Assembly: GCF_024435355.1 (NCBI RefSeq)
Contig: NZ_JAMJWG010000001.1
Location: 248,001 to 312,000 of the forward strand
Length of the DNA stretch: 64,000 bases
Reading direction: 5' to 3'
From: Streptomyces odontomachi
GTDB taxonomy: Bacteria > Actinomycetota > Actinomycetes > Streptomycetales > Streptomycetaceae
A program made the position numbers and the translations under genes. This document shows positions 1 to 64,000 of this stretch, in pieces. Position 1 is the stretch's first letter. Every line of letters begins with the position of its first letter. The notes beneath the pieces were generated by a model. It was given only the letters and a program-made list of their open reading frames with translations, had not been told where the DNA came from and searched no databases.

Positions 1-301
1 TCAGCCGTGCCGCCTCGCCACGCTGGTCGTTCGCGTGCTGCGGGGCGATCGTCGACAGCCGCTGCGCCTGTTCGGCGATGGCGGCCACCACACGGGGGTG
101 CTGATGGCCGACGTTGGTGTTCACCATCTGCGAGGAGAAGTCCAGCAGCCTGTTCCCGTACCCGTCCCAGACGTGGCTGCCCTCGGCCCGTGTGATCACC
201 ATCGGGTCCAGGGCGGCCTGCGCCGACCAGGAGTGGAACACGTGGCGGCGGTCCAGTTCGTAGGTGCGGGCGGCTTCCGGGCCGAGGTGCCGTTCGGTCA
301 T
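1..301 (-). CDS. Class III aminotransferase, N-terminal part (runs off the left edge)
   Basis: Only the first 100 codons are present; the gene reads leftwards out of the window from an ATG at 301. The N-terminus has the arrangement of PLP-dependent class III (omega-amino acid:pyruvate or 4-aminobutyrate type) aminotransferases: an early HVFHSWSAQ segment, then GSHVWDGYGNRLLDFSSQ and NVGHQHPRVVAAI, where these enzymes start their large domain. It lies 15 nt downstream of the methylmalonate-semialdehyde dehydrogenase gene on the same strand. This pairing is usual in beta-alanine or beta-aminoisobutyrate catabolism: the transaminase makes the semialdehyde and the dehydrogenase converts it to an acyl-CoA. 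The PLP lysine lies outside the window, so the substrate class is inferred. Confidence 0.85.
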   Translation of the reverse strand, partial: MTERHLGPEAARTYELDRRHVFHSWSAQAALDPMVITRAEGSHVWDGYGNRLLDFSSQMVNTNVGHQHPRVVAAIAEQAQRLSTIAPQHANDQRGEAARL

Positions 302-316
302 GTCTGCTCGCCTTTC

Positions 317-1822
<1,506 letters not shown>

Positions 1823-1946
1823 GGTCCGTCCTCACTCGAAAGCGACTGCCGGCGCTGTCCGCCTCCCCTGACCCTGCCGGTCAGCGGGCCGACATGTTGT
1901 ATGGATCACTGGTGGATTCTTTACAGAGTGTCGATACGCTGGGGCG

Positions 1947-3557
1947 ATGATTCCGACCGTGCGCGAGGTGCTCGGGCTTCCGCTGGTCAAGGCGGGCAGG
2001 CCCGAGGTGATCGGTGGCCGGGGCGGTCTCGACCGGACGGTGCGCTGGGTGCACATCAGCGAGTCCAGCGATCCCGCCGGTCTGCTCAAGGGGGGTGAGC
2101 TCGTGCTGACCACCGGGCTGCCGCTGCTGGGCGAGCCGGCGAAGGTCGCCGCGTATCTGCGGGTCCTCGCCGACCACGGCGCCGTCGGCCTGGTGGTCGA
2201 ACTGGGCACGCACGTGAAAGCGGTGCCCGAGCGGCTGGGCGAGGCGGCCGACGCCGCGGGCCTGCCGGTGGCGGTGCTGGCCCGGCCCATCCGGTTCGTC
2301 GAGGTCACCCAGCAGGTGCACGAGCTGATCGTGGCCGACCGCTACGAGGAGGTGGAGTTCGCGCGCACCGCGCACGAGGTGTTCACCTCGCTCAACATCG
2401 CCCGCGCCTCGATGACCGACATCGTCACCCGGGCCTCGCAGATCCTCGGTGCCCCGCTCGTGCTGGAGGACCTCAACCGGCACGTGCTGGCGTTCTGCGC
2501 CGCCGGAGAGCCTGCCGCGCGGCTGCTCGACGCATGGGCGGAGCGGTCCCGCCGCACCGGGTCTGCGCCGGACAGCGCCTCGGCGCCGGACGCCGGCTGG
2601 TCGGCGGTCGGCGTGGGCCTCGGACCCGAGCGCTGGGCCCGGCTCGTCCTCCCCGAACGCGCCGACGACCCGGCCCGGGCCATGATGGTCCTCGAACGCG
2701 CGGCACAGTCCCTCCAGCTGCACCGCATGATCCAGCAGGAACGCGACGCACTCGTCGGGCACGCACACGGCGGGCTCCTCGACGACCTGCGCGCCGGACG
2801 GATCACCGACGACGCCGAAGCGCTCGCGCGCGCCGCGGCCCTGGGCCTCTCGGCCGGCGCCCAGTACGTGCCCCTGGTCGTCCGCTCACCCCGCCACCTC
2901 CAAGGCGACGCGATCGGCAAGAGCGCGTCGGACCGGGCCCTCCTCGCCGCGGTCCGCCGGTCGATCACGGCCACCGGGCACACCGCGATCGTCTCGCTGG
3001 CCCGGGAAGGCACCGTGGCCGCGCTCTTCTCGTGCGCGAAGCCGGACCGCGCGCTCGCCACCTGCGTGGAAAACCTTCGCCGGCAACGGATGCACCCCGG
3101 CACGGCGGACAGCTGGGTCGCCGGAACGGCACCTGCCGCGCCGAGCCTCGTCCGGGCCGCACACGGCCTCACCGAGGCGGACCACGTTGCCGAGGTGGGC
3201 CTCGGCCTGGGCGAACTGCGGCGGCTGCTGCGCTCCACCGACGTCCGGTTGCGCGGTCTGCTGACGCTGCTGAAGGACGATCACCGGGTCCAGGCGTTCG
3301 TCGAACGGGAACTGGGCCTGCTCCTCGAGCACGACGCCCGGGCGCAGGTGCCGCTGCTGCCCCTGCTGCGCACCCATCTCGACGGTGGCGGTACCAAGGC
3401 ACGCACCGCCGCGGTCACCGGGCTGAGCCGTCCGACGCTCTACAGCCGTCTGCGCACGCTGGAACGCATCCTCGGTGTCTCGCTCGAATCCCCGGAGTCG
3501 AGGACGTCCCTGCACGTCGCGCTGATGGCCTTGGACACCCGGAAAGCCGAGGCGTAG
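1947..3557 (+). CDS. PucR-family transcriptional regulator
   Basis: 536 aa. The N-terminal half carries a PucR sensor domain (MIPTVREVLGLPLVKAGRPE onward, with the typical GGELVLTTGLPL segment near residues 50-61). The C-terminus has the PucR-type HTH_30, visible as TGLSRPTLYSRLRTLERILG at about residues 493-512. Family members usually activate catabolism of purines, amino acids, proline or GABA in response to a metabolite. It is divergent from mmsA and the aminotransferase across about 124 nt, the usual place for a direct regulator. Its effector cannot be read from the sequence. Confidence 0.88.
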   Translation: MIPTVREVLGLPLVKAGRPEVIGGRGGLDRTVRWVHISESSDPAGLLKGGELVLTTGLPLLGEPAKVAAYLRVLADHGAVGLVVELGTHVKAVPERLGEAADAAGLPVAVLARPIRFVEVTQQVHELIVADRYEEVEFARTAHEVFTSLNIARASMTDIVTRASQILGAPLVLEDLNRHVLAFCAAGEPAARLLDAWAERSRRTGSAPDSASAPDAGWSAVGVGLGPERWARLVLPERADDPARAMMVLERAAQSLQLHRMIQQERDALVGHAHGGLLDDLRAGRITDDAEALARAAALGLSAGAQYVPLVVRSPRHLQGDAIGKSASDRALLAAVRRSITATGHTAIVSLAREGTVAALFSCAKPDRALATCVENLRRQRMHPGTADSWVAGTAPAAPSLVRAAHGLTEADHVAEVGLGLGELRRLLRSTDVRLRGLLTLLKDDHRVQAFVERELGLLLEHDARAQVPLLPLLRTHLDGGGTKARTAAVTGLSRPTLYSRLRTLERILGVSLESPESRTSLHVALMALDTRKAEA

Positions 3558-3585
3558 CCGGGCCTCGACCACCGCCACACGTCAA

Positions 3586-3632
3586 CCTCAGAATTCTGAG
3601 GAAGAACCACAGAGGTCTTGTGAGGTGCCTCA
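3586..3632. promoter_or_regulatory. Twin CCTCA/TGAGG palindromes upstream of the XRE-cupin gene
   Basis: A perfect 16-bp palindrome CCTCAGAATTCTGAGG lies at 3586-3601. A second inverted repeat with the same half-site, TGAGG-TG-CCTCA, lies at 3621-3632. They sit in the short gap before the XRE-cupin regulator, so they are good candidates for its own operator. The half-site repetition is read directly from the sequence; the assignment to this regulator is inference. Confidence 0.5.
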
Positions 3633-3666
3633 GTGGTGTGTACTGTCGCCGCAGTGAACGGAGGAT

Positions 3667-4248
3667 GTGGTCACATCGGCGGCAGGGGGCACGGTGGAAT
3701 CGCAGGACACCGACAGCGTCGGGGCGCGCTTGCGGCGGAGACGGCTCGCGCTACGCATGACGCTCCGTCAGGTAGCCGAGGCGACGGGCCTGTCGGAGGG
3801 GTTCGTCTCGCAACTGGAGCGGGGAGTCCATTCGGGCAGCATCGCGACCCTTCAGAAGATCGCGGCGCTGCTCGGCCTCGAGGTGGGCGACCTGTTCACC
3901 TGGGACCGGTCGCCCGCAGTGCGTCGGTTCACCGATCAGCAGGGGTTCTCGTTCGGGGTGTCCGGGCGGAAGGTCCGGCTGACACCCAAGCAGTTCAACC
4001 ACCTCGAAGCGTTCCTCGGCGTGTTCGAGGCGGGCGGTTCCACCGGTGTCGAGCCCTACAGCCACGGCGAGTCGGAGGAACTGCTGTTCGTGGTCTCCGG
4101 TGAGGTCGAGGTGACGGTCGGAAAGACCGTGCATCACCTGGCGGCCCTGGATTCCCTTACCTATTCCAGCAGTGAACCGCATCGAGTCATGGAAAAGGCG
4201 GGGGACACGGCGATGGTGCTGTGGGCGATGGCACCACCCAGCTACTGA
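3667..4248 (+). CDS. XRE-family regulator with C-terminal cupin domain
   Basis: 193 aa from GTG 3667. The HTH is MTLRQVAEATGLSEGFVSQL (about residues 30-49) followed by the LGLEVGDLF segment. A small beta-barrel cupin fills the C-terminal half (GVEPYSHGESEELLFVVSGE, then HHLAALDSLTYSSSEPHRV), which normally binds a small ligand. This architecture is common for repressors of amine and amino-acid catabolism. The start is uncertain: GGAGG lies only 2 nt before GTG 3667, whereas the in-frame GTG 3694 follows an AGGGGG stretch and would give 184 aa. It sits 78 nt upstream of hyuA on the same strand and probably controls that operon. Confidence 0.88.
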   Translation: MVTSAAGGTVESQDTDSVGARLRRRRLALRMTLRQVAEATGLSEGFVSQLERGVHSGSIATLQKIAALLGLEVGDLFTWDRSPAVRRFTDQQGFSFGVSGRKVRLTPKQFNHLEAFLGVFEAGGSTGVEPYSHGESEELLFVVSGEVEVTVGKTVHHLAALDSLTYSSSEPHRVMEKAGDTAMVLWAMAPPSY

Positions 4249-4280
4249 TCCACCCCGTTTCCCGTTATCTGTCCAGGTCC

Positions 4281-4298
4281 ACAGCTATCCGTAGCTGT
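4281..4298. promoter_or_regulatory. Inverted repeat in the hyuA leader
   Basis: ACAGCTA-TCCG-TAGCTGT is a perfect 7-bp inverted repeat between the XRE-cupin gene and hyuA, about 28 nt before the hyuA start. CTGTCC recurs three times in the same leader (around 4269, 4295 and 4305). It could be an operator or a small mRNA hairpin; the sequence alone does not decide. Confidence 0.4.
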
Positions 4299-4326
4299 CC
4301 GTGCCTGTCCATCCAAGGAGGGTGTA

Positions 4327-6333
4327 GTGCGCATCGGCGTCGAATGCGGCGGAACTTTCACCGATCTCGTGGTCCTGGACGACGACGGCGTCCTGCGCGC
4401 GACCGACAAGGTCTTCTCCACCCCGGCGAGCCCGGACCGGGCTGTCACGGCCGGCCTCGGCGACCTGCCCGAGGAACTGCGTGAGGGCGCGGTACTGCTG
4501 CACGGTTCGACGGTCGCGACGAACGCGCTGATCGAGCGCAAGGGTGCGCGGGTCGGCCTGATCGTGACCCGCGGGTTCCGGGACGTGCTCGAACTCCAGC
4601 GCCAGGACCGCACCAGCATGTACGACCTGGCCTATCGCAAACCGGAGCCCCTGGTGCCGCGGGAGCGGGTCGCCGAGGTGACCGAAAGGATCGACCGCTC
4701 CGGACGGGTACTGCTGTCGCTGGACGAGGACAGCGTGCGCGAGGCGTTCACGGCGCTCGTGTCCGCCGGAGTGGACGCCGTCGCCGTGAGCCTGCTGCAT
4801 TCCTATGCGGCACCGGCGCACGAGCGCCGGATAGCGGAACTGGCCGCGGCGGAGTTCCCCGATCTCGTCGTCTCGCTGTCCAGCGCCTGCGCGCGTGAGT
4901 TCCGTGAATACGAACGCACCACGACCACGACGATCGACGCCTTCCTGCGGCCGCGTATCTCGCGTTACCTGTCCGAACTGGAGGCTTCGGCGCACGAGCT
5001 CAAGGTCGCCGAACTCCATGTCATGCAGTCCAACGGCGGCATGGTGCCCGCGCACGCGGCGGGCTCGGCGCCGCTGAGCATGCTCCGCTCGGGCCCGGCG
5101 GCCGGTGTCGCCGGCGGGATCGCGGTGGCCCGGAACGCCGGTGTCACCAGCATCGTGACCTTGGACATGGGCGGTACGAGCACCGACGTCGCCGTGGTCC
5201 ACGACGGCAGGCCCGAGCTGACCACGGAGGTCACGGCGGACGGCCTGCCCGTGCGGGTCCCGATGGTCGACATCACCGCGGTCGGCGCCGGAGGCGGCAG
5301 CCTCGTCGCGGTCGACAGCGGTGGGCTGCTCACCGTCGGACCACGGTCGGCGGGCGCGGACCCGGGGCCGGTCTGCTACGGCCGGGGCGGCACCCAGCCG
5401 ACGGTGACGGACGCCAATGTCGTCCGCGGCCTGCTGCGTCCCGAGACGTTCCTCGGAGGGCGGCTCACCCTGCACACCGACGCCGCCCGTGACGCCCTGC
5501 GCCCGCTCGCCGGCAGCCTCGGCCGGTCGGTCGAGCAGCTCGCCGAGGACGTCTTCCAGCTGGCGAGTGTCGCGATGGCCGGCGCCATCCGCGTCACCAC
5601 GACCGAGCGCGGCCACGACGTCGAGTCCTACACCCTGGTCGCGTACGGCGGTGCCGGCCCCCTGCATGCCGCCACCGTCGCCGAGGACCTCGGGATGAGC
5701 CGCGTGATCGTCCCGCCGCACGCCGGTCTTGCGTCGGCCTACGGACTGCTGACCGCCGGGTTCCGCCGAGAGTTCGCCGTCACGCAGCTGACCGACCTCG
5801 ACGCGCTGCCGCCCGAGGGGCTCGCCCCGGCGCTGAACAGGCTGCGGGACACGGCCGAGCAACATCTGCGTTCCCAGTCGATTCCCCTGCACGACGCGGA
5901 TTTCGCGTTCTCCGCGGACATGCGCTACCACGGGCAGGGCTTCGAGATGGCCGTCGACCTGCCGCGTGCCGAGAAGACGACGGCCAAGGAGTTCGAAGAA
6001 ACGTTTCACCTTGCCCATGCCCGTCGCTACGGGCACGCGGAGACCTCTCGAGCGGTGCAGATCGTCACCATCCGGCTGACCGTCACCCGGCCGCGGCCCG
6101 AACTGGTCCTGCTCACCGTGGACATCGACCCGTCGCTGCCGGTCGCCGTGCAGCCCGTCATCGAAGGGGGCGCGGCGGTCGAGGCCGCCTTCCGCTCCCG
6201 CCGGAGCCTCGCCGTCGGTGCCGAACAGCCCGGGCCCGCGGTTCTCGAGGACGGCACCTCGACGACCTTCGTGCCGACCGGCTGGACCGCCCGCGTCGAC
6301 GAGCACACCAATCTCGTCCTGGAACGGAGCTGA
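4327..6333 (+). CDS. hyuA: Hydantoinase/oxoprolinase subunit A (HyuA)
   Basis: 668 aa, the expected size for the ATP-binding subunit of ATP-dependent hydantoinases (N-methylhydantoinase and 5-oxoprolinase type), which also resembles acetone carboxylase beta subunits. GGTFTDLVVLDDDG at residues 9-22 and TLDMGGTSTDVAVV near 278-291 are the two phosphate-binding motifs of the actin-like fold. STVATNALIERKG near 59-71 is the family N-terminal signature. The GTG start has a strong AAGGAGG 7-8 nt upstream. It is the first gene of a four-gene operon and works as a complex with the next gene, which begins 2 nt after its stop. Confidence 0.92.
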   Translation: MRIGVECGGTFTDLVVLDDDGVLRATDKVFSTPASPDRAVTAGLGDLPEELREGAVLLHGSTVATNALIERKGARVGLIVTRGFRDVLELQRQDRTSMYDLAYRKPEPLVPRERVAEVTERIDRSGRVLLSLDEDSVREAFTALVSAGVDAVAVSLLHSYAAPAHERRIAELAAAEFPDLVVSLSSACAREFREYERTTTTTIDAFLRPRISRYLSELEASAHELKVAELHVMQSNGGMVPAHAAGSAPLSMLRSGPAAGVAGGIAVARNAGVTSIVTLDMGGTSTDVAVVHDGRPELTTEVTADGLPVRVPMVDITAVGAGGGSLVAVDSGGLLTVGPRSAGADPGPVCYGRGGTQPTVTDANVVRGLLRPETFLGGRLTLHTDAARDALRPLAGSLGRSVEQLAEDVFQLASVAMAGAIRVTTTERGHDVESYTLVAYGGAGPLHAATVAEDLGMSRVIVPPHAGLASAYGLLTAGFRREFAVTQLTDLDALPPEGLAPALNRLRDTAEQHLRSQSIPLHDADFAFSADMRYHGQGFEMAVDLPRAEKTTAKEFEETFHLAHARRYGHAETSRAVQIVTIRLTVTRPRPELVLLTVDIDPSLPVAVQPVIEGGAAVEAAFRSRRSLAVGAEQPGPAVLEDGTSTTFVPTGWTARVDEHTNLVLERS

Positions 6334-6335
6334 TC

Positions 6336-7943
6336 ATGCGTCTCACCCCCAGCCAGCTCAGCGTCATCAAGTCCGGCCTCGACGCGATCGGCCGTGAGAT
6401 GGCCGTCAACCTCCGGCGCTCCGCCACCTCCTCCATCGTGCGGGAGGCGCGGGACTTCTCCGTCGCGCTGACCGACGCACGGGGCGAGGTGGTCGCCCAG
6501 GCCGAGTGCATCCCCATCATGACCGCAGGCATCGCGCTGGCGCTGCGCGGTGTCGCCGAGCGCATCGACCTGACGAGCCTCACCGAGGACGACGCGCTGC
6601 TGATGAACGACCCGTACCAGGGCGGTCAGCACCTCCAGGACATCTACCTGCTCACCCCGATATTCGTGGCCGGGCAGCTGACCGGGTTCGGGGCCTCGGT
6701 CGCGCACCACGTCGACATCGGCGGTTCGCACGCCGGCCTGTCGGCGCACGCGACGGAGCTGTACCAGGAAGGCCTGCGGCTGCCCCTCTCCCGGTTCTCG
6801 GTGGCACGGGACTTCAACGACCCCAACGGTTTCGTGCGGCAGATCATCGCCGCGAACGTCCGCGTGCCGGACGCCGTCATCGGTGACCTACAGGCGCAGT
6901 TCGCAGCGAACGCGACGGCCGCGCGGCGGCTTGCCGAACTCATCGCACGGCACGGCAGCGACGAGGTGTCGCAGGCCATGACGGACGTCAAGGACTACGC
7001 GGAAAAGCGCGTGCGGGTCGCCATCGATTCCATTCCGGACGGGACGTACGAGGCGACGGAGACCTTCGACACCACCCCCTGGGGCGGCGACACAGCCAGT
7101 ATCACGGCCCGTGTGACGGTCACCGGAAGCGACATCCGCGTCGACTTCACCGGCAGCGCCGAGCAGATCCCCGGCAACGTCAACTGCCCCTGGGCCTCCA
7201 CGGTCTCGGCCGTCCAGTCGGCGGTGCGCTGCATGCTCGAAGCCCCCGACATCGGCTTCAACGAGGGCTGCAACCGTCCCATCAGCGTGTCGGCGCCGTA
7301 CGGTTCGGTGCTCAACCCACGCCCGCCCGCAGCGGTCCGCGCCCGGCTCACCCCGGCGTCCCGGGTCTTCAACGCGGTGGTGAGGGCGCTCGGGCAGGCC
7401 CTGCCCGAGCGGGCGGTCGCCACCGGGTTCGACACCACGACGGCGATCGCGGTCAGCAAGAGCGGCCGGGACGGCTACCAGGTCGCCCTGGAGATCCTGG
7501 GCGGCGGCTGGGGCGCCTGCGCCGAGCACGGCGGAGGCGACGGCCTGGACAACCCGATCTCCAACTGCGCCAACGCGCCCGTCGAGGCCCTGGAAACCGA
7601 CTTCGACCACTTCCGCATCGAGGAGTACGCGCTCGTCGCGGATTCCGGCGGCACGGGTACGCACACCGGCGGCCGGGGGATCCGGCGGACCTATCTGGCC
7701 ACCGCGGACGGCGTCTCGGTCGCGGGCTACGCCGACCGGCACAGCGTGGGTGCCCAGGGGATCAACGGCGGTGGCCCCGGTGGCACGGGGCACTTCGCGA
7801 TCCACCGCGCCGACGGCCGCATCGAGGAGCTGAGCTGCGTGTACGAGGAGACCCTGAACACCGGCGACAAGATCGTCATCACCACCGGTGGGGGCGGTGG
7901 CTACGGACCGGCCGCCCTGACACCCGCCCCAGACGAGAGGTGA
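6336..7943 (+). CDS. hyuB: Hydantoinase/oxoprolinase subunit B (HyuB)
   Basis: 535 aa, matching the HyuB family that pairs with HyuA to hydrolyse cyclic amides using ATP. Typical segments are DFSVALTDARGEVVAQAE (about 37-54), NDPYQGGQHLQDIYLLTPIF (about 90-109), VAHHVDIGGSHAG, and the glycine-rich C-terminal TTGGGGGYGP. Only 2 nt separate it from hyuA, which implies translational coupling and equal dosage. The exact ring substrate (hydantoin, N-methylhydantoin, oxoproline or other) cannot be read from the sequence. Confidence 0.92.
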   Translation: MRLTPSQLSVIKSGLDAIGREMAVNLRRSATSSIVREARDFSVALTDARGEVVAQAECIPIMTAGIALALRGVAERIDLTSLTEDDALLMNDPYQGGQHLQDIYLLTPIFVAGQLTGFGASVAHHVDIGGSHAGLSAHATELYQEGLRLPLSRFSVARDFNDPNGFVRQIIAANVRVPDAVIGDLQAQFAANATAARRLAELIARHGSDEVSQAMTDVKDYAEKRVRVAIDSIPDGTYEATETFDTTPWGGDTASITARVTVTGSDIRVDFTGSAEQIPGNVNCPWASTVSAVQSAVRCMLEAPDIGFNEGCNRPISVSAPYGSVLNPRPPAAVRARLTPASRVFNAVVRALGQALPERAVATGFDTTTAIAVSKSGRDGYQVALEILGGGWGACAEHGGGDGLDNPISNCANAPVEALETDFDHFRIEEYALVADSGGTGTHTGGRGIRRTYLATADGVSVAGYADRHSVGAQGINGGGPGGTGHFAIHRADGRIEELSCVYEETLNTGDKIVITTGGGGGYGPAALTPAPDER

Positions 7944-7947
7944 CTTC

Positions 7948-9261
7948 ATGAGCACCACCGCCTCAGCGACGCCGGCAGGGCGCATCGCCGCCGCGTCGTT
8001 CGTCGGCACCGCCATCGAGTGGTACGACTACTTCATCTACGGCACCGCGTCCGCGCTGGTGTTCAACGCGGTGTTCTTCCCCGAGAGCGATCCGCTGGTG
8101 GGCACCCTGCTGTCCTTCGCGACCCTCGCGGTCGGCTTCATCGTGCGACCGCTGGGCGCCATCGTGTTCGGGCACTTCGGTGACCGCTGGGGCCGCAAGA
8201 GCACGCTGGTCGTCACGCTGCTGGCGATGGGGATCGCGACGTTCCTCGTCGGGCTGCTGCCGGGCTACGCCACCATCGGGGTGGCCGCGCCGATCCTGCT
8301 GATCGTGCTGCGCCTCGTCCAGGGCCTCGCGGTCGGTGGCGAATGGGGCGGCGCCGTGCTGATCGCGACGGAGAACGCACCCGAACGGAAGAAGACCCTC
8401 TACGGGTCCTTCGCCCAGTTCGGCAGCCCGGGCGGCCTGCTGGTGGCGACGGTCGTGTTCACCGTGCTGAGCCGGACCCTCGACGAGCAGAGCATGCAGG
8501 GCTGGGCCTGGCGCGTGCCGTTCCTGCTCTCGGCGCTGCTGGTCCCGGTGGGCCTGTTCATCCGCCTGAAGATGGCCGAGACGCCGGAATACCGGAAGGC
8601 CGCCGAACGGCAGGAGCAGGCACGGGTTCCGTTCCTCCAGGTGCTGACCAAGGAGCTCCGCCCGGCCGTCGTCGGCACCCTCGCCTTCACCGGAGTCTTC
8701 CTGACCTACTACCTGCTCACGTCGTTCGTGCTGACCTACGCCACCGAGACGCTGGGCATGTCGACCGCGATCACCCTGCCGGCGAACCTCATCGCGGCGA
8801 TCGTCGAGGGCGCGTTCATCTACGTGGGTGTGCTGCTCGCCAAGCGCATCACCGCGCGCGGTGTCGCCATCGCCTCGGCGGTCGGCCTGCTCGTCTGGGC
8901 GGGCCCGGCGTTCGCCCTCATCCACACCCGCGATGCGTTTGCGCTGTACACGGCCGTCGCGGTGGCGATGGTGTTCGTCGGCACCTCCTACGGGGTGCTC
9001 GCCGGCGAGGTGGCGGAACTGTTCACCCGCGAGGTTCGCTACACCGGCACCAGCCTGTGCTACCACCTCGCCGGAATGATCGGCGGCGGGTTCGGGCCGA
9101 TCATCGCCACCTATCTGCTGTCGCACACCGGGTCCGTGTGGCCCGTCGCCGCATGCACCGGGGCGGTCTCGCTGCTGATGGCCGTCGCCTGCTTCGCCCT
9201 GCCCAGGAGGGAATCCGTCCGCGCACCCGCGACGCCCGCGCCCGCCGAGGTGAACGCATGA
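7948..9261 (+). CDS. MHS-family MFS transporter
   Basis: 437 aa with about 12 hydrophobic segments. The start SFVGTAIEWYDYFIYGTASA is characteristic of the metabolite:H+ symporter (MHS) branch of the major facilitator superfamily (proline/betaine, shikimate and dicarboxylate carriers). MFS motif A is seen as GHFGDRWGRKST (about residues 74-85). It begins 4 nt after hyuB and overlaps the next gene by 4 nt (ATGA), so it is part of the hyu operon and probably imports the pathway substrate. Confidence 0.9.
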   Translation: MSTTASATPAGRIAAASFVGTAIEWYDYFIYGTASALVFNAVFFPESDPLVGTLLSFATLAVGFIVRPLGAIVFGHFGDRWGRKSTLVVTLLAMGIATFLVGLLPGYATIGVAAPILLIVLRLVQGLAVGGEWGGAVLIATENAPERKKTLYGSFAQFGSPGGLLVATVVFTVLSRTLDEQSMQGWAWRVPFLLSALLVPVGLFIRLKMAETPEYRKAAERQEQARVPFLQVLTKELRPAVVGTLAFTGVFLTYYLLTSFVLTYATETLGMSTAITLPANLIAAIVEGAFIYVGVLLAKRITARGVAIASAVGLLVWAGPAFALIHTRDAFALYTAVAVAMVFVGTSYGVLAGEVAELFTREVRYTGTSLCYHLAGMIGGGFGPIIATYLLSHTGSVWPVAACTGAVSLLMAVACFALPRRESVRAPATPAPAEVNA

Positions 9262-10652
9262 GCAGCGGATACCGCAACGGCCAGGTCTCGCACTGGCTCG
9301 CCGGCACCGGCCCCACCCGGACATCGTGGGCACCCGGAACCGGTCCGCGGGAGGTCGACGTCGCCATCGTCGGAGGCGGGCTGACCGGCTTGTGGGCGGC
9401 CTACTACCTCCAGGAGCACCGGCCCTCCCTCAGCGTCGCCGTGCTGGAAGCCGAACACGTCGGCTACGGCGCCTCCGGACGCAACGGCGGCTGGGCCTCG
9501 CACCTGATCCCCGGCAACCGCGCGCGCTACGCCCGGGGGCCGCGCGGGGCCGCCGGAGCACGGGACTTCCAGCGGGCGATGTTCGACGGGATCGACGAAC
9601 TCCTCGCGGTCTGCGCCCGCGAGGGGATCGACGCGGACCAGACGCGGGGCGGCAACCTCGTGCTCGCCACCACCCCTGCCGCCGCGGGCCGCCTCACCGC
9701 ACGACGGGACGGCGACCTGCGCTTCGGCCTGACCGAGGACCAGGTCCACTGGCTCGACGGCGCACAGGCACGTGCCCGGGTCAACGCCGAGCACGTCACC
9801 GGCGGCCTCTACTACCCGGCGGTGGCCCGGATCCATCCCGGCAAGCTGGTGACCGGGCTCGCGGCGGTGGTGGAACGCCGCGGCGTGACGATCTTCGAAC
9901 GCAGCCGTGTGCAGGCCGTGGGCCCGGGTGGCGTGCGGCTGGCGACGGGCGACCTGAAGGCCGGGCACGTCCTCGTCTGCACCGAGGGATACGGCATTCC
10001 CCTGCTGGGCCGCCGCAGCATGATCCCGGTCAACAGCTCGATGATCGTCACTCATCCACTCTCCGAGCGGGACTGGGACGATATCGGCTGGGGCGCCGCC
10101 GAATGCCTCAGCGACGCCGCGCACACGTTCGTCTACGCCCAGCGGACCGCGGACGGCCGGATCGCGATCGGCGGCCGGGGAGCGCCCTACCGGTTCCAGT
10201 CGGGCACCGGGGGCGACGGCGTCACCCCGGCGGCAACGGTCCGGCAACTTGTCGGCCGGCTCGACCGCTACTTTCCGCGTGCGGGCGTCGAGGTCGCGCA
10301 CGCCTGGTCGGGCGTCCTCGGCGTCACGCGGGACTGGTGCGCGCGGGTGAGTTACGACCGCGGCACCCGCGTCGGAACGTCGGGTGGATACGCCGGCCAC
10401 GGGGTCACGGCAACGAACGTGGGAGCCCGCACCCTGGTGGACCTCACCCTCGGCCGCGACACCGCTCTGACCCGGTTGCCCTGGGTCGGCTACCGATCGC
10501 CGCGCTGGGAGCCGGAGCCGCTGCGCTGGCTCGGCGTACACGGCATGTACGAGCTGTTCCGCATCGCCGACGCGCGGGAGGAGAAGCGCAGTCTGGCGAA
10601 GACTTCGCTGATCGCCCGCGTGGGCAGTCGGCTGGCGGGGCTCCACGAATGA
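9258..10652 (+). CDS. FAD-dependent amine oxidase (DAO family)
   Basis: 464 aa from ATG 9258, which overlaps the transporter stop by 4 nt. The dinucleotide-binding motif is VDVAIVGGGLTGLWAAYYL with the acidic end LEAEH, followed by GYGASGRNGGWAS, where DAO-family oxidases (gamma-glutamylputrescine, glycine or sarcosine oxidase types) hold FAD. GTSGGYAGHGVTATN near residue 375-390 is the C-terminal FAD contact. It probably oxidises the amine or amino acid released by hydantoinase action; sarcosine or glycine type chemistry would fit N-methylhydantoin breakdown, but no N-carbamoylsarcosine amidase is seen here. Confidence 0.87.
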   Translation: MSSGYRNGQVSHWLAGTGPTRTSWAPGTGPREVDVAIVGGGLTGLWAAYYLQEHRPSLSVAVLEAEHVGYGASGRNGGWASHLIPGNRARYARGPRGAAGARDFQRAMFDGIDELLAVCAREGIDADQTRGGNLVLATTPAAAGRLTARRDGDLRFGLTEDQVHWLDGAQARARVNAEHVTGGLYYPAVARIHPGKLVTGLAAVVERRGVTIFERSRVQAVGPGGVRLATGDLKAGHVLVCTEGYGIPLLGRRSMIPVNSSMIVTHPLSERDWDDIGWGAAECLSDAAHTFVYAQRTADGRIAIGGRGAPYRFQSGTGGDGVTPAATVRQLVGRLDRYFPRAGVEVAHAWSGVLGVTRDWCARVSYDRGTRVGTSGGYAGHGVTATNVGARTLVDLTLGRDTALTRLPWVGYRSPRWEPEPLRWLGVHGMYELFRIADAREEKRSLAKTSLIARVGSRLAGLHE

Positions 10653-10658
10653 CGGCGG

Positions 10659-10692
10659 GCGGGGTGCTGCTTTGGGCCTCGTCACCCCCCGC
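10659..10692. terminator. Possible bidirectional terminator between convergent genes
   Basis: GCGGGGTG at 10659-10666 pairs with CACCCCCCGC at 10683-10692, with a bulge, between the end of the oxidase gene and the end of the convergent CHAT gene. The position fits a shared terminator, but the stem is imperfect. Confidence 0.35.
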
Positions 10693-10752
10693 ATCCGGCA
10701 GGATCCAGTCCTCCGGGAAAGCTGCGCCGGGCGTGTGGAAGGGACCGGGGGG

Positions 10753-13167
10753 CTACGGGCCGATGTGGACGTAGCCGGCCCATCTGGCTGGAAATCGTGG
10801 GTAGCGGGCCCGTAGCTCGACCGCCGTCGTGTGCAAGGCCTGTGCTGCCCGGTCCGCGTCCAGCTCGGAGGGCAGGTTCTCGTAGAACAGGCGCGCTGTT
10901 TCCGTGGCCGTTCCGTCGGTGACGCGCCACAGGGTGCCGACGACATGGCGGAAGCCTGCCGTGTGGAAGGCGGAGCCCAGGTGGATCACCTCGTCGGCCA
11001 CGGCCGGGTCGGCCAGTACGGTCTCGCATGCCGACAGGTAGACCAGGTGGCCCCGGCCCGGCCTCACCGCGAGTACGTCGAGTGCTGTCAGCGGGCCGTC
11101 GGACAGGTGCAGGGCGCTGTCGACCGGCCGGGCCGTGTAGCTGCTCGCGTGGCAGGCGACGTGGGCCCAGCCGACCTCGCGGAAGGCGGCCAGCACACCG
11201 TCCCGGGAAGCCGCCGTGCCGGACAGGTGGCCGAAGGCCGGAAAGCGCTCTGCCAGCCGGGCGGCCTCCGCCGCGGCGCCGCGTAGTGGTGGCAGGCCGG
11301 GTGCGGCCGCGACGGCAACCACCTGACCGGTCAGCACCGTGTCCGGCGGGCGCTGGGTCTGTGCCGCGCGCAGCGCCCTGATCGTCGGCGCGTACGACGA
11401 CACCGCCTCGTCGAGCGCGGCCGCGTGCAACGGCAGTGCACCGAGGAGACCCGTCGGGACCCACCACACCCGCTCGTGCCCCTCCAGACGTTCGAACACC
11501 GGCCCTATGACGGTCTCCCGAAGCCAGGACAGCGTGTTCCGCAACGGTTCCTGCGCGCCGGCGGTCGCCTCCTCGTCGTCCGGGGACAACTCCGCGAACG
11601 GCAATGCGGCGAGGAACCCCGCCGCTCGCTTGCGCACCTCTGCGTCCGACAGTCCCGGCAGCGGCACCACCGTCACCCCGGCTTCGGTCAGCACGAGCGC
11701 GTCGCAGCCGAATCGGCTCACATTCACCGTGATCACCGGGCCGTCGACGGCCGCAGTGATCAGGTCCGACAGGCGGGGCGGTGCGAGGAAGTCCTCGAAA
11801 CCCGGCGCCATCCGGATCGCCGCGATGGCTCTGTCCCACTCCTGCACGAGTTCGATCCGACGGTCGGCCACGCTCGGGACGCCCGGCACCGCAGGGGCGT
11901 GCGGGTCCACCTCCTCGGCCAGCCGGTCACCGGCATCGCGCAGCGCCTCCGCCAGCGCGGGCTCCGCCTGCGCCAGCGGGTCGAGATCGTGCTGCGTGTC
12001 CAGCACGTACCCGATCAGCAGCCCGCGACCCTGCTCCAGCAGCTCCAACGCCCGCGCAGGATCACCGTTTCGGATCGCCGCAGCGGCCGCGTCCCTCGCC
12101 AGCCCGGTGAGCTGTGACAGCTGCCGCAGATGGTCGCCGTGGCCGAGGTGCCGCGCGGCGAGTCGGGGGAGCAGGTCGATCGCGAGGCCGTATGCGTCGT
12201 CGGCGACCTCCCAGCGCTCCGCCTGGGCGGCGAAGTGCCCTCGTGCCTTCGCCGCGACGAGCCGGAACAGCGTCGGCACCGTGTCCACCGCCGCAGCCCG
12301 TCCCAGACACGACAACGCCTCGCTCAGATCGCCGGTGTCCCCGTGCCGGTGGAAACGGTCGTGCAGTGCGAACCCGAGCTCCGCCTCATGCGCGGCGCGG
12401 TGCCAGCCGGGCAGGCCCACGGTCAGCTCGCGCAGCCGGGCGATGTACTCGTCAGCGAACTCGCCACCGGACGCCCGCGCCCGCGCGTTCAGCGCGTCCA
12501 CCAGTTCGTGCAGTGCGGCCGTCCGCTCGTCCCCGGTCGTCCCGTCGAGTCGCAACCGGGAACTCTCGATCACCGCGTCGACTTCGTCCAGAAACATCGG
12601 GTCAGCGAGGACGCTCTCACCGGCCATCGCCGCCAGCTGGCCATACGGCATGTTGAAGAACGACTTCAGCATGCCGGCCCGCTTGTCACGGTGTTGAAGA
12701 ATGCGCATGATCTGCGCGAGCTGGTTCGCCCGGTGATCACCGACCGCCTCGGCACGGCGTTGCAGCGCGGTCGCCGCAGCGGCGAATCCCGGTGCGTCCT
12801 GCGGGTTGTCCCGGTACCGGTCGGCAGTTCCTCCGTGCAGGGCGATGGCCTCATCCAGGTCGGACAGGTGCCCTGACACCCGGTAGCGCAACACGAGCAG
12901 CTCGCACAGCCCCTGCACGCACGCGTCCCGTGACGACTCCGTGTCCGCGTGCCGGTACGCGACCCGGAAGGCCGCTATGCCCTCGTCCACGTCGGGGGAG
13001 CCGGGGGCGGACAGGGCACGCTGCCACAGCGCGTACCCGAGGGCCCCGAAATGCTCCACGTCCACCCCGCCTGAGGCCTCCGTGCCCTGGGTGACCTCCC
13101 GCGGCGCTGCCACCGCGATCCGGCCGGACGGGGGCACCACCGCGCCGTAGGGGCGGGTGGGCCGCAT
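10753..13167 (-). CDS. CHAT-domain protein with helical-repeat N-terminus
   Basis: 804 aa. The C-terminal 250 residues form a CHAT domain, a caspase-like protease fold: the catalytic His is in WAHVACHASS and the catalytic Cys in LVYLSACETV, followed by HLGSAFHTAGFRHVVGTLWRV. The N-terminal 500 residues are rich in alpha-helical, TPR-like repeats (FRVAYRHADTESSRDACVQG, DLDEAIALHGGT and similar). It is convergent with the hyu operon and appears monocistronic. CHAT proteases cut partner proteins in several signalling and defence systems; no partner such as a gasdermin is adjacent, so its target is unknown. An 18-bp inverted repeat GTTCC-N8-GGAAC at 13190-13207 lies just upstream. Confidence 0.87.
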   Translation of the reverse strand: MRPTRPYGAVVPPSGRIAVAAPREVTQGTEASGGVDVEHFGALGYALWQRALSAPGSPDVDEGIAAFRVAYRHADTESSRDACVQGLCELLVLRYRVSGHLSDLDEAIALHGGTADRYRDNPQDAPGFAAAATALQRRAEAVGDHRANQLAQIMRILQHRDKRAGMLKSFFNMPYGQLAAMAGESVLADPMFLDEVDAVIESSRLRLDGTTGDERTAALHELVDALNARARASGGEFADEYIARLRELTVGLPGWHRAAHEAELGFALHDRFHRHGDTGDLSEALSCLGRAAAVDTVPTLFRLVAAKARGHFAAQAERWEVADDAYGLAIDLLPRLAARHLGHGDHLRQLSQLTGLARDAAAAAIRNGDPARALELLEQGRGLLIGYVLDTQHDLDPLAQAEPALAEALRDAGDRLAEEVDPHAPAVPGVPSVADRRIELVQEWDRAIAAIRMAPGFEDFLAPPRLSDLITAAVDGPVITVNVSRFGCDALVLTEAGVTVVPLPGLSDAEVRKRAAGFLAALPFAELSPDDEEATAGAQEPLRNTLSWLRETVIGPVFERLEGHERVWWVPTGLLGALPLHAAALDEAVSSYAPTIRALRAAQTQRPPDTVLTGQVVAVAAAPGLPPLRGAAAEAARLAERFPAFGHLSGTAASRDGVLAAFREVGWAHVACHASSYTARPVDSALHLSDGPLTALDVLAVRPGRGHLVYLSACETVLADPAVADEVIHLGSAFHTAGFRHVVGTLWRVTDGTATETARLFYENLPSELDADRAAQALHTTAVELRARYPRFPARWAGYVHIGP

Positions 13168-13474
13168 AGATCATTACGGACATGTCGGAGTTCCCGGCCG
13201 CCGGAACACATCGTCTGGGCTGATCCGGGGAACCGGGCGCCGGCATCGGCAGCCATGCAGCCATACCGGCTGCTCGCGCAGCAGGTGCACGAACGGCCGC
13301 GCCGGCTTCCCCCGCGGGAGCTACGGATGACGCGGGCAGGTGTCCACCACGGGGTGACGACGCGGGCCTGCGGCGACCCTAGATTTTCGTCCGTTGCCGG
13401 GTGTGACCGGCGGCGAGCCGACCACCGTCGTGAGCCGTGCTCCCCTCTTCCTGCTTTCTTCCTGGAGGCCCTTG
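13168..13474. other. Gene-free gap between the CHAT gene and an alpha/beta hydrolase
   Basis: This divergent intergenic region contains the inverted repeat GTTCC-N8-GGAAC at 13190-13207 near the CHAT start and a ribosome binding site (TGGAGG at about 13464) for the rightward hydrolase. I see no coding signal; both promoters must lie here but are not obvious. Confidence 0.5.
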
Positions 13475-14377
13475 ATGTTCCGCACCTTCGCCAAGGCCAT
13501 CGCCGCCATCGCGGTTGTCTGCACCGTGGTCGGTGGAGGGCTCGTCCTCAACGAGGAGTACGGCAAGGCCAGCTCGGAGGACAAGGACGCCGCCGCGGGC
13601 TCAGCGGGTGACACCTTCACGGGCGTCAAGAAGATCCGCGTGGACGGGCACACGGTCAACGTTTCCTGCTCGGGCCGTACCGGCACCGACCAGCCCCTGG
13701 TGATGCTGATGCCCGGCGGTGGCGAAGGCCTGGGCAACATGGCCCAACTCCAGAAGTCCCTCAGCAAGACTCTCCGGGTCTGCTCCTACGATCGCCTCGG
13801 CGAAGGCGCCAGCGACAAGGCCGACGGTCCGCAGTACATCGAGGACAGCAGCCGGATCCTCACCCAGGTACTCGACCGCCTCGCCGGCGACCGCCCCGTC
13901 GTGCTGGCCGGTCACTCCCTCGGCGGCTACATCGCGGCCCGCTACACCCCGGCCAACACCGGGCGCGTCAAGGGCCTGGTCCTCCTCGACGCCACGATCC
14001 CCCACCTCACCCGCGACATGAAACGGACCATCCCCGCCGACGCCCAGGGAGCACCCGCGCAGGTGCGCGACGGTGCGCTCGCCGCCAACCAGGGCAAGAA
14101 CCCGGAGCAGTTCGTCATCGCCGACGGCCCCGTCCGCTCGGCCGGACACATCCCCGTGCAGATCCTCGAGCACGAGTCCGAGTACACCCAGGTTCCCGAG
14201 TACCGGCCTGCCCTGGAGCGGATGTGGGCCAAGGGGCAGCAGGAGTGGCGCGCCATCTCGACCGACAGCCACCTCACCACGGCGAAGGGCAGCGGCCACT
14301 ACATCCACAAGGACCGCCCCGACCTCGCCCTCAAGGCCGTCCAGGACGTCGCCACCCGCGTCGCCCACCAGCGCTGA
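13475..14377 (+). CDS. Secreted alpha/beta hydrolase
   Basis: 300 aa from ATG 13475, which follows TGGAGG with 6-nt spacing. Residues 1-25 are a hydrophobic signal peptide or anchor (FRTFAKAIAAIAVVCTVVGG). The alpha/beta-hydrolase core shows an oxyanion region (LMLMPGGGEGLGNMAQL), the nucleophile elbow GHSLGGY with the catalytic Ser, and a C-terminal His in GSGHYIHKDRPDL. The substrate is not evident; such proteins include esterases, lipases and peptidases. It stands alone between the CHAT gene and the two-component system. Confidence 0.85.
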   Translation: MFRTFAKAIAAIAVVCTVVGGGLVLNEEYGKASSEDKDAAAGSAGDTFTGVKKIRVDGHTVNVSCSGRTGTDQPLVMLMPGGGEGLGNMAQLQKSLSKTLRVCSYDRLGEGASDKADGPQYIEDSSRILTQVLDRLAGDRPVVLAGHSLGGYIAARYTPANTGRVKGLVLLDATIPHLTRDMKRTIPADAQGAPAQVRDGALAANQGKNPEQFVIADGPVRSAGHIPVQILEHESEYTQVPEYRPALERMWAKGQQEWRAISTDSHLTTAKGSGHYIHKDRPDLALKAVQDVATRVAHQR

Positions 14378-14511
14378 CGCCGAGCGCCGCGCCGTCCCCC
14401 GAGCGAGCTACAGCAAGGTGCCCACCCCGAGGGGACGACCTTCGGCGGCCTGGTGCGTAGCTACCCAGCAGCCCGCGACACCTCTGTGACGGGCCCGACG
14501 AAGGAGTTCCC

Positions 14512-14868
14512 GTGCGGTTCGTCCGGCAGTTCCCTGCCGCGGTGGCGGCCTACGCGCCCGGCGGCAACGCCACCGACGTGGGTGGAGGAGGGCTGAGGCG
14601 CCGGGGCGATGGCCGGACGGGGCTGCGGGACGCCACGGCATCAGGCCCGGAGCTGCGCACGGGCGGTGAGCTCGGACCGGAGGGCAGCGTGCACTTCGGC
14701 CCCGAGGGCAGCGTGTACTTCGGTCCCGACGGCAGCGTGTACTCCGTGGGCTTCGGTGTGCTGCCGAGGCTCGTCCTCCTGCGGTTGGCCCGCTGCCGCG
14801 GAGACATCGTGCCGCGGGTTTTCCGGCCCGGCTCGGAGATCAACTCCCCGGCTACACTTCCCCGATGA
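14512..14868 (+). CDS. Small hypothetical protein with octapeptide repeats
   Basis: 118 aa from GTG 14512, with GAAGGAG 5 nt upstream. The centre has three tandem 8-residue repeats, EGSVHFGP / EGSVYFGP / DGSVYSVG (about residues 61-84), encoded by three diverged 24-nt units at about 14682-14753. Its stop overlaps the start of the histidine kinase as ATGA, suggesting translational coupling. The C-terminal 30 residues look little like a folded domain, so it may be a decayed or fast-evolving gene. I recognise no family. The opposite strand is also open, but it is a shadow of the kinase. Confidence 0.4.
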   Translation: MRFVRQFPAAVAAYAPGGNATDVGGGGLRRRGDGRTGLRDATASGPELRTGGELGPEGSVHFGPEGSVYFGPDGSVYSVGFGVLPRLVLLRLARCRGDIVPRVFRPGSEINSPATLPR

Positions 14869-16025
14869 TCGACCGCCGACGGATCCTGGAGCTGTGGCGC
14901 GGGCTCGATGTCACCGTCCGCGACCTCCCGCTCGGGGTGCTTCTTCTCGTCGCGTCGCTGCTGCCGGGCCTGCGGGGCGACGGAACGGAGGTCGGTGGCC
15001 TGCCGACCCGGCCCGTCGACCTGCTCGCCGGTGCGGCGGCCGTCCTCCAGTGCCTCCCGCTCGCCGCACGCAGGCGCTGGCCGCTCGTCTGCCTCGCCCT
15101 CGTGTCGCTCGGCTTCGCCCTCGACCAGCTCCGCGGCTACCACCTGTTCGCCGGAAGCGCGCTGCCCATCGCCCTCCTGAGCGCCGGTTCGTACGTGGAG
15201 CGCTACCGGCGAGCCGCGCTGGCCGTCGCCTCCGTGGCGTTCGTGGCGTTGGCGGTCGAGCTGCGCCGGCGCAGCAGCTCGGACGAGCCGGTCGCCGAGC
15301 TGGTGACCTTCTACCTGGCGCTGGCTCTCGCCTGGGGCATCGGCGCCTGGATGCGCTCGGCGCGCGCCGCGGAGGCCGAGCGGCGCAGCCGGGTCGCCGA
15401 GGACGCCCGCAGGGCCGAGCGCACGCGCATCGCCCGCGAACTCCACGACGTGGTGACCCACCACGTGACCGCCATGGTCGTGCAGTCCGAGGCGGCACGG
15501 TATCTGACCGCCGCACCCGACCGGCTCGACGAGACCCTGGCCGCCGTCAGCGACACCGGGCGGCGGGCCATCACCGACCTGCGGCACCTGCTCGACCTGC
15601 TCAACCCGGATCACGGCACCGGGCAGCCCCGCACGCCGCCGGTCGGCCGGGTGCTCACGCTCGTCGAGCAGACGCGGCTGGCCGGGCAGCCGGTGGACTT
15701 CACCGAGGAGGGCACGCCCGCCGCGTCGACCGGCAGCTCCGATCTCGTGGCCTACCGCGTGGTGCAGGAGGCCCTGACCAACGCCCTCAAGTACGATCAC
15801 GGCGGCAGGACTTCGGTCCTGGTGCGGCACGGCGAGAGCGGGATCACGGTGGAAGTGCACACCGACGGCTCGGGGACCAGGGACGCGTCCGCCGGCGGGA
15901 GCGGCCGGGGGCTGGCCGGCCTCAAAGCACGGGTCGACGTCCTGGGCGGCGAGTTCAGCGCCGGACGCGCGCCGGCGAACGGCTTCGTCGTCCGCGCTCG
16001 GATACCCGCAGGGAGCAGTTCATGA
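14865..16025 (+). CDS. NarL-type two-component sensor histidine kinase
   Basis: 386 aa. About five hydrophobic segments fill the first 150 residues (for example LGVLLLVASLLPGL, FAGSALPIALLSAG and FYLALALAWGIGAW). These are followed by the HisKA_3 dimerisation helix with the phospho-accepting His in ELHDVVTHHV, and a C-terminal HATPase_c domain (VVQEALTNALKY, then GRGLAGLKARVDVLGGEF). It senses an unknown signal in or near the membrane and phosphorylates the next gene product, whose start overlaps its stop by 4 nt. Confidence 0.93.
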   Translation: MIDRRRILELWRGLDVTVRDLPLGVLLLVASLLPGLRGDGTEVGGLPTRPVDLLAGAAAVLQCLPLAARRRWPLVCLALVSLGFALDQLRGYHLFAGSALPIALLSAGSYVERYRRAALAVASVAFVALAVELRRRSSSDEPVAELVTFYLALALAWGIGAWMRSARAAEAERRSRVAEDARRAERTRIARELHDVVTHHVTAMVVQSEAARYLTAAPDRLDETLAAVSDTGRRAITDLRHLLDLLNPDHGTGQPRTPPVGRVLTLVEQTRLAGQPVDFTEEGTPAASTGSSDLVAYRVVQEALTNALKYDHGGRTSVLVRHGESGITVEVHTDGSGTRDASAGGSGRGLAGLKARVDVLGGEFSAGRAPANGFVVRARIPAGSSS

Positions 16026-16681
16026 GTGCGCCGACCCGGGTCCTGATCTGCGACGACCAGGCGATGATCCGTGCCGGTCTCGCGACGATCGTCGACGCCC
16101 AACCCGACCTGGAGGTGGCGGGTCAGTGCGGCGACGGCCGGACGGCGGTGCGCCTCGCGGCCGAGCTGAAGCCCGACGTGGTCGTGATGGACGTGCGCAT
16201 GCCCGTCCTCGACGGCATCGAGGCCACCCGGCTGCTGGCCGCGGCGGATGTCGAACACCCCGTCAAGGTGCTCGTGGTGACGACGTTCAACCTCGACGAG
16301 TACGTGTACGAGGCGCTGCGCGCGGGTGCCAGCGGGTTCCTGCTCAAGGACGCGCCGCCCGACCGGCTGCTGCACGCGATCCGTACGGTCGCCCTGGGCC
16401 AGGCGCTGCTCGACCCCGACGTGACGCGCCGCCTGGTGGGCCAGTACGCCGCCCGGATCCGCCCCGCCCCGGGCGCTCCACGAGACCTCCCGCTGACGCC
16501 CCGCGAACTGGAGGTGCTGCGCCTGATCGCGGACGGCCTCTCGAACAGCGAGATCGCCGCAGAGCTCGTGATCAGCCGCGAGACCGTCAAGACCTTCGTA
16601 TCCCGCATCCTCACCAAGCTCGGCCTCCGCGATCGCGTGCAGGCGGTCGTCTTCGCCTACCGCCACGGGCTGGTGCCCTGA
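16022..16681 (+). CDS. NarL/LuxR-family response regulator
   Basis: 219 aa. The receiver domain carries acidic residues in LICDDQAMIR, the phospho-acceptor Asp in VVVMDVRMPVLDG, the Thr in VVTTFNLDEYVYEAL and the Lys in GFLLKDAPPDRLL. A LuxR-type HTH occupies the C-terminus (LTPRELEVLRLIADGLSN, then SRETVKTFVSRILTKLGLRD). It starts inside the kinase stop codon, so the pair is cotranslated. The adjacent alpha/beta hydrolase is a possible target. Confidence 0.94.
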   Translation: MSAPTRVLICDDQAMIRAGLATIVDAQPDLEVAGQCGDGRTAVRLAAELKPDVVVMDVRMPVLDGIEATRLLAAADVEHPVKVLVVTTFNLDEYVYEALRAGASGFLLKDAPPDRLLHAIRTVALGQALLDPDVTRRLVGQYAARIRPAPGAPRDLPLTPRELEVLRLIADGLSNSEIAAELVISRETVKTFVSRILTKLGLRDRVQAVVFAYRHGLVP

Positions 16682-16692
16682 CGTCGCCCCGG

Positions 16693-17060
16693 TCAGCCGG
16701 TGCGAGGCGGGCGCAGGCGGATCCACACGGTGAAGAACGTCGACAGGAGCAGCATGGCGGCTCCGCCCCACAGCTTGAGGTTGATACCGCCGGACCTGGC
16801 GATCTCCGCGTGGCGGTGGCGAAGACGCCGAGCAGCGCGGGGGAGCGGTACCGGGCGGCGTCGCCCAGCACGCTTTCCCTGCGTCGCATCTGGCGCATGG
16901 TCAAGCTCCGGACCGGCCCGACCAGTTCGTCATCCGGCTTGCGGCCCATCGCCTCACGGAGCAGCAGCCGCAGGAGCGCTCCCGCGTTCCGGTCGCGGAT
17001 GGAACGGTTCAGCGAAGTGGCGGTGGGACGCAGGAGCACGGCTGCGTCGTATGCGGCGGT
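16693..17060 (-). pseudogene. Frameshifted, N-terminally truncated relic of a membrane protein
   Basis: Two overlapping reading frames together read like one protein. The upstream frame (down to about 16815) gives PTATSLNRSIRDRNAGALLR, then MGRKPDDELVGPVRSLTMRQ and SPALLGVFATA. A one-nucleotide shift near 16810-16818 then opens EIARSGGINLKLWGGAAMLL and STFFTVWIRLRPPRTG, ending at a TGA at 16693-16695. The last part is a transmembrane helix. No good start or upstream domain is visible, and the 5' side (17060-17170) is simple GC-rich repeat (CCCGGCCCGG type). I do not recognise the family. A sequencing error could explain the frameshift but not the missing N-terminus. Confidence 0.45.
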
Positions 17061-17170
17061 CCCGCCCGGCCCCGGTGGGCCGGGGCGGTGGCCGTGCCGT
17101 CCTGCGCGTGCGGCGTGCACCGGCCGTCCGCGCCGCGGCCCGGTCCGGCCCGGCCCGGCCCGGTACGCGT

Positions 17171-18568
17171 TCAGCTGCCGTGGACCGCCCGTGCCGCCCG
17201 CGCCAGCAGGTCGGCCGTCGCGTCCAGCGCCGTGCCGTCCTCCGGGAGCCGGCCGGTGGCCACCCGTACGTGCGGCGGCTGCGGGGTGAGGCAGAACCGG
17301 CTGCCGGGTGAGACGGTGGTGCCCCGGGCGGCAAGCGTGACCAGGGCGGAGGTCTCGTCCGCGACCGGCACCCACAGCTGGAGCCCGTCCAGGTTCCGGG
17401 TGGGGACGCCGTGCACGGCCAGCCGTTCCGCCAGCCCCGTGCGGCGCACCGCGTACCGGTGTGCCGCATCTGCCACCCGCTCGCCGGTCGACGGGTCGCA
17501 CAGCAGGTGGGCCAGCGTGTCCTGGAGGATGCGGCTGGTCCAGCCGGTGCCGTAGGTGCGCAGCACGCGCACCCGCTCGACGACGTCCTGCGGGCCCCCG
17601 ATGACCGCGAGCCGCAGATCGGGACCGTACGCCTTGGAGTAGGAGCGCACCACCACGGTGCGCCGGGGCAGCCGGGTGCCCACGCTGTGCGCGGGGTGCC
17701 GGGCCAGAGGCCCGATGCCGTCGTCCTCCAACACCACGGTGTTCGGCGATCCCTCCAGCGTCGCGGCGAGTGCGCCGGCCCGCCCGGCGGTCAGCGACCA
17801 GCCCTGCGGCGTCTGCGCCCGCGGCTGGTAGAGGAAGAGGGCGGGCCGGTCGACGAGCGCCTCGTCCAGCGACCCGGGCAACGGCCCCTCGTCATCGCAG
17901 GCCACCGGAACCGCGCGCACCTCCTGCGCGTCGAGGATGTCCAACAGGCGCGGCGCGGTGGGCTCTTCCACGGCCACCCGGTCCCCGGGGACCAGCAGCG
18001 CCTGGCACAGCAGGTGCACGCCCTCGAAGCCGCCGCCGACCGCCAACCACGCTTCGGGCGGGAACGGCCAGGAGTCCTGCACGGCCGCCAGCAGTGCGGG
18101 GGTGATGGCGGTGCGGGAGTAGTCATGCAGCCGCGGGGTGCGCGCCCCCGCCGCCAGGGCGGCCTCCAGCGGCGGCAGCAGCGCCGGGTCCGGGGCGGCG
18201 ACCGCCAGGTCGAGGGTGAGGTGGTCGCCGAAGTCGCCCACCCGCTCGTAGCGCACCGGGTGGGTGATGGCCGGCGGGCCGCTCACCACGCTGCCGCGCC
18301 GGCCCTGCGTGGTGATCATGCGATGCCTGCGCAGCACCGACCAGGCGTCGGCGACCGTACCCGGGCTCACACCGAGCCGGGCGGCCAGGGCCCGCACCGT
18401 GGGCAGCACCGCGCCCGGGGCCAGCTCGCCGCCCCTGATCAGGTCGGTCATCGTCCCGGCGATGCCCCGCGCGCTCGGGTCGGTCAGCCGTCCGGCCAGC
18501 GTCTGTGCCGTCAGCCGGCGCGCGGAGGAGTCCGCGCCGTCGTCCACCGCGTCTTGCGTGTCTGTCAC
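17171..18568 (-). CDS. MocR-type regulator (GntR HTH fused to aminotransferase fold)
   Basis: 465 aa from GTG 18568, preceded by GGGAG at 4-nt spacing; a longer in-frame start at 18619 lacks such support. The N-terminus holds a GntR winged helix (LAPGAVLPTVRALAARLGVS, then GTVADAWSVLRR). The rest is a class I aminotransferase-like domain with VVVRSYSKAYGPDLRLAVIG, where the PLP-binding Lys sits in SYSKAYG. Proteins of this type (GabR, PdxR, TauR) sense amines or vitamin B6 through bound PLP. It is divergent from the transport/hydrolase operon at 18764 and is its likely regulator. Confidence 0.9.
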   Translation of the reverse strand: MTDTQDAVDDGADSSARRLTAQTLAGRLTDPSARGIAGTMTDLIRGGELAPGAVLPTVRALAARLGVSPGTVADAWSVLRRHRMITTQGRRGSVVSGPPAITHPVRYERVGDFGDHLTLDLAVAAPDPALLPPLEAALAAGARTPRLHDYSRTAITPALLAAVQDSWPFPPEAWLAVGGGFEGVHLLCQALLVPGDRVAVEEPTAPRLLDILDAQEVRAVPVACDDEGPLPGSLDEALVDRPALFLYQPRAQTPQGWSLTAGRAGALAATLEGSPNTVVLEDDGIGPLARHPAHSVGTRLPRRTVVVRSYSKAYGPDLRLAVIGGPQDVVERVRVLRTYGTGWTSRILQDTLAHLLCDPSTGERVADAAHRYAVRRTGLAERLAVHGVPTRNLDGLQLWVPVADETSALVTLAARGTTVSPGSRFCLTPQPPHVRVATGRLPEDGTALDATADLLARAARAVHGS

Positions 18569-18634
18569 GTCGCTCCCTGTGCCGATCGCGCCGCTGCCGC
18601 AGCGTAACCACCGGATCACCCTCGGGGAAAGCTA

Positions 18635-18678
18635 TGTTCAGGAACAAAATCGGTCTTGTACGCCCGTGGGCCTGAACA
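18635..18678. promoter_or_regulatory. Long-spaced inverted repeat between MocR gene and its divergent operon
   Basis: TGTTCAGG at 18635-18642 and CCTGAACA at 18671-18678 are perfect inverted copies. The match continues outward as CTAT/ATAG with one extra base. Two sites spaced by about three helical turns are typical of what dimeric MocR regulators bind. The location between the divergent genes supports an operator role; the assignment is inference. Confidence 0.5.
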
Positions 18679-18763
18679 ATAGCCTCCTGATTCTGCGGGG
18701 ACGTCCTGGTGCTTACGGCACGCTGCCGGACGAACCCCACGAAGTACGACGCAAGGAGCGCAC

Positions 18764-19753
18764 GTGTCCCCACCCGTCATCCGTCTCGGACTACGCGACT
18801 GGGACCATCTGGTCCCGCTGGCCTCCGGACGGATCGCAACCCCCGGGTTCACCTTCCGGATCGACGCGCGCGACATCACGCCGGACGTCCTGGCCGAACC
18901 CGGCCTCGACGGCGGCGAGACCTCCTTCAGCCGCTACGCACAGGCCCGCGCCGCGGGGGACGACCGGCTCGTCGGCATCCCGGCGTTCGTCATGCGCGGC
19001 TTCCGCCACCGCTGCGTGCTGGTGCGTTCCGACAGCACGCTCACCCGGCTCTCCGAGCTGGCCGGCACCAGGATCGGGCTCACCGGCTGGCCCGACTCCG
19101 GCAACACCTGGACCCGCGCCCTGCTGCGCGCCGAGGGCGTGCGGCTCGACTCCGTCGACTGGCGGGTGGGCCCGCTCACGGCCGACGAGACCGGCAAGGA
19201 CCGGCTCGGCAGCCGTCCCCTTCCTGGAAACGTCTCCGTCATGGCCGAGGGCGAGTCGCTCGTCGAGGAACTGGCCGCCGGCCGGCTCGACGCCGTGCTG
19301 AGCCCCTTCATGCCCTCCGAACTGTTCACCCGGGACAGCCGTTTCCGGCACCTGCTCGCCGACCACGCCGCCGCCGAGCGCGCCTACTTCGGCCGGCACG
19401 GCTTCGTGCCCGGCATCCACCTGGTCACCGTGCGCCGCGAGGTCGTCGAAGCCCATCCGGATCTCGCCGGCGTCCTGCTCACCGCCTTGGAGGAGTCCAA
19501 GCGCCGCTGGGTGCAGCGCCGGCGGCTGCTCGCCGACACCTCGCCCTGGCTGCTGCGCGAGCTCACCGAGTCCGCGCTGCTCTTCGGCGACGACTGGATG
19601 CCGTACGGCACCGACGGCAACGCGGCCATGATCCGCGCGTTCTGCGAGGAGCTGCACGCCCAGGGCATCTGGCCCGAGCCGATCGACGCCGACGCCCTCT
19701 TCCCCGATCCGGCGCTGGCCGCCCCCGGCGCGCCGGCCGCCGCCACCCACTGA
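18764..19753 (+). CDS. Dihydroxyphthalate decarboxylase-like / substrate-binding-fold protein
   Basis: 329 aa without a signal peptide or lipobox. The fold looks like the type II periplasmic-binding proteins that include 4,5-dihydroxyphthalate decarboxylase: MSPPVIRLGLRDWDHLVPLA at the N-terminus, SRYAQARAAGDDRLVGIPAF, and GIGLTGWPDSGNTW-like loops (TRIGLTGWPDSGNTWTRALL). Because it appears cytosolic, it could be a decarboxylase or other enzyme rather than an ABC receptor. It is the first gene of an operon with a nitrilase-family hydrolase and an amino-acid-type ABC transporter, so it probably acts on the imported compound or its product. Confidence 0.72.
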   Translation: MSPPVIRLGLRDWDHLVPLASGRIATPGFTFRIDARDITPDVLAEPGLDGGETSFSRYAQARAAGDDRLVGIPAFVMRGFRHRCVLVRSDSTLTRLSELAGTRIGLTGWPDSGNTWTRALLRAEGVRLDSVDWRVGPLTADETGKDRLGSRPLPGNVSVMAEGESLVEELAAGRLDAVLSPFMPSELFTRDSRFRHLLADHAAAERAYFGRHGFVPGIHLVTVRREVVEAHPDLAGVLLTALEESKRRWVQRRRLLADTSPWLLRELTESALLFGDDWMPYGTDGNAAMIRAFCEELHAQGIWPEPIDADALFPDPALAAPGAPAAATH

Positions 19754-19802
19754 ACCGCGGGTCCCCGCCCACGGGCAGGACCGCCGAGCACGGAGTACCT
19801 CG

Positions 19803-20612
19803 ATGCGCACCGCCGTCGGACAGTTCACCGCAAGCCCCGACTGGAAGGACAACCTCACCGCCTGCCGGGACCTCACCACCGAGGCCGTCCGCGCCGGAGC
19901 CGACCTGCTCGTTCTCCCGGAGGGCGTGCTCGCCCGCTTCACCGAGGACCGCCACCGCATCCGCGAGGTGGCCCAGCCGTTGGACGGCCCGTTCGTCACC
20001 GAACTGGCGCGCGCCACCGAGGGCGAGGCCATGACCGTCGTCGTCGGTGTCCACGAGCCGTCCGGTGACGGCAGGGTCTTCAACACCCTGGTCGCCCTGC
20101 GCGACGGCAGGCTCGTCGCCCGCTACCGCAAGCTGCACCTGTACGACGCGTTCGGCGACCTGGAGTCGGCCAACGTGCGACCCGCCGACGAGCCGCCGGT
20201 GCTGCTGGAGGTCGCCGGTACCCGCGTCGGCCTGATGACCTGCTATGACGTCCGCTTCCCCGAGCTCGCCCGGCTGCTGGTCGATGCGGGCGCCGAGTTG
20301 CTCGCGTTGCCCGCCGCCTGGGTGCGCGGCCCGGGCAAGGAACGCCACTGGGAGGTCATGATCGCCGCCCGCGCCATGGAGAACACCTGCTGGGTCGCGG
20401 CCAGCGGCGAGTGCGGCCCGCGCAACACCGGCCACAGCATGATCGTCGACCCGCTCGGCAACGTCCGAGCCCGTCTGACCAGCACCCCCGGTCTGACCTG
20501 GACCGACGCGGACCCCAAGGCCACCGCCGCGGCCCGTGACATCCTCCCCGTCCTGGCGAACCGCCGCTTCGCGGTCAGCCCCACCATCCTCGCCCCCGGA
20601 GGACCCCGATGA
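19803..20612 (+). CDS. Carbon-nitrogen hydrolase (nitrilase superfamily)
   Basis: 269 aa. The catalytic triad of the superfamily is visible: Glu40 in LLVLPEGV, Lys110 in RYRKLHLYD and Cys147 in MTCYDVRFPEL. Family members hydrolyse amides, carbamoyl groups or nitriles; the short single-domain form resembles deaminated-glutathione amidase and aliphatic amidase-like enzymes. It overlaps the following lipoprotein gene by 4 nt, tying it to the ABC transporter. It is likely to release ammonia from the imported compound. Confidence 0.9.
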   Translation: MRTAVGQFTASPDWKDNLTACRDLTTEAVRAGADLLVLPEGVLARFTEDRHRIREVAQPLDGPFVTELARATEGEAMTVVVGVHEPSGDGRVFNTLVALRDGRLVARYRKLHLYDAFGDLESANVRPADEPPVLLEVAGTRVGLMTCYDVRFPELARLLVDAGAELLALPAAWVRGPGKERHWEVMIAARAMENTCWVAASGECGPRNTGHSMIVDPLGNVRARLTSTPGLTWTDADPKATAAARDILPVLANRRFAVSPTILAPGGPR

Positions 20613-21577
20613 ACCCGTTGCCCCCCGTGCACGCCGCCTTCCGCCGACCGCTCCGCCTCACGGTGGCCGCCGTCTGTGCGCTGGCCTGTCTCGGCCTCGC
20701 CGCCTGCGGCAGCAACCCGCCGCAGGCGGAGGGCGCCCGGCAGGACGGCGGGAAGTCCGCCGAGCGACCCGCCCTCAAACAGGACCCCGAGCTGCACGCG
20801 ATGCTCCCGGCGAAGATCCGTGCGTCGAAGAAGCTGGTCTCGGTCAACAACGGCTCCTTCCCGCCCTACGAGATCGCCGGCTCCGACGGCCACAGCCTCA
20901 CCGGTGCCTCCGCCGACCTCGCCACCGCCCTCGGCCAGCTCCTGGGGGTGAAGGTCGAGCACGTCACGGCGGACGGGCTGCCCAGCTCGCTGACCGGCAT
21001 CAAGGCCGGCCGCTACGACCTGGCACTCGGCCCGATCGGCGACTTCGAGGACCGCCAGGTCTCCAACGACTTCGTCGACTGGGTACGCGAGTACGTCGTC
21101 TTCGCCGTGCAGAAGGGCAACCCGAAGAAGATCGAGTCGCTGGCGAGCACCTGCGGCAGGCGCATCGCGGTCATGGCGGGCGGCTCCGCCGAGGGCGTCA
21201 TCAAGCAGCAGGCCAAGGACTGCGCGAAGGCGCGCAAGCCGGCCGTGCAGGTGCAGTCCTACAAGGACCAGCCCGGCTCCATCCTCGCCGTGCGGTCCGG
21301 ACGCGCCGACGCCTTCTTCTCCTCCCAGGCCCCGCTGACGTACTTCGTCCAGCAGGCCAAGGGCCAGCTCGAACTCGCCGGCACCGGAAAGGGCAACGGC
21401 TTCGACGACCTCTACCAGGGCGCCGTCATCCCCAAGGACTCCCCGCTGCGCAAGGTCCTCGTCAAGGCGCTGACGAAGCTCATGGACAACGGCACCTACG
21501 CATCGGTCATGAAGAAGTGGGACCTGTCGGACAACATGCTCGACAAGCCCGGAGTCAATCTCGGCGGTCCGGCCTGA
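20609..21577 (+). CDS. ABC transporter substrate-binding lipoprotein (polar amino acid type)
   Basis: 322 aa. The signal peptide ends in a lipobox, LGLAACGSN, with lipidated Cys33. The mature protein is an SBP_bac_3 binding domain: KLVSVNNGSFPPYEIAGSDG near residues 72-91, ADLATALGQLLGVKVEHV, and DLALGPIGDFEDRQVSNDFV. It captures the substrate outside the membrane for the permease and ATPase encoded next. The ligand cannot be read; the family binds amino acids, opines and related amines. Confidence 0.92.
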   Translation: MNPLPPVHAAFRRPLRLTVAAVCALACLGLAACGSNPPQAEGARQDGGKSAERPALKQDPELHAMLPAKIRASKKLVSVNNGSFPPYEIAGSDGHSLTGASADLATALGQLLGVKVEHVTADGLPSSLTGIKAGRYDLALGPIGDFEDRQVSNDFVDWVREYVVFAVQKGNPKKIESLASTCGRRIAVMAGGSAEGVIKQQAKDCAKARKPAVQVQSYKDQPGSILAVRSGRADAFFSSQAPLTYFVQQAKGQLELAGTGKGNGFDDLYQGAVIPKDSPLRKVLVKALTKLMDNGTYASVMKKWDLSDNMLDKPGVNLGGPA

Positions 21578-21615
21578 TCCCGCCCACGCCCCGTCCCGAC
21601 AGGAGTGAGCCGACC

Positions 21616-22646
21616 ATGGCCGCCGCACCTCCACCGCCCACCCACACCTCCCCCGACGCCGACGCCGATGTCGCGCGGGCCTCCGGCGCCTCCCGAGTTC
21701 CCGAAGTCGACGTCGCCGGCGCGGCGCCGGTGCGCCGCCCGCTGCGGTGGCTCGCCGTGGGCGTGCTGGCCGTACTCGCCGCCCAGCTCGGCCATTTCCT
21801 GGTCACCAACCCGCACTTCGAGTGGGGGACGGTCGGTGACTACTTCGGCGCGCAGATCATCGGTGCGGGCATCGTCACCACCCTGGAGCTGACCGCCGTC
21901 GCCATGGCGATCGGCATCGTCCTCGGTGTCCTCATCGCCGTGGGCCGGATGTCCGACAACCCGGTGCTCAGCGGCGTGTGCGGGGCGTACGTCTGGTTCT
22001 TCCGGGGTGTGCCCGTGCTGGTCCAGCTCGTCTTCTGGTACAACCTGTCGGCGCTGCTGCCGCGCATCTCCTTCGGTCTCCCCTTCGGCCCCGAGTTCGC
22101 CAGCGGGCAGACGAACACCCTCATCACCCCGCTGCTCGCCGCGATCCTCGGCCTCGGCCTCAACGAGGCCGCCTACATGGCCGAGATCGTCCGCGGCGGC
22201 CTGCTCGGCGTCGACCCCGGCCAACGCGAGGCGTCCGCCGCGCTGGGCATGTCGCACGCGCGCACCCTGCGGCGCGTGGTGCTTCCGCAGGCCATGCGCT
22301 TCATCGTGCCGCCCACCGGCAGCCAGGTCATCAACATGCTCAAGGCGACATCGCTGGTGAGCGTCATCGCGCTGGCCGACCTGCTCTACACGGTCCAGTC
22401 CATCTACAACCGCACCTTCGAGACCATCCCGCTGCTGATCGTGGCATGCCTGTGGTACCTGGTGATGACGTCCGTCCTCTACGTCGGCCAGTCGTTCATC
22501 GAACGCCACTACGCGCGCGGCGCCACCCGCAACGCCCCCCAGGGCTTCTGGGACTTCGCACTCTTCCGGCGACGGCGCGCCCCGCGCCGTACCGCGCAGG
22601 AGCCGCGGGCCGGTCAGCAGCCGCGGGCCAGTAAGGAGAAGACGCC

Positions 22647-22650
<4 letters not shown>
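21616..22650 (+). CDS. ABC transporter permease (polar amino acid type)
   Basis: 344 aa from ATG 21616 (AGGAG at 21601-21605). A Pro/Ala-rich N-terminus precedes about six membrane helices. The EAA loop that contacts the ATPase is seen in [20 protein letters not shown] and the following [20 protein letters not shown] (about residues 191-225). It is the single permease of a His/Glu-type importer and overlaps the ATPase gene by 4 nt. Confidence 0.93.
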
Positions 22651-23465
<815 letters not shown>

Positions 23466-23548
23466 CGGGTCCCGGATGAGAGCGACCCAGGGCGCCGTCC
23501 GGCGCCGACCTTGGCCCGCGGGGTCGATCCGGCGGTAGCGTGATCGCC

Positions 23549-24350
23549 ATGACGGCTGATGGCGAGGCGCTGGTCGGCGGCATGGTGAACGTGGGGGCGG
23601 TCTTCCGGCGGGGCGCGCTGGTGGAGCGCCCGGCGCCGCACAACGCGCGGGCCCTGCATGCCTTCCTTCTCGCGTTGAAGGAGCACGGCTTCGATGCGGC
23701 GCCGGCCCCTGTCGGTCTCACCCCGGACGGTCGTGAGCAGCTGACCTTCATCCCCGGCGAGGTGGCTCTGCCGCCGTTCCCGGACTGGGCGATGACGACG
23801 ACCGCCCTCGCATCGGTGGGGAGCCTGCTGCGCCGCCTGCACGAGACCAGCGCGGCCGTCGAGGTCGACACGCACGCCGCGTGGCCCCGGGACCTTGCCG
23901 ACCCGGAGGGCGGAACGATGGTGTGCCACAACGACGTGTGCCCGGAGAACGTCGTCTTCCGCGACGGCCGTGCCGCCGCCCTGATCGATTTCGACCTGGC
24001 GGCCCCGGGCCGTCCCCTGTGGGACGTCGCCATGACCGCCCGCTACTGGGTGCCCATGGCCGACCCCGCGTCCGTGGCCACTTCTCACCCCCGCCGGGCT
24101 GGATGTGCCGGCACGGCTGCGGATCCTCGCCGACGGCTACGGCCTCTCGTCGCGTGACCGCTCCGAGTTGCCCGGCGTCATCGAGCAGGCCACGGCGGTC
24201 TGCCGGGCCTTCGTCGCCGCCCGCGTGGCTGACGGCGACCCCGGCTATCTCCAGGCGCTGGCAGAGCGTGGTGGATGGGAACGCTGGGACCGCATGCAGA
24301 CCTGGCTGGCGGAGGGACGCGAGACGTTCACGGCCGCCCTGCTGAGCTGA
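23549..24350 (+). pseudogene. Aminoglycoside phosphotransferase-like gene split by a frameshift
   Basis: The first frame (ATG 23549 to a stop at 24157) carries an intact APH/choline-kinase catalytic region: TMVCHNDVCPENVVFRDG with the catalytic Asp, then ALIDFDLAAPGRPLWDVA. Family similarity stops after WVPMADPASVAT at about 24080. The expected continuation LTPAGLDVPARLRILADGYG is in another frame, from about 24084, and runs to 24350. One inserted base (or two missing) around ACTTCTC at 24080-24086 explains this. It may be a genuine pseudogene or a sequence error; the kinase core is otherwise well kept. Confidence 0.7.
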
Positions 24351-24426
24351 CCGGCCCGACGGCGTCGTCGCCTGGACCGGCGACCACGCTTCCGACCTCG
24401 ATGCCCTGCCGCGCCGGCACCGCGAC

Positions 24427-25332
24427 CTACTGCGCCGCGATCACGCCAGGGCCTCCCGCCACCCGGGGAGCCAGCTCCCTGGCACGCGCGCGTACCGCCC
24501 CGACGGCCAGGGCCCCATGGTCCGCAAAGGTGGCGTACCGGGCCTCGAGCCAGTGCTCGTCGGGCTTGGTGTGGTGCTCGCGTTCGGCGTTCCTCGCGCG
24601 CGTGAAGTACCCGATGGCGTACTCCTTGTGCTTCCCGCCCTCCGCCAGGCACAGGTCGGCGATCTCGTCGAGGAAGGCGGGGAGGAACCTGGGTGCCGTC
24701 GTGGCCAGGTGCTCCAAGGTGTCGTCCGCGGCGGACTTGTGGATGCGAGGGCTGCCCCAAAGGCTCCAGCCGAAGTCGTAGGCCGCCTCCAGGGCCTCCC
24801 GCTCCTGACCGGGGTGCGCCGCCATCAGCCGCTCGGGAAACGGGAGTTCGGTGTCCTCGGGAACCCGGATGCCGGTCGCGAACGTGTCCGTGAGCGCCCA
24901 TTCCTCCTGCGACTCCACGAGTGCGTCCCAGTGCCGTGCGAAGGAGGTCCGCAGGAGGAGCGTCATGGTGTGGTCGTCGGGGTGGACGTAGGTCCGCGCG
25001 GTGAGCGCCGTCTCGTCGTCATCCGGTGCGGGCGGGTCTGCTGCCGGCTCGACGCCGGCGTCGTCGAGCGCTTCGCGCCACACGGAGTCGGCCTCGGCGA
25101 GGGCCATGGGCACGCGCGTGCCTGCGGTGGCCCAGGCCTCGGCCTGCACGCGCGCCTGCCTGGGGTGCTCGCTCAGCGTCCGCCGCAGCTTGTACAGCCG
25201 GCGCACGCCCTGGGTGTCCGCGAGCTGGTGGGGTATCTGCTGAAGCTTCTTGCCGCGTGGGTTGCGGTAGACGACCTGCAAGTCGTCGCACAACTCGGCG
25301 GTGTACCCGTCCACTGCGTAGCGCCGGCCCAT
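24427..25332 (-). CDS. Uncharacterised protein, possibly related to DUF4132-type proteins
   Basis: 301 aa from ATG 25332; the open frame continues upstream to 25536, but that part is low-complexity. The N-terminus (YAVDGYTAELCDDLQVVYRN, then PRGKKLQQIPHQL) recalls a segment found in large WGR/DUF4132 proteins. The C-terminal part (YAIGYFTRARNAEREHHTKP, then RYATFADHGALAVGAVRARA) looks helical. No catalytic motif or signal peptide is visible. It is convergent with the broken phosphotransferase. The family link is from memory and weak. Confidence 0.6.
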   Translation of the reverse strand: MGRRYAVDGYTAELCDDLQVVYRNPRGKKLQQIPHQLADTQGVRRLYKLRRTLSEHPRQARVQAEAWATAGTRVPMALAEADSVWREALDDAGVEPAADPPAPDDDETALTARTYVHPDDHTMTLLLRTSFARHWDALVESQEEWALTDTFATGIRVPEDTELPFPERLMAAHPGQEREALEAAYDFGWSLWGSPRIHKSAADDTLEHLATTAPRFLPAFLDEIADLCLAEGGKHKEYAIGYFTRARNAEREHHTKPDEHWLEARYATFADHGALAVGAVRARARELAPRVAGGPGVIAAQ

Positions 25333-25572
25333 GATCTGGTGCTCGCTCCCCGTCTCGTCCCCCGCGGCCGTCCGCGCCGTCCGGTCAGGCGCGTCCCCTG
25401 CCCTGGCGAGCGTCGCGCGCTCGCGTGCCGGCGCCACACGACGATAACGGAGGCCCGGCAGGGGACCGGGTGGGGGAGAGTCGCCGGGCAACTGGGCGGC
25501 TCGCCCCGGGCAGCCGGCGCGATGCCGGCAGGGCACCGCGCCGGAGCACGCGGGGTACGCGGAGTGTGGGGG

Positions 25573-26628
25573 TTACGCGGCGCTACAGCCGCCGATCGAC
25601 GGCGCGGTGGTGTTGGAGCTGTTGACGGTGAAGCCGAAGCTGGTCGACTGTCCCGCGCTCAGGGTGCCGTTGTGGCTGGCCGCGGTGACGGTCACCACGT
25701 TCCCGCTCCGGCTGGCCGTGCCGTTCCAGACCGAGGTGAGCGTCTGGTCGCTGGCGAACGTCAACGGCACCTTCCAGTTCGTGACGCCGTTGCTGCCCGC
25801 GGTGATGGTCACCTCACCGTTGAAGCCGCCGTTCCACGAGGTGGTGGTGGTGTACCTGGCGCTGCACGTGCCGGATCCCGGAGGGGGAGTGGTGCTGCCC
25901 CCGTCGTCCGGCGGCGTGGTGCCCCCGTCGCTCAGCGTGATGTTGGAGCTACCGGTGCTCTGGTAGCCCTCGGTGGCCATGATCATGTAGTAGTTGAAGG
26001 CGCCCATCGGCATCCCGGCTGCTTCCCAGGCGTCGAAGTGGGTGCCGGTGTTGATGGATCCGCTGGTGCGCGAGCTGTTCCGGACGCTCCAGTACTGCTG
26101 GAAGGTCTTGGTGCCTTCCACCGACGGCTGGTTGGTCCGTGTGGACTCGTAGATGGTGTAGGTACCGCCGTCGGCGTTGACCGTGCCGCGCTGCGTGCCG
26201 CCCGAGCCGGGGTTGTACGGCCCGTGCGCCTCCACGATGTAGTACTCCACCAGCGGGTTGGCGGTCCACCCGTAGAGCGAGAGGTAGCCGTTGCTGCCCG
26301 GGTTGAAGGTGCCGGAATAGGTCACGGTTCTTCGGCTGCCGTTGCTCCAGCCGAGGCCGCCTACCCAGTTGTTGGTGTTGCTCCAGGTGCTGCTGTAGTG
26401 GCCGGCGGCGCCCAGCGTCATGGAGACGGAGCCCGGGTCGTCGGTCCAGAAGGAGTAGTAGTACCCGTTGTACGTACCGGTGGCGTTGCTGGTGAGGGTC
26501 TGGTCGGCGCGGGCCGTGCCGGGCAGCAGCAGGGTTCCTGCCCCGGCGGCTGCCAGTGCCCCGGCACCGCCGAGAAGCAGTTTCCTGCGGCTGACCTGAG
26601 GCAGGTTGGGGCGGGGGGTTTCGCTCAT
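25573..26628 (-). CDS. Secreted endo-1,4-beta-xylanase, GH11 with CBM2
   Basis: 351 aa from ATG 26628, preceded by GAGGAGGA at about 7 nt. A Tat signal peptide is visible (SRRKLLLGG at 13-21, cleavage near TARADQ). Residues 43-230 are a GH11 jelly roll with nucleophile Glu128 in PLVEYYIVE and acid/base Glu220 in [13 protein letters not shown] Pro/Gly/Thr linker follows (236-255), then a C-terminal carbohydrate-binding module of family 2 with its two Cys near the ends (SGTCSARY and IGGCSAA). It cuts xylan outside the cell. It appears monocistronic. Confidence 0.95.
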
Positions 26629-27121
26629 GGGTGTTTCCTCCTCGCGGATGGCACCGTCGGTGACCGTGGGATACGCGAGCACACGCCGGCGTCCCTCGAC
26701 GAGGCGACGTAGCCGGTCGTGCGCATGCCGTGCATGACCTGAAAACGTGACAAGAGTCGGTCTTGGCGGGGAGGTTGTCAATGTTTCCCGCAATGTTTTC
26801 GAAAACCTGTCGATGCCATAGATCGCTGCTGCCCTGGACAGGGAGGGTGTAGACGGAGGTCGAGAGAGGCTGGTCGGAAGGCAGTCGACCTGCCGTTTAC
26901 GAAAATTTTCGACGCTTCCGACAGGTGCCGCGACAGCGAGGCGGGGGCGACGACACCTGGGCACGCTCACAGCAGTGCGTGCACAGGAAAGGGGCCACCC
27001 GGCCCACTGCCGGACAGCCCCTCACGCATTATTCTTGAACGTTATTCCAGGCCCAGTCGCTTTTTCTGCGGCGACTCACCACCCGCTGTCCCACGGCGTC
27101 CGGTGCACCGGCCGCAGTCGT
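26629..27121. promoter_or_regulatory. Xylanase upstream region with two perfect 12-bp palindromes
   Basis: This 490-nt gap has no convincing gene. It holds GTTTTCGAAAAC at 26795-26806 and CGAAAATTTTCG at 26900-26911, both perfect palindromes sharing the CGAAAA half-site and lying 168 and 273 nt upstream of the xylanase start. CGAAA/TTTCG-type repeats are, from memory, a known theme upstream of Streptomyces xylanase genes. They are candidate operators for substrate induction. A locally AT-richer stretch near 27025-27070 lies downstream of the neighbouring hypothetical gene. Confidence 0.5.
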
Positions 27122-27718
27122 TCAGATGGTGGGAGTGTCATCGACGACCTGCTTGTGCGGCTCCATGACGAACTTCCAACCAGCGCTGGGCTCCATGAAC
27201 TGCGCTCGGGTGGGGTAGATGTCCCAGGCGCGGCGGTCGCGGACACCGTTCGCGCTCTTGCGTCCCCGAGTTGGCTCCTCGAACAGGTCGACCTTGATAT
27301 CCGGCACCTCGATGACTTCCTCGGCCCAACGCTGAACGAGTCCCGCGCCGAAAGCATTCCGAGCGGCGGAGTAGAGCGACTCCAGCGACTCCGTGCTTCC
27401 GTCGGGTACGAAGAGGGCGAGGTTCAGGAGGACGCCGGCGCTCTGGAGGACCTCGATCTCTTCCCCGGTCTCGTCGGCGACCCAGATGCCGCTCTCGTCC
27501 TTGTCGTCCGGGAGCACGTGCAGGGTCTCGCCGTAGACCGTCCTCGCGACGAAGGATCCTCCCTCGAAATACTTACCTGCCTTCGTCAGGAAAGCCGGTG
27601 CGAAGCAGCCGAGGGGAAGGATTTCCGTATCCGCCGAGACGAACATCTCGTCTTTGGGACCCAACTCCGATACTTCCTCGGCCGTAAGGCGTCGGGCCGT
27701 GATTTTCTTGGTGTTCAT
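27122..27718 (-). CDS. Hypothetical protein, lower GC than its neighbours
   Basis: 198 aa from ATG 27718, with GAAGGGGAAGAG just upstream; the longer open frame to 27817 has no such site. The N-terminus is basic then acidic (MNTKKITARRLTAEEVSELG). No signal peptide, membrane helix or known motif is visible. The body is acidic with segments such as VLQSAGVLLNLALFVPDG and VEVPDIKVDLFEE-like strands. Codon choice and base composition are noticeably less GC-biased than surrounding genes, suggesting recent acquisition. I do not recognise it. Confidence 0.6.
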   Translation of the reverse strand: MNTKKITARRLTAEEVSELGPKDEMFVSADTEILPLGCFAPAFLTKAGKYFEGGSFVARTVYGETLHVLPDDKDESGIWVADETGEEIEVLQSAGVLLNLALFVPDGSTESLESLYSAARNAFGAGLVQRWAEEVIEVPDIKVDLFEEPTRGRKSANGVRDRRAWDIYPTRAQFMEPSAGWKFVMEPHKQVVDDTPTI

Positions 27719-28063
27719 GCTCTTCCCCTTCTTGGTGCTGCGCCCCGAATTACTTGCAACTCTATCATGAATCGGACTGCTGTCGTTGGGACTTGAGCCC
27801 GGACGGAAAAGCATCACCGGGAACAGAAAGGGTTTTATCGCATTTCTTCAAACCTGTGCTTAGCGGTCATCTCGACCGGTGGATTGAAGTGCGCGCGCCA
27901 CGGCGGACCGAGTAACTGGGGGACGGTGCGACGATGCAGCGATGCGCGAGGTCGATGAGCTGATCACCCCGCTCTCGGACGGCGTTCACCAGCCGCGCAG
28001 ACCGCGTCCCCGTCGCCCGGCCGCAGACCCGGCCTGACCGGGTCCGCGCCGGCAGGAGGGCCG
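27719..28063. other. Gene-free gap, partly AT-richer
   Basis: Between the hypothetical gene and the VOC gene I see no supported coding sequence. The first 130 nt, upstream of the hypothetical gene, are AT-richer than average and should contain its promoter. The remaining part is ordinary GC-rich sequence downstream of the VOC gene. Confidence 0.4.
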
Positions 28064-28411
28064 TCAGCGGTGACTCAGCACGTTGACGACCCGTCCGCTG
28101 GGGTCGCGGACGAAGAACCGGCGCACGCCCCACTCCTCGTCCTGCAAGGCGTGAATGATCTCCGCGCCGCTCGCCCGCATGACCGCATAGGCCGCATCCA
28201 CGTCATCCACCTCGACACTGATGTCGGGGGTGACGGGCGCAGTCCTGTCGCCGGTCATGACGCTGATCTGTGCCGTCGGGCTGGACGGGGACGCGAGCGT
28301 CATGATCCAACCGTGGTTCATGACCTCCTCGAAGCCCAGCAGGCCGTAGAACTCCCGGCTCTCCTGCGCGGCCTCCGACCGGATGTTGGGCACGACACGA
28401 CGAATGGCCAT
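28064..28411 (-). CDS. VOC-family protein (glyoxalase/bleomycin-resistance fold)
   Basis: 115 aa from ATG 28411, preceded by GGAG at 6 nt; a longer upstream open frame runs into the terminator hairpin and is not credible. The beta-alpha-beta-beta-beta modules of the VOC fold are visible: SREFYGLLGFEEVMNHG in the first half, then DVDAAYAVMRASGAEIIHAL and RRFFVRDPSGRVVNVLSH at the C-terminus, including the usual metal-ligand position region. The substrate is unknown; relatives include dioxygenases, isomerases and drug-binding resistance proteins. Confidence 0.8.
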   Translation of the reverse strand: MAIRRVVPNIRSEAAQESREFYGLLGFEEVMNHGWIMTLASPSSPTAQISVMTGDRTAPVTPDISVEVDDVDAAYAVMRASGAEIIHALQDEEWGVRRFFVRDPSGRVVNVLSHR

Positions 28412-28557
28412 CCACGACTCCAAACAAGAAGGAAGGAATGAGGTCTCTGTCTCCCCAGGAGTACTACGCCACGTCAACCGCCGCACGCGTTTTCGATACG
28501 CGTCCTGGATGAGTGAGTCCGAAGTCCGTGCTGGCCGCGACCATGGCCAAGGAAGGG

Positions 28558-28618
28558 CGCCCCACGCACGATGCCGCACCCTCCCGCGACGGGCAGGTGC
28601 GGCATCGTGCGTGGGGCG
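28558..28618. terminator. Strong hairpin with 22-bp perfect arms
   Basis: The left arm 28558-28579 and right arm 28597-28618 are exact reverse complements (starting CGCCCCACGC and ending GCGTGGGGCG), with a 17-nt loop. It lies 25 nt past the stop of the leftward FAD dehydrogenase gene and before the VOC gene. It is a good rho-independent-like terminator for the flavoprotein operon, as Streptomyces terminators often lack a long T tract. Confidence 0.75.
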
Positions 28619-28643
28619 TGGGCGTGGACCCGAAAAAAGGCGG

Positions 28644-30191
28644 TCAGGCATCCGCCGGCGGGGGCTCCGTGGCGGCGACGCGCATGTCCGTGCGGTGCGG
28701 GGAGGCCGCGACGTTCCGGCCGACGATGCGGCCGGAGACCATCGCCCAGCCGATGTGCAGGCCGTGGTTGAGCAGTTGCAGGCCGCCCTGGCCGGTGGAC
28801 CCGGCGGCCCACAGGCCGGGCACGGGTGTGCCGTCCTTCCGTACCACGCGCAGCCGGTCGTCGACGCCGAGACCGCCGTCGGCGAGCGTGATGTAGGCGT
28901 TCATGGGGCCCAGCGCGTAGAACGGGCCCTGCGTGACCCCGTTACCCAGGTGCTGGCGGCCGTGGTCCTCGTCCTTGCCGTCCAGCACGTTCCGGTTCCA
29001 CCGGTCCACCGTGGCGCGCAGGGTGGCCGGGTCGAAGCCGATCTCGTCCGCCAGCTCCTCCAGGGTGTCGGCGCGGTGGTACACGTCCGGCCTGTACCGC
29101 TTGTAGTCCCGCACGTACGCGTACGCGACGCCCGGGAAGGTGGAGACCGGGTTCGGCCAGGCGGAGAACTTCCGCGCGATCTGCTCGTCGAACACCATGA
29201 ACCCTGTGTTGCTCCCCGTGGCGGCCACCGCCCGGGCCATCGCCGAGTCCGTGTCCTCGTTCGCCAGGCGGCGCCCCTTGTCGTCCACGAGGATCGCCCC
29301 CGCCCGGTACATGGTGACGTTCGGGCCGATCCAGCTGGTCAGCGCACCTCGGATCACGTACGCCAGCAGGTTCTTCGGCAGCCGCTCCACGACGAACCGC
29401 AACACCCGGTTCAGCGCCGGGACCGCCGGCAGCATCTTGATCAGGTCCGGTCGTTTCGACGGCGCGAACCGCAGGCCCTCGTACAGGCGATCCATCTGGA
29501 GGGTGTACCCGCCGGCCTTCTCTCCCAGGGTGAACCCGTCACCCGTGTTCGCCGGGTTCACCGGCGGGATCCTCGCCGCGTCCTCGCCCACGTGCTTCGC
29601 CTTCAGCTCCGTCGAGGCGGAGTAGTCGCCCGTCGTCAGGACCACGCCCCGGCGCCCGAAGTACCGGGCGCCGTTCGCCGCCGCACCGATGATCTCCCCG
29701 TCGGTGTTGCACAGCAGCTCGTCCACCCGCACCGACGTGTGGATCTGCACGCCCAGCCGGCGGCACTCCCGCAGCAGCGCGTCCCGGTAGGCCCGCGAGT
29801 TCGGCAGCACGTTGTGCATGCGCGGCTTCTCGTACGGCGGCTCCGGCGTGGGGCCCAGGAACTGCACCCCCAGCGACGACAACCACTCCACCGTCGGCCC
29901 GGCGTTCTCGGCCAGGATCCGCCGCAACGACTGGTTCTCCCGCGCCTCGTACGGACCGTTCGCCGTCTTCATGTCCGCGACGAACAGTTCGATGCTGTCG
30001 TTCACCCCCGCCCGGAACTGGTAGCTCGTGTTCGCCGCTGTGAACGACCCGACGGACAGCGCCGTGGACCCACCCACCTGCGGGCACTTCTCCAGGACGA
30101 CGACCGACACCCCGCTGCTCGCCGCCGAGATCGCGGCCGCCATGCCGGCACCCCCGGCACCCACGACCAGGACGTCTGCGGTGTGGACCAT
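28644..30191 (-). CDS. FAD-dependent dehydrogenase (KstD/fumarate-reductase fold), copy 3
   Basis: 515 aa from ATG 30191, which has GAGGAG about 7 nt upstream. The FAD motif is ADVLVVGAGGAGMAAAISAA with VVVLEKCPQVGGSTALSVG, typical of the 3-ketosteroid delta1-dehydrogenase/fumarate-reductase flavoprotein family. The family C-terminal FAD contact is PGLWAAGSTGQGGLQLLNHG. It is the last gene of a leftward operon with two further flavoproteins and an SDR. Such enzymes insert or remove C=C bonds next to a carbonyl. It diverges clearly from its two neighbours, so it probably does a different step. Confidence 0.88.
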   Translation of the reverse strand: MVHTADVLVVGAGGAGMAAAISAASSGVSVVVLEKCPQVGGSTALSVGSFTAANTSYQFRAGVNDSIELFVADMKTANGPYEARENQSLRRILAENAGPTVEWLSSLGVQFLGPTPEPPYEKPRMHNVLPNSRAYRDALLRECRRLGVQIHTSVRVDELLCNTDGEIIGAAANGARYFGRRGVVLTTGDYSASTELKAKHVGEDAARIPPVNPANTGDGFTLGEKAGGYTLQMDRLYEGLRFAPSKRPDLIKMLPAVPALNRVLRFVVERLPKNLLAYVIRGALTSWIGPNVTMYRAGAILVDDKGRRLANEDTDSAMARAVAATGSNTGFMVFDEQIARKFSAWPNPVSTFPGVAYAYVRDYKRYRPDVYHRADTLEELADEIGFDPATLRATVDRWNRNVLDGKDEDHGRQHLGNGVTQGPFYALGPMNAYITLADGGLGVDDRLRVVRKDGTPVPGLWAAGSTGQGGLQLLNHGLHIGWAMVSGRIVGRNVAASPHRTDMRVAATEPPPADA

Positions 30192-30219
30192 GATGTTTCT
30201 CCTCGTCAGGTTCCGTGGC

Positions 30220-31617
30220 TCAGATGCCGGCCGGCAGATCGGCCTGCGGGCGGCGCCCGGCGCTCGCGACCCGGGCGGCGCTGCGTCCGGCCCGCCGTCC
30301 GGTGATGTAGGCAGGGGCGAGACCACCCGCATACCCGTGGTGGGACAGCCCGCCGATGTCCGCCCCGGCGGCGTGCAGGCCGGGCACGGGGTGGCCGTCG
30401 GCGTCCAGGACGCGGGCCTGGTCGTCGACGCGCACGCCGCCGAACGTGAAGGTGATGCTGGGCTGCACCATCAGCGCGTAGAACGGGCCGGTCTGCGGAG
30501 CGCGGGCCTGCGCGCACACCGGGTGCCCGCCCGCGAACCCGCCCCCGGCGGAGGCGGCCGAGACGTAGTCCTGGAGGGTCCGTCCCAGGACGGCCGGGTC
30601 GATCCCCCAGGCGGCAACCTGCGTGACCAGGTCCTCCAGGGTGTCGCCCTGGGCGTGCAGGGCCCCGTTGTCGACGGCGATCTGGTAGCGGTCCACGACA
30701 CCCAGCCCGGGGAAGGGCTCATCGGTGCCGACGGTGGCGCGCACCTGGTCGTCGAAGATCAGCACGCCCTTGGCCTGCGGCTGCTGTAGGAGGTCCTGGT
30801 TGAGGATCTCGTCGCCCAGGGTCTCGTCGACGAACCGGCGGCCCGCCAGGTTCACCAGGACGGTGTGGTCGGAGTAGTACTGCGAGTTCGGCAGGAAGTC
30901 CGCCGGTTCGAAGCTGTTCACGGGGGCTCCGACGAGGTGCCCGTAGAAGGTGCCCATGCCGGTGCTGCCGCCGGCCCCGGCCTGCCGGGCCAGGCGCAGG
31001 CCGTCGCCGACACTGCCCGGGTTGGAGCGCAGCAGCAACCGGTCGGCGTTCGGTCCCATCGCACGGGTCAGCTCGTCGCGCGCCCCCTGGAAGCCGCCGC
31101 CCGCCAGTACCACCGCCGGGGCCTCGTACCGCACCAGGCCCCGTGCGGTGCGGGCCGACAGGCCGGTGACCGCGCCGTCGTCGTCCTGGAGGACCCGGAG
31201 CGCTGCCGTGCCGGTGCGGCACGCGCCACCGCCCGCCTCCACCTGGACCCGGCACCAGGCAAGGATCGCGCGCATGTCCGTGGCGTAGCCGATGCCGAAC
31301 GTCATGATGTCCGTCTTCGGGGTGTCCGCCACGTGCTCGCCGGTGGCACGTAGCTCCTGTAGACACTCGGCGTAGTCCGCGACGACGGCGCGCCCCAGGG
31401 CCTCGTCCCCGAGGGGGACACGGCGACGGTAGGCGTCCAGGTCGGGGGCGGTCCAGAACATGCCAGCCGACAGGGCCGTGGACCCGCCGAACGTGTCCTG
31501 CTTCTCCAGGAGCGCCACCCGGGCGCCCTGCCGCGTGGCCGCCACCGCGGCCGAGGACCCGGCGATACCGGACCCCACCACGACGACGTCGAACCTCTCC
31601 GTGCGCACGGTGCTCAT
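30220..31617 (-). CDS. FAD-dependent dehydrogenase (KstD/fumarate-reductase fold), copy 2
   Basis: 465 aa from ATG 31617, which overlaps the stop of the preceding flavoprotein gene by 4 nt. The FAD site is DVVVVGSGIAGSSAAVAATR with ALLEKQDTFGGSTALSAGMF; the C-terminal contact is GLHAAGADIGGLSHHGYAGG. Overall length and motifs match flavocytochrome c/KstD-type dehydrogenases without a heme domain. Coupled translation with copy 1 suggests the two act in sequence or as a complex. Confidence 0.88.
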   Translation of the reverse strand: MSTVRTERFDVVVVGSGIAGSSAAVAATRQGARVALLEKQDTFGGSTALSAGMFWTAPDLDAYRRRVPLGDEALGRAVVADYAECLQELRATGEHVADTPKTDIMTFGIGYATDMRAILAWCRVQVEAGGGACRTGTAALRVLQDDDGAVTGLSARTARGLVRYEAPAVVLAGGGFQGARDELTRAMGPNADRLLLRSNPGSVGDGLRLARQAGAGGSTGMGTFYGHLVGAPVNSFEPADFLPNSQYYSDHTVLVNLAGRRFVDETLGDEILNQDLLQQPQAKGVLIFDDQVRATVGTDEPFPGLGVVDRYQIAVDNGALHAQGDTLEDLVTQVAAWGIDPAVLGRTLQDYVSAASAGGGFAGGHPVCAQARAPQTGPFYALMVQPSITFTFGGVRVDDQARVLDADGHPVPGLHAAGADIGGLSHHGYAGGLAPAYITGRRAGRSAARVASAGRRPQADLPAGI

Positions 31618-33026
31618 GCGGTGGCCTCTCCCTGCTCGCTGCTGACCTGGCTCTGCGGCTCGGCACCGGCGAGGGTGGCGCCGAGCAGGTGTCCGAACAC
31701 CGCGCCCTTGCCGAGCGATGTGCCGGTGATGTAGGTGGCCCCGTGAAAGCCGCCCACGACCTCCCCGACGGCGTACAGGCCGCCGATCGGCTCGCCGTCG
31801 ACGGTGGTGACCCGAGCGTCCGGGGTGACGGTGACCCCGCAGTAGGTCGTCGTCATCAGGGCCTTGGCCGGGTAGGCGTAGTACGGTGGGGCGTCGAGCG
31901 GCGTCAGCTCGCCCACGCCGTTGCACAGGCCCGTGCGACCCTGCTCGTCCGCGGCGTTCCCGGCGACGGCGGCGTTGTACCGCTCGACCGTGGCGACCAG
32001 TGCCTCCGGGGTGACGCCGGCCAGGCGGGCGACCTCCTCCACGGTGTCGGCCTCGTGCAGGTGCCCCAGCTCCTGAAGGGTGTCCATGTCCTTGAGCGGG
32101 ATGCCGCGGTGGGACTGCGCGCGCACCCGCGAGTCGAACACCTGTATGCCGAGCCCGTCGGGCTGGTCCAGGACGGCCCTGCCGAGCGCCTTGTAGTCGA
32201 TCGACTCGTCCACGAACCGCCTCCCGTCCGCGTTCACGACGATCGCGCCCATGTAGTAGGCGGTCAGCAGCTCGTGGTACTCCTCGCCCGTCTCCGGGTG
32301 GGAGCCGTAGGTCGCCGCCACGAACGACATGTCCGCCATCCCCGCGCCCAGCCGCCAGGCCATGCGCAGGCCGTCGCCGGTGTTGCCGCGCCCGCCGTAC
32401 GGGATGGCTGCCAGCTGCTCCGGCGCGAAGACCTTCAGCAGTTCGGTGCCGCGGCTGAAGCCGCCCGTGGCCAGCACGACGCCGCGGCGCCCGGACAGCT
32501 CCACCGGCCCGTCCGGGCCCTGGGCCAGGACGCCCACGACCCGGCCGTCGTCGGTCAGCAGCCGCTGCGCGGCCGTGCCCGTCAGCGTGGTGCCGCCCGC
32601 TGCGACGAACGCCGCGTGCAGGGTCGCCAGGACCTCCTTGATCGCGCTGTTGTGCCCGCGTGCGGCCGACATCCCGGAGCTGATCGCCACCTCCCGGAAC
32701 CGCACCCCGTGGTCCTTCAGGAACCGGTAGGCGATGTGCTGGTGGGCCAGGTAGGCGTCCACCAGGTCCGGGTCGTTCAGGTGCCGGCCGCCCTCCAGCA
32801 GGTCGCGCCGGAACAGGGCGTCGGAGTCCTCGATGCCCTCCTCGGCCTGCTCCGGGGTGCCGGAGAAGGCGAACCAGCCGCCGCTCATCGTCGAGGAGCC
32901 GCCCAGGGTGGGCTGCTTCTCGACCAGCAGGACGTCAAGGCCTGCCTCGGCGGCCGTGGTCGCGGTGGTCTGCCCGGCGATACCGGAGCCCAGGACCACC
33001 AGGTCGTACGCGCTGCGGTGCTGCAT
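31614..33026 (-). CDS. FAD-dependent dehydrogenase (KstD/fumarate-reductase fold), copy 1
   Basis: 470 aa from ATG 33026; an alternative upstream start at 33080 would add 18 residues. The FAD motif is DLVVLGSGIAGQTTATTAAE with LLVEKQPTLGGSSTMSGGWF; the C-terminal contact is GLYAVGEVVGGFHGATYITG. ARGHNSAIKEV and RRFVDESIDYKA are family-typical active-site surroundings. It lies 70 nt downstream of an SDR gene and overlaps the next flavoprotein gene. It is likely to desaturate a cyclic ketone or reduce an enone. Confidence 0.88.
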   Translation of the reverse strand: MQHRSAYDLVVLGSGIAGQTTATTAAEAGLDVLLVEKQPTLGGSSTMSGGWFAFSGTPEQAEEGIEDSDALFRRDLLEGGRHLNDPDLVDAYLAHQHIAYRFLKDHGVRFREVAISSGMSAARGHNSAIKEVLATLHAAFVAAGGTTLTGTAAQRLLTDDGRVVGVLAQGPDGPVELSGRRGVVLATGGFSRGTELLKVFAPEQLAAIPYGGRGNTGDGLRMAWRLGAGMADMSFVAATYGSHPETGEEYHELLTAYYMGAIVVNADGRRFVDESIDYKALGRAVLDQPDGLGIQVFDSRVRAQSHRGIPLKDMDTLQELGHLHEADTVEEVARLAGVTPEALVATVERYNAAVAGNAADEQGRTGLCNGVGELTPLDAPPYYAYPAKALMTTTYCGVTVTPDARVTTVDGEPIGGLYAVGEVVGGFHGATYITGTSLGKGAVFGHLLGATLAGAEPQSQVSSEQGEATA

Positions 33027-33096
33027 GGTGCGGTAGCTCTCCTCATCGGGATCGGTGTACGGGGTCGTGCGCGCGGCCACGGGGCCGGCAGCGGGG

Positions 33097-33945
33097 TCAG
33101 GCGCGGGGTGCCCAGCCGCCGTCGACGTCGATGCTGGTGCCGGTGATGTAGGACGCCTGCGGGGACAGCAGGAACGCCACGGCCGCCGCGACCTCCTCGG
33201 GGCGCGCGTACCGGCGGGCCGGGACCTGCTCCACGATCGAGCCGGTCGGCGGGACCTGGCCCATCATCGGCGTCTGTACGAACCCCGGGGCGACCCCGTT
33301 GACCCGGATGCGTCGCTCGGCCAGCTCGTGCGCCAGGCTGATCGTCAGGTTCGCCAGTGCGGCCTTCGAGGCGCCGTAGACCATGGCCGACGGCAGGAAC
33401 GGCGGGTGCAGGGCGCCCGCCGGGCCGCCGGTCCCCGTACGCCCCGCGATCGACAGCAGGTTCACGACGCTCGCGCTGCCGTCGTCGGGCATCAGCCGGG
33501 CGGCCTCCCGCACCAGGAAGAAGGGTGCGGCCACGTTGACCGCCATCACCTGGTGGAACAGGGCGTCGTCGATCTCGCCCAGCCCGATCTTGCGCCCCTC
33601 CCGCTTCGGGGAGATGCCGACGGCGTTCACGACCGCCCCGATCGGGGCCAGCCTGGTGGCCGCCGCCGCGAGGTCCGCGTTCACGGCCGACGACGTCAGG
33701 TCGCCGCCGAAGGCGAGGTGGCCATCGCCGGGCAGGCTCTTCGCGGTGGCCTCGGCGCGGGCGCCGTCGACGTCCGCGACGACCACGCGGTAGCCGGACA
33801 GCGCCAGCCGGGCCGAGATCACGGACCCGATGCCTCCGGCGCCACCGGTCACGATCGCGGAGCGCTCCGGGCTCGGGGCCCCCGCGGTCTCCGGGGTCTC
33901 CGCGGCCTCCGGGGTCTGCGTGGGCAGGCCAGGGGTGGTGGTCAT
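33097..33945 (-). CDS. SDR-family oxidoreductase
   Basis: 282 aa from ATG 33945 with GGAGG upstream. After a Pro/Ala/Thr-rich N-terminal 27 residues, the Rossmann motif is AIVTGGAGGIGSVISARLAL. The catalytic Ser-Tyr-Lys set is visible in VNLLSIAG and AMVYGASKAALAN. The C-terminal SPQASYITGTSIDVDGGW is typical of classical SDRs. It should interconvert a secondary alcohol and a ketone with NAD(P). As first gene of the flavoprotein operon it probably makes the ketone that the FAD enzymes desaturate. Confidence 0.92.
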   Translation of the reverse strand: MTTTPGLPTQTPEAAETPETAGAPSPERSAIVTGGAGGIGSVISARLALSGYRVVVADVDGARAEATAKSLPGDGHLAFGGDLTSSAVNADLAAAATRLAPIGAVVNAVGISPKREGRKIGLGEIDDALFHQVMAVNVAAPFFLVREAARLMPDDGSASVVNLLSIAGRTGTGGPAGALHPPFLPSAMVYGASKAALANLTISLAHELAERRIRVNGVAPGFVQTPMMGQVPPTGSIVEQVPARRYARPEEVAAAVAFLLSPQASYITGTSIDVDGGWAPRA

Positions 33946-34139
33946 GTCAGGCACCTCCGACGGTGTGGTTCCCCTGCCGCAGGGCTGCGGGCGGGACATT
34001 GCTGGTGGGGTGGGCTCCTCGGCCGGGTCCCCGGCGGGGGGCCATGGCACGGCGGCGGTCGAAGTGGTGACGCGCTTTCAGGCGCCCACGTCGGTGCGGC
34101 CTCCCCGCTCCCAGGCTCGATGCGACCGTATGCACTCGC

Positions 34140-34184
34140 TTGCGAGTCGCGCAATATAAAGTAGATTCGTTGCATGGAGCGCAA
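34140..34184. promoter_or_regulatory. Paired TTGCG-N5-CGCAA boxes at the iclR / SDR divergent promoter
   Basis: Box A, TTGCG-AGTCG-CGCAA, is at 34140-34154. Box B, TTGCA-TGGAG-CGCAA, is at 34170-34184, exactly 30 bp further. On the plus strand TTGCGA (34140-34145) and TAGATT (34162-34167) are spaced 16 nt and would start transcription near 34174, the iclR start codon. The same box motif recurs as a pair at 37281-37326. I read these as the operator of the IclR regulator; motif and spacing are seen directly, binding is inferred. Confidence 0.65.
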
Positions 34185-34935
34185 TAAAGAGTTTCGCGTG
34201 GAGGCGGCGCACCGCGTGCTCGTCCTCGTCAAGCTGCTGGCCTCGGCGGGCTCGCTGAGCGTCACGGAGGCCGCCGCCGCCCTCGACGTCAACCCGTCCA
34301 CGGCCCAGCGGCTGCTGGCCACGATGGCCGGAGACGGGTTCGCCCGGCAGGGCGAGCGCCGGCGCTACCTCCCCGGCCCCGAGCTGGCCCGCCCCGCAGC
34401 GAACTCCGCCCCCACCCTGCGCGACCAGGTGCGTCCCTACCTGGAGCAGCTCTTCGAGGAGGTCGACGAGACCGTGCACCTCGCCACCCTCGTCGGCACC
34501 GAGATCCACCACGTCGACGGTATCGAGGCCACCGGGCACGTCATCCGGTTCGGCCTGCGCACCGGCGTGCGGCTGTCCGCGCACGTCACCTCCGCCGGCA
34601 AGGCCATGCTCGCCAGCCTCTCCGACGACGACGTCCAGGCCCGCTACCAGGTGGCCTCCAGCGGGCGCCGGCGACGCCCGCTCGGGGCCGACATGGACCA
34701 GCTCCGGGAAGCCCTGGACAAGGTGCGCAAGCAGCGCATCGCCGCCAACTTCGAGGAGAGCGAGGTCGGCGTGGCCGCGTTCGCCATCAGCCTCGGCAGC
34801 CAGGACGGGCAGCACGCCGCCCTCAGCATCGCCCTGCCCGTCATGCGGTGCGGCCGTGCCGACGTCGCCCGCTTCGGCGAGGCCCTCGTCGCGGTGGCCG
34901 ACCGCTACCTCGCCGACCGGGGCCGGGCACGCTGA
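34174..34935 (+). CDS. IclR-family transcriptional regulator
   Basis: 253 aa. The winged-helix is at residues 10-60 (AAHRVLVLVKLLASAGSLSV and TAQRLLATMAGDGFARQGER). The effector domain follows with the usual HLATLVGTEIHHVDGIEATG and SAHVTSAGKAMLASLSDDDV. No Shine-Dalgarno lies before ATG 34174, and a promoter-like -10 sits 7 nt upstream, so the mRNA may be leaderless. Box B overlaps the start codon, implying autoregulation. It is divergent from the SDR-flavoprotein operon and convergent with the transporter-SDR operon, both of which it likely controls. Confidence 0.92.
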   Translation: MERNKEFRVEAAHRVLVLVKLLASAGSLSVTEAAAALDVNPSTAQRLLATMAGDGFARQGERRRYLPGPELARPAANSAPTLRDQVRPYLEQLFEEVDETVHLATLVGTEIHHVDGIEATGHVIRFGLRTGVRLSAHVTSAGKAMLASLSDDDVQARYQVASSGRRRRPLGADMDQLREALDKVRKQRIAANFEESEVGVAAFAISLGSQDGQHAALSIALPVMRCGRADVARFGEALVAVADRYLADRGRAR

Positions 34936-34993
34936 GGCGGGGTGGACACCCTCGTCGGGAGGGCCCCACCGCCGCAGCTGCGTGAAGGACACG

Positions 34994-36376
34994 TCAGTCG
35001 ATCTGCCGGCCCAGCTGCGCCAGCGGGACCTTGTGGGTCTCGTCGGCCGTGGCCACGGCGATCGCGGAGATCACGCAGGCCAGGGAGGTGAACGCGGCCG
35101 CCGGCCACCAGGAGTTGCCGGTGGCGGCGGAGACGGCCTGGATGATCGTCGGGGAGAACCCGGTCAGGACCATGCCCAGTTGCAGGCCCACGGCCATGCC
35201 GCTGACGCGGAAGCGGACGTGGAACATCTCGCTGAAGAAGGCCGGGTACACGGCGTTCGTCGCGGCGAACCCGAGCGTGATGCACAGGAAGAAGCCCAGG
35301 TAGATCATCGGCACGTCGGCGTTCCCGACGGCCCAGAAGAACTGCCACACCGCCACGGCACCGAACAGGTTGCCGCCGATCAGCACCGGACGGCGGCCCA
35401 CCCTGTCGCTCAGCGCGGCGAACAGCGGCTGCGTCACCAGGGCGGTGGCGTACCCGAACACCACCGCCCACAGCATCGTCGCGGAGGCCACGCCCGCCAC
35501 CTGCGTCGCGTACGTCAGGCCCCACACCGGCACCACCGAGCTGATGACGATCAGAAAGGCCGCGAAGACCACGCGCACCACGTCCGCGGGCTGGTGTCTG
35601 AAGACCAGGCCGAGGGGCGCCTTGGCGACCTTGCCCTGCTCCTTCTGCTCCCGGAACGCCTTCGGGTCCTCCAGGGCGCGGCGGATGACCACGCCCACGA
35701 TCACGATGACCGCGGAGACCCAGAACGGCACCCGCCACCCCCAGGCCAGCATCTGCTTCTCGGGAAGCGCCGCCACCCCGATGAACGCCAGGGTGGCCAG
35801 GATGTAGCCCACCCAGATGCCGTTGATCATCCACGAGCAGTACAGGCCCCGGCGTCCCTCCGGGGCGTGCTCCAGCGTCAGGGAGGCCGAACCGGAGGCT
35901 TCGCCGCCCACCGACAGGCCCTGGAGCAAGCGCAGCGCGATCAGCACGGTCGGCGCCCACATGCCGATCGTGGCGTAGGAGGGCAGGCAGCCGATGAGGA
36001 ACGTCGCCACGCCCATCGCCATCAGCGTGATGATCATGATGTTGCGGCGCCCGAACCGGTCGCCGATGTGACCGGCCAGGAACCCGCCCAGCGGGCGGGC
36101 CACGTAGGCCACGCCGTAGGAGCCCAGGCTCAGCAGCAGGCCCATCGCCCCGGCATCCGGGAAGAACACCTGGCTGAACACCAGGGCCGAGGCCGAGGCG
36201 TAGATGTACATGTCGTAGTACTCCAGCGCGGAGCCCACGAAACCGGCGGCGGAGGCCTTCTCGCCCTGGCTCGGGCCGCGCTTGCCGGAGTCCGTGGAGG
36301 CAGGGACCGTGCCGGGCTCCGGGCGCCCCCCGGTCGCACCGGAGGCAGAGCCGGATGACCTGGTCGTCGTTGACAT
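34994..36376 (-). CDS. MHS-family MFS transporter
   Basis: 460 aa from ATG 36376. After a polar 40-residue N-terminus, the sequence GFVGSALEYYDMYIYASASA marks the metabolite:H+ symporter branch. Motif A is GHIGDRFGRRNI. About 12 membrane helices are visible. It lies 50 nt downstream of an SDR gene on the same strand. In this context it probably imports the alicyclic or aromatic acid used by the flavoprotein/SDR pathway; shikimate-type and dicarboxylate carriers belong to this branch. Confidence 0.9.
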   Translation of the reverse strand: MSTTTRSSGSASGATGGRPEPGTVPASTDSGKRGPSQGEKASAAGFVGSALEYYDMYIYASASALVFSQVFFPDAGAMGLLLSLGSYGVAYVARPLGGFLAGHIGDRFGRRNIMIITLMAMGVATFLIGCLPSYATIGMWAPTVLIALRLLQGLSVGGEASGSASLTLEHAPEGRRGLYCSWMINGIWVGYILATLAFIGVAALPEKQMLAWGWRVPFWVSAVIVIVGVVIRRALEDPKAFREQKEQGKVAKAPLGLVFRHQPADVVRVVFAAFLIVISSVVPVWGLTYATQVAGVASATMLWAVVFGYATALVTQPLFAALSDRVGRRPVLIGGNLFGAVAVWQFFWAVGNADVPMIYLGFFLCITLGFAATNAVYPAFFSEMFHVRFRVSGMAVGLQLGMVLTGFSPTIIQAVSAATGNSWWPAAAFTSLACVISAIAVATADETHKVPLAQLGRQID

Positions 36377-36426
36377 GGTGCGTCGTCCTGTTCGTCGGGA
36401 AGCGTGCGTCGTCGCGCGCCTCGGTG

Positions 36427-37200
36427 TCAGTAATCCGCCCGGCCACCCGAGGCGTCGTACACGAACCCGGTCGTGAACGAGGCCTGCGGCGAGACGATGT
36501 AGGAGACCAGGTGCGCGATCTCCTGGACGGTGCCGAAGCGGTGCATCGGGATCAGGGACTTCTGGACCTCCTGGCGCTCCGGCGTCATGCCCTGGATGAG
36601 GGGCGTCTCCACCGAGGCCGGCGCGACGGCGTTCACCGTCACGCCGGAGGCGGCGTACTCCTTGCCGACGGCCTTGACCATCCCGATCACCCCCGCCTTC
36701 GCGGCCGAGTAGGCCGCCATCTGCGGGTTGCCCTCCTTGCCCGCCACGGAGGCGATGTGCACGACCCGTCCGTAGCCGCGCGGCAGCATCAGCTCCAGTG
36801 CCGCCCGCGTCACCGTGAACGCACCCCCCAGGTTGAGGTCCACGATCCGCTCGAACGTCTCCTGCGACGTCTCCACCGTGGGGGCGACAGGGCCGAGGAT
36901 CCCGGCGCAGTTCACGACGATCTCGACCGCCCCGAACACCTCCTCGGCACCCTTGAGCGCCGACTCCACCGAGGCCACGTCCGTGATGTCCACCGGGCCC
37001 GTCATGCCCGCCGCCTTGTCGCCCCACGAGGCCGACGGCAGGTCCAGGGCCAGCGTCTTGATCCCCTGCGCGCGCAGCGCCTTGACGATCGCGGCTCCCA
37101 TGCCGCTGGAGGCGCCGACCACGACCGCGTGCTGCTCCTGCGGTACCCCGCCCCCCGGGCCCCGGCCCACCGGCTCGCGCTGTTGCTCGTCTGCTGCCAC
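36427..37200 (-). CDS. SDR-family oxidoreductase (FabG-like)
   Basis: 257 aa from GTG 37200 with GGGAGAG at 6 nt. The cofactor motif is HAVVVGASSGMGAAIVKALR and the catalytic residues lie in VVHIASVAGKEGNPQ and MAAYSAAKAGVIGMVKAVGK. The C-terminal IVSPQASFTTGFVYDASGG fits classical SDRs. It shares an operon with the MHS transporter, and its upstream region (37281-37326) carries the same box pair as the iclR promoter. A second alcohol dehydrogenase would allow a different stereoisomer or ring position to be oxidised. Confidence 0.9.
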   Translation of the reverse strand: MAADEQQREPVGRGPGGGVPQEQHAVVVGASSGMGAAIVKALRAQGIKTLALDLPSASWGDKAAGMTGPVDITDVASVESALKGAEEVFGAVEIVVNCAGILGPVAPTVETSQETFERIVDLNLGGAFTVTRAALELMLPRGYGRVVHIASVAGKEGNPQMAAYSAAKAGVIGMVKAVGKEYAASGVTVNAVAPASVETPLIQGMTPERQEVQKSLIPMHRFGTVQEIAHLVSYIVSPQASFTTGFVYDASGGRADY

Positions 37201-37280
37201 GGTTGCTCTCCCTGCGTGAACGTCGTCGTCCGCTGTCCACCGGGGCGCCCGCCCCGGCCATGGCGTGACGGTAAGCAGAC

Positions 37281-37326
37281 TTGCGGTGACGGCAAAGAGT
37301 TCAGAAGGAAATTGCGTGCAGCGCAA
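37281..37326. promoter_or_regulatory. Paired TTGCG-N5-CGCAA boxes upstream of SDR/transporter operon
   Basis: Box D, TTGCG-GTGAC-GGCAA (one mismatch), is at 37281-37295. Box C, TTGCG-TGCAG-CGCAA (perfect), is at 37312-37326, 31 bp further. This pair repeats the motif and spacing seen at 34140-34184 and lies 80-126 nt upstream of the leftward SDR gene. The shared architecture is strong sequence evidence that one regulator, most likely the IclR protein, controls both promoters. Confidence 0.65.
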
Positions 37327-38192
37327 TAAGCGCATGGCGGTGCCGAGCGCACCCTTGACGATGGCCGCCATTCGTTTTCGGCCAGTCCAACCCGTCAGTA
37401 CGCCCGAGACGTCCGCAGCACGCATCACCGATCCCGCGTCCATGGGTGTGCGGCGTCCCGTGCTCGCATGGCCCGGTCGGGATCGGTCCCTGGAAAGTGC
37501 GGCGTGCGAGGGGCCTGAGTGAGCAGGGGTGGGGACGATCTCGGATCGCGCGGAGGGCGGGTGTCGAAGCCGTGGAATGAGGGTCCGAAGTGACATCGCG
37601 CCGCCGTGGCCGAGATAGGACTCGAAGACCCAGGCTTGTATCGATAGCGTGACGGAGTCCATTCGGCTCGGCACTGACCCTCCGAGCCGCGCGGTCGCGG
37701 CACATCAACTCTGTAGTCATTGTTCGGTAGTGTGGAATGTGGCGAGGGGCGTTGCTGTCAGTCAACAGGGCACTTGACCGCTGGCCGTGATCGATACATT
37801 TGAGCTCGCTGGACCGAGTTCTGCGCACGCGAGGATTCTGAGTGGACCTCGCGGCATTTCTTGAAACACCACCTCTGATTCCTCGAATCCGCTATGTGCG
37901 CGCACCCGCAAGAGCTGTCGGCCAACGGGCGTCCGTATGGCGCGAGGCGCGACTGCGACGGCAGTAATCGATGGCGGTCGTCGATGGGGCAGATGCGGTA
38001 TGCATTCGTCTCCTGGAACGCCATTGCGGCACTGTATTGACAAGTGTTGAAGCAGGGTGCCAGCCTTTTGCGGGCCTGGATCAAGTCGTGATCGCGTCCA
38101 GGGTGGCGATACGGCCGGCCATCCATCCAGGCGTTCACCGAATGCTGCTCCGCCGTTCCGCTTTGAGTTACAAGAGAAACGGACATGCCGCA
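37327..38192. other. Gene-free, lower-GC gap between two clusters
   Basis: No reading frame in this 866-nt stretch has convincing codon usage or motifs; the longer open frames are short on conserved blocks. Parts (about 37840-38050 and 38130-38190) are clearly less GC-rich than flanking genes. It separates the IclR regulon from the cluster starting at 38193 and may hold remnants of an insertion. The promoter for the 38193 gene must lie near its right end. Confidence 0.5.
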
Positions 38193-38894
38193 ATGGACCT
38201 GAATCGTCAGGAAGTCGACCGTGTTCTCGCCGAGGTCGAGAAGCTGAAGCTCATCAATGCGACCGAGCGCCGCGAGGTGCTCTCCGTCATGGACGAGGAC
38301 TTCGCCTTCGCGGACGCCGTCCGCTTCACCGACTCCGTGCACGCCCACGTCAAGGTCGAGGACGTCGACGCCCTGCCGCACGCCGAACTGACGGCGCTGG
38401 GGTACCGGCCGGAGAACGCCGAACCCGGCTACATCAAGTACTCCACCGACGTGGGTGTCCACTTCATCTTCTCTTCGATCCCCATCGCGCAGGACGACAG
38501 CATCCCCGGCGCCGTGACGCTGGCCAAGCCGTTCATGGACCACGTCGGCATCGACATGCGGGACGAGTCGGAGGCCACCCGTGCCGCCTTCGACGCCGTC
38601 GTGGACCGCGCCGCCGAGCTCGGCTGGCGGGAGGCCACGCAGGCCGGACCGGTGCACTGCTGCCACACCCAGGTCGCCGGCAAGCACTGGACGTACCCCC
38701 CGGAGTGCTGGACGGGCTGGCGCCGCCCGGTCGAGTTCGCGTTCGGCACGCTGAAGATCTTCGACAAGATCATGGGGTGCGATCTGCGTCCCATCGACCC
38801 CGGTCACCCTCTCGCCGGTACCGGCACGCCGACCTGCTGCGGCGCGGCTCCGGCGGATGCCGAGGCGGACACCCCGTCGGCTGCCCTCAGTTGA
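38193..38894 (+). CDS. Uncharacterised Cys-rich protein next to a metallophosphoesterase
   Basis: 233 aa from ATG 38193; GAGAAACGG lies 11 nt upstream. It has no signal peptide or membrane helix. The striking features are cysteines in pairs: Cys156-Cys157 in GPVHCCHTQ, Cys172 in YPPECWTGW, Cys196 in IMGCDLRP and Cys215-Cys216 in GTPTCCGA near the C-terminus. HCCH and C-terminal CC resemble soft-metal or metalloid ligand sites. It precedes a metallophosphoesterase gene by 31 nt and probably shares its operon. I do not recognise the family. Confidence 0.75.
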   Translation: MDLNRQEVDRVLAEVEKLKLINATERREVLSVMDEDFAFADAVRFTDSVHAHVKVEDVDALPHAELTALGYRPENAEPGYIKYSTDVGVHFIFSSIPIAQDDSIPGAVTLAKPFMDHVGIDMRDESEATRAAFDAVVDRAAELGWREATQAGPVHCCHTQVAGKHWTYPPECWTGWRRPVEFAFGTLKIFDKIMGCDLRPIDPGHPLAGTGTPTCCGAAPADAEADTPSAALS

Positions 38895-38925
38895 CCGGCC
38901 TTTCGCGGCGGGTGAGGACCAGCCC

Positions 38926-40137
38926 ATGAGGATCGCCGTCTGCGGCGGTGTGTACTCCAACCCCTACGCGCTGGCCTCCTTCTGCGAGGACGCACGCGCG
39001 CGAGGTGCACAGCGCCTTTACTGTCTGGGAGATCTCGGTGGCTACGGCGCTGAACCGGAGCCCGTGTGGCCGCTGCTCACCGACAACGACGTGGTGTGCG
39101 TGGCGGGAAACTACGACGTCGCCATCGCGGCGGGCGGCGCGGACTGCGGGTGCGGTTACCGGGACCCCCGGGACCAGCAGTACGCCCAGATCATGTACGA
39201 CCACACGCTGGCCCACACCAGCCGGCGCTTCGCGGCCTGGATGGGGGAGTTGCCCACGGAGCGTCGCGAGACGATCCACGGGTGCGAGGTGCACTTCGTC
39301 CATGGCTCGCCGCTGGCGAACAACGACTTCTGGTGGGAGTCGCTGCCGGACGAAGCACACGCCGCGCGGGTCGCGAGCAGCGGTGCCGACGTGATCCTCG
39401 CGACGCACTCGGGCCTGCCGTGGATCCGCCGGTTCGGGCAGACCCTCGTCGTGAACGTCGGCGTGATCGGCCGGCCTGCCAACGACGGAACACCACGTGT
39501 CTGTTACGCACTGCTCGACATCGACCACGGGCGCGCCGCACCCCGGCTCGTCTCCCTCGCATACGACTGGCGGGCACAGGCCCGGTCGATGCGCGAGGCC
39601 GGACTGCCGGAGGCGTTCGTCAGCACCAACGAAACCGGCTGGTGGACCACCTGCCTGGAGATACTGCCCACGGAGGAGCGTTCCCGGGGGCGTTACCACG
39701 TCTACGACTCCAGCGTGCCGGAACTGCTCACGGCCACCGGACACCCGGGCCCGTGGCCGGATCCGGACCCACACTTACCCGTTCGACCCCTCGTGGGGTC
39801 TCCGCTCTTTCCCTCCCGCGTCTGGGTCGAGAAGTCGGTCGGCCGGGCCCCCGCCCTGCTCGCCGGCGCGGCGGCGGCCGGTATCGCGGAGGTGCGGGAG
39901 CTCGATGACGCGCACGGCGCCGACCCCGACACGATGGCGCTGCCCGAGCTGACGCTGGGGGAGAAGGGCTGGCGCTGGCACTACGGGGACGGCGCGGCCC
40001 CGCTGGACCCGACCGAGGGCGGGCAGCCCGTGGGACGTGAGGACGTCGCGGGCGCGGTCCGAGCGGTCGTCCGCAGCCTGCTGGCGCAGTTGCAAACCTC
40101 CGGAACCCTCACCCCGCCCCGGTACTGCGTGGGCTAG
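38926..40137 (+). CDS. Metallophosphoesterase-family protein
   Basis: 403 aa from ATG 38926 with GTGAGGA upstream. Metal-binding motifs of the calcineurin-like fold are visible: LYCLGDLGGYG, VCVAGNYDVAI (GNxD with Tyr), FVHGSPLANN and ILATHSGLPWIR. An unusual ADCGCGYRDPRDQQYAQIM segment near residue 64-82 adds two Cys. The C-terminal 150 residues are not part of the core fold. It likely hydrolyses a phosphoester of the cluster product or intermediate. Its TAG stop is part of the target duplication of the small element that follows. Confidence 0.85.
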   Translation: MRIAVCGGVYSNPYALASFCEDARARGAQRLYCLGDLGGYGAEPEPVWPLLTDNDVVCVAGNYDVAIAAGGADCGCGYRDPRDQQYAQIMYDHTLAHTSRRFAAWMGELPTERRETIHGCEVHFVHGSPLANNDFWWESLPDEAHAARVASSGADVILATHSGLPWIRRFGQTLVVNVGVIGRPANDGTPRVCYALLDIDHGRAAPRLVSLAYDWRAQARSMREAGLPEAFVSTNETGWWTTCLEILPTEERSRGRYHVYDSSVPELLTATGHPGPWPDPDPHLPVRPLVGSPLFPSRVWVEKSVGRAPALLAGAAAAGIAEVRELDDAHGADPDTMALPELTLGEKGWRWHYGDGAAPLDPTEGGQPVGREDVAGAVRAVVRSLLAQLQTSGTLTPPRYCVG

Positions 40138-40204
40138 GCCCTGTCGTCAAACTCCCGCCGGACCGCCCTTCGGGCAACGACGGGAGTTTGACGACAGGAC
40201 CTAG
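40134..40204. mobile_element. 63-bp palindromic MITE with CTAG target-site duplication
   Basis: CTAG at 40134-40137 and CTAG at 40201-40204 flank a 63-bp element (40138-40200). Its ends are inverted repeats: CCTGTCGTCAAACTCCCG at 40140-40157 matches CGGGAGTTTGACGACAGG at 40181-40198 perfectly, with one mismatch further out. The centre contains GCCC-TTC-GGGC. CTAG duplication and such ends fit a non-autonomous IS5-like element. It encodes nothing and could act as a terminator after the metallophosphoesterase gene. Confidence 0.7.
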
Positions 40205-40341
40205 CGCCGCACCAGGCCCCGCAGGGCCGGGAGCCCCCACCCGCCGGGAACCCATACCCACCGGGACCAGGCGACGCGCGCAGCGGTGCGCGCACAGGCC
40301 GTGCCGCAACGGATCGACGACGACGCAGAGGAAGGAGGGGG

Positions 40342-41784
40342 ATGCCCGCATCGTCCCCGCCCGAGGCCGTGACACTCGGGGCCCGACTGGACAGGCTGCA
40401 CTGGTCCCGTACCCATCAGGGAATCCTTCTGGCGCTGGGCGCCGGATGGCTGTTCGACTCCCTGGAGATCAACCTCGTGGGCAACGTCATCAGCCCGCTG
40501 AGCGGGCACTTTCATGCCAGCACCCACCAGGCGTCCTTCATCTACTGGGTCTGGCTCATCGGCATCATGCTGGGCGCGGCGGCGGGCGGCCGGCTCGCCG
40601 ACCGGTTCGGCCGCCGTCGCCTCTTCGTCCACACCCTGCTGTGGTACAGCGCCTTCACGATGCTGACCGCGCTCAGCCCCTCGCTGGACGTCGTCTACTT
40701 ACTCCGCTTCAGCACGGCGCTCGGGGTGGGGGCGGAGTACGCCATCATCAACGCGGCCATCGCCGAGTTCATGCCCGCGAAGGTGCGCGGCACCGCGTCG
40801 GCCGGCGTGATGAACTTCTGGTCCATCGGTGCCATCGCCAGCGGTGTGATCGCCTACGTGATGCTCAACACCCTGAGCCTGCCCACCACGGTCTCCTGGC
40901 GTTACGGCTTCGCGCTCGGCGGTGTGCTGGCCCTGGTCGTGCTGCTGTTCCGGCGCCGGGTGCCCGAGTCACCGCGCTGGCTGGTCTCGCAGGGACGGTT
41001 CGAGGAGGCCGAGAAGATCGTCGCCCGGCTGGAACGATCCGCGGGCGTCACGCCCGAAGCAGCACATGCGCCGATCCGGGCCGGGGCGGAGTCGGGCGGC
41101 TCAGCGGTGGAAGCGGTCGTGGCGCTCGTGCGCCGCCACCCGGGCCGGCTGGCGCTCGGCTGCCTCCTGGACCTGTCCGAGGCCTTCGGCTTCTACGGGA
41201 TCTTCGCCGTGCTGTCGATCGTCGTCCTCAAGCGTCTCGGATACAGCGACGGCGAGATCCCGTTCTTCTTCATCCTGGGCAACGTCGGCGGGCTCATCGG
41301 CGGGACCGCCATGACGCTCGGGTTCGAACGCATCGGTCGCCGCGGCACCGTCGGCTTCTACTACGGCGCGTCGGCGGCCAGCGTCGGCGTCCTCGCCGTG
41401 GCCACCGAGTCCGGTGGCAAGACGGCCACGTTGCTGGCGTTCATGCTGTCCTGCGCCTGCGCCACGGGTGCCTGGACGGCGGCGTACCCCACCTTCACCG
41501 AGCTGTTCCCGACGCATCTGCGGGCCGCCGGTGTGGGCATCAGCGTCGGGGTGGGTCGGATCGGGGCGGCGTTCGGCACGCTCTACCTCCCGGACCTCGC
41601 CGAACGGCTCGGACCCACGCCGAGTTACCTGCTCATCGCCGCGTTCTGGGCGGTCGGTCTCGTGGCCATCGTGGTCTGGTCGCTCGCCGGCGGTGTGGAG
41701 GGCGCCCGGCAACCGCTGGAGGCGCTCAGCACCCCGGCACCTCGCCAACCGGCCCCCGCGAACCCCGTGCCGGCCGAAGGGTGA
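40342..41784 (+). CDS. MFS transporter (aromatic acid / sugar-porter-like)
   Basis: 480 aa from ATG 40342, with AAGGAGGGG just upstream. About 12 membrane helices. The N-terminus LGAGWLFDSLEINLVGNVIS carries the Asp common in aromatic-acid and niacin carriers; motif A is GRLADRFGRRRLFVHTLLWY. RVPESPRWLVSQGRFEEAEK marks the central loop. It follows the metallophosphoesterase gene on the same strand with the MITE between. It may export or import the product of the 38193-40137 genes. Confidence 0.88.
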   Translation: MPASSPPEAVTLGARLDRLHWSRTHQGILLALGAGWLFDSLEINLVGNVISPLSGHFHASTHQASFIYWVWLIGIMLGAAAGGRLADRFGRRRLFVHTLLWYSAFTMLTALSPSLDVVYLLRFSTALGVGAEYAIINAAIAEFMPAKVRGTASAGVMNFWSIGAIASGVIAYVMLNTLSLPTTVSWRYGFALGGVLALVVLLFRRRVPESPRWLVSQGRFEEAEKIVARLERSAGVTPEAAHAPIRAGAESGGSAVEAVVALVRRHPGRLALGCLLDLSEAFGFYGIFAVLSIVVLKRLGYSDGEIPFFFILGNVGGLIGGTAMTLGFERIGRRGTVGFYYGASAASVGVLAVATESGGKTATLLAFMLSCACATGAWTAAYPTFTELFPTHLRAAGVGISVGVGRIGAAFGTLYLPDLAERLGPTPSYLLIAAFWAVGLVAIVVWSLAGGVEGARQPLEALSTPAPRQPAPANPVPAEG

Positions 41785-41827
41785 GTCCGCCCGAAGGCAA
41801 CGGGGAAGGCAGCCAGGTCCTGGCGCG

Positions 41828-42343
41828 TCAGTCGACCTTCGGGCTGCGACGCTCGATGAGGATGACGTCGCGCCAGCGGCCGTGCTGCCGGCCGATGCGC
41901 TCGCGCGTGCCGATGATCCGGAACCCGGCGTGCCGGTGCAGGGCGAGGCTCGCCGCGTTCTCGGGGAAGATGCCGGACTGCACGGTCCAGATCCCCGCGG
42001 CCTCCGTGGAGCCGATCAGGGTGTCGAGCAGCGCGCGGCCGACGTGCCGTCCGCGCGCCTGCGGGGCGACGTAGACCGAGTGCTCGACCACCCCGGCGTA
42101 GGCCGCACGCGGTGACACCCGGCCGGCGGCGATCCAGCCGAGGACCTGACCGGTGGCCGGGGCGAGCGCGACGAAGCGGTGCTCGGGGAGCTTCGCCGCG
42201 TCGAACGCGTCCCAGGTGGGCGCTGTCGTCTCGAAGGTGGCGTCGCCCTCGTCGATGCCGGCCTGGTAGATCGCCAGGACGTCGTGGGCGTGAGCCCTGG
42301 TCAGCGGGGCGATGGTGGGGGCGGCAGGGCGGGCCAGGGACAC
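41828..42343 (-). CDS. GNAT acetyltransferase, phosphinothricin/ArsN1-like
   Basis: 171 aa from GTG 42343, preceded by AGGAG. The family signature DEGDATFETTAPTWDAFDA near the N-terminus matches PAT-type N-acetyltransferases, which acylate phosphinothricin, methionine sulfoximine and related glutamate analogues. The acetyl-CoA loop is VYVAPQARGRHVGRALLDTL; SGIFPENAASLALHRHAGFR is the second conserved block. ArsN1-type relatives acetylate arsinothricin, of interest beside the ArsM/ArsR-like genes here. The true substrate is unknown. Confidence 0.88.
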   Translation of the reverse strand: MSLARPAAPTIAPLTRAHAHDVLAIYQAGIDEGDATFETTAPTWDAFDAAKLPEHRFVALAPATGQVLGWIAAGRVSPRAAYAGVVEHSVYVAPQARGRHVGRALLDTLIGSTEAAGIWTVQSGIFPENAASLALHRHAGFRIIGTRERIGRQHGRWRDVILIERRSPKVD

Positions 42344-42712
42344 GGCGGGTTCTCCTGATGGGGCACGGACGTGGGCCGGATCGGTGCTCAGGTCAGGATG
42401 GCATCGAGGGCGAGGTGCTGCCCGGAGGCGTGCGTGACGCGGAGAACGGTGCTCGTCGAACCCGTGCCGGCGGCGCGCGCGGACCGGGTTCGCCCGCCCC
42501 TGCCCAGACGGCTTCCTGAACGGTGACGTCACGTCAAAATGCGTTCGTGAACGCCAAGTCAGCCGGTTTCAGGTCGGGCGCGGAGCGGTCCGCGAGGGCC
42601 CCTTGACGCTCGACTCGCGCCACCCGTACCTTCATCCGCATGCTGAATCGGTAAATCTCGATTCAGTGGGACTCGGCCGTTCAGCCTGCGACCGGAAAGG
42701 GGGAGCCGCGTC
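42344..42712. other. Divergent intergenic region upstream of the RiPP locus
   Basis: This 369-nt gap separates the leftward acetyltransferase from the rightward OPT transporter. It has no supported gene. Its notable content is the 24-bp palindrome at 42643-42666 (listed separately) and a local AT-richer patch around 42530-42570. Both promoters should lie here. Confidence 0.5.
42643..42666. promoter_or_regulatory. Perfect palindrome upstream of the OPT/RiPP operon
   Basis: CTGAATCG-N8-CGATTCAG is a perfect 8-bp inverted repeat with an AT-rich centre (GTAAATCT), 47 nt before the OPT gene start. Size and form suit a dimeric winged-helix repressor such as the ArsR protein encoded at the far end of the locus. 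I found no second copy near the arsR-like gene, so the pairing is a guess. Confidence 0.5.
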
Positions 42713-44446
42713 ATGCCCGACCGTCACGACACGCAGCCCACCCCGTCCGCCGCAGCCGCTGCGGCCAGCCCCGAGCTGCTCGTGCCGGCCGGCTTAGCGG
42801 AGCGGCCGACGTCGGCTCCCTGGCGCTCGTTCGCCACCACGATCCTCATCGGCTGCGCCATCGGCACGCTGCTGTGCGTGTTGAACGTGCTGGTGCTGTT
42901 CAAGACCGGTTCGTCGTTCGGCGGCTCGGCACTGGTGGCGCTGCTGGGTGCGGCCCTGCTGCGGCTGGTCCGGCGGCTTGACTGGCAGCACCTGTTCATC
43001 GTCTTCTCGCTGGCCTCCAGCGGCTACGTGGCCACCGCCGCCCTCGACACCGGGATCGGCGCGATGATGCTGCGCACCGGGCGGGTGCCCGGCTGGGCCG
43101 TGCTGATCGCGCTGGCCATCGGCGCGAACCTGTGCGGCGCCCTCATCGGGGTCCTGGTCGCACGGAGCTTCGTGTTCGCCGAGCGGCTGCCCTATCCGAC
43201 GCTGCGGCCCGCGGTGACCCTGATGAACGCCCTGACGCGGTCCGGCGACGAGCAGACCAGGAGCGTGCGCCGGGTCCTGCCGCTCACCGCCGCCGCCGGA
43301 GGTGTGCTGGCGCTGGGCGCGCAACTCTGGGACCGCGACACCACCCCCGCCCTGCCGGGCCTGCCGTCCTACCTGGCGCTGTCCCTGTCGCCGCTGCTGG
43401 TGGGTCTCGGCATCCTGATCGGCCCGGTGGCGTGCGGCTGGATGGTGCTCGGCGCGCTCTACGCCGTCGCGATGTGGCTGGTGCAGCAGGGCGGCGGGGC
43501 GGAACCCTCCTACGACCACCACCTGGCCTACCCGTGGGTCCTGGCCTGCGGCGTCGGCATCATCCTGGGCTACTCGCTGATGTCGCTGGTGAAGGTGCGC
43601 GGCCCACTGGCGCACGCGCTCACCGCCGCATGCCGCCCGCTGCTCGCCTCCCCGACCGGCCGCCGCTGGTCCCTGGCCGTCGCCGTCACCGCCGCGGCGG
43701 TACTGGGCACCATGGCCGCCACGCAAGGGCCCTCGGCGCTCGAACGCGTCGGCCTGGTCGTCCTCGCCGCGGCACTGGTGCTGGTGTTCAGCCTCTTCCT
43801 CAACCGGGCCGGCGGCGAGGTCGGCATCGCACCGCTCGCACCGACGCTGTACCTGAGCGTGGCCCTGCTGGCCGCGCTCGGCCTGGGCTCCACCACCGTC
43901 ACCCTGGCCTCCGCGACCATCTGCAGCACGGCCGTCGCCTCGCTCTACTACAGCTACGCGGTGAAGGTGGCCGACAGCGCGCCCGAGGAGGAGTCGGTAC
44001 CCGGGCGGCGCATCCTGTGGACGCAGGCGATCGGAGGCGTGATCGGCGCCGTCCTCGGCATCAGCGTGATCGTTTTGCTGGCCAGGCTCCAGGTGATCGG
44101 CGGGACGGGCTTCCCCGCCCCGGTCGCCCAGGCGCTCGGCTTCATCGACTCCACCGTGCGCGGCAGCGGCGGCTACACCGGCACGATGGGCCTGGCCATG
44201 GGCGTCGGCGGCCCGATCGGCATCGCGCTGACCTTCGTCGGCAAGGCCATGCCGACCATGCTGGGCCTGGGCATTCTGCTGCCGCCCGGCTACGCGCTGA
44301 CCGTCGGCCTGGGCGGACTCGTCCGCCTCGGCGTGCTGCACCACCACCCGGACCGCAGGACCTCACTGGAGACCGCCGCATCCGGCCTGATCATCGGCGA
44401 GGGCGTCGTGATGGTGATCGTCCTGGTACTACGCGCGCTCGGCTAG
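42713..44446 (+). CDS. OPT-family oligopeptide / metal-chelate transporter
   Basis: 577 aa with about 14 hydrophobic segments, the expected build of the oligopeptide transporter (OPT/YSL) family. Segments such as PWRSFATTILIGCAIGTLLC, LNVLVLFKTGSSFGGSAL and GMGLAMGVGGPIGIALTFVG-like loops (TGTMGLAMGVGGPIG) fit the family. Its members carry small peptides or peptide-metal complexes across the membrane. As first gene of the locus it could export the mature product or take it back loaded with a metal or metalloid. The precursor gene follows after 102 nt. Confidence 0.88.
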   Translation: MPDRHDTQPTPSAAAAAASPELLVPAGLAERPTSAPWRSFATTILIGCAIGTLLCVLNVLVLFKTGSSFGGSALVALLGAALLRLVRRLDWQHLFIVFSLASSGYVATAALDTGIGAMMLRTGRVPGWAVLIALAIGANLCGALIGVLVARSFVFAERLPYPTLRPAVTLMNALTRSGDEQTRSVRRVLPLTAAAGGVLALGAQLWDRDTTPALPGLPSYLALSLSPLLVGLGILIGPVACGWMVLGALYAVAMWLVQQGGGAEPSYDHHLAYPWVLACGVGIILGYSLMSLVKVRGPLAHALTAACRPLLASPTGRRWSLAVAVTAAAVLGTMAATQGPSALERVGLVVLAAALVLVFSLFLNRAGGEVGIAPLAPTLYLSVALLAALGLGSTTVTLASATICSTAVASLYYSYAVKVADSAPEEESVPGRRILWTQAIGGVIGAVLGISVIVLLARLQVIGGTGFPAPVAQALGFIDSTVRGSGGYTGTMGLAMGVGGPIGIALTFVGKAMPTMLGLGILLPPGYALTVGLGGLVRLGVLHHHPDRRTSLETAASGLIIGEGVVMVIVLVLRALG

Positions 44447-44480
44447 CCGGCACCGGCATGCCGCAGCGCGCCCGAAAGCT

Positions 44481-44504
44481 TCCTCCGCTGGACCCGGCGG
44501 AGGA
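44481..44504. promoter_or_regulatory. Hairpin between the OPT gene and the precursor peptide
   Basis: TCCTCCGC (44481-44488) pairs perfectly with GCGGAGGA (44497-44504) around an 8-nt loop. It lies 45 nt before the precursor start. It may reduce read-through from the transporter or protect the 5' end of a precursor transcript. Confidence 0.4.
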
Positions 44505-44548
44505 TGGAGGGCACGGCAGAGAACCGCACAGGAAGGAGGTGTTGACCC

Positions 44549-44683
44549 ATGATGGAGATCGCGAACATCGAGGACGCTGAGGTCGAGGAGAAGAAGCCCG
44601 ACTGCTGCACCGCACTGCGCGGCCGCAAGAACCTCGACGTGCAGGCCAACGTGATGCTGGCCGACCCCGAGGGCTGCGAGTAA
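44549..44683 (+). CDS. RiPP precursor peptide (44 aa) with CC and C-terminal Cys
   Basis: ATG 44549 (or 44552) follows a near-perfect AAGGAGGTG; the stop is TAA at 44681. The peptide has an acidic leader-like half (MMEIANIEDAEVEEKKP, residues 1-17) and a C-terminal half with Cys19-Cys20 (PDCCTALRGRK), a central NLDVQANVML (28-37) and Cys43 in DPEGCE. This acidic-leader plus Cys/Asn-rich core layout, strong ribosome site and position directly before a radical SAM/SPASM gene are the marks of a ribosomal peptide substrate. No similar known precursor comes to mind. The core boundaries are guessed. Confidence 0.85.
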   Translation: MMEIANIEDAEVEEKKPDCCTALRGRKNLDVQANVMLADPEGCE

Positions 44684-44712
44684 GACACGCACGATCCGTT
44701 AGAGCACTGCCT

Positions 44713-44728
44713 GACCGGCGAACCGGTC
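44713..44728. promoter_or_regulatory. Hairpin between precursor and maturase genes
   Basis: GACCGG-CGAA-CCGGTC is a perfect 6-bp stem closed by a stable CGAA tetraloop, 30 nt after the precursor stop. Such attenuating hairpins often keep precursor mRNA more abundant than that of the modifying enzymes. It is followed at 44730-44786 by a tiny His-rich open frame (18 codons) of doubtful meaning. Confidence 0.45.
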
Positions 44729-44798
44729 GATGCACCTGCCGTGCCCTCACCTATTGCACCACGAGCCACACCGGTTCAGTCGATAGGAGTAGTGCCCC

Positions 44799-46319
44799 AT
44801 GCACGTGAGCGCCAACACCGTGGAGTTCCGGGTCGAGCTCCCGCCCGATCTCATCGGCCCCGAATACCTGGACCGCGAAGGCAAGGCCTCCGTCCTCGCC
44901 AACGCCGTGTCCGGAAGCATGGACCTGGTCACCCGTAGCGAGGTCGCCGCGCTGGAGCGCCTGCGCGCCGGCCACGCCACCGAGGCGGACCGCGGCGACC
45001 TGGCCGCCTTCAAGGACCGCGGCTACCTCTACGAGGACGAAGCCAGCGAACGGACCGCGTACCAGGGCGTGGTGGACGGCTACTTCCGGGCGATCCAGGA
45101 AGCACCGTTCCAGTTCATGTTCATCCCCTCCTTCGTGTGCAACCTCGCCTGTCCTTACTGCTTCGAGGGCGAGTTGACCACGAAGAGCCCGCAGATGAGC
45201 GACGAGATGATCGAGGCCGCCTTCGACTCGATCCCGATGATCCAGGAGCTGCACGACAACTCCGGGCTGCCCTACATCACCCTCTTCGGCGGCGAGCCCC
45301 TGCTGGACACCGCCTACCAGCGCCGGGCGGTGGAGGAGATCCTGCGCCGGGCCTACGACCGCGGCTACCCCTCCACGGCGATCACCAACGGCGTGGACCT
45401 GGACTCCTACGTTCCGCTGCTCAAGCAGTACGGCTGCGAAGAGGTGCAGGTCAGCCTCGACGGGACCCCGTCGGTGCACGACCAGCGCCGGGTCTACCGC
45501 AACGGTCGGCCGACCTTCCACCGCATCGAGCGGAGCATCGACACCGCGCTGGCCGCCGGCATCCACGTCATGATCCGGCTGCTGGTGGACCGCGAGAGCG
45601 TGGCCGACATGCCCGCCTTCGCCGAGTACGCCAGGAACAAGGGCTGGATCGACAACCCGCTGGTCACCCTCTTCTACGGGTTCACCAAACAGACCACGTT
45701 CCTGTACGTCACCCCCGACCATCCGGAGGAGAAGCGCCGCAACATGGTGCGCGGCGACGTCAAACCCGGGCTGCGTGACGCGTTCTTCGAGATGCTCCAG
45801 GACAACCCCCTGGTCGACGAGATGCTCCGGCCCGACCCGGCGCGCATCCGGTCGGCCGTCATGGAGGGCGACCGGGTGCACCCCAACCTCCAGGGGTGCA
45901 GTGCGGGCACGAGCGTGATCGCCTTCGACCCCAACGGCAAGCTCTACGGCTGCCCGGAGACGGTCGGCCGTCCCCAGCACGCCTGCGGGAGCTACGCCCC
46001 CGAGTTCCGGTACGCGCGGGCCTACCGCGAACCGTGGCGGCACCGCCACGTCGACACCGTCGAGATGTGCCGCCAGTGCAACGTCAAGTTGTTCTGCGGT
46101 GGTGGCGGCTGCCCGATCAAGGCCTGGGCGGCCAGCGGCGGCGACTTCGACACGTGCTACTGCCCCAAGGTCGAGACCATCAAGACCAACGTCGAGCACG
46201 AACTGAGCTACCTGCTCCCGATGCTGCTGCGCCGCAGAAGCGCCACCACCACCGCGCCCAAGAAGGAGGGGACATGGCAGCAAATGACGCAGGCGGGTTC
46301 GTTCCCCTGGATGAGCTGA
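44799..46319 (+). CDS. Radical SAM/SPASM peptide maturase
   Basis: 506 aa. The radical SAM 4Fe-4S motif is Cys114-x3-Cys118-x2-Cys121 in FVCNLACPYCFEGE. GGEP-type SAM contact is TLFGGEPLLD at about 162-170. A C-terminal SPASM domain adds the auxiliary-cluster cysteines 367, 385, 396, 424, 427, 433, 438, 453 and 455 (CRQCNVKLFCGGGGCPIKAW among them). Residues 35-90 could form a peptide-binding winged domain (RRE-like). It should form a C-S or C-C crosslink in the 44-aa peptide. The last 46 nt overlap the methyltransferase gene. Confidence 0.93.
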   Translation: MHVSANTVEFRVELPPDLIGPEYLDREGKASVLANAVSGSMDLVTRSEVAALERLRAGHATEADRGDLAAFKDRGYLYEDEASERTAYQGVVDGYFRAIQEAPFQFMFIPSFVCNLACPYCFEGELTTKSPQMSDEMIEAAFDSIPMIQELHDNSGLPYITLFGGEPLLDTAYQRRAVEEILRRAYDRGYPSTAITNGVDLDSYVPLLKQYGCEEVQVSLDGTPSVHDQRRVYRNGRPTFHRIERSIDTALAAGIHVMIRLLVDRESVADMPAFAEYARNKGWIDNPLVTLFYGFTKQTTFLYVTPDHPEEKRRNMVRGDVKPGLRDAFFEMLQDNPLVDEMLRPDPARIRSAVMEGDRVHPNLQGCSAGTSVIAFDPNGKLYGCPETVGRPQHACGSYAPEFRYARAYREPWRHRHVDTVEMCRQCNVKLFCGGGGCPIKAWAASGGDFDTCYCPKVETIKTNVEHELSYLLPMLLRRRSATTTAPKKEGTWQQMTQAGSFPWMS

Positions 46320-47101
46320 CCGGCCCGCGACCCGTGCTGGCGGTCGAGACCGCCGTGCACGTACCGGTGGAGACCGCGGTCAAGGAGCGCTACGACACCC
46401 TTGCGCAGGCCGGCGCGAGCAATCTGTGCTGTGCCCCGCAGGCCGTCTACGGCTCCGATGAGCTGGACGGGGTTCCGCAGTGGGTGCTGGACCTGTCCAG
46501 CGGCTGCGGCGCGCCGCTCGGCGCCATCACGCTCGACCCCGGCCAGACCGTCGCCGACTTCGGCTGCGGCGCCGGTCTGGATCTGATCCTGGCGGCCCGG
46601 CGGGTCGGCCCCACGGGACGCGTCATCGGGATCGACGGGTCGATGAGCATGGTGCGCACCGCCCGCCGTGCGGTCAAGGAGATGGGCCTGGCCAACGTCG
46701 ACGTACGGGTCGGCGACATCCGCCGCCCGCCGTTGCGCTCCGGCAGCGTCGACGTCCTGTTCAGCAACTGCGTCCTGGGCATGTTCCCGGACAAGGCCGA
46801 GGTGCTGGCGGCGATCGGCGACGCCCTGCGGCCCGGCGGCTACGCCGTGATCTCCGACGTCGTCTACCTGGACGAGGTGCCCGAGGGAGCGGTCAGCGCG
46901 GACGCAGCCGACGCCGACGACTACGCACGCTGCGTGGTGGGGCTGACCGCCGAGCAGTACCGGCAACTGGTCACCGACGCGGGCTTCGAGCACGTCGTGA
47001 TCCGCGACGACGGCCAGGTCTCCTACCGTGACGGGGCCCGGGTCGCCAGCGCGACGATCCTGGCCTACCGCGGCGCCGCGCCCGAGGCGCCATGCTGCTG
47101 A
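46274..47101 (+). CDS. SAM methyltransferase of the arsenite methyltransferase (ArsM) type
   Basis: 275 aa from ATG 46274 after AAGGAGGGG, starting inside the maturase gene. The Rossmann core is DFGCGAGLDLILAARRVGPT with GIDGSMSMV. Cysteines match the As(III)-ligand positions of ArsM enzymes by context: Cys52-Cys53 (SNLCCAP), Cys78 (SSGCGAPLG), Cys166 (FSNCVLGMFPDK) and Cys220 (YARCVVGLTAEQY); another CC ends the protein (274-275). Family knowledge says such sets bind arsenite during methylation. Here it may methylate arsenic held by the peptide, or it may be adapted to methylate a peptide thiol. Confidence 0.88.
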   Translation: MAANDAGGFVPLDELTGPRPVLAVETAVHVPVETAVKERYDTLAQAGASNLCCAPQAVYGSDELDGVPQWVLDLSSGCGAPLGAITLDPGQTVADFGCGAGLDLILAARRVGPTGRVIGIDGSMSMVRTARRAVKEMGLANVDVRVGDIRRPPLRSGSVDVLFSNCVLGMFPDKAEVLAAIGDALRPGGYAVISDVVYLDEVPEGAVSADAADADDYARCVVGLTAEQYRQLVTDAGFEHVVIRDDGQVSYRDGARVASATILAYRGAAPEAPCC

Positions 47102-48471
47102 CCCGTGGCACACGGCGGCCGTTCGCCGCGGCGGGGCTGCGTGCGGACGAGTATGCGGAAGTGCGCCGCGAGCGCACCCGCCTGCTCACCGCCGTGTGGC
47201 GGGGCGGCGCCCTGGAGAGCGTCAACCGCGTGGTGGACGAGGGCGGGTGCGCGCGGGTGCTCAGCCCGCGCGGCTCGTCCTTCGTCTGCGCCACCGAAGC
47301 GGACCTGGACGACGTCCTGCGCCGGGCCCGCCACCAGGCGGACCGGCTCGGGGCCGCCCCGGTGCGTCCCGCGGACCGCGAGCCGGCCCGCGGCAGTCAC
47401 GCGCCGGCCGTACCCGAACCGGCCACCGACGTCCCCCTGGACGAGCAGCTGGACCTGCTCGCCGGCTGGCACGCCCGCGCCCTGAACGCCCATCCGGACA
47501 TCTCCGGCGCCCTGGTGTACTACCGTCACGCGACCACCACCGTGGACCTGGCCACCAGTGACGGCGGCGAGGTCAGCTGGACGCGCGCCGACCTGACGCT
47601 CCAGATCACCCTCTACGCGGGCGCGGGGGACACGCGGGGCGCCGGCTCGGTCTCCGTCGGCAGCCACGGTGACTTCGCCGCGGTGCGCGATCTGGCCGCG
47701 CGCATCGACGAGGCCGCGGCCACCGCGGTGGACCTGGCCCGTGCCCCGGCCCTGGAAGCGGGCAGCTACGACGTGGTGTGCGACGGCCCGCTGGCGGCCA
47801 CCTGGGCCCACGAGACGGTCGGGCACCTGGCGGAGGCCGACCACCAGCAGGGCGCACCCGCCGCCATCGAGGCGCTGCGGCCCGGCCGCCGGCTCGGCCC
47901 GGAGGAACTGACGATCGTCGACCGCCCCGGCCCGCCGACCGCGCGCGGCCACGTCCCCGTCGACGACGAGTGCACCACCGGCCGGGAGGTCACCCTCATC
48001 GACCGGGGACGCGTGGGCACCCCCCGCCTTCACGACCTGCGCACCGCCGCCGCCTTCCACGAGGCACCGACCGGCAACGCCCGAGCCCTGAACTACCGTC
48101 ACCCACCCCTGCCCCGCCTCCGCACGACCTGCGTCGAGGCGGGCACCAGCACGCTGGAGGAGATGATCCAAGGGGTGCGGTCCGGGTTGCTCGCCCAAGG
48201 ACTCTTCGGCGGGCAGACGAACCGCTCCGGATTCGCCTTCCTGCCCGCCGCCTGCCGCGTCATCCGCGACGGCGAGGTCCGGGGCCTGGTCAAAGGCGCC
48301 GTGCTGACCGGCGACGTGCTGGACACCTTCGCCACGGTGGACGCGGTGGGGCGGGAGGTGTGGCGCGGCGACACCTCCGCCAGTTGCGGCAAGCAGGGCC
48401 AGACCCCGCTGCCGGTCTCCTGCTGGGCACCGGCGCTGCGCCTGAGGGGGCTGCACGTCGATGCCGGCTGA
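47092..48471 (+). CDS. TldD-family metalloprotease subunit
   Basis: 459 aa, overlapping the methyltransferase gene by 10 nt. The zinc motif is His240-Glu241-x3-His245 in AHETVGHLAEAD, and the C-terminal TldD signature with the third ligand Cys is SASCGKQGQTPLPVS. TldD works as a heterodimer with TldE to thread and cut unfolded or modified peptides, as in microcin B17 maturation. Here it should remove the leader or chop the modified precursor. Its partner is the next gene, which overlaps it by 11 nt. Confidence 0.9.
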   Translation: MLLTRGTRRPFAAAGLRADEYAEVRRERTRLLTAVWRGGALESVNRVVDEGGCARVLSPRGSSFVCATEADLDDVLRRARHQADRLGAAPVRPADREPARGSHAPAVPEPATDVPLDEQLDLLAGWHARALNAHPDISGALVYYRHATTTVDLATSDGGEVSWTRADLTLQITLYAGAGDTRGAGSVSVGSHGDFAAVRDLAARIDEAAATAVDLARAPALEAGSYDVVCDGPLAATWAHETVGHLAEADHQQGAPAAIEALRPGRRLGPEELTIVDRPGPPTARGHVPVDDECTTGREVTLIDRGRVGTPRLHDLRTAAAFHEAPTGNARALNYRHPPLPRLRTTCVEAGTSTLEEMIQGVRSGLLAQGLFGGQTNRSGFAFLPAACRVIRDGEVRGLVKGAVLTGDVLDTFATVDAVGREVWRGDTSASCGKQGQTPLPVSCWAPALRLRGLHVDAG

Positions 48472-49852
48472 GACGACGCACCGGCTGGACGACACGGTCG
48501 CGGCCATCCGCACGGCGGCCTCGGCCCGTACCCCGAACTGGCAGCTGCTGGCGCTGGACCGCCGCGAGACCACCGCGGAGCTCTCCTGCGGGCAGATCGA
48601 CGCGGCCCGTGCCGCACAGGAGACCACGGCCTGGCTGCGCCTGGTGGTGGACGGCCGGGTCGGCACCGCCACCACCAGCCGCCCCGACCGCGTCGACGAC
48701 CTCGTCCGGGACGCCTGGGACTGCGCCCGCCACGGACCCGAAGCCGGGCAGGACACCGAGCCCCCCACCCTCGCGCACGAACGGCGCCTGCCCGATGGCG
48801 GCCGGCGCCCCGGTGCCGCCCCGCCGACCGCTGACGAGGTGCTCGCCGGCACCGGTGAACTCGCCGGCGAGATCGCCGGCCTCCAGCGGCGTTCCGGACT
48901 CCACGTGCACGGCACGATCACGCGGGTGGGCGAGGCGGTGCACGTCGCCTCGCCCACCGGCGTCGTGCACGACCGGCTGGGCCACTGGGGCGTCGCCGCC
49001 GTCGCGGAACGCCCCGACGCGGAAGGCATGCAGGTGAGTTGGCACTCCTGGACCGGTCGCCCGGTGCTCGCGGACGAGGTCGCCGACTGGACGGTCGCCA
49101 CCGGAGGCTGGCGGGACCTGCCCGCCCTGCCCTGCCCGACGGACCTGCGGGAGGTGCTGCTGGCTCCGGGCGCGGTGCACGCGCTGCTGTCTCCCGTGCT
49201 GCGCTCGCTCAGCGGCCCCGCCACCCAGGGCCGCTCCTTCCTCCCCGCCGACCTGGGCGAACGCCTGCTGAACAAGCGCCTGACCGTCACCGACGGAGCA
49301 CACCCGGACGCGCCGGCGAGCGGCGCGGCGGACGGACTGCCCCGCCCGGTGGTCGACGACGAGGGCGTGGCCTGCCACCCCCTCGTGCTGGTCGAGGCGG
49401 GCACCCCCTGCCGGCGCTACCACACCCGGCACAGCGCCGCAGCCGCCGGTGTGCCGCCGACCGGACACGGTTTCCGGGGCAGTGCGCTGCGGCGCAAGCC
49501 CTTGCAGCCGGTCTCCGCGGTCCTGGGCGACGTGCGGGTGCACGCTGACGCCGCCCTGAGCGGCTCCTGGCGCTCCCTGCTGTCCTCGGTCGAGTCCGGC
49601 ATCGTCGTCGAGTCGCTGCTCGGCGCCGAACAGAAGGGCAGGCTGTCGCCCGTCGTCGAGGGCGGCGTGCAGCAGGGGTTCGTCGTCCGCCGCGGTCGGG
49701 TGGTGGGGCTGCTGCGCCGTACCCGGTTCCGGATGGACGTGCGCGAGGCGCTCGGCGCCGAGCTGGCCGGCGTCTCGACGCAGAGCTGGCCGGTCAGCAA
49801 GGTGTGGACCGGCACCCTGCCGTTCCTGCTGGTCCGGGCGGCGGGCTCGTAG
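48461..49852 (+). CDS. TldE/PmbA-family protease partner subunit
   Basis: 463 aa. It has the TldE/PmbA layout (N-terminal AELSCGQIDAARAAQETTAW, central GTITRVGEAVHVASPTGVVH, C-terminal SSVESGIVVESLLGAEQKG and VWTGTLPFLLVRA) but no HExxxH, as expected for the non-catalytic partner of TldD. Overlap with the tldD-like gene implies 1:1 synthesis. Together they form the locus-specific leader peptidase. Confidence 0.88.
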   Translation: MPAETTHRLDDTVAAIRTAASARTPNWQLLALDRRETTAELSCGQIDAARAAQETTAWLRLVVDGRVGTATTSRPDRVDDLVRDAWDCARHGPEAGQDTEPPTLAHERRLPDGGRRPGAAPPTADEVLAGTGELAGEIAGLQRRSGLHVHGTITRVGEAVHVASPTGVVHDRLGHWGVAAVAERPDAEGMQVSWHSWTGRPVLADEVADWTVATGGWRDLPALPCPTDLREVLLAPGAVHALLSPVLRSLSGPATQGRSFLPADLGERLLNKRLTVTDGAHPDAPASGAADGLPRPVVDDEGVACHPLVLVEAGTPCRRYHTRHSAAAAGVPPTGHGFRGSALRRKPLQPVSAVLGDVRVHADAALSGSWRSLLSSVESGIVVESLLGAEQKGRLSPVVEGGVQQGFVVRRGRVVGLLRRTRFRMDVREALGAELAGVSTQSWPVSKVWTGTLPFLLVRAAGS

Positions 49853-49905
49853 GCCCCGACAGGCCCGACGGGCTCCGACGGGCTCCGACGAAGGAGGGGA
49901 TCCCC

Positions 49906-51156
49906 ACGTACGACGCGATCATCGTCGGCGGGCGGGTGGCCGGCTCGATCACCGCCACCCTGCTGGCGCAACGCAACTGGCGGGTGCTGCTGCTCGACCG
50001 GGCACCGCTGCCCAGCCCCGCGGTCTCCACGCACTTCTTCGGCCCCACCGTGCTGGCCTTCTTCGCGGAGCTCGGCGTACTCGACCGGGTCCGCGCCACC
50101 GGTGCGCCGCCCCTCGCCCACTGGCACCTGCACCTGGGGGACAACTACTACGGCGGGCCCATGCTGCCGCGGGCCACGCACCCCTACAACCTGTGCGTCC
50201 GCCGGGAGACCCTGGACGGCATCCTGCTGCACCGCGCCGAGGCCGAGCCCCTGGTGGAGGTGCGAGACCGGTGCTCGGTGCGTGCCCTGCTCCGTGAGGA
50301 CGGCCAGGTGATCGGCGTCGCCGGGGCCGGCTGGGAGGAGAAGGCCCGGGTGATCGTCGGCGCCGACGGACGCGGCTCGCTGGTCGCCCAGCAACTCGGT
50401 GTCCGGCCCGAGTACGACGCCGGCGCCCTGCGCTGCACGTTCCACGCCTACTGGCGCGGGGTGCACCCCCTTCCTGAGCCGTCCTTGGAGCTGTGGCACG
50501 ACGACGGCGACGTCATCCAGACCGGACCGTGCGACGGTGACCAGTGGGTGGTGATGGTCTCGACCCCACCGGAACGGTTCGAGCAACTGCGCGCCGACGG
50601 CGGCGCCGGTTACGAACGGCGCCTGCGCGCCATCCCCGCGATGCGGGCACGGCTGCGCAGCGCCGAGCGCATCTCCCCGGTCTTCGCCGGCAAGAACCTC
50701 CGCAACTTCCACCGGCCCGCCGCCGGACCGGGCTGGCGGCTGGTCGGCGACGCCCTGTGCCACAAGGACCCGCTGTTCGGCGCGGGCATCGCCGACGCCA
50801 TCGCCGCGGCCCGAGTCCTCGCGCCGACCCTGGACGCGGCGCTGAGCGGGAGAACCAGCTGGGAGGAGAGCGCCGCGCAGTACGCGCAGGAGACCGAGAC
50901 CAGGATCGCCCGCCGGATGCGCCAGGGCCTCGAAGAGCTGACCATCCGACCCCCCGCCCCCGGGCAACGCGCCTGGATCCGCAGCGTGCTCGGGCACCCC
51001 GGCCTCGCCTTCGAACTGGCCGAGCACTGCTCCCACCTGTTCGCGGCCCTGCCCGCCGACCGCCAGACGTTCTGGCAGAAGGCGGCCGACACCACCGCCG
51101 AGGTCCTCGGGTTGCCCCCGGCCGCCCGGCTGACCCCCGACGAGGACACCCGGTGA
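49906..51156 (+). CDS. FAD-dependent oxidoreductase/monooxygenase, probable ACG start
   Basis: 416 aa if translation begins at ACG 49906. GGAGG (49893-49897) lies 8 nt before it, and TYDAIIVGGRVAGSITATLL is exactly where related flavoproteins begin MYDAIVVG. No ATG, GTG or TTG lies in the intergenic part of this frame; GTG 49804 would overlap tldE by 49 nt and add implausible sequence. The second FAD motif is VIVGADGRGSLVAQQLG and the third WRLVGDALCHKDPLFGAGIA. It belongs to the PHBH/geranylgeranyl-reductase-like fold and likely oxidises the modified peptide or a fragment. Confidence 0.85.
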   Translation, partial: TYDAIIVGGRVAGSITATLLAQRNWRVLLLDRAPLPSPAVSTHFFGPTVLAFFAELGVLDRVRATGAPPLAHWHLHLGDNYYGGPMLPRATHPYNLCVRRETLDGILLHRAEAEPLVEVRDRCSVRALLREDGQVIGVAGAGWEEKARVIVGADGRGSLVAQQLGVRPEYDAGALRCTFHAYWRGVHPLPEPSLELWHDDGDVIQTGPCDGDQWVVMVSTPPERFEQLRADGGAGYERRLRAIPAMRARLRSAERISPVFAGKNLRNFHRPAAGPGWRLVGDALCHKDPLFGAGIADAIAAARVLAPTLDAALSGRTSWEESAAQYAQETETRIARRMRQGLEELTIRPPAPGQRAWIRSVLGHPGLAFELAEHCSHLFAALPADRQTFWQKAADTTAEVLGLPPAARLTPDEDTR

Positions 51157-52562
51157 CCGGCCCTGACCTGCCCGGCTACCTGGCGCCCCACGCCGCCGAC
51201 CTGGCCGCCTTGCAGCGCACCGTCGCCCATGAGCGATGGCTGGCCGCCACCGGCCGCGATCCGGGCCCCGCCCAGGACGCGGCACGGCACCCCGCGCGCC
51301 TCGTCGACGGCTCCCTCGTCCGCACCGCGCTCGACCACGGCGACCTCTCCCTGGCCCACGAACTCGTGCTGTGGTACTTCCGCACGGCGCTGGCGGAACC
51401 GACCCGCGTCCTACGGGCCGCACAGCGCACCCGCACCGCCGACGTGGACGGCCGTGCGCTCAGCCACGCCGAACTCCTGGCCGCCCGGCGTGCCGCGGGC
51501 TCCACCGCCGAGCGCGAGCGGCTCAGCCGTGCCGTGACCGAGGTGAACGCGAGGCTCGACCAGGAGCGGCTCCGCTGGCTCGACCAGCACGCGGCGGCCG
51601 TGCACCGGCTCGGGTTCCCCTCGCACGGCCACCTGGTGCGCGCGCTGCACCCGGACGCCGACGGCTGGGTCGCCGACGCCGAGGACTACCTCCGGCGGAC
51701 CCGCGACGACTTCCTGACCCGCTGGCGGCGCTGGCAGGAGCGGGACGGCCTGGCCGCCCCACGCCTGCTGGACACCCGGACGGTCGCCGAACGCGCCGGC
51801 ACCCTGGACGACCCGCTGGCCGCGGTGGCGGCGACCGTGCAGGAATGGGGCCTGTCCGCGGCCCTGGCCCGGATCACCGTCGACAGTGCGGCCCGCGCCG
51901 GAAAGCTCACGTTCTCCTTCTGCTCGCCGGTGGACCCGCCCCATGACGTGCGGATGTCGGTCAGCCCTGGCCGTGCGCTGCGCGACCTGCCGCCGCTGCT
52001 GCACGAGTTCGGGCATGCGCTGCACTTCACCGCCGGTCTTGCGCACCCCTGGGACCTGTGGCGGATCCCCACCCCGCTGACCGAGGCCGTCGGCTTCGCC
52101 GTGGAGCACGTCGTCCACCAGCCGCCGTGGCAGGAGCGACGGTTGGGTGGGCCGCTGTCCGCCGAGGCGGCCGACCGGTTGCGCTTCGGACGGGAGGCGG
52201 TGCGCAGGATGATCGCCACCAGCCTCTGCTACGAGATGGCCGTGCACGACGGGCACCGCGACCCCCGTGGCCGGTACGAGGAGCTGTTCGGCCGCGAGTT
52301 CGGCATCACCGTCAGCGGCACGGAGGCGTTCAACCGGCTCCAGGCCTACCTGGAGGGCCAGCCCTGCTACCCGCTCGTGTACCACCAGGCCTACCAACTG
52401 CGCGAACCGCTCTGGCAGCACCTGGTGCGGCAGGGCGGACCCTACTGGTGGGCGGGCGAGAGTGCGGGTGACGCCCTGCTGGACCTGTTCGCGGCGGTCG
52501 GCCGCACGGCACCGGCGGACTGGTCAGCGGCCGCCCTCCAGGCCCCGCGGTCACGCGCTTGA
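51153..52562 (+). CDS. Zinc metallopeptidase (HExxH, M3-like)
   Basis: 469 aa, GTG start inside the previous stop. The long helical N-terminal region and the zinc site LLHEFGHALHF (His284, Glu285, His288), with Glu ligands in LTEAVGFAVEHVV about 25 residues later, fit thimet-oligopeptidase/M3-like gluzincins. LTFSFCSPVDPPHDVRMSVS and GTEAFNRLQAYLEGQPCYPL are the regions around the substrate channel. M3 enzymes cut short peptides. It probably trims the peptide released by TldD/TldE. Its 3' end overlaps the convergent M1 gene by 12 nt. Confidence 0.87.
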   Translation: MTGPDLPGYLAPHAADLAALQRTVAHERWLAATGRDPGPAQDAARHPARLVDGSLVRTALDHGDLSLAHELVLWYFRTALAEPTRVLRAAQRTRTADVDGRALSHAELLAARRAAGSTAERERLSRAVTEVNARLDQERLRWLDQHAAAVHRLGFPSHGHLVRALHPDADGWVADAEDYLRRTRDDFLTRWRRWQERDGLAAPRLLDTRTVAERAGTLDDPLAAVAATVQEWGLSAALARITVDSAARAGKLTFSFCSPVDPPHDVRMSVSPGRALRDLPPLLHEFGHALHFTAGLAHPWDLWRIPTPLTEAVGFAVEHVVHQPPWQERRLGGPLSAEAADRLRFGREAVRRMIATSLCYEMAVHDGHRDPRGRYEELFGREFGITVSGTEAFNRLQAYLEGQPCYPLVYHQAYQLREPLWQHLVRQGGPYWWAGESAGDALLDLFAAVGRTAPADWSAAALQAPRSRA

Positions 52563-55139
52563 GGCCTCCAGCGCGCGGTCCCTGCGCCGCAGGGCGACGG
52601 CGCGGGAGAACTCGGCGCGTGCCTCTTCGATGATCCGGTGCAACGCGGCCGGCACCTCGGCCTGGAGCAGGTGCTGCGCCCCCGCCGTGACGGTGTCCTC
52701 CGCGCCCCACCAGGGGAACAGCAGGCGGGAGAGCTGACCCGCCTGCTCCGCAGGGCGTTGTCGCCACACTGCGGGGATGTCCGCGAAGTACCGCCGGGCG
52801 AACGGGGCCAGGGCACCGCGTTGTCCGGGCGGCGCGAACCCGGTGGCCGCGGCGCGGGCCAGCGCCACCGGCACGTCGGCGATCAGCACGGCGCGCCGCC
52901 ACGCCGCCTCCTTGGCCGCCGCGTCCGGCAGCGCGGCACGCGCACGCTCCCTGCGTGCCTGCGCCGCCGTCGACTCGTCCGCACCGGCTTCGGCGTCGAG
53001 GTCCGTGGCGCTCAGCCGGCCGTGGGCGGCCAGTGCGGCCAGCAACCGCCAGCGCAGGTCCGCGTCGAGCGTGAGGCCGTCCGGCAGCGCCCTGCCCGCA
53101 CACCACTCCTGCACGCGCTCCAGCAGCTGCGGCTCCAACTGCGCCTCCGCGAGCGCCCGGCAGCAGATCAGCCGCTGGTCGGGGGTGGCGTGGCTGCCCG
53201 ACACACCGTCGACCAGCGCTGCGGTCAACGCCGGCCATCCCCGGGCCGTGGCCCACTGCGGGTCGACGTAGCCGGTCAGGGCGGTACGGGCCTGCCGCAG
53301 CACGCGCTGGAGGACACCGGACTGCCGCTCGGTGGCCATGCCGCAGGCCACCACCTGGAGGAAGTCCCGGGCGGGCAGGGCGGCGTCCTGCACCATGTCC
53401 CACAGCGACGACCAGCACAGGGCGCGGGCGAGCGGGTCGCGCAGTGCGGCCATATGGGTGCGCAGCCCGGCCACCGACTCGGGGTCCAGGCGCACGCGGC
53501 AGTAGCCCAGGTCGGCGTCGTTGGGCAGCACCAGCGTGCCGCGTGACCGTCCGACCAGCGCGGGCACCGCCACCTCGGCACCCTCCAACGCCACCGTGAC
53601 CTGATCGACGCGGACCAGGGCAGCACCGGCCGAGCCGTCGGCGGTCGGCTGGTAGACGCCCACGGCGACCTTCTGCGGGCGGTGCGTGTGCGCCGGGCCG
53701 TCCTGGACGAGCCGGAAGCGGGTGAACCGGCCCGTGCCGTCGGTGGCGAAGTCCGCCCGCAGCACGCCCGGCCCGGTGGTGCGCAACCAGCGCTCCGCCC
53801 AGCCGTGCACATCGCGTCCGGACGCCTCGTGCAGGCACGCCAGCAGATCGGCCGAGGTCGCCGTGGCGTACCGGTGGCCCTCGAAGTAGCGCCGGAGCGC
53901 GGCCAGGAACGCCTCGATCCCGGTGTACTCGACCAACTGCCGTATCAGCGCCGCACCCTTGGCGTAGGTGATGTAGTCGAAGTGCGCCTGCGCCTGCTCG
54001 ACGTCCTCGACGGCGAAGGCCACGGGGTGCGTCGAGGCGAGCCGGTCCTGTGCGTAGGCCCAGGCCTTCTTGGTCGACGCGAACAGCGCCCAGGCGTCCG
54101 GATGCCGCCCGAGCTCGCTCTGCGCCCACAACGCCGCCCACGTGGCGAAGGCCTCGTTGAGCCACAGATCGTCCCACCAGCGCAGCGTGACCAGGTTTCC
54201 GAACCACATGTGGGCGATCTCGTGCAGCAGCATCTCGTCGCGCCGCTGCACCGCGTTGCGGGTCGGCTGGGTGCCGTACAGGAAGTCGTCCACGGCGGTG
54301 ATGCAGCCGGCGTTCTCCATCGCGCCGGCGCCGAACTCCGGCACGAAGCAGACGTCGAGCTTGGGAAACGGGAAGGGTACGCCGAAACGGGACTCGAAGA
54401 AGCCGAGACCGGCCTTGATCTGGCCGAAGAGGTCCTCGGCCGCCAGGCGCCCGGCCAGTGAGCGGCGGCAGAACAGGCTCAGGGGGACTGCTCCGGCACT
54501 GCCGGGGAAGGAGTCGTCGACCCTGGCGAACGGACCGGCGGCAAACGCGATGTGGTAGGTGCTCAGCGGGTCGGTGGGCTGGAAGGTGCAGCGCACCGCG
54601 CCGTCCGGCAGCTCCTCACGCGCGACCAGGGGAGTGTTGGACACCGCCTCCCAGCCGTGCGGAACGACCAGCGACAGGTGGTACGGGGCCTTGAGATCGG
54701 GCTGGTCGAAGCAGGCGAAGGCGCGGCGCGCGTGGGTGGTCTGGAAGTGGCTGTAGACGTAGCACGTCCCGTCGGCCGGGTCGACGAAGCGGTGCAGCCC
54801 GTGGCCCTCGCGCGCGTAGGTGTGGACGGCGTCCACCGAGAGCTCGTTCTCCGCGGCGAGCGCCGGCAGCCGGATGCCCTCGGGGAGGCGGTCGGCGTCG
54901 GTGAGGGGGCGCCCGTTGAGCTCCGCACGGGTGATGTCCCGCGCCCGCGTGTCGACCCAGGTCGCCGCTCCGGGACTCGGGCTGGAGAAACGGATCGTGG
55001 AACGGCTGCGGAAGGCCGGTACCGGTACGTCGCCCGAACCGGCCGCGTCCCGTAGATCCACCTCGACGCGGTACCCCTGCACCCGCAGTACCGCGCTGCG
55101 TGCCTCGACCTGGGTGCGGATCAGTGGAGAAGTGCTCAG
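52551..55139 (-). CDS. pepN: M1-family aminopeptidase N, probable CTG start
   Basis: About 862 aa if started at CTG 55139, 843 aa from the in-frame GTG 55082. Exopeptidase motif GAMEN is in PEFGAGAMENAGCIT, and the zinc site is MLLHEIAHMWFGNLVTLRWW followed by LWLNEAFATWAALW. A C-terminal ERAP1-like helical domain follows. Related PepN proteins have about 20 residues before VQGYRVEVDL; here LIRTQVEARSAVLR fits that and is reachable only from CTG (GGGGG 6 nt upstream), since no ATG/GTG/TTG precedes it. It removes N-terminal residues one by one and is divergent from the ArsR gene. Confidence 0.92.
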   Translation of the reverse strand: MSTSPLIRTQVEARSAVLRVQGYRVEVDLRDAAGSGDVPVPAFRSRSTIRFSSPSPGAATWVDTRARDITRAELNGRPLTDADRLPEGIRLPALAAENELSVDAVHTYAREGHGLHRFVDPADGTCYVYSHFQTTHARRAFACFDQPDLKAPYHLSLVVPHGWEAVSNTPLVAREELPDGAVRCTFQPTDPLSTYHIAFAAGPFARVDDSFPGSAGAVPLSLFCRRSLAGRLAAEDLFGQIKAGLGFFESRFGVPFPFPKLDVCFVPEFGAGAMENAGCITAVDDFLYGTQPTRNAVQRRDEMLLHEIAHMWFGNLVTLRWWDDLWLNEAFATWAALWAQSELGRHPDAWALFASTKKAWAYAQDRLASTHPVAFAVEDVEQAQAHFDYITYAKGAALIRQLVEYTGIEAFLAALRRYFEGHRYATATSADLLACLHEASGRDVHGWAERWLRTTGPGVLRADFATDGTGRFTRFRLVQDGPAHTHRPQKVAVGVYQPTADGSAGAALVRVDQVTVALEGAEVAVPALVGRSRGTLVLPNDADLGYCRVRLDPESVAGLRTHMAALRDPLARALCWSSLWDMVQDAALPARDFLQVVACGMATERQSGVLQRVLRQARTALTGYVDPQWATARGWPALTAALVDGVSGSHATPDQRLICCRALAEAQLEPQLLERVQEWCAGRALPDGLTLDADLRWRLLAALAAHGRLSATDLDAEAGADESTAAQARRERARAALPDAAAKEAAWRRAVLIADVPVALARAAATGFAPPGQRGALAPFARRYFADIPAVWRQRPAEQAGQLSRLLFPWWGAEDTVTAGAQHLLQAEVPAALHRIIEEARAEFSRAVALRRRDRALEASSA

Positions 55140-55262
55140 GGCAGCCCCCGAGAGGGTGGTGGCTCTGCTGCGTAGGCGCAGTGACGAAGCCGATCTGGTC
55201 GGGCCGGCGGGCCCGGGATAAGCTCATGGACTCAAGGTGGAACTTAGGGTGGGAGGCTGACC

Positions 55263-55640
55263 ATGGACAAGAGTCAGGTTTCAGCCATGGAGCCGGCGGA
55301 CTGCCGCACCGCGCTGACCGGCGTCTCCCTCCGCCCGGAGCGCATCACCGACCTCGCCCGGTGCTACAAGGCACTCGGCGACCCCGTCCGCCTCCGCCTG
55401 CTCCTGCTGATCGCCGGGACGCTGGAGGGCGAGGTGTGCGTGTGCGAACTCGTCGATGCCTTCGACCTCGCCCAGTCCACCATCAGCCACCATCTGAAGA
55501 TCCTGCGCGATGCCGGCCTGGTCGCGTCACAGCGCCGCGGGACCTGGGTCTACTACTGGATCAACCCCACGGCCCGTGAAACCCTCCGACCGGTCCTCGG
55601 GCCGCTCCTGCACGAGGCGGCCGGGGCGGCGGCCTGCTGA
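55263..55640 (+). CDS. ArsR-family regulator with CVC metalloid site
   Basis: 125 aa, ATG 55263 after GGGAGG. The winged helix is LVDAFDLAQSTISHHLKILR (about 63-82) with the wing RRGTWVYYWINP. GEVCVCELVDAFDL places Cys59 and Cys61 at the ELCVCDL motif that senses As(III)/Sb(III) in classical ArsR repressors; a further Cys ends the protein. It lies divergent to the M1 aminopeptidase gene at the end of the RiPP locus. It probably represses the locus until a metalloid or soft metal binds. Confidence 0.92.
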   Translation: MDKSQVSAMEPADCRTALTGVSLRPERITDLARCYKALGDPVRLRLLLLIAGTLEGEVCVCELVDAFDLAQSTISHHLKILRDAGLVASQRRGTWVYYWINPTARETLRPVLGPLLHEAAGAAAC

Positions 55641-55710
55641 AACGGCCCGCGGCTGAGCAGTCAATGACGTCGCCCTTGCCGAAAATCTCGTCCGCGCTGA
55701 GCGTGGCTGA

Positions 55711-55735
55711 GCCCCCTCACGATCGATGAGGGGGC
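55711..55735. terminator. Hairpin terminator after the ArsR gene
   Basis: GCCCCCTCA (55711-55719) pairs perfectly with TGAGGGGGC (55727-55735) around a 7-nt loop, 70 nt after the arsR-like stop and before the RTX-repeat gene on the other strand. It can serve both converging transcripts. The remaining gap to 55924 shows no gene. Confidence 0.65.
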
Positions 55736-55924
55736 CAGGTCCGGTACCAGCGCGGGTGCTGTATCCAGCACGTACAGGGACCCTGGTGCCGCGCGGGCGC
55801 CTGCCGTCCACGGCGTGCGCGGTGTGACGCGGCTTGGGTGGCGGCGGGCCGCCGACGGTGGTGGCGCGGTGCGCGCGACGTCGTTCGCGCTGCGGGACAG
55901 GGACCCGGGGGCCTGGGGGCGCGG

Positions 55925-56698
55925 CTACCGGAGGACGATGTCGCGGCCCGGTCCGCCTTCGACGGTGTCGTTCCCGGGGCCACCGCTGACCAGGTCGTCG
56001 CCGCCCTCGCCGTCCAGCGTGTCGTCGCCGGGGCCGCCGAGGACGATGTCGCGGCCGTCACCGCCCATGGCGTGGTCGTCGCCCGGACCGCCGTACACGA
56101 CGTCGTCGCCGCCGTAACCCTCGATCATGTCGTCGCCCCGGCCGCCCCACATCTGCTGGTTGCCGTCGTCACCCATCAGGTCGTCCATGCCGTCGCCGCC
56201 GTACAGGACCCCGGGCCCCATGACCATGTCGTTCCCGGAGCCGCCCAGCACCGTGCGCGCGGTGTGGGCGTGCAGCGTGTCGTCGCCGGGGCCGCCGCTG
56301 ACGGTGTCGACCGCGGGGTCGAAGGCGGCGATCGTGTCGTCGCCGTCGCCGAGGAAGGCGTCGATCCTGTCGGGCCGGGGGCTGTCGACGGGCAGCTCGC
56401 AGACGACGAAGGTGGTGTCCTCGGGTCTGGAGTACGCGCAGTGGTCGCCGGGTTCGATCGGCACCACGTCGCTGAAGCCGATCCGCCGGACCTCGTCACC
56501 GGTGTCCATGGAGAATATGTCGAGGCTGTCGGCCTGTCCTGCGGCGGCGGTGAAGACGATCGACTGGGTGGCCCAGTCGGCGCCGACGCGGGCCTTCGCC
56601 TCGGCGGCGGTGGGGGTGGCGGCTGCCGGGACGGCGGCGAAGCCGGTGGCGAGCAGCGCCACGGCGACCGCGCTGACGGCGGCTCGGTTCCGGTTCAT
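55925..56698 (-). CDS. Secreted RTX-type calcium-binding repeat protein
   Basis: 257 aa. A signal peptide is visible (AVSAVAVALLATGFAAVPAA, cleavage after AAA). From about residue 115 to the end run glycine/aspartate nonapeptide repeats of the hemolysin type, such as GGPGDDTLHAH, GGRGDDMIEGY, GGPGDDTLDGEGGDDLVSGG and GGPGNDTVEGGPGRDIVL. These form a calcium-filled beta roll after export. No catalytic domain is present. Sec export and a lack of T1SS genes fit the small stand-alone RTX proteins common in Streptomyces. Confidence 0.88.
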   Translation of the reverse strand: MNRNRAAVSAVAVALLATGFAAVPAAATPTAAEAKARVGADWATQSIVFTAAAGQADSLDIFSMDTGDEVRRIGFSDVVPIEPGDHCAYSRPEDTTFVVCELPVDSPRPDRIDAFLGDGDDTIAAFDPAVDTVSGGPGDDTLHAHTARTVLGGSGNDMVMGPGVLYGGDGMDDLMGDDGNQQMWGGRGDDMIEGYGGDDVVYGGPGDDHAMGGDGRDIVLGGPGDDTLDGEGGDDLVSGGPGNDTVEGGPGRDIVLR

Positions 56699-57146
56699 GA
56701 GACCTCATCTCGGGTGGTGATGATGGATCGACCTGCCGGCGGGGGCTGCCAGCCGGGGTCGGGCGAGCGGTCGTGAGGGCGGCGACCTCGTTGCAGCCCA
56801 CCCCCGAATCGCGAGTGCCTCTATGTCCTTCCTCAAGCCTGAGGTGTTCATGCGACGGTTGTTGCGGGGCAGCGGGGTTCGCGGGAGGCGCCGTTGCGGG
56901 CCGTCGTGAACAGCGGGCTGACGCGCTTCCCGTCTCCGGGTGCGGGTGAGCCGTGCATCGAGAAGGAAGAGGTCGACGGCGATCACGGCGTCGCCTCCCG
57001 GGTGTGCGTCCCGTGAATCGGATGCCCGGCATCACCAGCGCTTTACCCGTCTTATAACGTGCAGGGTACAGCCAATGGTTGCCGCGCTCTGTCCCCAGTG
57101 CTACGGGTGCGCGGAACCGGACTGACGCCGAAGAGGGGAATCACAC
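56699..57146. other. Gene-free divergent gap
   Basis: About 450 nt between the leftward RTX gene and the rightward proline-rich protein gene. Open frames here lack conserved content. TATAAC at 57053-57058 could be a -10 for the rightward operon, but no clear -35 is present. Confidence 0.4.
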
Positions 57147-58124
57147 GTGGCATCCGCATCCGCCCCGCCGCCGTGGCAGCCGGGGCCCCCGCCGTATCCA
57201 CCCACCGGCGGGGTCCAGCCCCAACCGGGCGGATACCACCCGCCACCCCAGCCGGGTGGATACCAGCCGCCGCCCCAGCCCGGCATGGGGTACCAAGCGA
57301 CGCCGGCACCACCGGGTCAACTGCCGTCACAGGGTGGCGGGTTCACGCCGCCGCCCTCTCCTAGGCGCCGCCGCCCCGGGCGGACGGCCGGCACCTGGGG
57401 CGTCGTTCTGATCGTGCTGGGCGTGTTCCCGCTGCTCGCCGGGTTGGCGGTGCTCGCGGCGGCCGTCAAGAACGCGCGGCACGACGAGGCCAATCCGGCG
57501 TTCCCTGCCAGGGCCTGGCACAACCTCAGGTCGGACCAGATCTTTCCGGCCCACCTTGAGGACACCTCCGTCATTCAGGAAAACACCGGCTGGACGAGGC
57601 AGGGCATCCTCCGCAAGGGCTTCTCCTGCGCCGAGAACCTGGACGGCCCGTTCCTGAAGCAGGCCGAGTCGGCCGGCTGCCGCAACGTCATGGCGGCCAC
57701 CTACACCGACGACACCGGCAAGGTCGCCGCCACGGTGGCGCTCGTCGTCATCCGCTCGCAGAAGGCCGCGGAATCCCTGGCCGCCGAGTTCGAGGAAACC
57801 GCCGAAGCGGGCAGGACCACCGACCTGGTGAAGCCTCCCGTCAAACCGATCGCCGTGCCCGAGACCCCGGCCGCGCAGTGGCGGGCCTTCGGCGGCCACG
57901 TCGACGCGGTCGGGCTGAGCGACACCGACGCACCCTACGTCGTGGCCGTCACCGCCGGCCCGACCGACCTCAAGCGCGACTACGGTCGCCTGCCCGGCGA
58001 CTGGGAGGACCAGGGGCCTGCCGAGGTAAGGCTCTTCCCGCAGGCGGCCGACGACCTCGCGGGCATCTACAGCCGCTCGTTCCCGAGCGTCATCGAAGGC
58101 AAGGAGACGTCGTGGGGCACCTGA
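57147..58124 (+). CDS. Proline-rich single-pass membrane protein
   Basis: 325 aa from GTG 57147. The first 75 residues are a Pro/Gly/Gln-rich cytosolic tail with repeats such as QPGGYHPPP and QPGGYQPPPQPG. A basic patch RRRRPGRTAG precedes one transmembrane helix (TWGVVLIVLGVFPLLAGLAV, about residues 82-101). The extracellular domain (about 220 residues) has two Cys (SCAENLD and SAGCRN) that may pair. It overlaps the mycosin-like protease gene by 13 nt, so the two should act together. I do not recognise a named family. Confidence 0.8.
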   Translation: MASASAPPPWQPGPPPYPPTGGVQPQPGGYHPPPQPGGYQPPPQPGMGYQATPAPPGQLPSQGGGFTPPPSPRRRRPGRTAGTWGVVLIVLGVFPLLAGLAVLAAAVKNARHDEANPAFPARAWHNLRSDQIFPAHLEDTSVIQENTGWTRQGILRKGFSCAENLDGPFLKQAESAGCRNVMAATYTDDTGKVAATVALVVIRSQKAAESLAAEFEETAEAGRTTDLVKPPVKPIAVPETPAAQWRAFGGHVDAVGLSDTDAPYVVAVTAGPTDLKRDYGRLPGDWEDQGPAEVRLFPQAADDLAGIYSRSFPSVIEGKETSWGT

Positions 58125-59407
58125 GCGGGAAGCGGCTGTTCCGGCCCGATGCGGGCCGGTCCGCGGGCCTGGCGAGGGGCCGCCTGCGGCGCCCGACCCT
58201 CGCGGCCCTGGCCGGCGGCCTCACGGTCGGGCTGGTCGGCACCGCTGCGGGCACCGCCGCGGCGGCCACGCCCGGTTGGGAGCAGCAGGCGATGTCCGTG
58301 CCGGCGGCGCACGCGGTGAGCAAGGGGGACGGCGTCACGGTGGCCGTCATCGACTCCGGCATCGTCACCGACCAGCCGGTGCTCGCCGGCCGCGCCGAGA
58401 ACGGCCCGGACTTCCTCCATGAGGACGACCAGAACGAGTCCTGGTACGGCCTGCACGGCACGGCCATGGCCTCCGACGTGCTGGACGTCGCACCGGAGGC
58501 GAAGGTCCTCGGCCTGCGGGCCATCCGCGACGACGAGGACCCGAAATACAAGACCTGGAACGAGGCGATGAAGGAGGGCCCCGGCGGCGGGGACGCCATC
58601 GACGCACTGCGGGACGCCATCTACTACGCGGTGAAGCAGCACGTCGACGTCATCTCGATGTCGCTCGGCGACGACAACTCGTTCGCGAGCTACGACGAGG
58701 GCGACGCCAAGGCGATCCAGTACGCGCTCTCCCAGGGCGTGACGGTGGTCGCTTCCGCCGGGAACAGCGGCGACCTGAACGAAATCGACGAGACCGGCAA
58801 CGGCGGCGGCGAGAACAACGTCGGCTACCCGGCCGCCTACCCGGGGGTCCTCACGGTCGCGGCCACCCAGCCGGGCGGTTCCCGGGCCACCTTCTCCTCC
58901 GTCCACAACTACGTGGACGTCGCGGCACCGGGCGTCGACATCAACAGCGCCGACCACAGCGGCAACGGCAGGACCCCCATCGACGGCACCTCGCCGGCCG
59001 CCGCGCTGACCTCGGGGACCGTGGCGCTGCTGCTGTCGAAGTACCCCAAGCTGTCGCCCGCCCAGGTGACACGGGTGATGGAGCAGACGGCCTCGCACTC
59101 CGCCAGCTATTCGCCGCTCACCGGCTACGGCCAGATCGACGCCGCTTCGGCGCTGCGGGGCGCCGCGAAGGTGAAGGGCACCGGGACGATGCCGGTCGGC
59201 GACCTCGGCACCGGCCGGCACTTCGGCCCAGGCGACGACGGCACGCCCGCGCGTACCGAGGCCGGCATCGACAGCGGCTACCTGGAGCTGGCAGCGGCGA
59301 TCGGTGTGCCCGGGTTGCTGGCGATCATCAGCGGAATCCTGCTGACGGTCCGGGCGCGCAAGGCCCGTCGGTCCGCGGCTGCCCCCGCGTTTCCGGCCGC
59401 TTACTGA
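58112..59407 (+). CDS. Mycosin-like S8 serine protease, membrane-anchored
   Basis: 431 aa from GTG 58112, preceded by AAGGAG. A signal sequence (LAALAGGLTVGLVGTAAGTA) leads into a subtilase domain with Asp in VAVIDSGIV, His in WYGLHGTAMAS, and Ser in DGTSPAAALTSG. The C-terminus holds a transmembrane helix (AIGVPGLLAIISGILLTVRA) and a short basic tail. This build matches MycP of type VII secretion systems. No EccB/C/D/E or ESX substrate gene is seen in the window, so the link to a T7SS is unproven. Confidence 0.9.
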   Translation: MGHLSGKRLFRPDAGRSAGLARGRLRRPTLAALAGGLTVGLVGTAAGTAAAATPGWEQQAMSVPAAHAVSKGDGVTVAVIDSGIVTDQPVLAGRAENGPDFLHEDDQNESWYGLHGTAMASDVLDVAPEAKVLGLRAIRDDEDPKYKTWNEAMKEGPGGGDAIDALRDAIYYAVKQHVDVISMSLGDDNSFASYDEGDAKAIQYALSQGVTVVASAGNSGDLNEIDETGNGGGENNVGYPAAYPGVLTVAATQPGGSRATFSSVHNYVDVAAPGVDINSADHSGNGRTPIDGTSPAAALTSGTVALLLSKYPKLSPAQVTRVMEQTASHSASYSPLTGYGQIDAASALRGAAKVKGTGTMPVGDLGTGRHFGPGDDGTPARTEAGIDSGYLELAAAIGVPGLLAIISGILLTVRARKARRSAAAPAFPAAY

Positions 59408-59836
59408 CGGCCGGGACCGGGCGGCCCGTCGTCCTCTTCCGGAGACGGGCCGCCAGCGGGTGGCGAGGGGCTCGTTGGCCGCGCGGTCCAGGTGAGCGAA
59501 GCGGGGGGTGGCGCGACGATCCGGCCGGATACCGGTGATCCGGGACCCGACCTGGCCGGATGATCTGCCGGCACCCCGCGGCGAGTCCAGGGGACTCCGG
59601 CTGTACAGACCCTTTACGTCGAGGGTCGTTCCGTGCCTCACTTATGACGCGGCCATGACATGTGTGAGCCGTGTGTGCGCATGTGAGCCGTGCGGAAGAC
59701 CCCCGGATCCACGAGCAGCCTGCCGCCTCGGGGCGGCGGTGGCAGTCGGCGTTCGGGCTACGCGAGTAGAACCGCCCTGTGCAGAGCACCTTGCGCAGCC
59801 GTCCCGCTCATCACCCCAACACGCAGGAGGAACGCC
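59408..59836. other. Gap with a strong terminator
   Basis: GGCGGCCCGTC (59420-59430) and GACGGGCCGCC (59444-59454) form a perfect 11-bp stem 13 nt after the protease stop, a good terminator. The rest up to the lysozyme start has no supported gene; TGTGAGCCGTG occurs twice around 59661-59692 as a short direct repeat, possibly part of the lysozyme promoter. Confidence 0.6.
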
Positions 59837-60727
59837 TTGTTCTCCCGAATCCGCAGCGCCACGACCACGAAACGAAACGTGCTGGCGGTCGCCACCCTCG
59901 TCGCGAGCACCGCGGTGAGCGCGACCATGATGACGGGCCCGGCCAGCGCCGAGCCCAACCCGCCCGGCAGCACGCTCCCGCTCGGCGCCGGGTACATGGG
60001 TGTCGGGTACCTCCAGGACAACAAGGACCTCGCGGCGGACCCGACCCACTCCGCGGGCGCTTCGGGTCTGGCGAGCCCGAGTTTCGCCCCGAACCCGCCG
60101 CCGGGAATCGACGTCTCGCACTACCAGGGGAGCATCAACTGGTCGTCGGTGAAGGCGGCGGGCATCCAGTTCGCCTACATCAAGGCCACCGAGGGCACCA
60201 CCTACAAGGACCCCACCTTCAGCGCCAACTACCTGAACGCCTATAACGCCAAGGTGATCCGGGGTGCGTACCACTACGCGCAGCCGGGCTCCTCCAGCGG
60301 CGCGAGCCAGGCGACCTATTTCGCCGGCAACGGCGGTGCCTGGTCGGCGGACAGTCTGACGCTGCCCGGGATGCTGGACCTCGAGGGCGGCTGCTACGGC
60401 CTGTCGACCTCGGCGATGCAGTCGTGGATCCTCGACTTCTACAACACCTACAAGGCGAAGACCGGCCGCGACGTCACCATCTACACCAGCGCCAGCTGGT
60501 GGAACTCCTGCACCGGCGGCTGGAGCGGCATGTCCGCCAGAAGCCCGCTCGTCGCAGCGAGCTGGACCTCCGCGGCGGACCCGACCATACCGAACGGCTT
60601 CCCGTTCGCGACGATCTGGCAGTACACCGACGCCGGATCGGTGAGCGGCATCTCGGGCGCCGTGGACCGCGACCGGTTCAACGGCGACAGCTCCCGCCTG
60701 CTGGCCCTTGCCAACAACACCCCCTGA
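59837..60727 (+). CDS. Secreted GH25 lysozyme (N-acetylmuramidase)
   Basis: 296 aa from TTG 59837, which has AGGAGG (59825-59830) at 6-nt spacing; upstream in-frame starts have no such site. The signal peptide (LAVATLVASTAVSATMMTGP, cut after ASA) is followed by a propeptide-like stretch and the GH25 barrel: GIDVSHYQGSINW, FAYIKATEGTTYKDP, and the catalytic DxE in GMLDLEGGCYG. FATIWQYTDAGSVSGISGAV ends the fold. It cleaves peptidoglycan between MurNAc and GlcNAc. Confidence 0.93.
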   Translation: MFSRIRSATTTKRNVLAVATLVASTAVSATMMTGPASAEPNPPGSTLPLGAGYMGVGYLQDNKDLAADPTHSAGASGLASPSFAPNPPPGIDVSHYQGSINWSSVKAAGIQFAYIKATEGTTYKDPTFSANYLNAYNAKVIRGAYHYAQPGSSSGASQATYFAGNGGAWSADSLTLPGMLDLEGGCYGLSTSAMQSWILDFYNTYKAKTGRDVTIYTSASWWNSCTGGWSGMSARSPLVAASWTSAADPTIPNGFPFATIWQYTDAGSVSGISGAVDRDRFNGDSSRLLALANNTP

Positions 60728-60746
60728 CAGGCGCCTGAACACCTCG

Positions 60747-60797
60747 GCCACCGCGGGAGGCGGACGATCGCCCGGTACGGGTGACCCCCGCGGTGGC
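60747..60797. terminator. Bidirectional terminator between lysozyme and ABC exporter genes
   Basis: GCCACCGCGGG (60747-60757) pairs perfectly with CCCGCGGTGGC (60787-60797) across a 29-nt loop, between the convergent lysozyme and ABC permease genes. The position fits a shared terminator. Confidence 0.6.
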
Positions 60798-60838
60798 ACC
60801 GACCGAGCCAGGCCGGCACACGACTGACGGTGGGGGAC

Positions 60839-61630
60839 TCAGCGCAGGTCGAGGGTGCCGACCCGGATCTGATGACGGAGGGATCCGGTCAGGGCCAGCC
60901 AGCTGACGGTGCCCCACAGGAGGAGCACCCCGCACTCGGCGACGACCGCAGTGAGGGGCACGGCGTCGCCGGCCACCACCGCACGCATCGCCCGCAGGCC
61001 GTGGGTGACGGGAAGCACGGAGGCGATGGCGTCGCCGGCGCCTGTGCGAGGCGGAGCCGTGTTGACCCCCGCGAACGTCATCCACACGATCGTCGCGCCC
61101 GCCGTCAGGTACATGCGGCTCTCCGGCCACCGGAGGCTGATCCCCGCCAGGGACAGGGCCATGCAGTAACCGCTGAGCGTGATCAGGATCTGGAGGAGGA
61201 AACAGACGGGCAGCATCACCGGACGGACTTCGACGCCCAGCATCCAGCGCAGCAGGACCAGTGCGACGCAGGAGGTGACGATCCCGTCGGCGGCCCAGTA
61301 CAGCCCACGCGACATCATCACGGGAAACGGCCCGTTACGGCTGAGCAGCAGGAACTGAAGGGTTCCGCCACGGCGTTCGCCGACGCTGGAGGAGACCACG
61401 CCGAGCGCGCCGAGCGGCCCCAGGATCACCGCGTTGCCCAGCGCCATGTAGTCCTGCGCGGCGGCCGAACCGATGGCCTGGCCGACCATGGAGAAGAACA
61501 GCACCTGGCACAGCAGCCGGGCCATCCAGCCGAACAGCCATGAGCGCCACGTGTACATGGCACGGTAGTCCTGGTAACTGCTCAGCAGGCCGTAGCCGAT
61601 CTGGTGGAGCAGTGCACCGACCCTACGCAT
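60839..61630 (-). CDS. ABC-2 type transporter permease (second subunit)
   Basis: 263 aa from ATG 61630, with GGAGG upstream, overlapping the previous permease gene by 8 nt. About six membrane helices in ABC-2 order (SWLFGWMARLLCQVLFFSMV, LQILITLSGYCMALSLAGIS and others). SSSVGERRGGTLQFLLLSRN is the coupling-helix region of ABC-2 exporters. It pairs with the preceding permease and the ATPase at 62378 as an exporter. Substrate unknown. Confidence 0.87.
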   Translation of the reverse strand: MRRVGALLHQIGYGLLSSYQDYRAMYTWRSWLFGWMARLLCQVLFFSMVGQAIGSAAAQDYMALGNAVILGPLGALGVVSSSVGERRGGTLQFLLLSRNGPFPVMMSRGLYWAADGIVTSCVALVLLRWMLGVEVRPVMLPVCFLLQILITLSGYCMALSLAGISLRWPESRMYLTAGATIVWMTFAGVNTAPPRTGAGDAIASVLPVTHGLRAMRAVVAGDAVPLTAVVAECGVLLLWGTVSWLALTGSLRHQIRVGTLDLR

Positions 61631-62378
61631 AGAGCATCGCCTCCCCGCGGCGCGCCTGCGCAAGGGCCCGGCGCAGTACGAGTGCGCCGGCCACCAGCTG
61701 CACGACCGACAGGACCAGCAGGGCGGTGAAGGCGCTCCGGTGACCGTGTCCTCCCCCGGCCATGGCGTCGCGCAGCAGCTGCGCGCCGTAGGAGAGGAAG
61801 AACAGTCGCGCGAGCCACTCGACGGGCGCGGGCAGTGAACTGGTGGGAAGTATCAGGCCGCCGAGGATGTAGAAGGGATAGGTGAGCACGTTCCTCAGGA
61901 GGCGCCCCATGGGCATGAGGATCATGAGCGCGCTCACCAGGAGAGCGAAACCGGCGGTTCCGACCACGAGCAGCAGCGCTGCCGCCAGCGCGGTGACGGG
62001 GTGGCGCACGGGGAGCGCAAGGCCGAATCCGACCCGCCCGATCGCGATGACCTCCACCAGCACGGGCAGACTCAGCGCGGTGATGGCGAGGATCCGCGTC
62101 ACCAGGGAACGCAGGTAGGCGTCCGGGGTGAGCAGGGAGGGTTCCAAGGTGCCCTCCCAGCGGTCGTGGTCGACGACCTCCGCCGCGACGAACATCGCCT
62201 GGGACCACATGCTCATGGCGAACGCGGTGAGGGCCACCGTGCCGGACAGTTCCGGTGCACCGTACGAGCGGACCGTGGTGAAGAAGACGATCGCGTAGAG
62301 GGGGACGACGAGCACCGTGGTCAGCAGTCGTGGGGAGCGGATCATGAGCAGCCACTGCACCTGCACGAAGGCGAACAT
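61623..62378 (-). CDS. ABC-2 type transporter permease (first subunit)
   Basis: 251 aa from ATG 62378, which overlaps the ATPase stop by ATGA. It has about six hydrophobic helices, including LLTTVLVVPLYAIVFFTTV and LTYPFYILGGLILPTSSLPA, the latter a typical ABC-2 motif. VVDHDRWEGTLEPSLLTPDA is the cytosolic coupling segment. It is a heterodimer partner of the next permease. Confidence 0.87.
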   Translation of the reverse strand: MFAFVQVQWLLMIRSPRLLTTVLVVPLYAIVFFTTVRSYGAPELSGTVALTAFAMSMWSQAMFVAAEVVDHDRWEGTLEPSLLTPDAYLRSLVTRILAITALSLPVLVEVIAIGRVGFGLALPVRHPVTALAAALLLVVGTAGFALLVSALMILMPMGRLLRNVLTYPFYILGGLILPTSSLPAPVEWLARLFFLSYGAQLLRDAMAGGGHGHRSAFTALLVLSVVQLVAGALVLRRALAQARRGEAMLYA

Positions 62379-63322
62379 CAGAGGGCGAACTCCCGGTCCT
62401 CGATGATGGTGCGGTAGACCTCGGCCAGGGTCGGCGAGGACACGGACAACTCGTGGACACCGGAGGCGGTGAGGGTCCGCAGCGCCTCGGACAGCGCACC
62501 GTCCGCCGTGATCCCGAGCGTGAGATGACCTTGGGGGGTCGATCCGTGCACGGTGACGCCCGCGATCCTCGCGACGGCTTCGGCGGTGGCTGCGGGAACA
62601 CCACCGGCGGTCACCGTCCTGGGCGCCCGAAGCCCCCGGAGGAGGTCTTTCGGGGCGCCCTCGCGCAGGATCCGGCCGTGGTCGATCAGTGCCACACGCG
62701 AGCACAACGCCTGTGCTTCCTGCATGTCGTGGGTGGCCAGGAGCACGGTCGTGCCGCTGTCGCGCAACTCCTCGACCAGCCCGCGGAAGCCCTGGGCGGC
62801 ATGCGGGTCCATGCCGCTGGTCGGCTCGTCCATGACGAGCACCCGCGGGTCGCGGAGCAGCGCGCGGGCCAGATGGATCCGCTGCACCATGCCGCGCGAG
62901 TACGTCTCCACCCGGTCGTCGGCACGTGCGGTGAGGCCCAGACGCTCCAGCAGCTCGTCGGCGCGGCTGCGGCAGCGGCGGCCCGTCAGGCCCTGCATCG
63001 CGCCCCAGTACCGCAGGTTCTGCCGGGCGGTCAGCCGGCCGTAGAGCCCACGCTCGCCGCCGAGCACCAGGCCGATGCGCTCCCGCACCGCGGGCGCCTC
63101 GCGCACCACGTCGAGGCCGTCCACCCGGGCCGACCCGCTGGTGGGCAGCAGCAGCGTCGTGAGGATGCGCGACAGCGTCGTCTTCCCCGCGCCGTTGGGG
63201 CCGAGCAGCCCCACGACCTCGCCGCGCTCGGCATGCAGCCGCACCGCGTCGAGTGCGGTGACCTCGCGGCCCTTGCGGCTGCGGAACCGGCGGGTGAGAT
63301 CGTCGACCTGAACGGTGCTCAT
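62378..63322 (-). CDS. ABC transporter ATP-binding protein (exporter type)
   Basis: 314 aa from ATG 63322. Walker A is GPNGAGKTT (about residue 36), the signature is [16 protein letters not shown], Walker B is [12 protein letters not shown] and the H-loop is [13 protein letters not shown]. The C-terminal 80 residues form the regulatory extension seen in ABC-2 drug and peptide exporters. It overlaps the upstream unknown gene by 4 nt and the permease by 1 nt, so all four are one operon. Confidence 0.93.
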
Positions 63323-64000
63323 GACAGTGCCTCCTCGGCGGCGTGCAGCTTCCGGAGTTCGGCGAGCGCCGAGTCGTAGGCCGACGGGTCCACCAGCTCC
63401 GTTTCGACCAGCAGGAACTCCCCGACGGGGCACCGCAGCAGCACGCCGTCGGCGAACTCGTGGAAGTGCGCCCCGTCGTCCGGGCGAGGCGCGGGGCCGG
63501 CCGGCAGGTGAAGGCCGTGCAGGGGCCTCGCGGTGTCCACGTGGGGCCGTCCGGTCGTGGCGCCGTCGCGCTGCCCGCTCCGTACGCGCCGGCGTTCCAG
63601 CTCCTGTGCGGCCGGGGTGCGCAGCAGCGTGAGCAGGTGGGTGTTGACAGCCGGTCTCGGCACGTCCTCGGCGTCGTCGAGCGCCTGCGCCAGCCGCAGC
63701 AGTTCGGGCGTGAGGCGGTAGCGTTCGCCGGCCGCGGCCAGCGCCGCGGGGGCCGGGCAGCCGGCGCTGTCCAGGGTGAAGGCGAGATCGAGGACGTCCT
63801 TGATGGTGAACGACCGCTGGAACGCCTCCTCAGCAAGGGCCAGCAGATCGCCCATGGCCTGGTCCTCGGGCGGTTCGGCCCGCACCGGAACCACCCCGGG
63901 CAGCCCGGGGTAGGCGAAGGTCGCCAGCTCGACGCGGTGTTCGGCGTCGAGGACGGGGTCAAGGCCGGGCCAGCGCAGCACCACGACCCAGTGCGTCCGA
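63319..64000 (-). CDS. Uncharacterised protein, 5' end beyond the window
   Basis: At least 226 residues are encoded; the frame is open to the right edge, and residues before VLRWPGLDPV (RTHWVV) look like genuine protein, so the start is outside. It is alpha-helical with segments LLALAEEAFQRSFTIKDVLD and LTPELLRLAQALDDAEDVPR, and ends FADGVLLRCPVGEFLLVETE. No motif I know is present. Its 4-nt overlap with the exporter ATPase suggests a role with the exported compound, for example in its synthesis or recognition. Confidence 0.75.
   Translation of the reverse strand, partial: RTHWVVVLRWPGLDPVLDAEHRVELATFAYPGLPGVVPVRAEPPEDQAMGDLLALAEEAFQRSFTIKDVLDLAFTLDSAGCPAPAALAAAGERYRLTPELLRLAQALDDAEDVPRPAVNTHLLTLLRTPAAQELERRRVRSGQRDGATTGRPHVDTARPLHGLHLPAGPAPRPDDGAHFHEFADGVLLRCPVGEFLLVETELVDPSAYDSALAELRKLHAAEEALS

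Follow-up and report, generated by a model that had tools for sequence, protein, structure and literature searches.

Layout of the locus

The DNA analysed here (the window) is a stretch of 64,000 nucleotides from Streptomyces odontomachi (contig NZ_JAMJWG010000001.1, positions 248,001 to 312,000). In it, a short open reading frame lies between the gene for an OPT-family transporter and that for a radical SAM/SPASM enzyme (rSAM), which is followed by genes for an ArsM-type methyltransferase, a TldD/TldE pair, an FAD monooxygenase-like protein, M3-like and M1 peptidases and an ArsR/SmtB-type regulator (Table 1). The peptide read from this frame is MMEIANIEDAEVEEKKPDCCTALRGRKNLDVQANVMLADPEGCE. 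As the initial annotation had described it, the frame has 44 codons, its product has an acidic N-terminal half and cysteines at positions 19, 20 and 43, and the rSAM gene starts 115 nt past its end. The frame proved to be real and conserved. The near-perfect Shine-Dalgarno site and the flanking hairpins that had been claimed for it were likewise located.

The arrangement AAGGAGGTG-N7-ATG occurs twice in the whole 10.57 Mb assembly. A counterpart of the upstream hairpin lies in the same place in G108, a genome of the same genus as the window, and comparison by eye shows one pair with both bases exchanged and a G-U pair replaced by G-C. Scans around the frame found no terminator-like T-run and no sigma-70 promoter. 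Among the other products, the FAD monooxygenase-like protein has weak similarity to QhpG (NCBIfam), and the OPT protein gave no match when compared with solved structures.

Table 1 Features of the cluster and its surroundings in the window, with two example peptides from distant loci (last row)
Feature	Position	Strand	Basis
ArsN1a-like GNAT acetyltransferase, upstream of OPT	41828..42532	-	Best match NF040503, 126.7 bits, below cut-off 170
Promoter-like TTGACG-N18-TACCTT	42603..42632	+	Read by eye
Operator-like palindrome TGAATCGGTAAATCTCGATTCA before OPT	42644..42665	+	Near-identical in the same place in G108
OPT-family transporter, directly upstream of precursor	42713..44446	+	Family search, conserved position
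Hairpin, OPT-precursor gap	44481..44504	+	Stretch 44470-44515, z -4.1; stem kept in G108
Shine-Dalgarno site AAGGAGGTG	44533..44541	+	Sequence; GGAGGTG likewise before the G108 and Streptosporangiaceae copies
Precursor peptide, 44 aa, invariant Cys19/Cys20/Cys43	44549..44683	+	ORF reading, comparison with relatives
Short hairpin, precursor-rSAM gap	44713..44728	+	Stretch 44700-44740, z -3.2
Radical SAM/SPASM enzyme, CX3CX2C at residues 114-121	44799..46319	+	Family search, alignment, model
ArsM-type methyltransferase, gene next after rSAM	46274..47101	+	Family search, structure alignment
TldD-type metalloprotease subunit, HETVGH motif	47092..48471	+	Family search, motif
TldE-type partner, without HExxxH	48461..49852	+	Family search, motif
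FAD monooxygenase-like protein, start uncertain (homology from about 49880-49903)	49804..51156	+	Family search
M3-like peptidase, HEFGH motif	51153..52562	+	Weak family match
M1 aminopeptidase N, HEIAH and GAMEN	52551..55082	-	796.8 bits, NCBIfam cut-off 591.2
ArsR/SmtB-type regulator, CVCEL motif	55263..55640	+	NF033788, 94.6 bits, cut-off 55
AQCC(A/S)K...GCHD peptides (examples)	L106:9774-9887; L041:9801-9908		With ArsM-like methyltransferase and related rSAM/SPASM gene

The genes at 37971-41784 were considered as cluster members and dropped, having no homologue in the near loci defined below or in the searched part of G108. At 37971-40137, a gene for a Cys-rich protein without a Pfam match and then one for a metallophosphoesterase, again with no homologue in the near loci, lie upstream of an MFS transporter gene. 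Just beyond the cluster ArsR gene, at 55925-56698 on the reverse strand, a protein is encoded that has four stretches of the RTX calcium-binding repeat (PF00353).

Conservation of the peptide with its radical SAM gene

No curated Pfam or NCBIfam family matches the peptide, and among 5.8 billion proteins searched only four matches came back: the peptide itself and three homologues at 67-77% identity. A search with the rSAM protein found 30 proteins, of which 21 align over the whole length at 57-95% identity (P0001-P0020, P0022), one is partial at 75% (P0021) and eight stand at 29-36%; the named sources are Streptomyces, Amycolatopsis, Sphaerisporangium, Microbispora, Nocardioides and Paenibacillus, with P0006 from Amycolatopsis tolypomycina, P0022 from Paenibacillus beijingensis and P0021 from a Nocardioides MAG. 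When genome contigs were scanned for rSAM relatives, the best 80 of 145 were kept, giving 79 loci, which comprise seven near loci at 72-74% identity (L033-L039) and 72 distant ones at 26-34% (L040-L111). The rSAM gene is rare: with the window's genome included each time, it is present in 2 of 392 genomes from the genus and 3 of 394 from the class, and no match was found in plasmids at E 1e-50.

Ten cluster-bearing genomes were compared, namely the window's own, G108, the seven of L033-L039 and G585, and in all ten the peptide adjoins the rSAM gene. A peptide of the form DCCTA(L/M)RGRKNLDV...GC lies directly upstream of the rSAM gene in every one of the seven near loci, and all ten genes are kept there and in G108 in the order OPT, peptide, rSAM, ArsM-type, TldD, TldE, FAD monooxygenase-like, M3, M1 (reverse strand), ArsR. 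The initial annotation had proposed co-occurrence with the maturase in other actinobacteria as a check, and the pattern is a strict one: across 297 genomes of one actinobacterial family (that of G091), at thresholds of E 1e-60 for rSAM and E 0.001 for the peptide, the rSAM gene is present in eight, the peptide in the same eight and always adjacent, with neither found alone. Nor did the outcomes that had been named as refuting it appear, since no stop codon interrupts any compared copy of the frame and the frame is conserved beside the maturase homologues.

Between the window and G108, whose peptides are 91% identical, the peptide gene differs at 10 nucleotides, eight of them at third codon positions (dN 0.039, dS 0.266). 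Seven distinct copies of the peptide share 20 invariant residues, C19, C20 and C43 among them.

The radical SAM/SPASM enzyme

Besides the CX3CX2C motif, cysteines at positions 367, 385, 424, 427, 433, 438 and 455 of the rSAM protein are invariant in all 22 sequences aligned. An AlphaFold model built with 22 sequences has a mean pLDDT of 74.9, falling below 50 in parts of the SPASM region, and its closest solved structure is CteB (5wgg, E 7.2e-15), the maturase of SCIFF/thermocellin, followed by anSME, SuiB and ChlB. Taken together, the radical SAM/SPASM type, the conserved cluster cysteines and CteB as the best fold match of the model point to a RiPP maturase. Read from secondary structure, the first 100 residues look RRE-like, with the order of strands and helices expected of a RiPP recognition element.

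Membership of a described maturase family was rejected on scores. None of the 25 best NCBIfam models reaches its cut-off; the best two, which describe maturases of Cys-rich peptides, are CefB (NF038107; 125.6 bits against a cut-off of 600) and TIGR04463 (107.4 against 525), and the SCIFF maturase model gives 93.8 bits against 425, so that the enzyme belongs to neither the SCIFF/CteB nor the CefB family. SCIFF precursors are small, Cys-rich peptides, as is the one here. The cluster differs from CteB/SCIFF in the peptide itself and in having an ArsM-type partner, TldD/E and OPT.

The reading of the frame as a RiPP precursor acted on by the adjacent rSAM enzyme is well supported, because co-occurrence and adjacency, third-position changes, invariant cysteines and the CteB-like model all argue for it, and the peptide is very probably the substrate of that enzyme. 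The initial annotation had gone further and made it the substrate of the downstream enzymes generally. Adjacency, purifying selection, the RiPP-maturase-like model and the clustered TldD/E and M1 peptidases speak for this part, and the cluster is wider than it implied, with the upstream OPT gene belonging to it.

The ArsM-type methyltransferase

The methyltransferase aligns to the solved arsenic methyltransferases 4fr0 and 4kw7 (E 7.6e-18), with C78, C166 and C220 in the places of their C72, C174 and C224. We take these structures to be CmArsM and the three residues to be its As(III)-binding cysteines. All 9 near methyltransferases keep this triad, and its three positions are conserved in 65, 67 and 66 of 68 distant ones. 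The ArsM model NF008823 scores the cluster enzyme at 175.9 bits, below its cut-off of 263, and in a tree of 5 near, 19 distant, 6 canonical and 14 other sequences the cluster copies form a branch of their own within the ArsM-type group, with weak deep forks; the tree does not join near and distant enzymes, and a single clade of the two was given up. A second ArsM, above the cut-off and with an ArsN-like GNAT gene beside it, is encoded elsewhere in the window's genome (G000:C36, 77360-78115), so the cluster copy need not be the general arsenite methyltransferase of this organism. In the reading favoured below, the cluster enzyme likely acts on arsenic held by the peptide.

The regulator and an operator-like palindrome

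The CVC[DE]L motif of the ArsR/SmtB-type regulator is kept in eight of eight copies and in G108. We take CVC(D/E)L to be the As(III)-binding motif of E. coli ArsR, one that other metal sensors share; the As-sensing ArsR structure 6j0e, aligned to the cluster regulator, has VSV, not CVC, at the motif. Upstream of OPT, a palindrome pattern, CATYGATANNTATCRATG, was derived from the sites themselves, and it is present with 0-1 mismatches in all eight Streptosporangiaceae loci, a count that is not independent of the pattern taken from them. A diverged form, TGAATCGGTARATCTCGATTCA, is common to the window and G108 in the same place.

The pattern recurs with 2-3 mismatches before an aquaporin gene in five loci and with 2-4 mismatches in the ArsR-CobW gap of four genomes, and further matches with 4 mismatches were seen at other places. 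When 410 kb was block-shuffled three times, 2-5 matches with up to 4 mismatches arose, one of them with 3 mismatches and none with 2 or fewer. The palindromes before OPT, before the aquaporin gene and in the ArsR-CobW gap fit one regulon, and the ArsR-type regulator is predicted to bind them. The cluster as a whole probably responds to arsenic. The window genome carries an ArsR-ACR3-ArsC run elsewhere (G000:C27:7143-8583); the same operator was sought at this operon and at the canonical ArsM and rejected there, as only matches with 5 or more mismatches were found.

Arsenic genes around the cluster

Ten loci (the window, G108 and eight from Streptosporangiaceae) were compared over unequal flanks, which in most cases reached 10 kb upstream and 25 kb downstream; the eight come from one family and are not independent. 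Arsenate-reductase-like, ACR3 efflux or ArsN-like genes are nearby in nine of the ten cluster-bearing genomes. An ArsN-like domain is found near the cluster in nine loci (partial in G617 and G585), an ArsC-type reductase in seven (the best matches of those scanned are arsenate reductases, below cut-offs) and a full-length ACR3, always above cut-off, in four (G091, G617, G585 and G108); CobW GTPase genes are present in nine and MIP aquaporin genes in seven. ArsN1a is the arsinothricin resistance acetyltransferase.

Full-length ACR3 is encoded in six of the ten genomes, seven genes in total, four of which lie 14-22 kb from the rSAM gene; the binomial probability of four of seven within 25 kb is 3.6e-8 if shared ancestry is ignored. 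G108 is an independent case: its cluster ArsR gene is followed by CobW, aquaporin, a TrxR-like frame, two ArsC-type genes, a second ArsR and ACR3, and the arrangement of ars-type genes near the cluster differs between it and the Streptosporangiaceae.

The association is uneven. No ArsC, ACR3 or ArsN-like domain was found in the flanks of G511, and an ArsM/ArsN-like fusion is the only ars-type gene in those of G608. In the window, a search from 44 kb upstream to 31 kb downstream of the rSAM gene gave no ArsC, ACR3, aquaporin or CobW match, and the ArsN-like gene is the only neighbour from the ArsN-like/ArsC/ACR3 set. The initial annotation, well supported in its reading of a RiPP precursor, had missed this link to arsenic, both in the ArsM-type, ArsR-type and ArsN-like genes at the locus and in the ars genes near the clusters of its relatives.

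Two further arrangements were seen near the cluster. In the Streptosporangiaceae genera Microbispora and Sphaerisporangium, a gene past the cluster fuses an arsenite-methyltransferase-like domain with an ArsN1a-like acetyltransferase domain, the latter a relative of the window's GNAT protein (L143:13243-14538, L144:1845-3062), and two Microbispora genomes have C-terminal ACR3 fragments, read as remnants (G527:C61:38427-38597, G630:C134:23769-23888).

A distant set of related systems

An ArsM-like match is present in 68 of the 72 distant loci, and in 67 it lies immediately before the rSAM gene and shares its strand. In 61 of the 72 there is, on the strand of the rSAM gene and no more than 2.5 kb from it, a peptide ending in QCC(A/S)K...GCHD (LCC in L044); 11 loci lack such a peptide. 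These systems are found in Clostridia, Bacteroidota, Spirochaetota, Myxococcota and others. A profile search for the AQCC...GCHD peptides gave 1,489 matches at E up to 1, and among the 120 listed any that carries a name is called a hypothetical protein.

A profile of the near rSAM proteins scores 220-277 bits on 20 distant ones, against 46-65 on 16 other actinobacterial SPASM proteins. The rSAM tree held 20 of the 72 distant loci, 9 near proteins and the 16 actinobacterial SPASM proteins, so the distant enzymes are a related branch only relative to those 16. In 38 of the 72 distant loci the rSAM gene is followed within 1 kb by apparent thioredoxin-thioredoxin reductase fusions, judged by eye, and some loci encode a DUF1847-like Cys protein; the two together suggest a redox role in this branch. 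The idea that the distant loci are parts of ars operons was set aside, as only 1 of 72 has both ACR3 and ArsC, many of these loci being short.

Discussion

Arsinothricin and the arsenosugars are complex organoarsenicals made by a known route that pairs ArsM with a radical SAM enzyme (PMC8552651, PMC12159101). Here such a pair sits with a ribosomal three-Cys peptide. In the arsinothricin cluster arsQML, ArsL is predicted to move the aminocarboxypropyl group of SAM onto free arsenite, and the available text of the source describes no peptide precursor (PMC8552651); the rSAM enzyme here is a SPASM protein beside a peptide gene. In the arsenosugar route, C-As chemistry likewise involves ArsM and a radical SAM enzyme, ArsS, and arsenic is there adenosylated toward a sugar with no peptide in the portions available, unlike in this cluster (PMC8552651, PMC12159101). 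On the peptidase side, TldD/E and M1 (AplP) remove RiPP leaders, for example those of microcin B17 and NAI-112, and the same protease families recur here; the accessible part of that source mentions no arsenic genes (PMC10885120). A search of titles and the beginnings of abstracts, with most subscription journals outside it, returned no description of an arsenic RiPP or of this peptide, which is not proof that there is none. RiPPs known to be processed by TldD/E and M1 use other modifying enzymes than this cluster.

A pathway can be drawn from these parts. As(III) would bind the ArsR-type regulator and free the promoter before OPT, and translation of the peptide would start from a strong ribosome-binding site of its own. 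The acidic N-terminal half of the peptide may dock on the N-terminal domain of the rSAM enzyme, and Cys19, Cys20 and Cys43 would then hold As(III) or be crosslinked by that enzyme through a C-S or C-As bond; three cysteines should suffice for an As(III)S3 site. The ArsM-type enzyme would methylate the arsenic, TldD/TldE, the M1 aminopeptidase and the M3-like peptidase would remove the leader, the FAD enzyme could tailor the core, the OPT transporter would move the product and the ArsN-like acetyltransferase would protect the host. That the locus encodes a conserved three-Cys RiPP precursor for the adjacent rSAM/SPASM enzyme, in a cluster found near arsenic-resistance genes in most relatives and with an ArsM-type enzyme likely acting on peptide-held arsenic, is a composite reading to which, judging from sequence comparison, we give an even chance. 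That arsenic is part of the product is possible, if somewhat doubtful, and that it enters through a C-As bond is unlikely.

The same genes could make an arsenic-free RiPP with a thioether or other crosslink, the ArsM-type enzyme having been recruited to methylate a cysteine or other residue of the peptide and the ars neighbours reflecting a shared resistance island. The nearest structure to the rSAM model is a thioether maturase, the methyltransferase branches separately and scores below the ArsM cut-off, ArsC and ACR3 are missing near the window's cluster and the two occur together in just 1 of 72 distant loci, all of which speaks for this account. It is harder to see why such a pathway would keep the arsenite-site triad throughout the near methyltransferases and in nearly all of the distant ones, sit beside differently arranged ars-type genes in G108 and Streptosporangiaceae, and have an operator-like site in common with neighbouring aquaporin and CobW genes, and we think this account improbable. 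Three invariant cysteines, an OPT gene conserved directly upstream and an ArsR-type regulator among ars-type neighbours would also suit a ribosomal arsenic chelator or metallophore, in which the thiols bind As(III) or another soft metal and OPT exports or imports the complex for detoxification with no C-As bond. This we rate as distinctly unlikely, given that TldD/TldE, the M1 and M3-like peptidases and the FAD monooxygenase-like protein suggest a processed small molecule and that full-length ACR3 already gives arsenite efflux in six of the ten genomes.

Finally, the frame might encode a small regulatory or structural peptide, or be an untranslated stretch open by chance. The evidence is all from sequence and the hairpins could be regulatory, but the codon-position pattern, the invariant core and the same-genome co-occurrence with the rSAM gene make this a very remote prospect.

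Returning to a product that contains arsenic, its most far-reaching form would be an organoarsenical made by the ribosome, the first of its kind: the peptide's three thiols would take up As(III), the SPASM enzyme would form a C-As bond on the peptide, the ArsM-type enzyme would methylate the arsenic, and peptidases would set free an arsenical, either an amino acid or a short peptide, for OPT to carry and the ArsN-like enzyme to disarm in the producer. We put this forward as a speculative and unlikely proposal; if true, the distant AQCC...GCHD systems would represent the same chemistry in a second and far larger branch. As it stands, the comparison defines a ten-gene, possibly arsenic-responsive cluster in Microbispora, Sphaerisporangium and two Streptomyces, and exposes a widespread unannotated AQCC...GCHD peptide family, which several phyla pair with an ArsM-type methyltransferase and a related rSAM enzyme. 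If the reading is right, it would join RiPP biosynthesis and arsenic metabolism, fields that do not meet in the literature searched, and whether a ribosomal peptide carries or chelates arsenic becomes, with this ten-gene cluster, a directly testable question.
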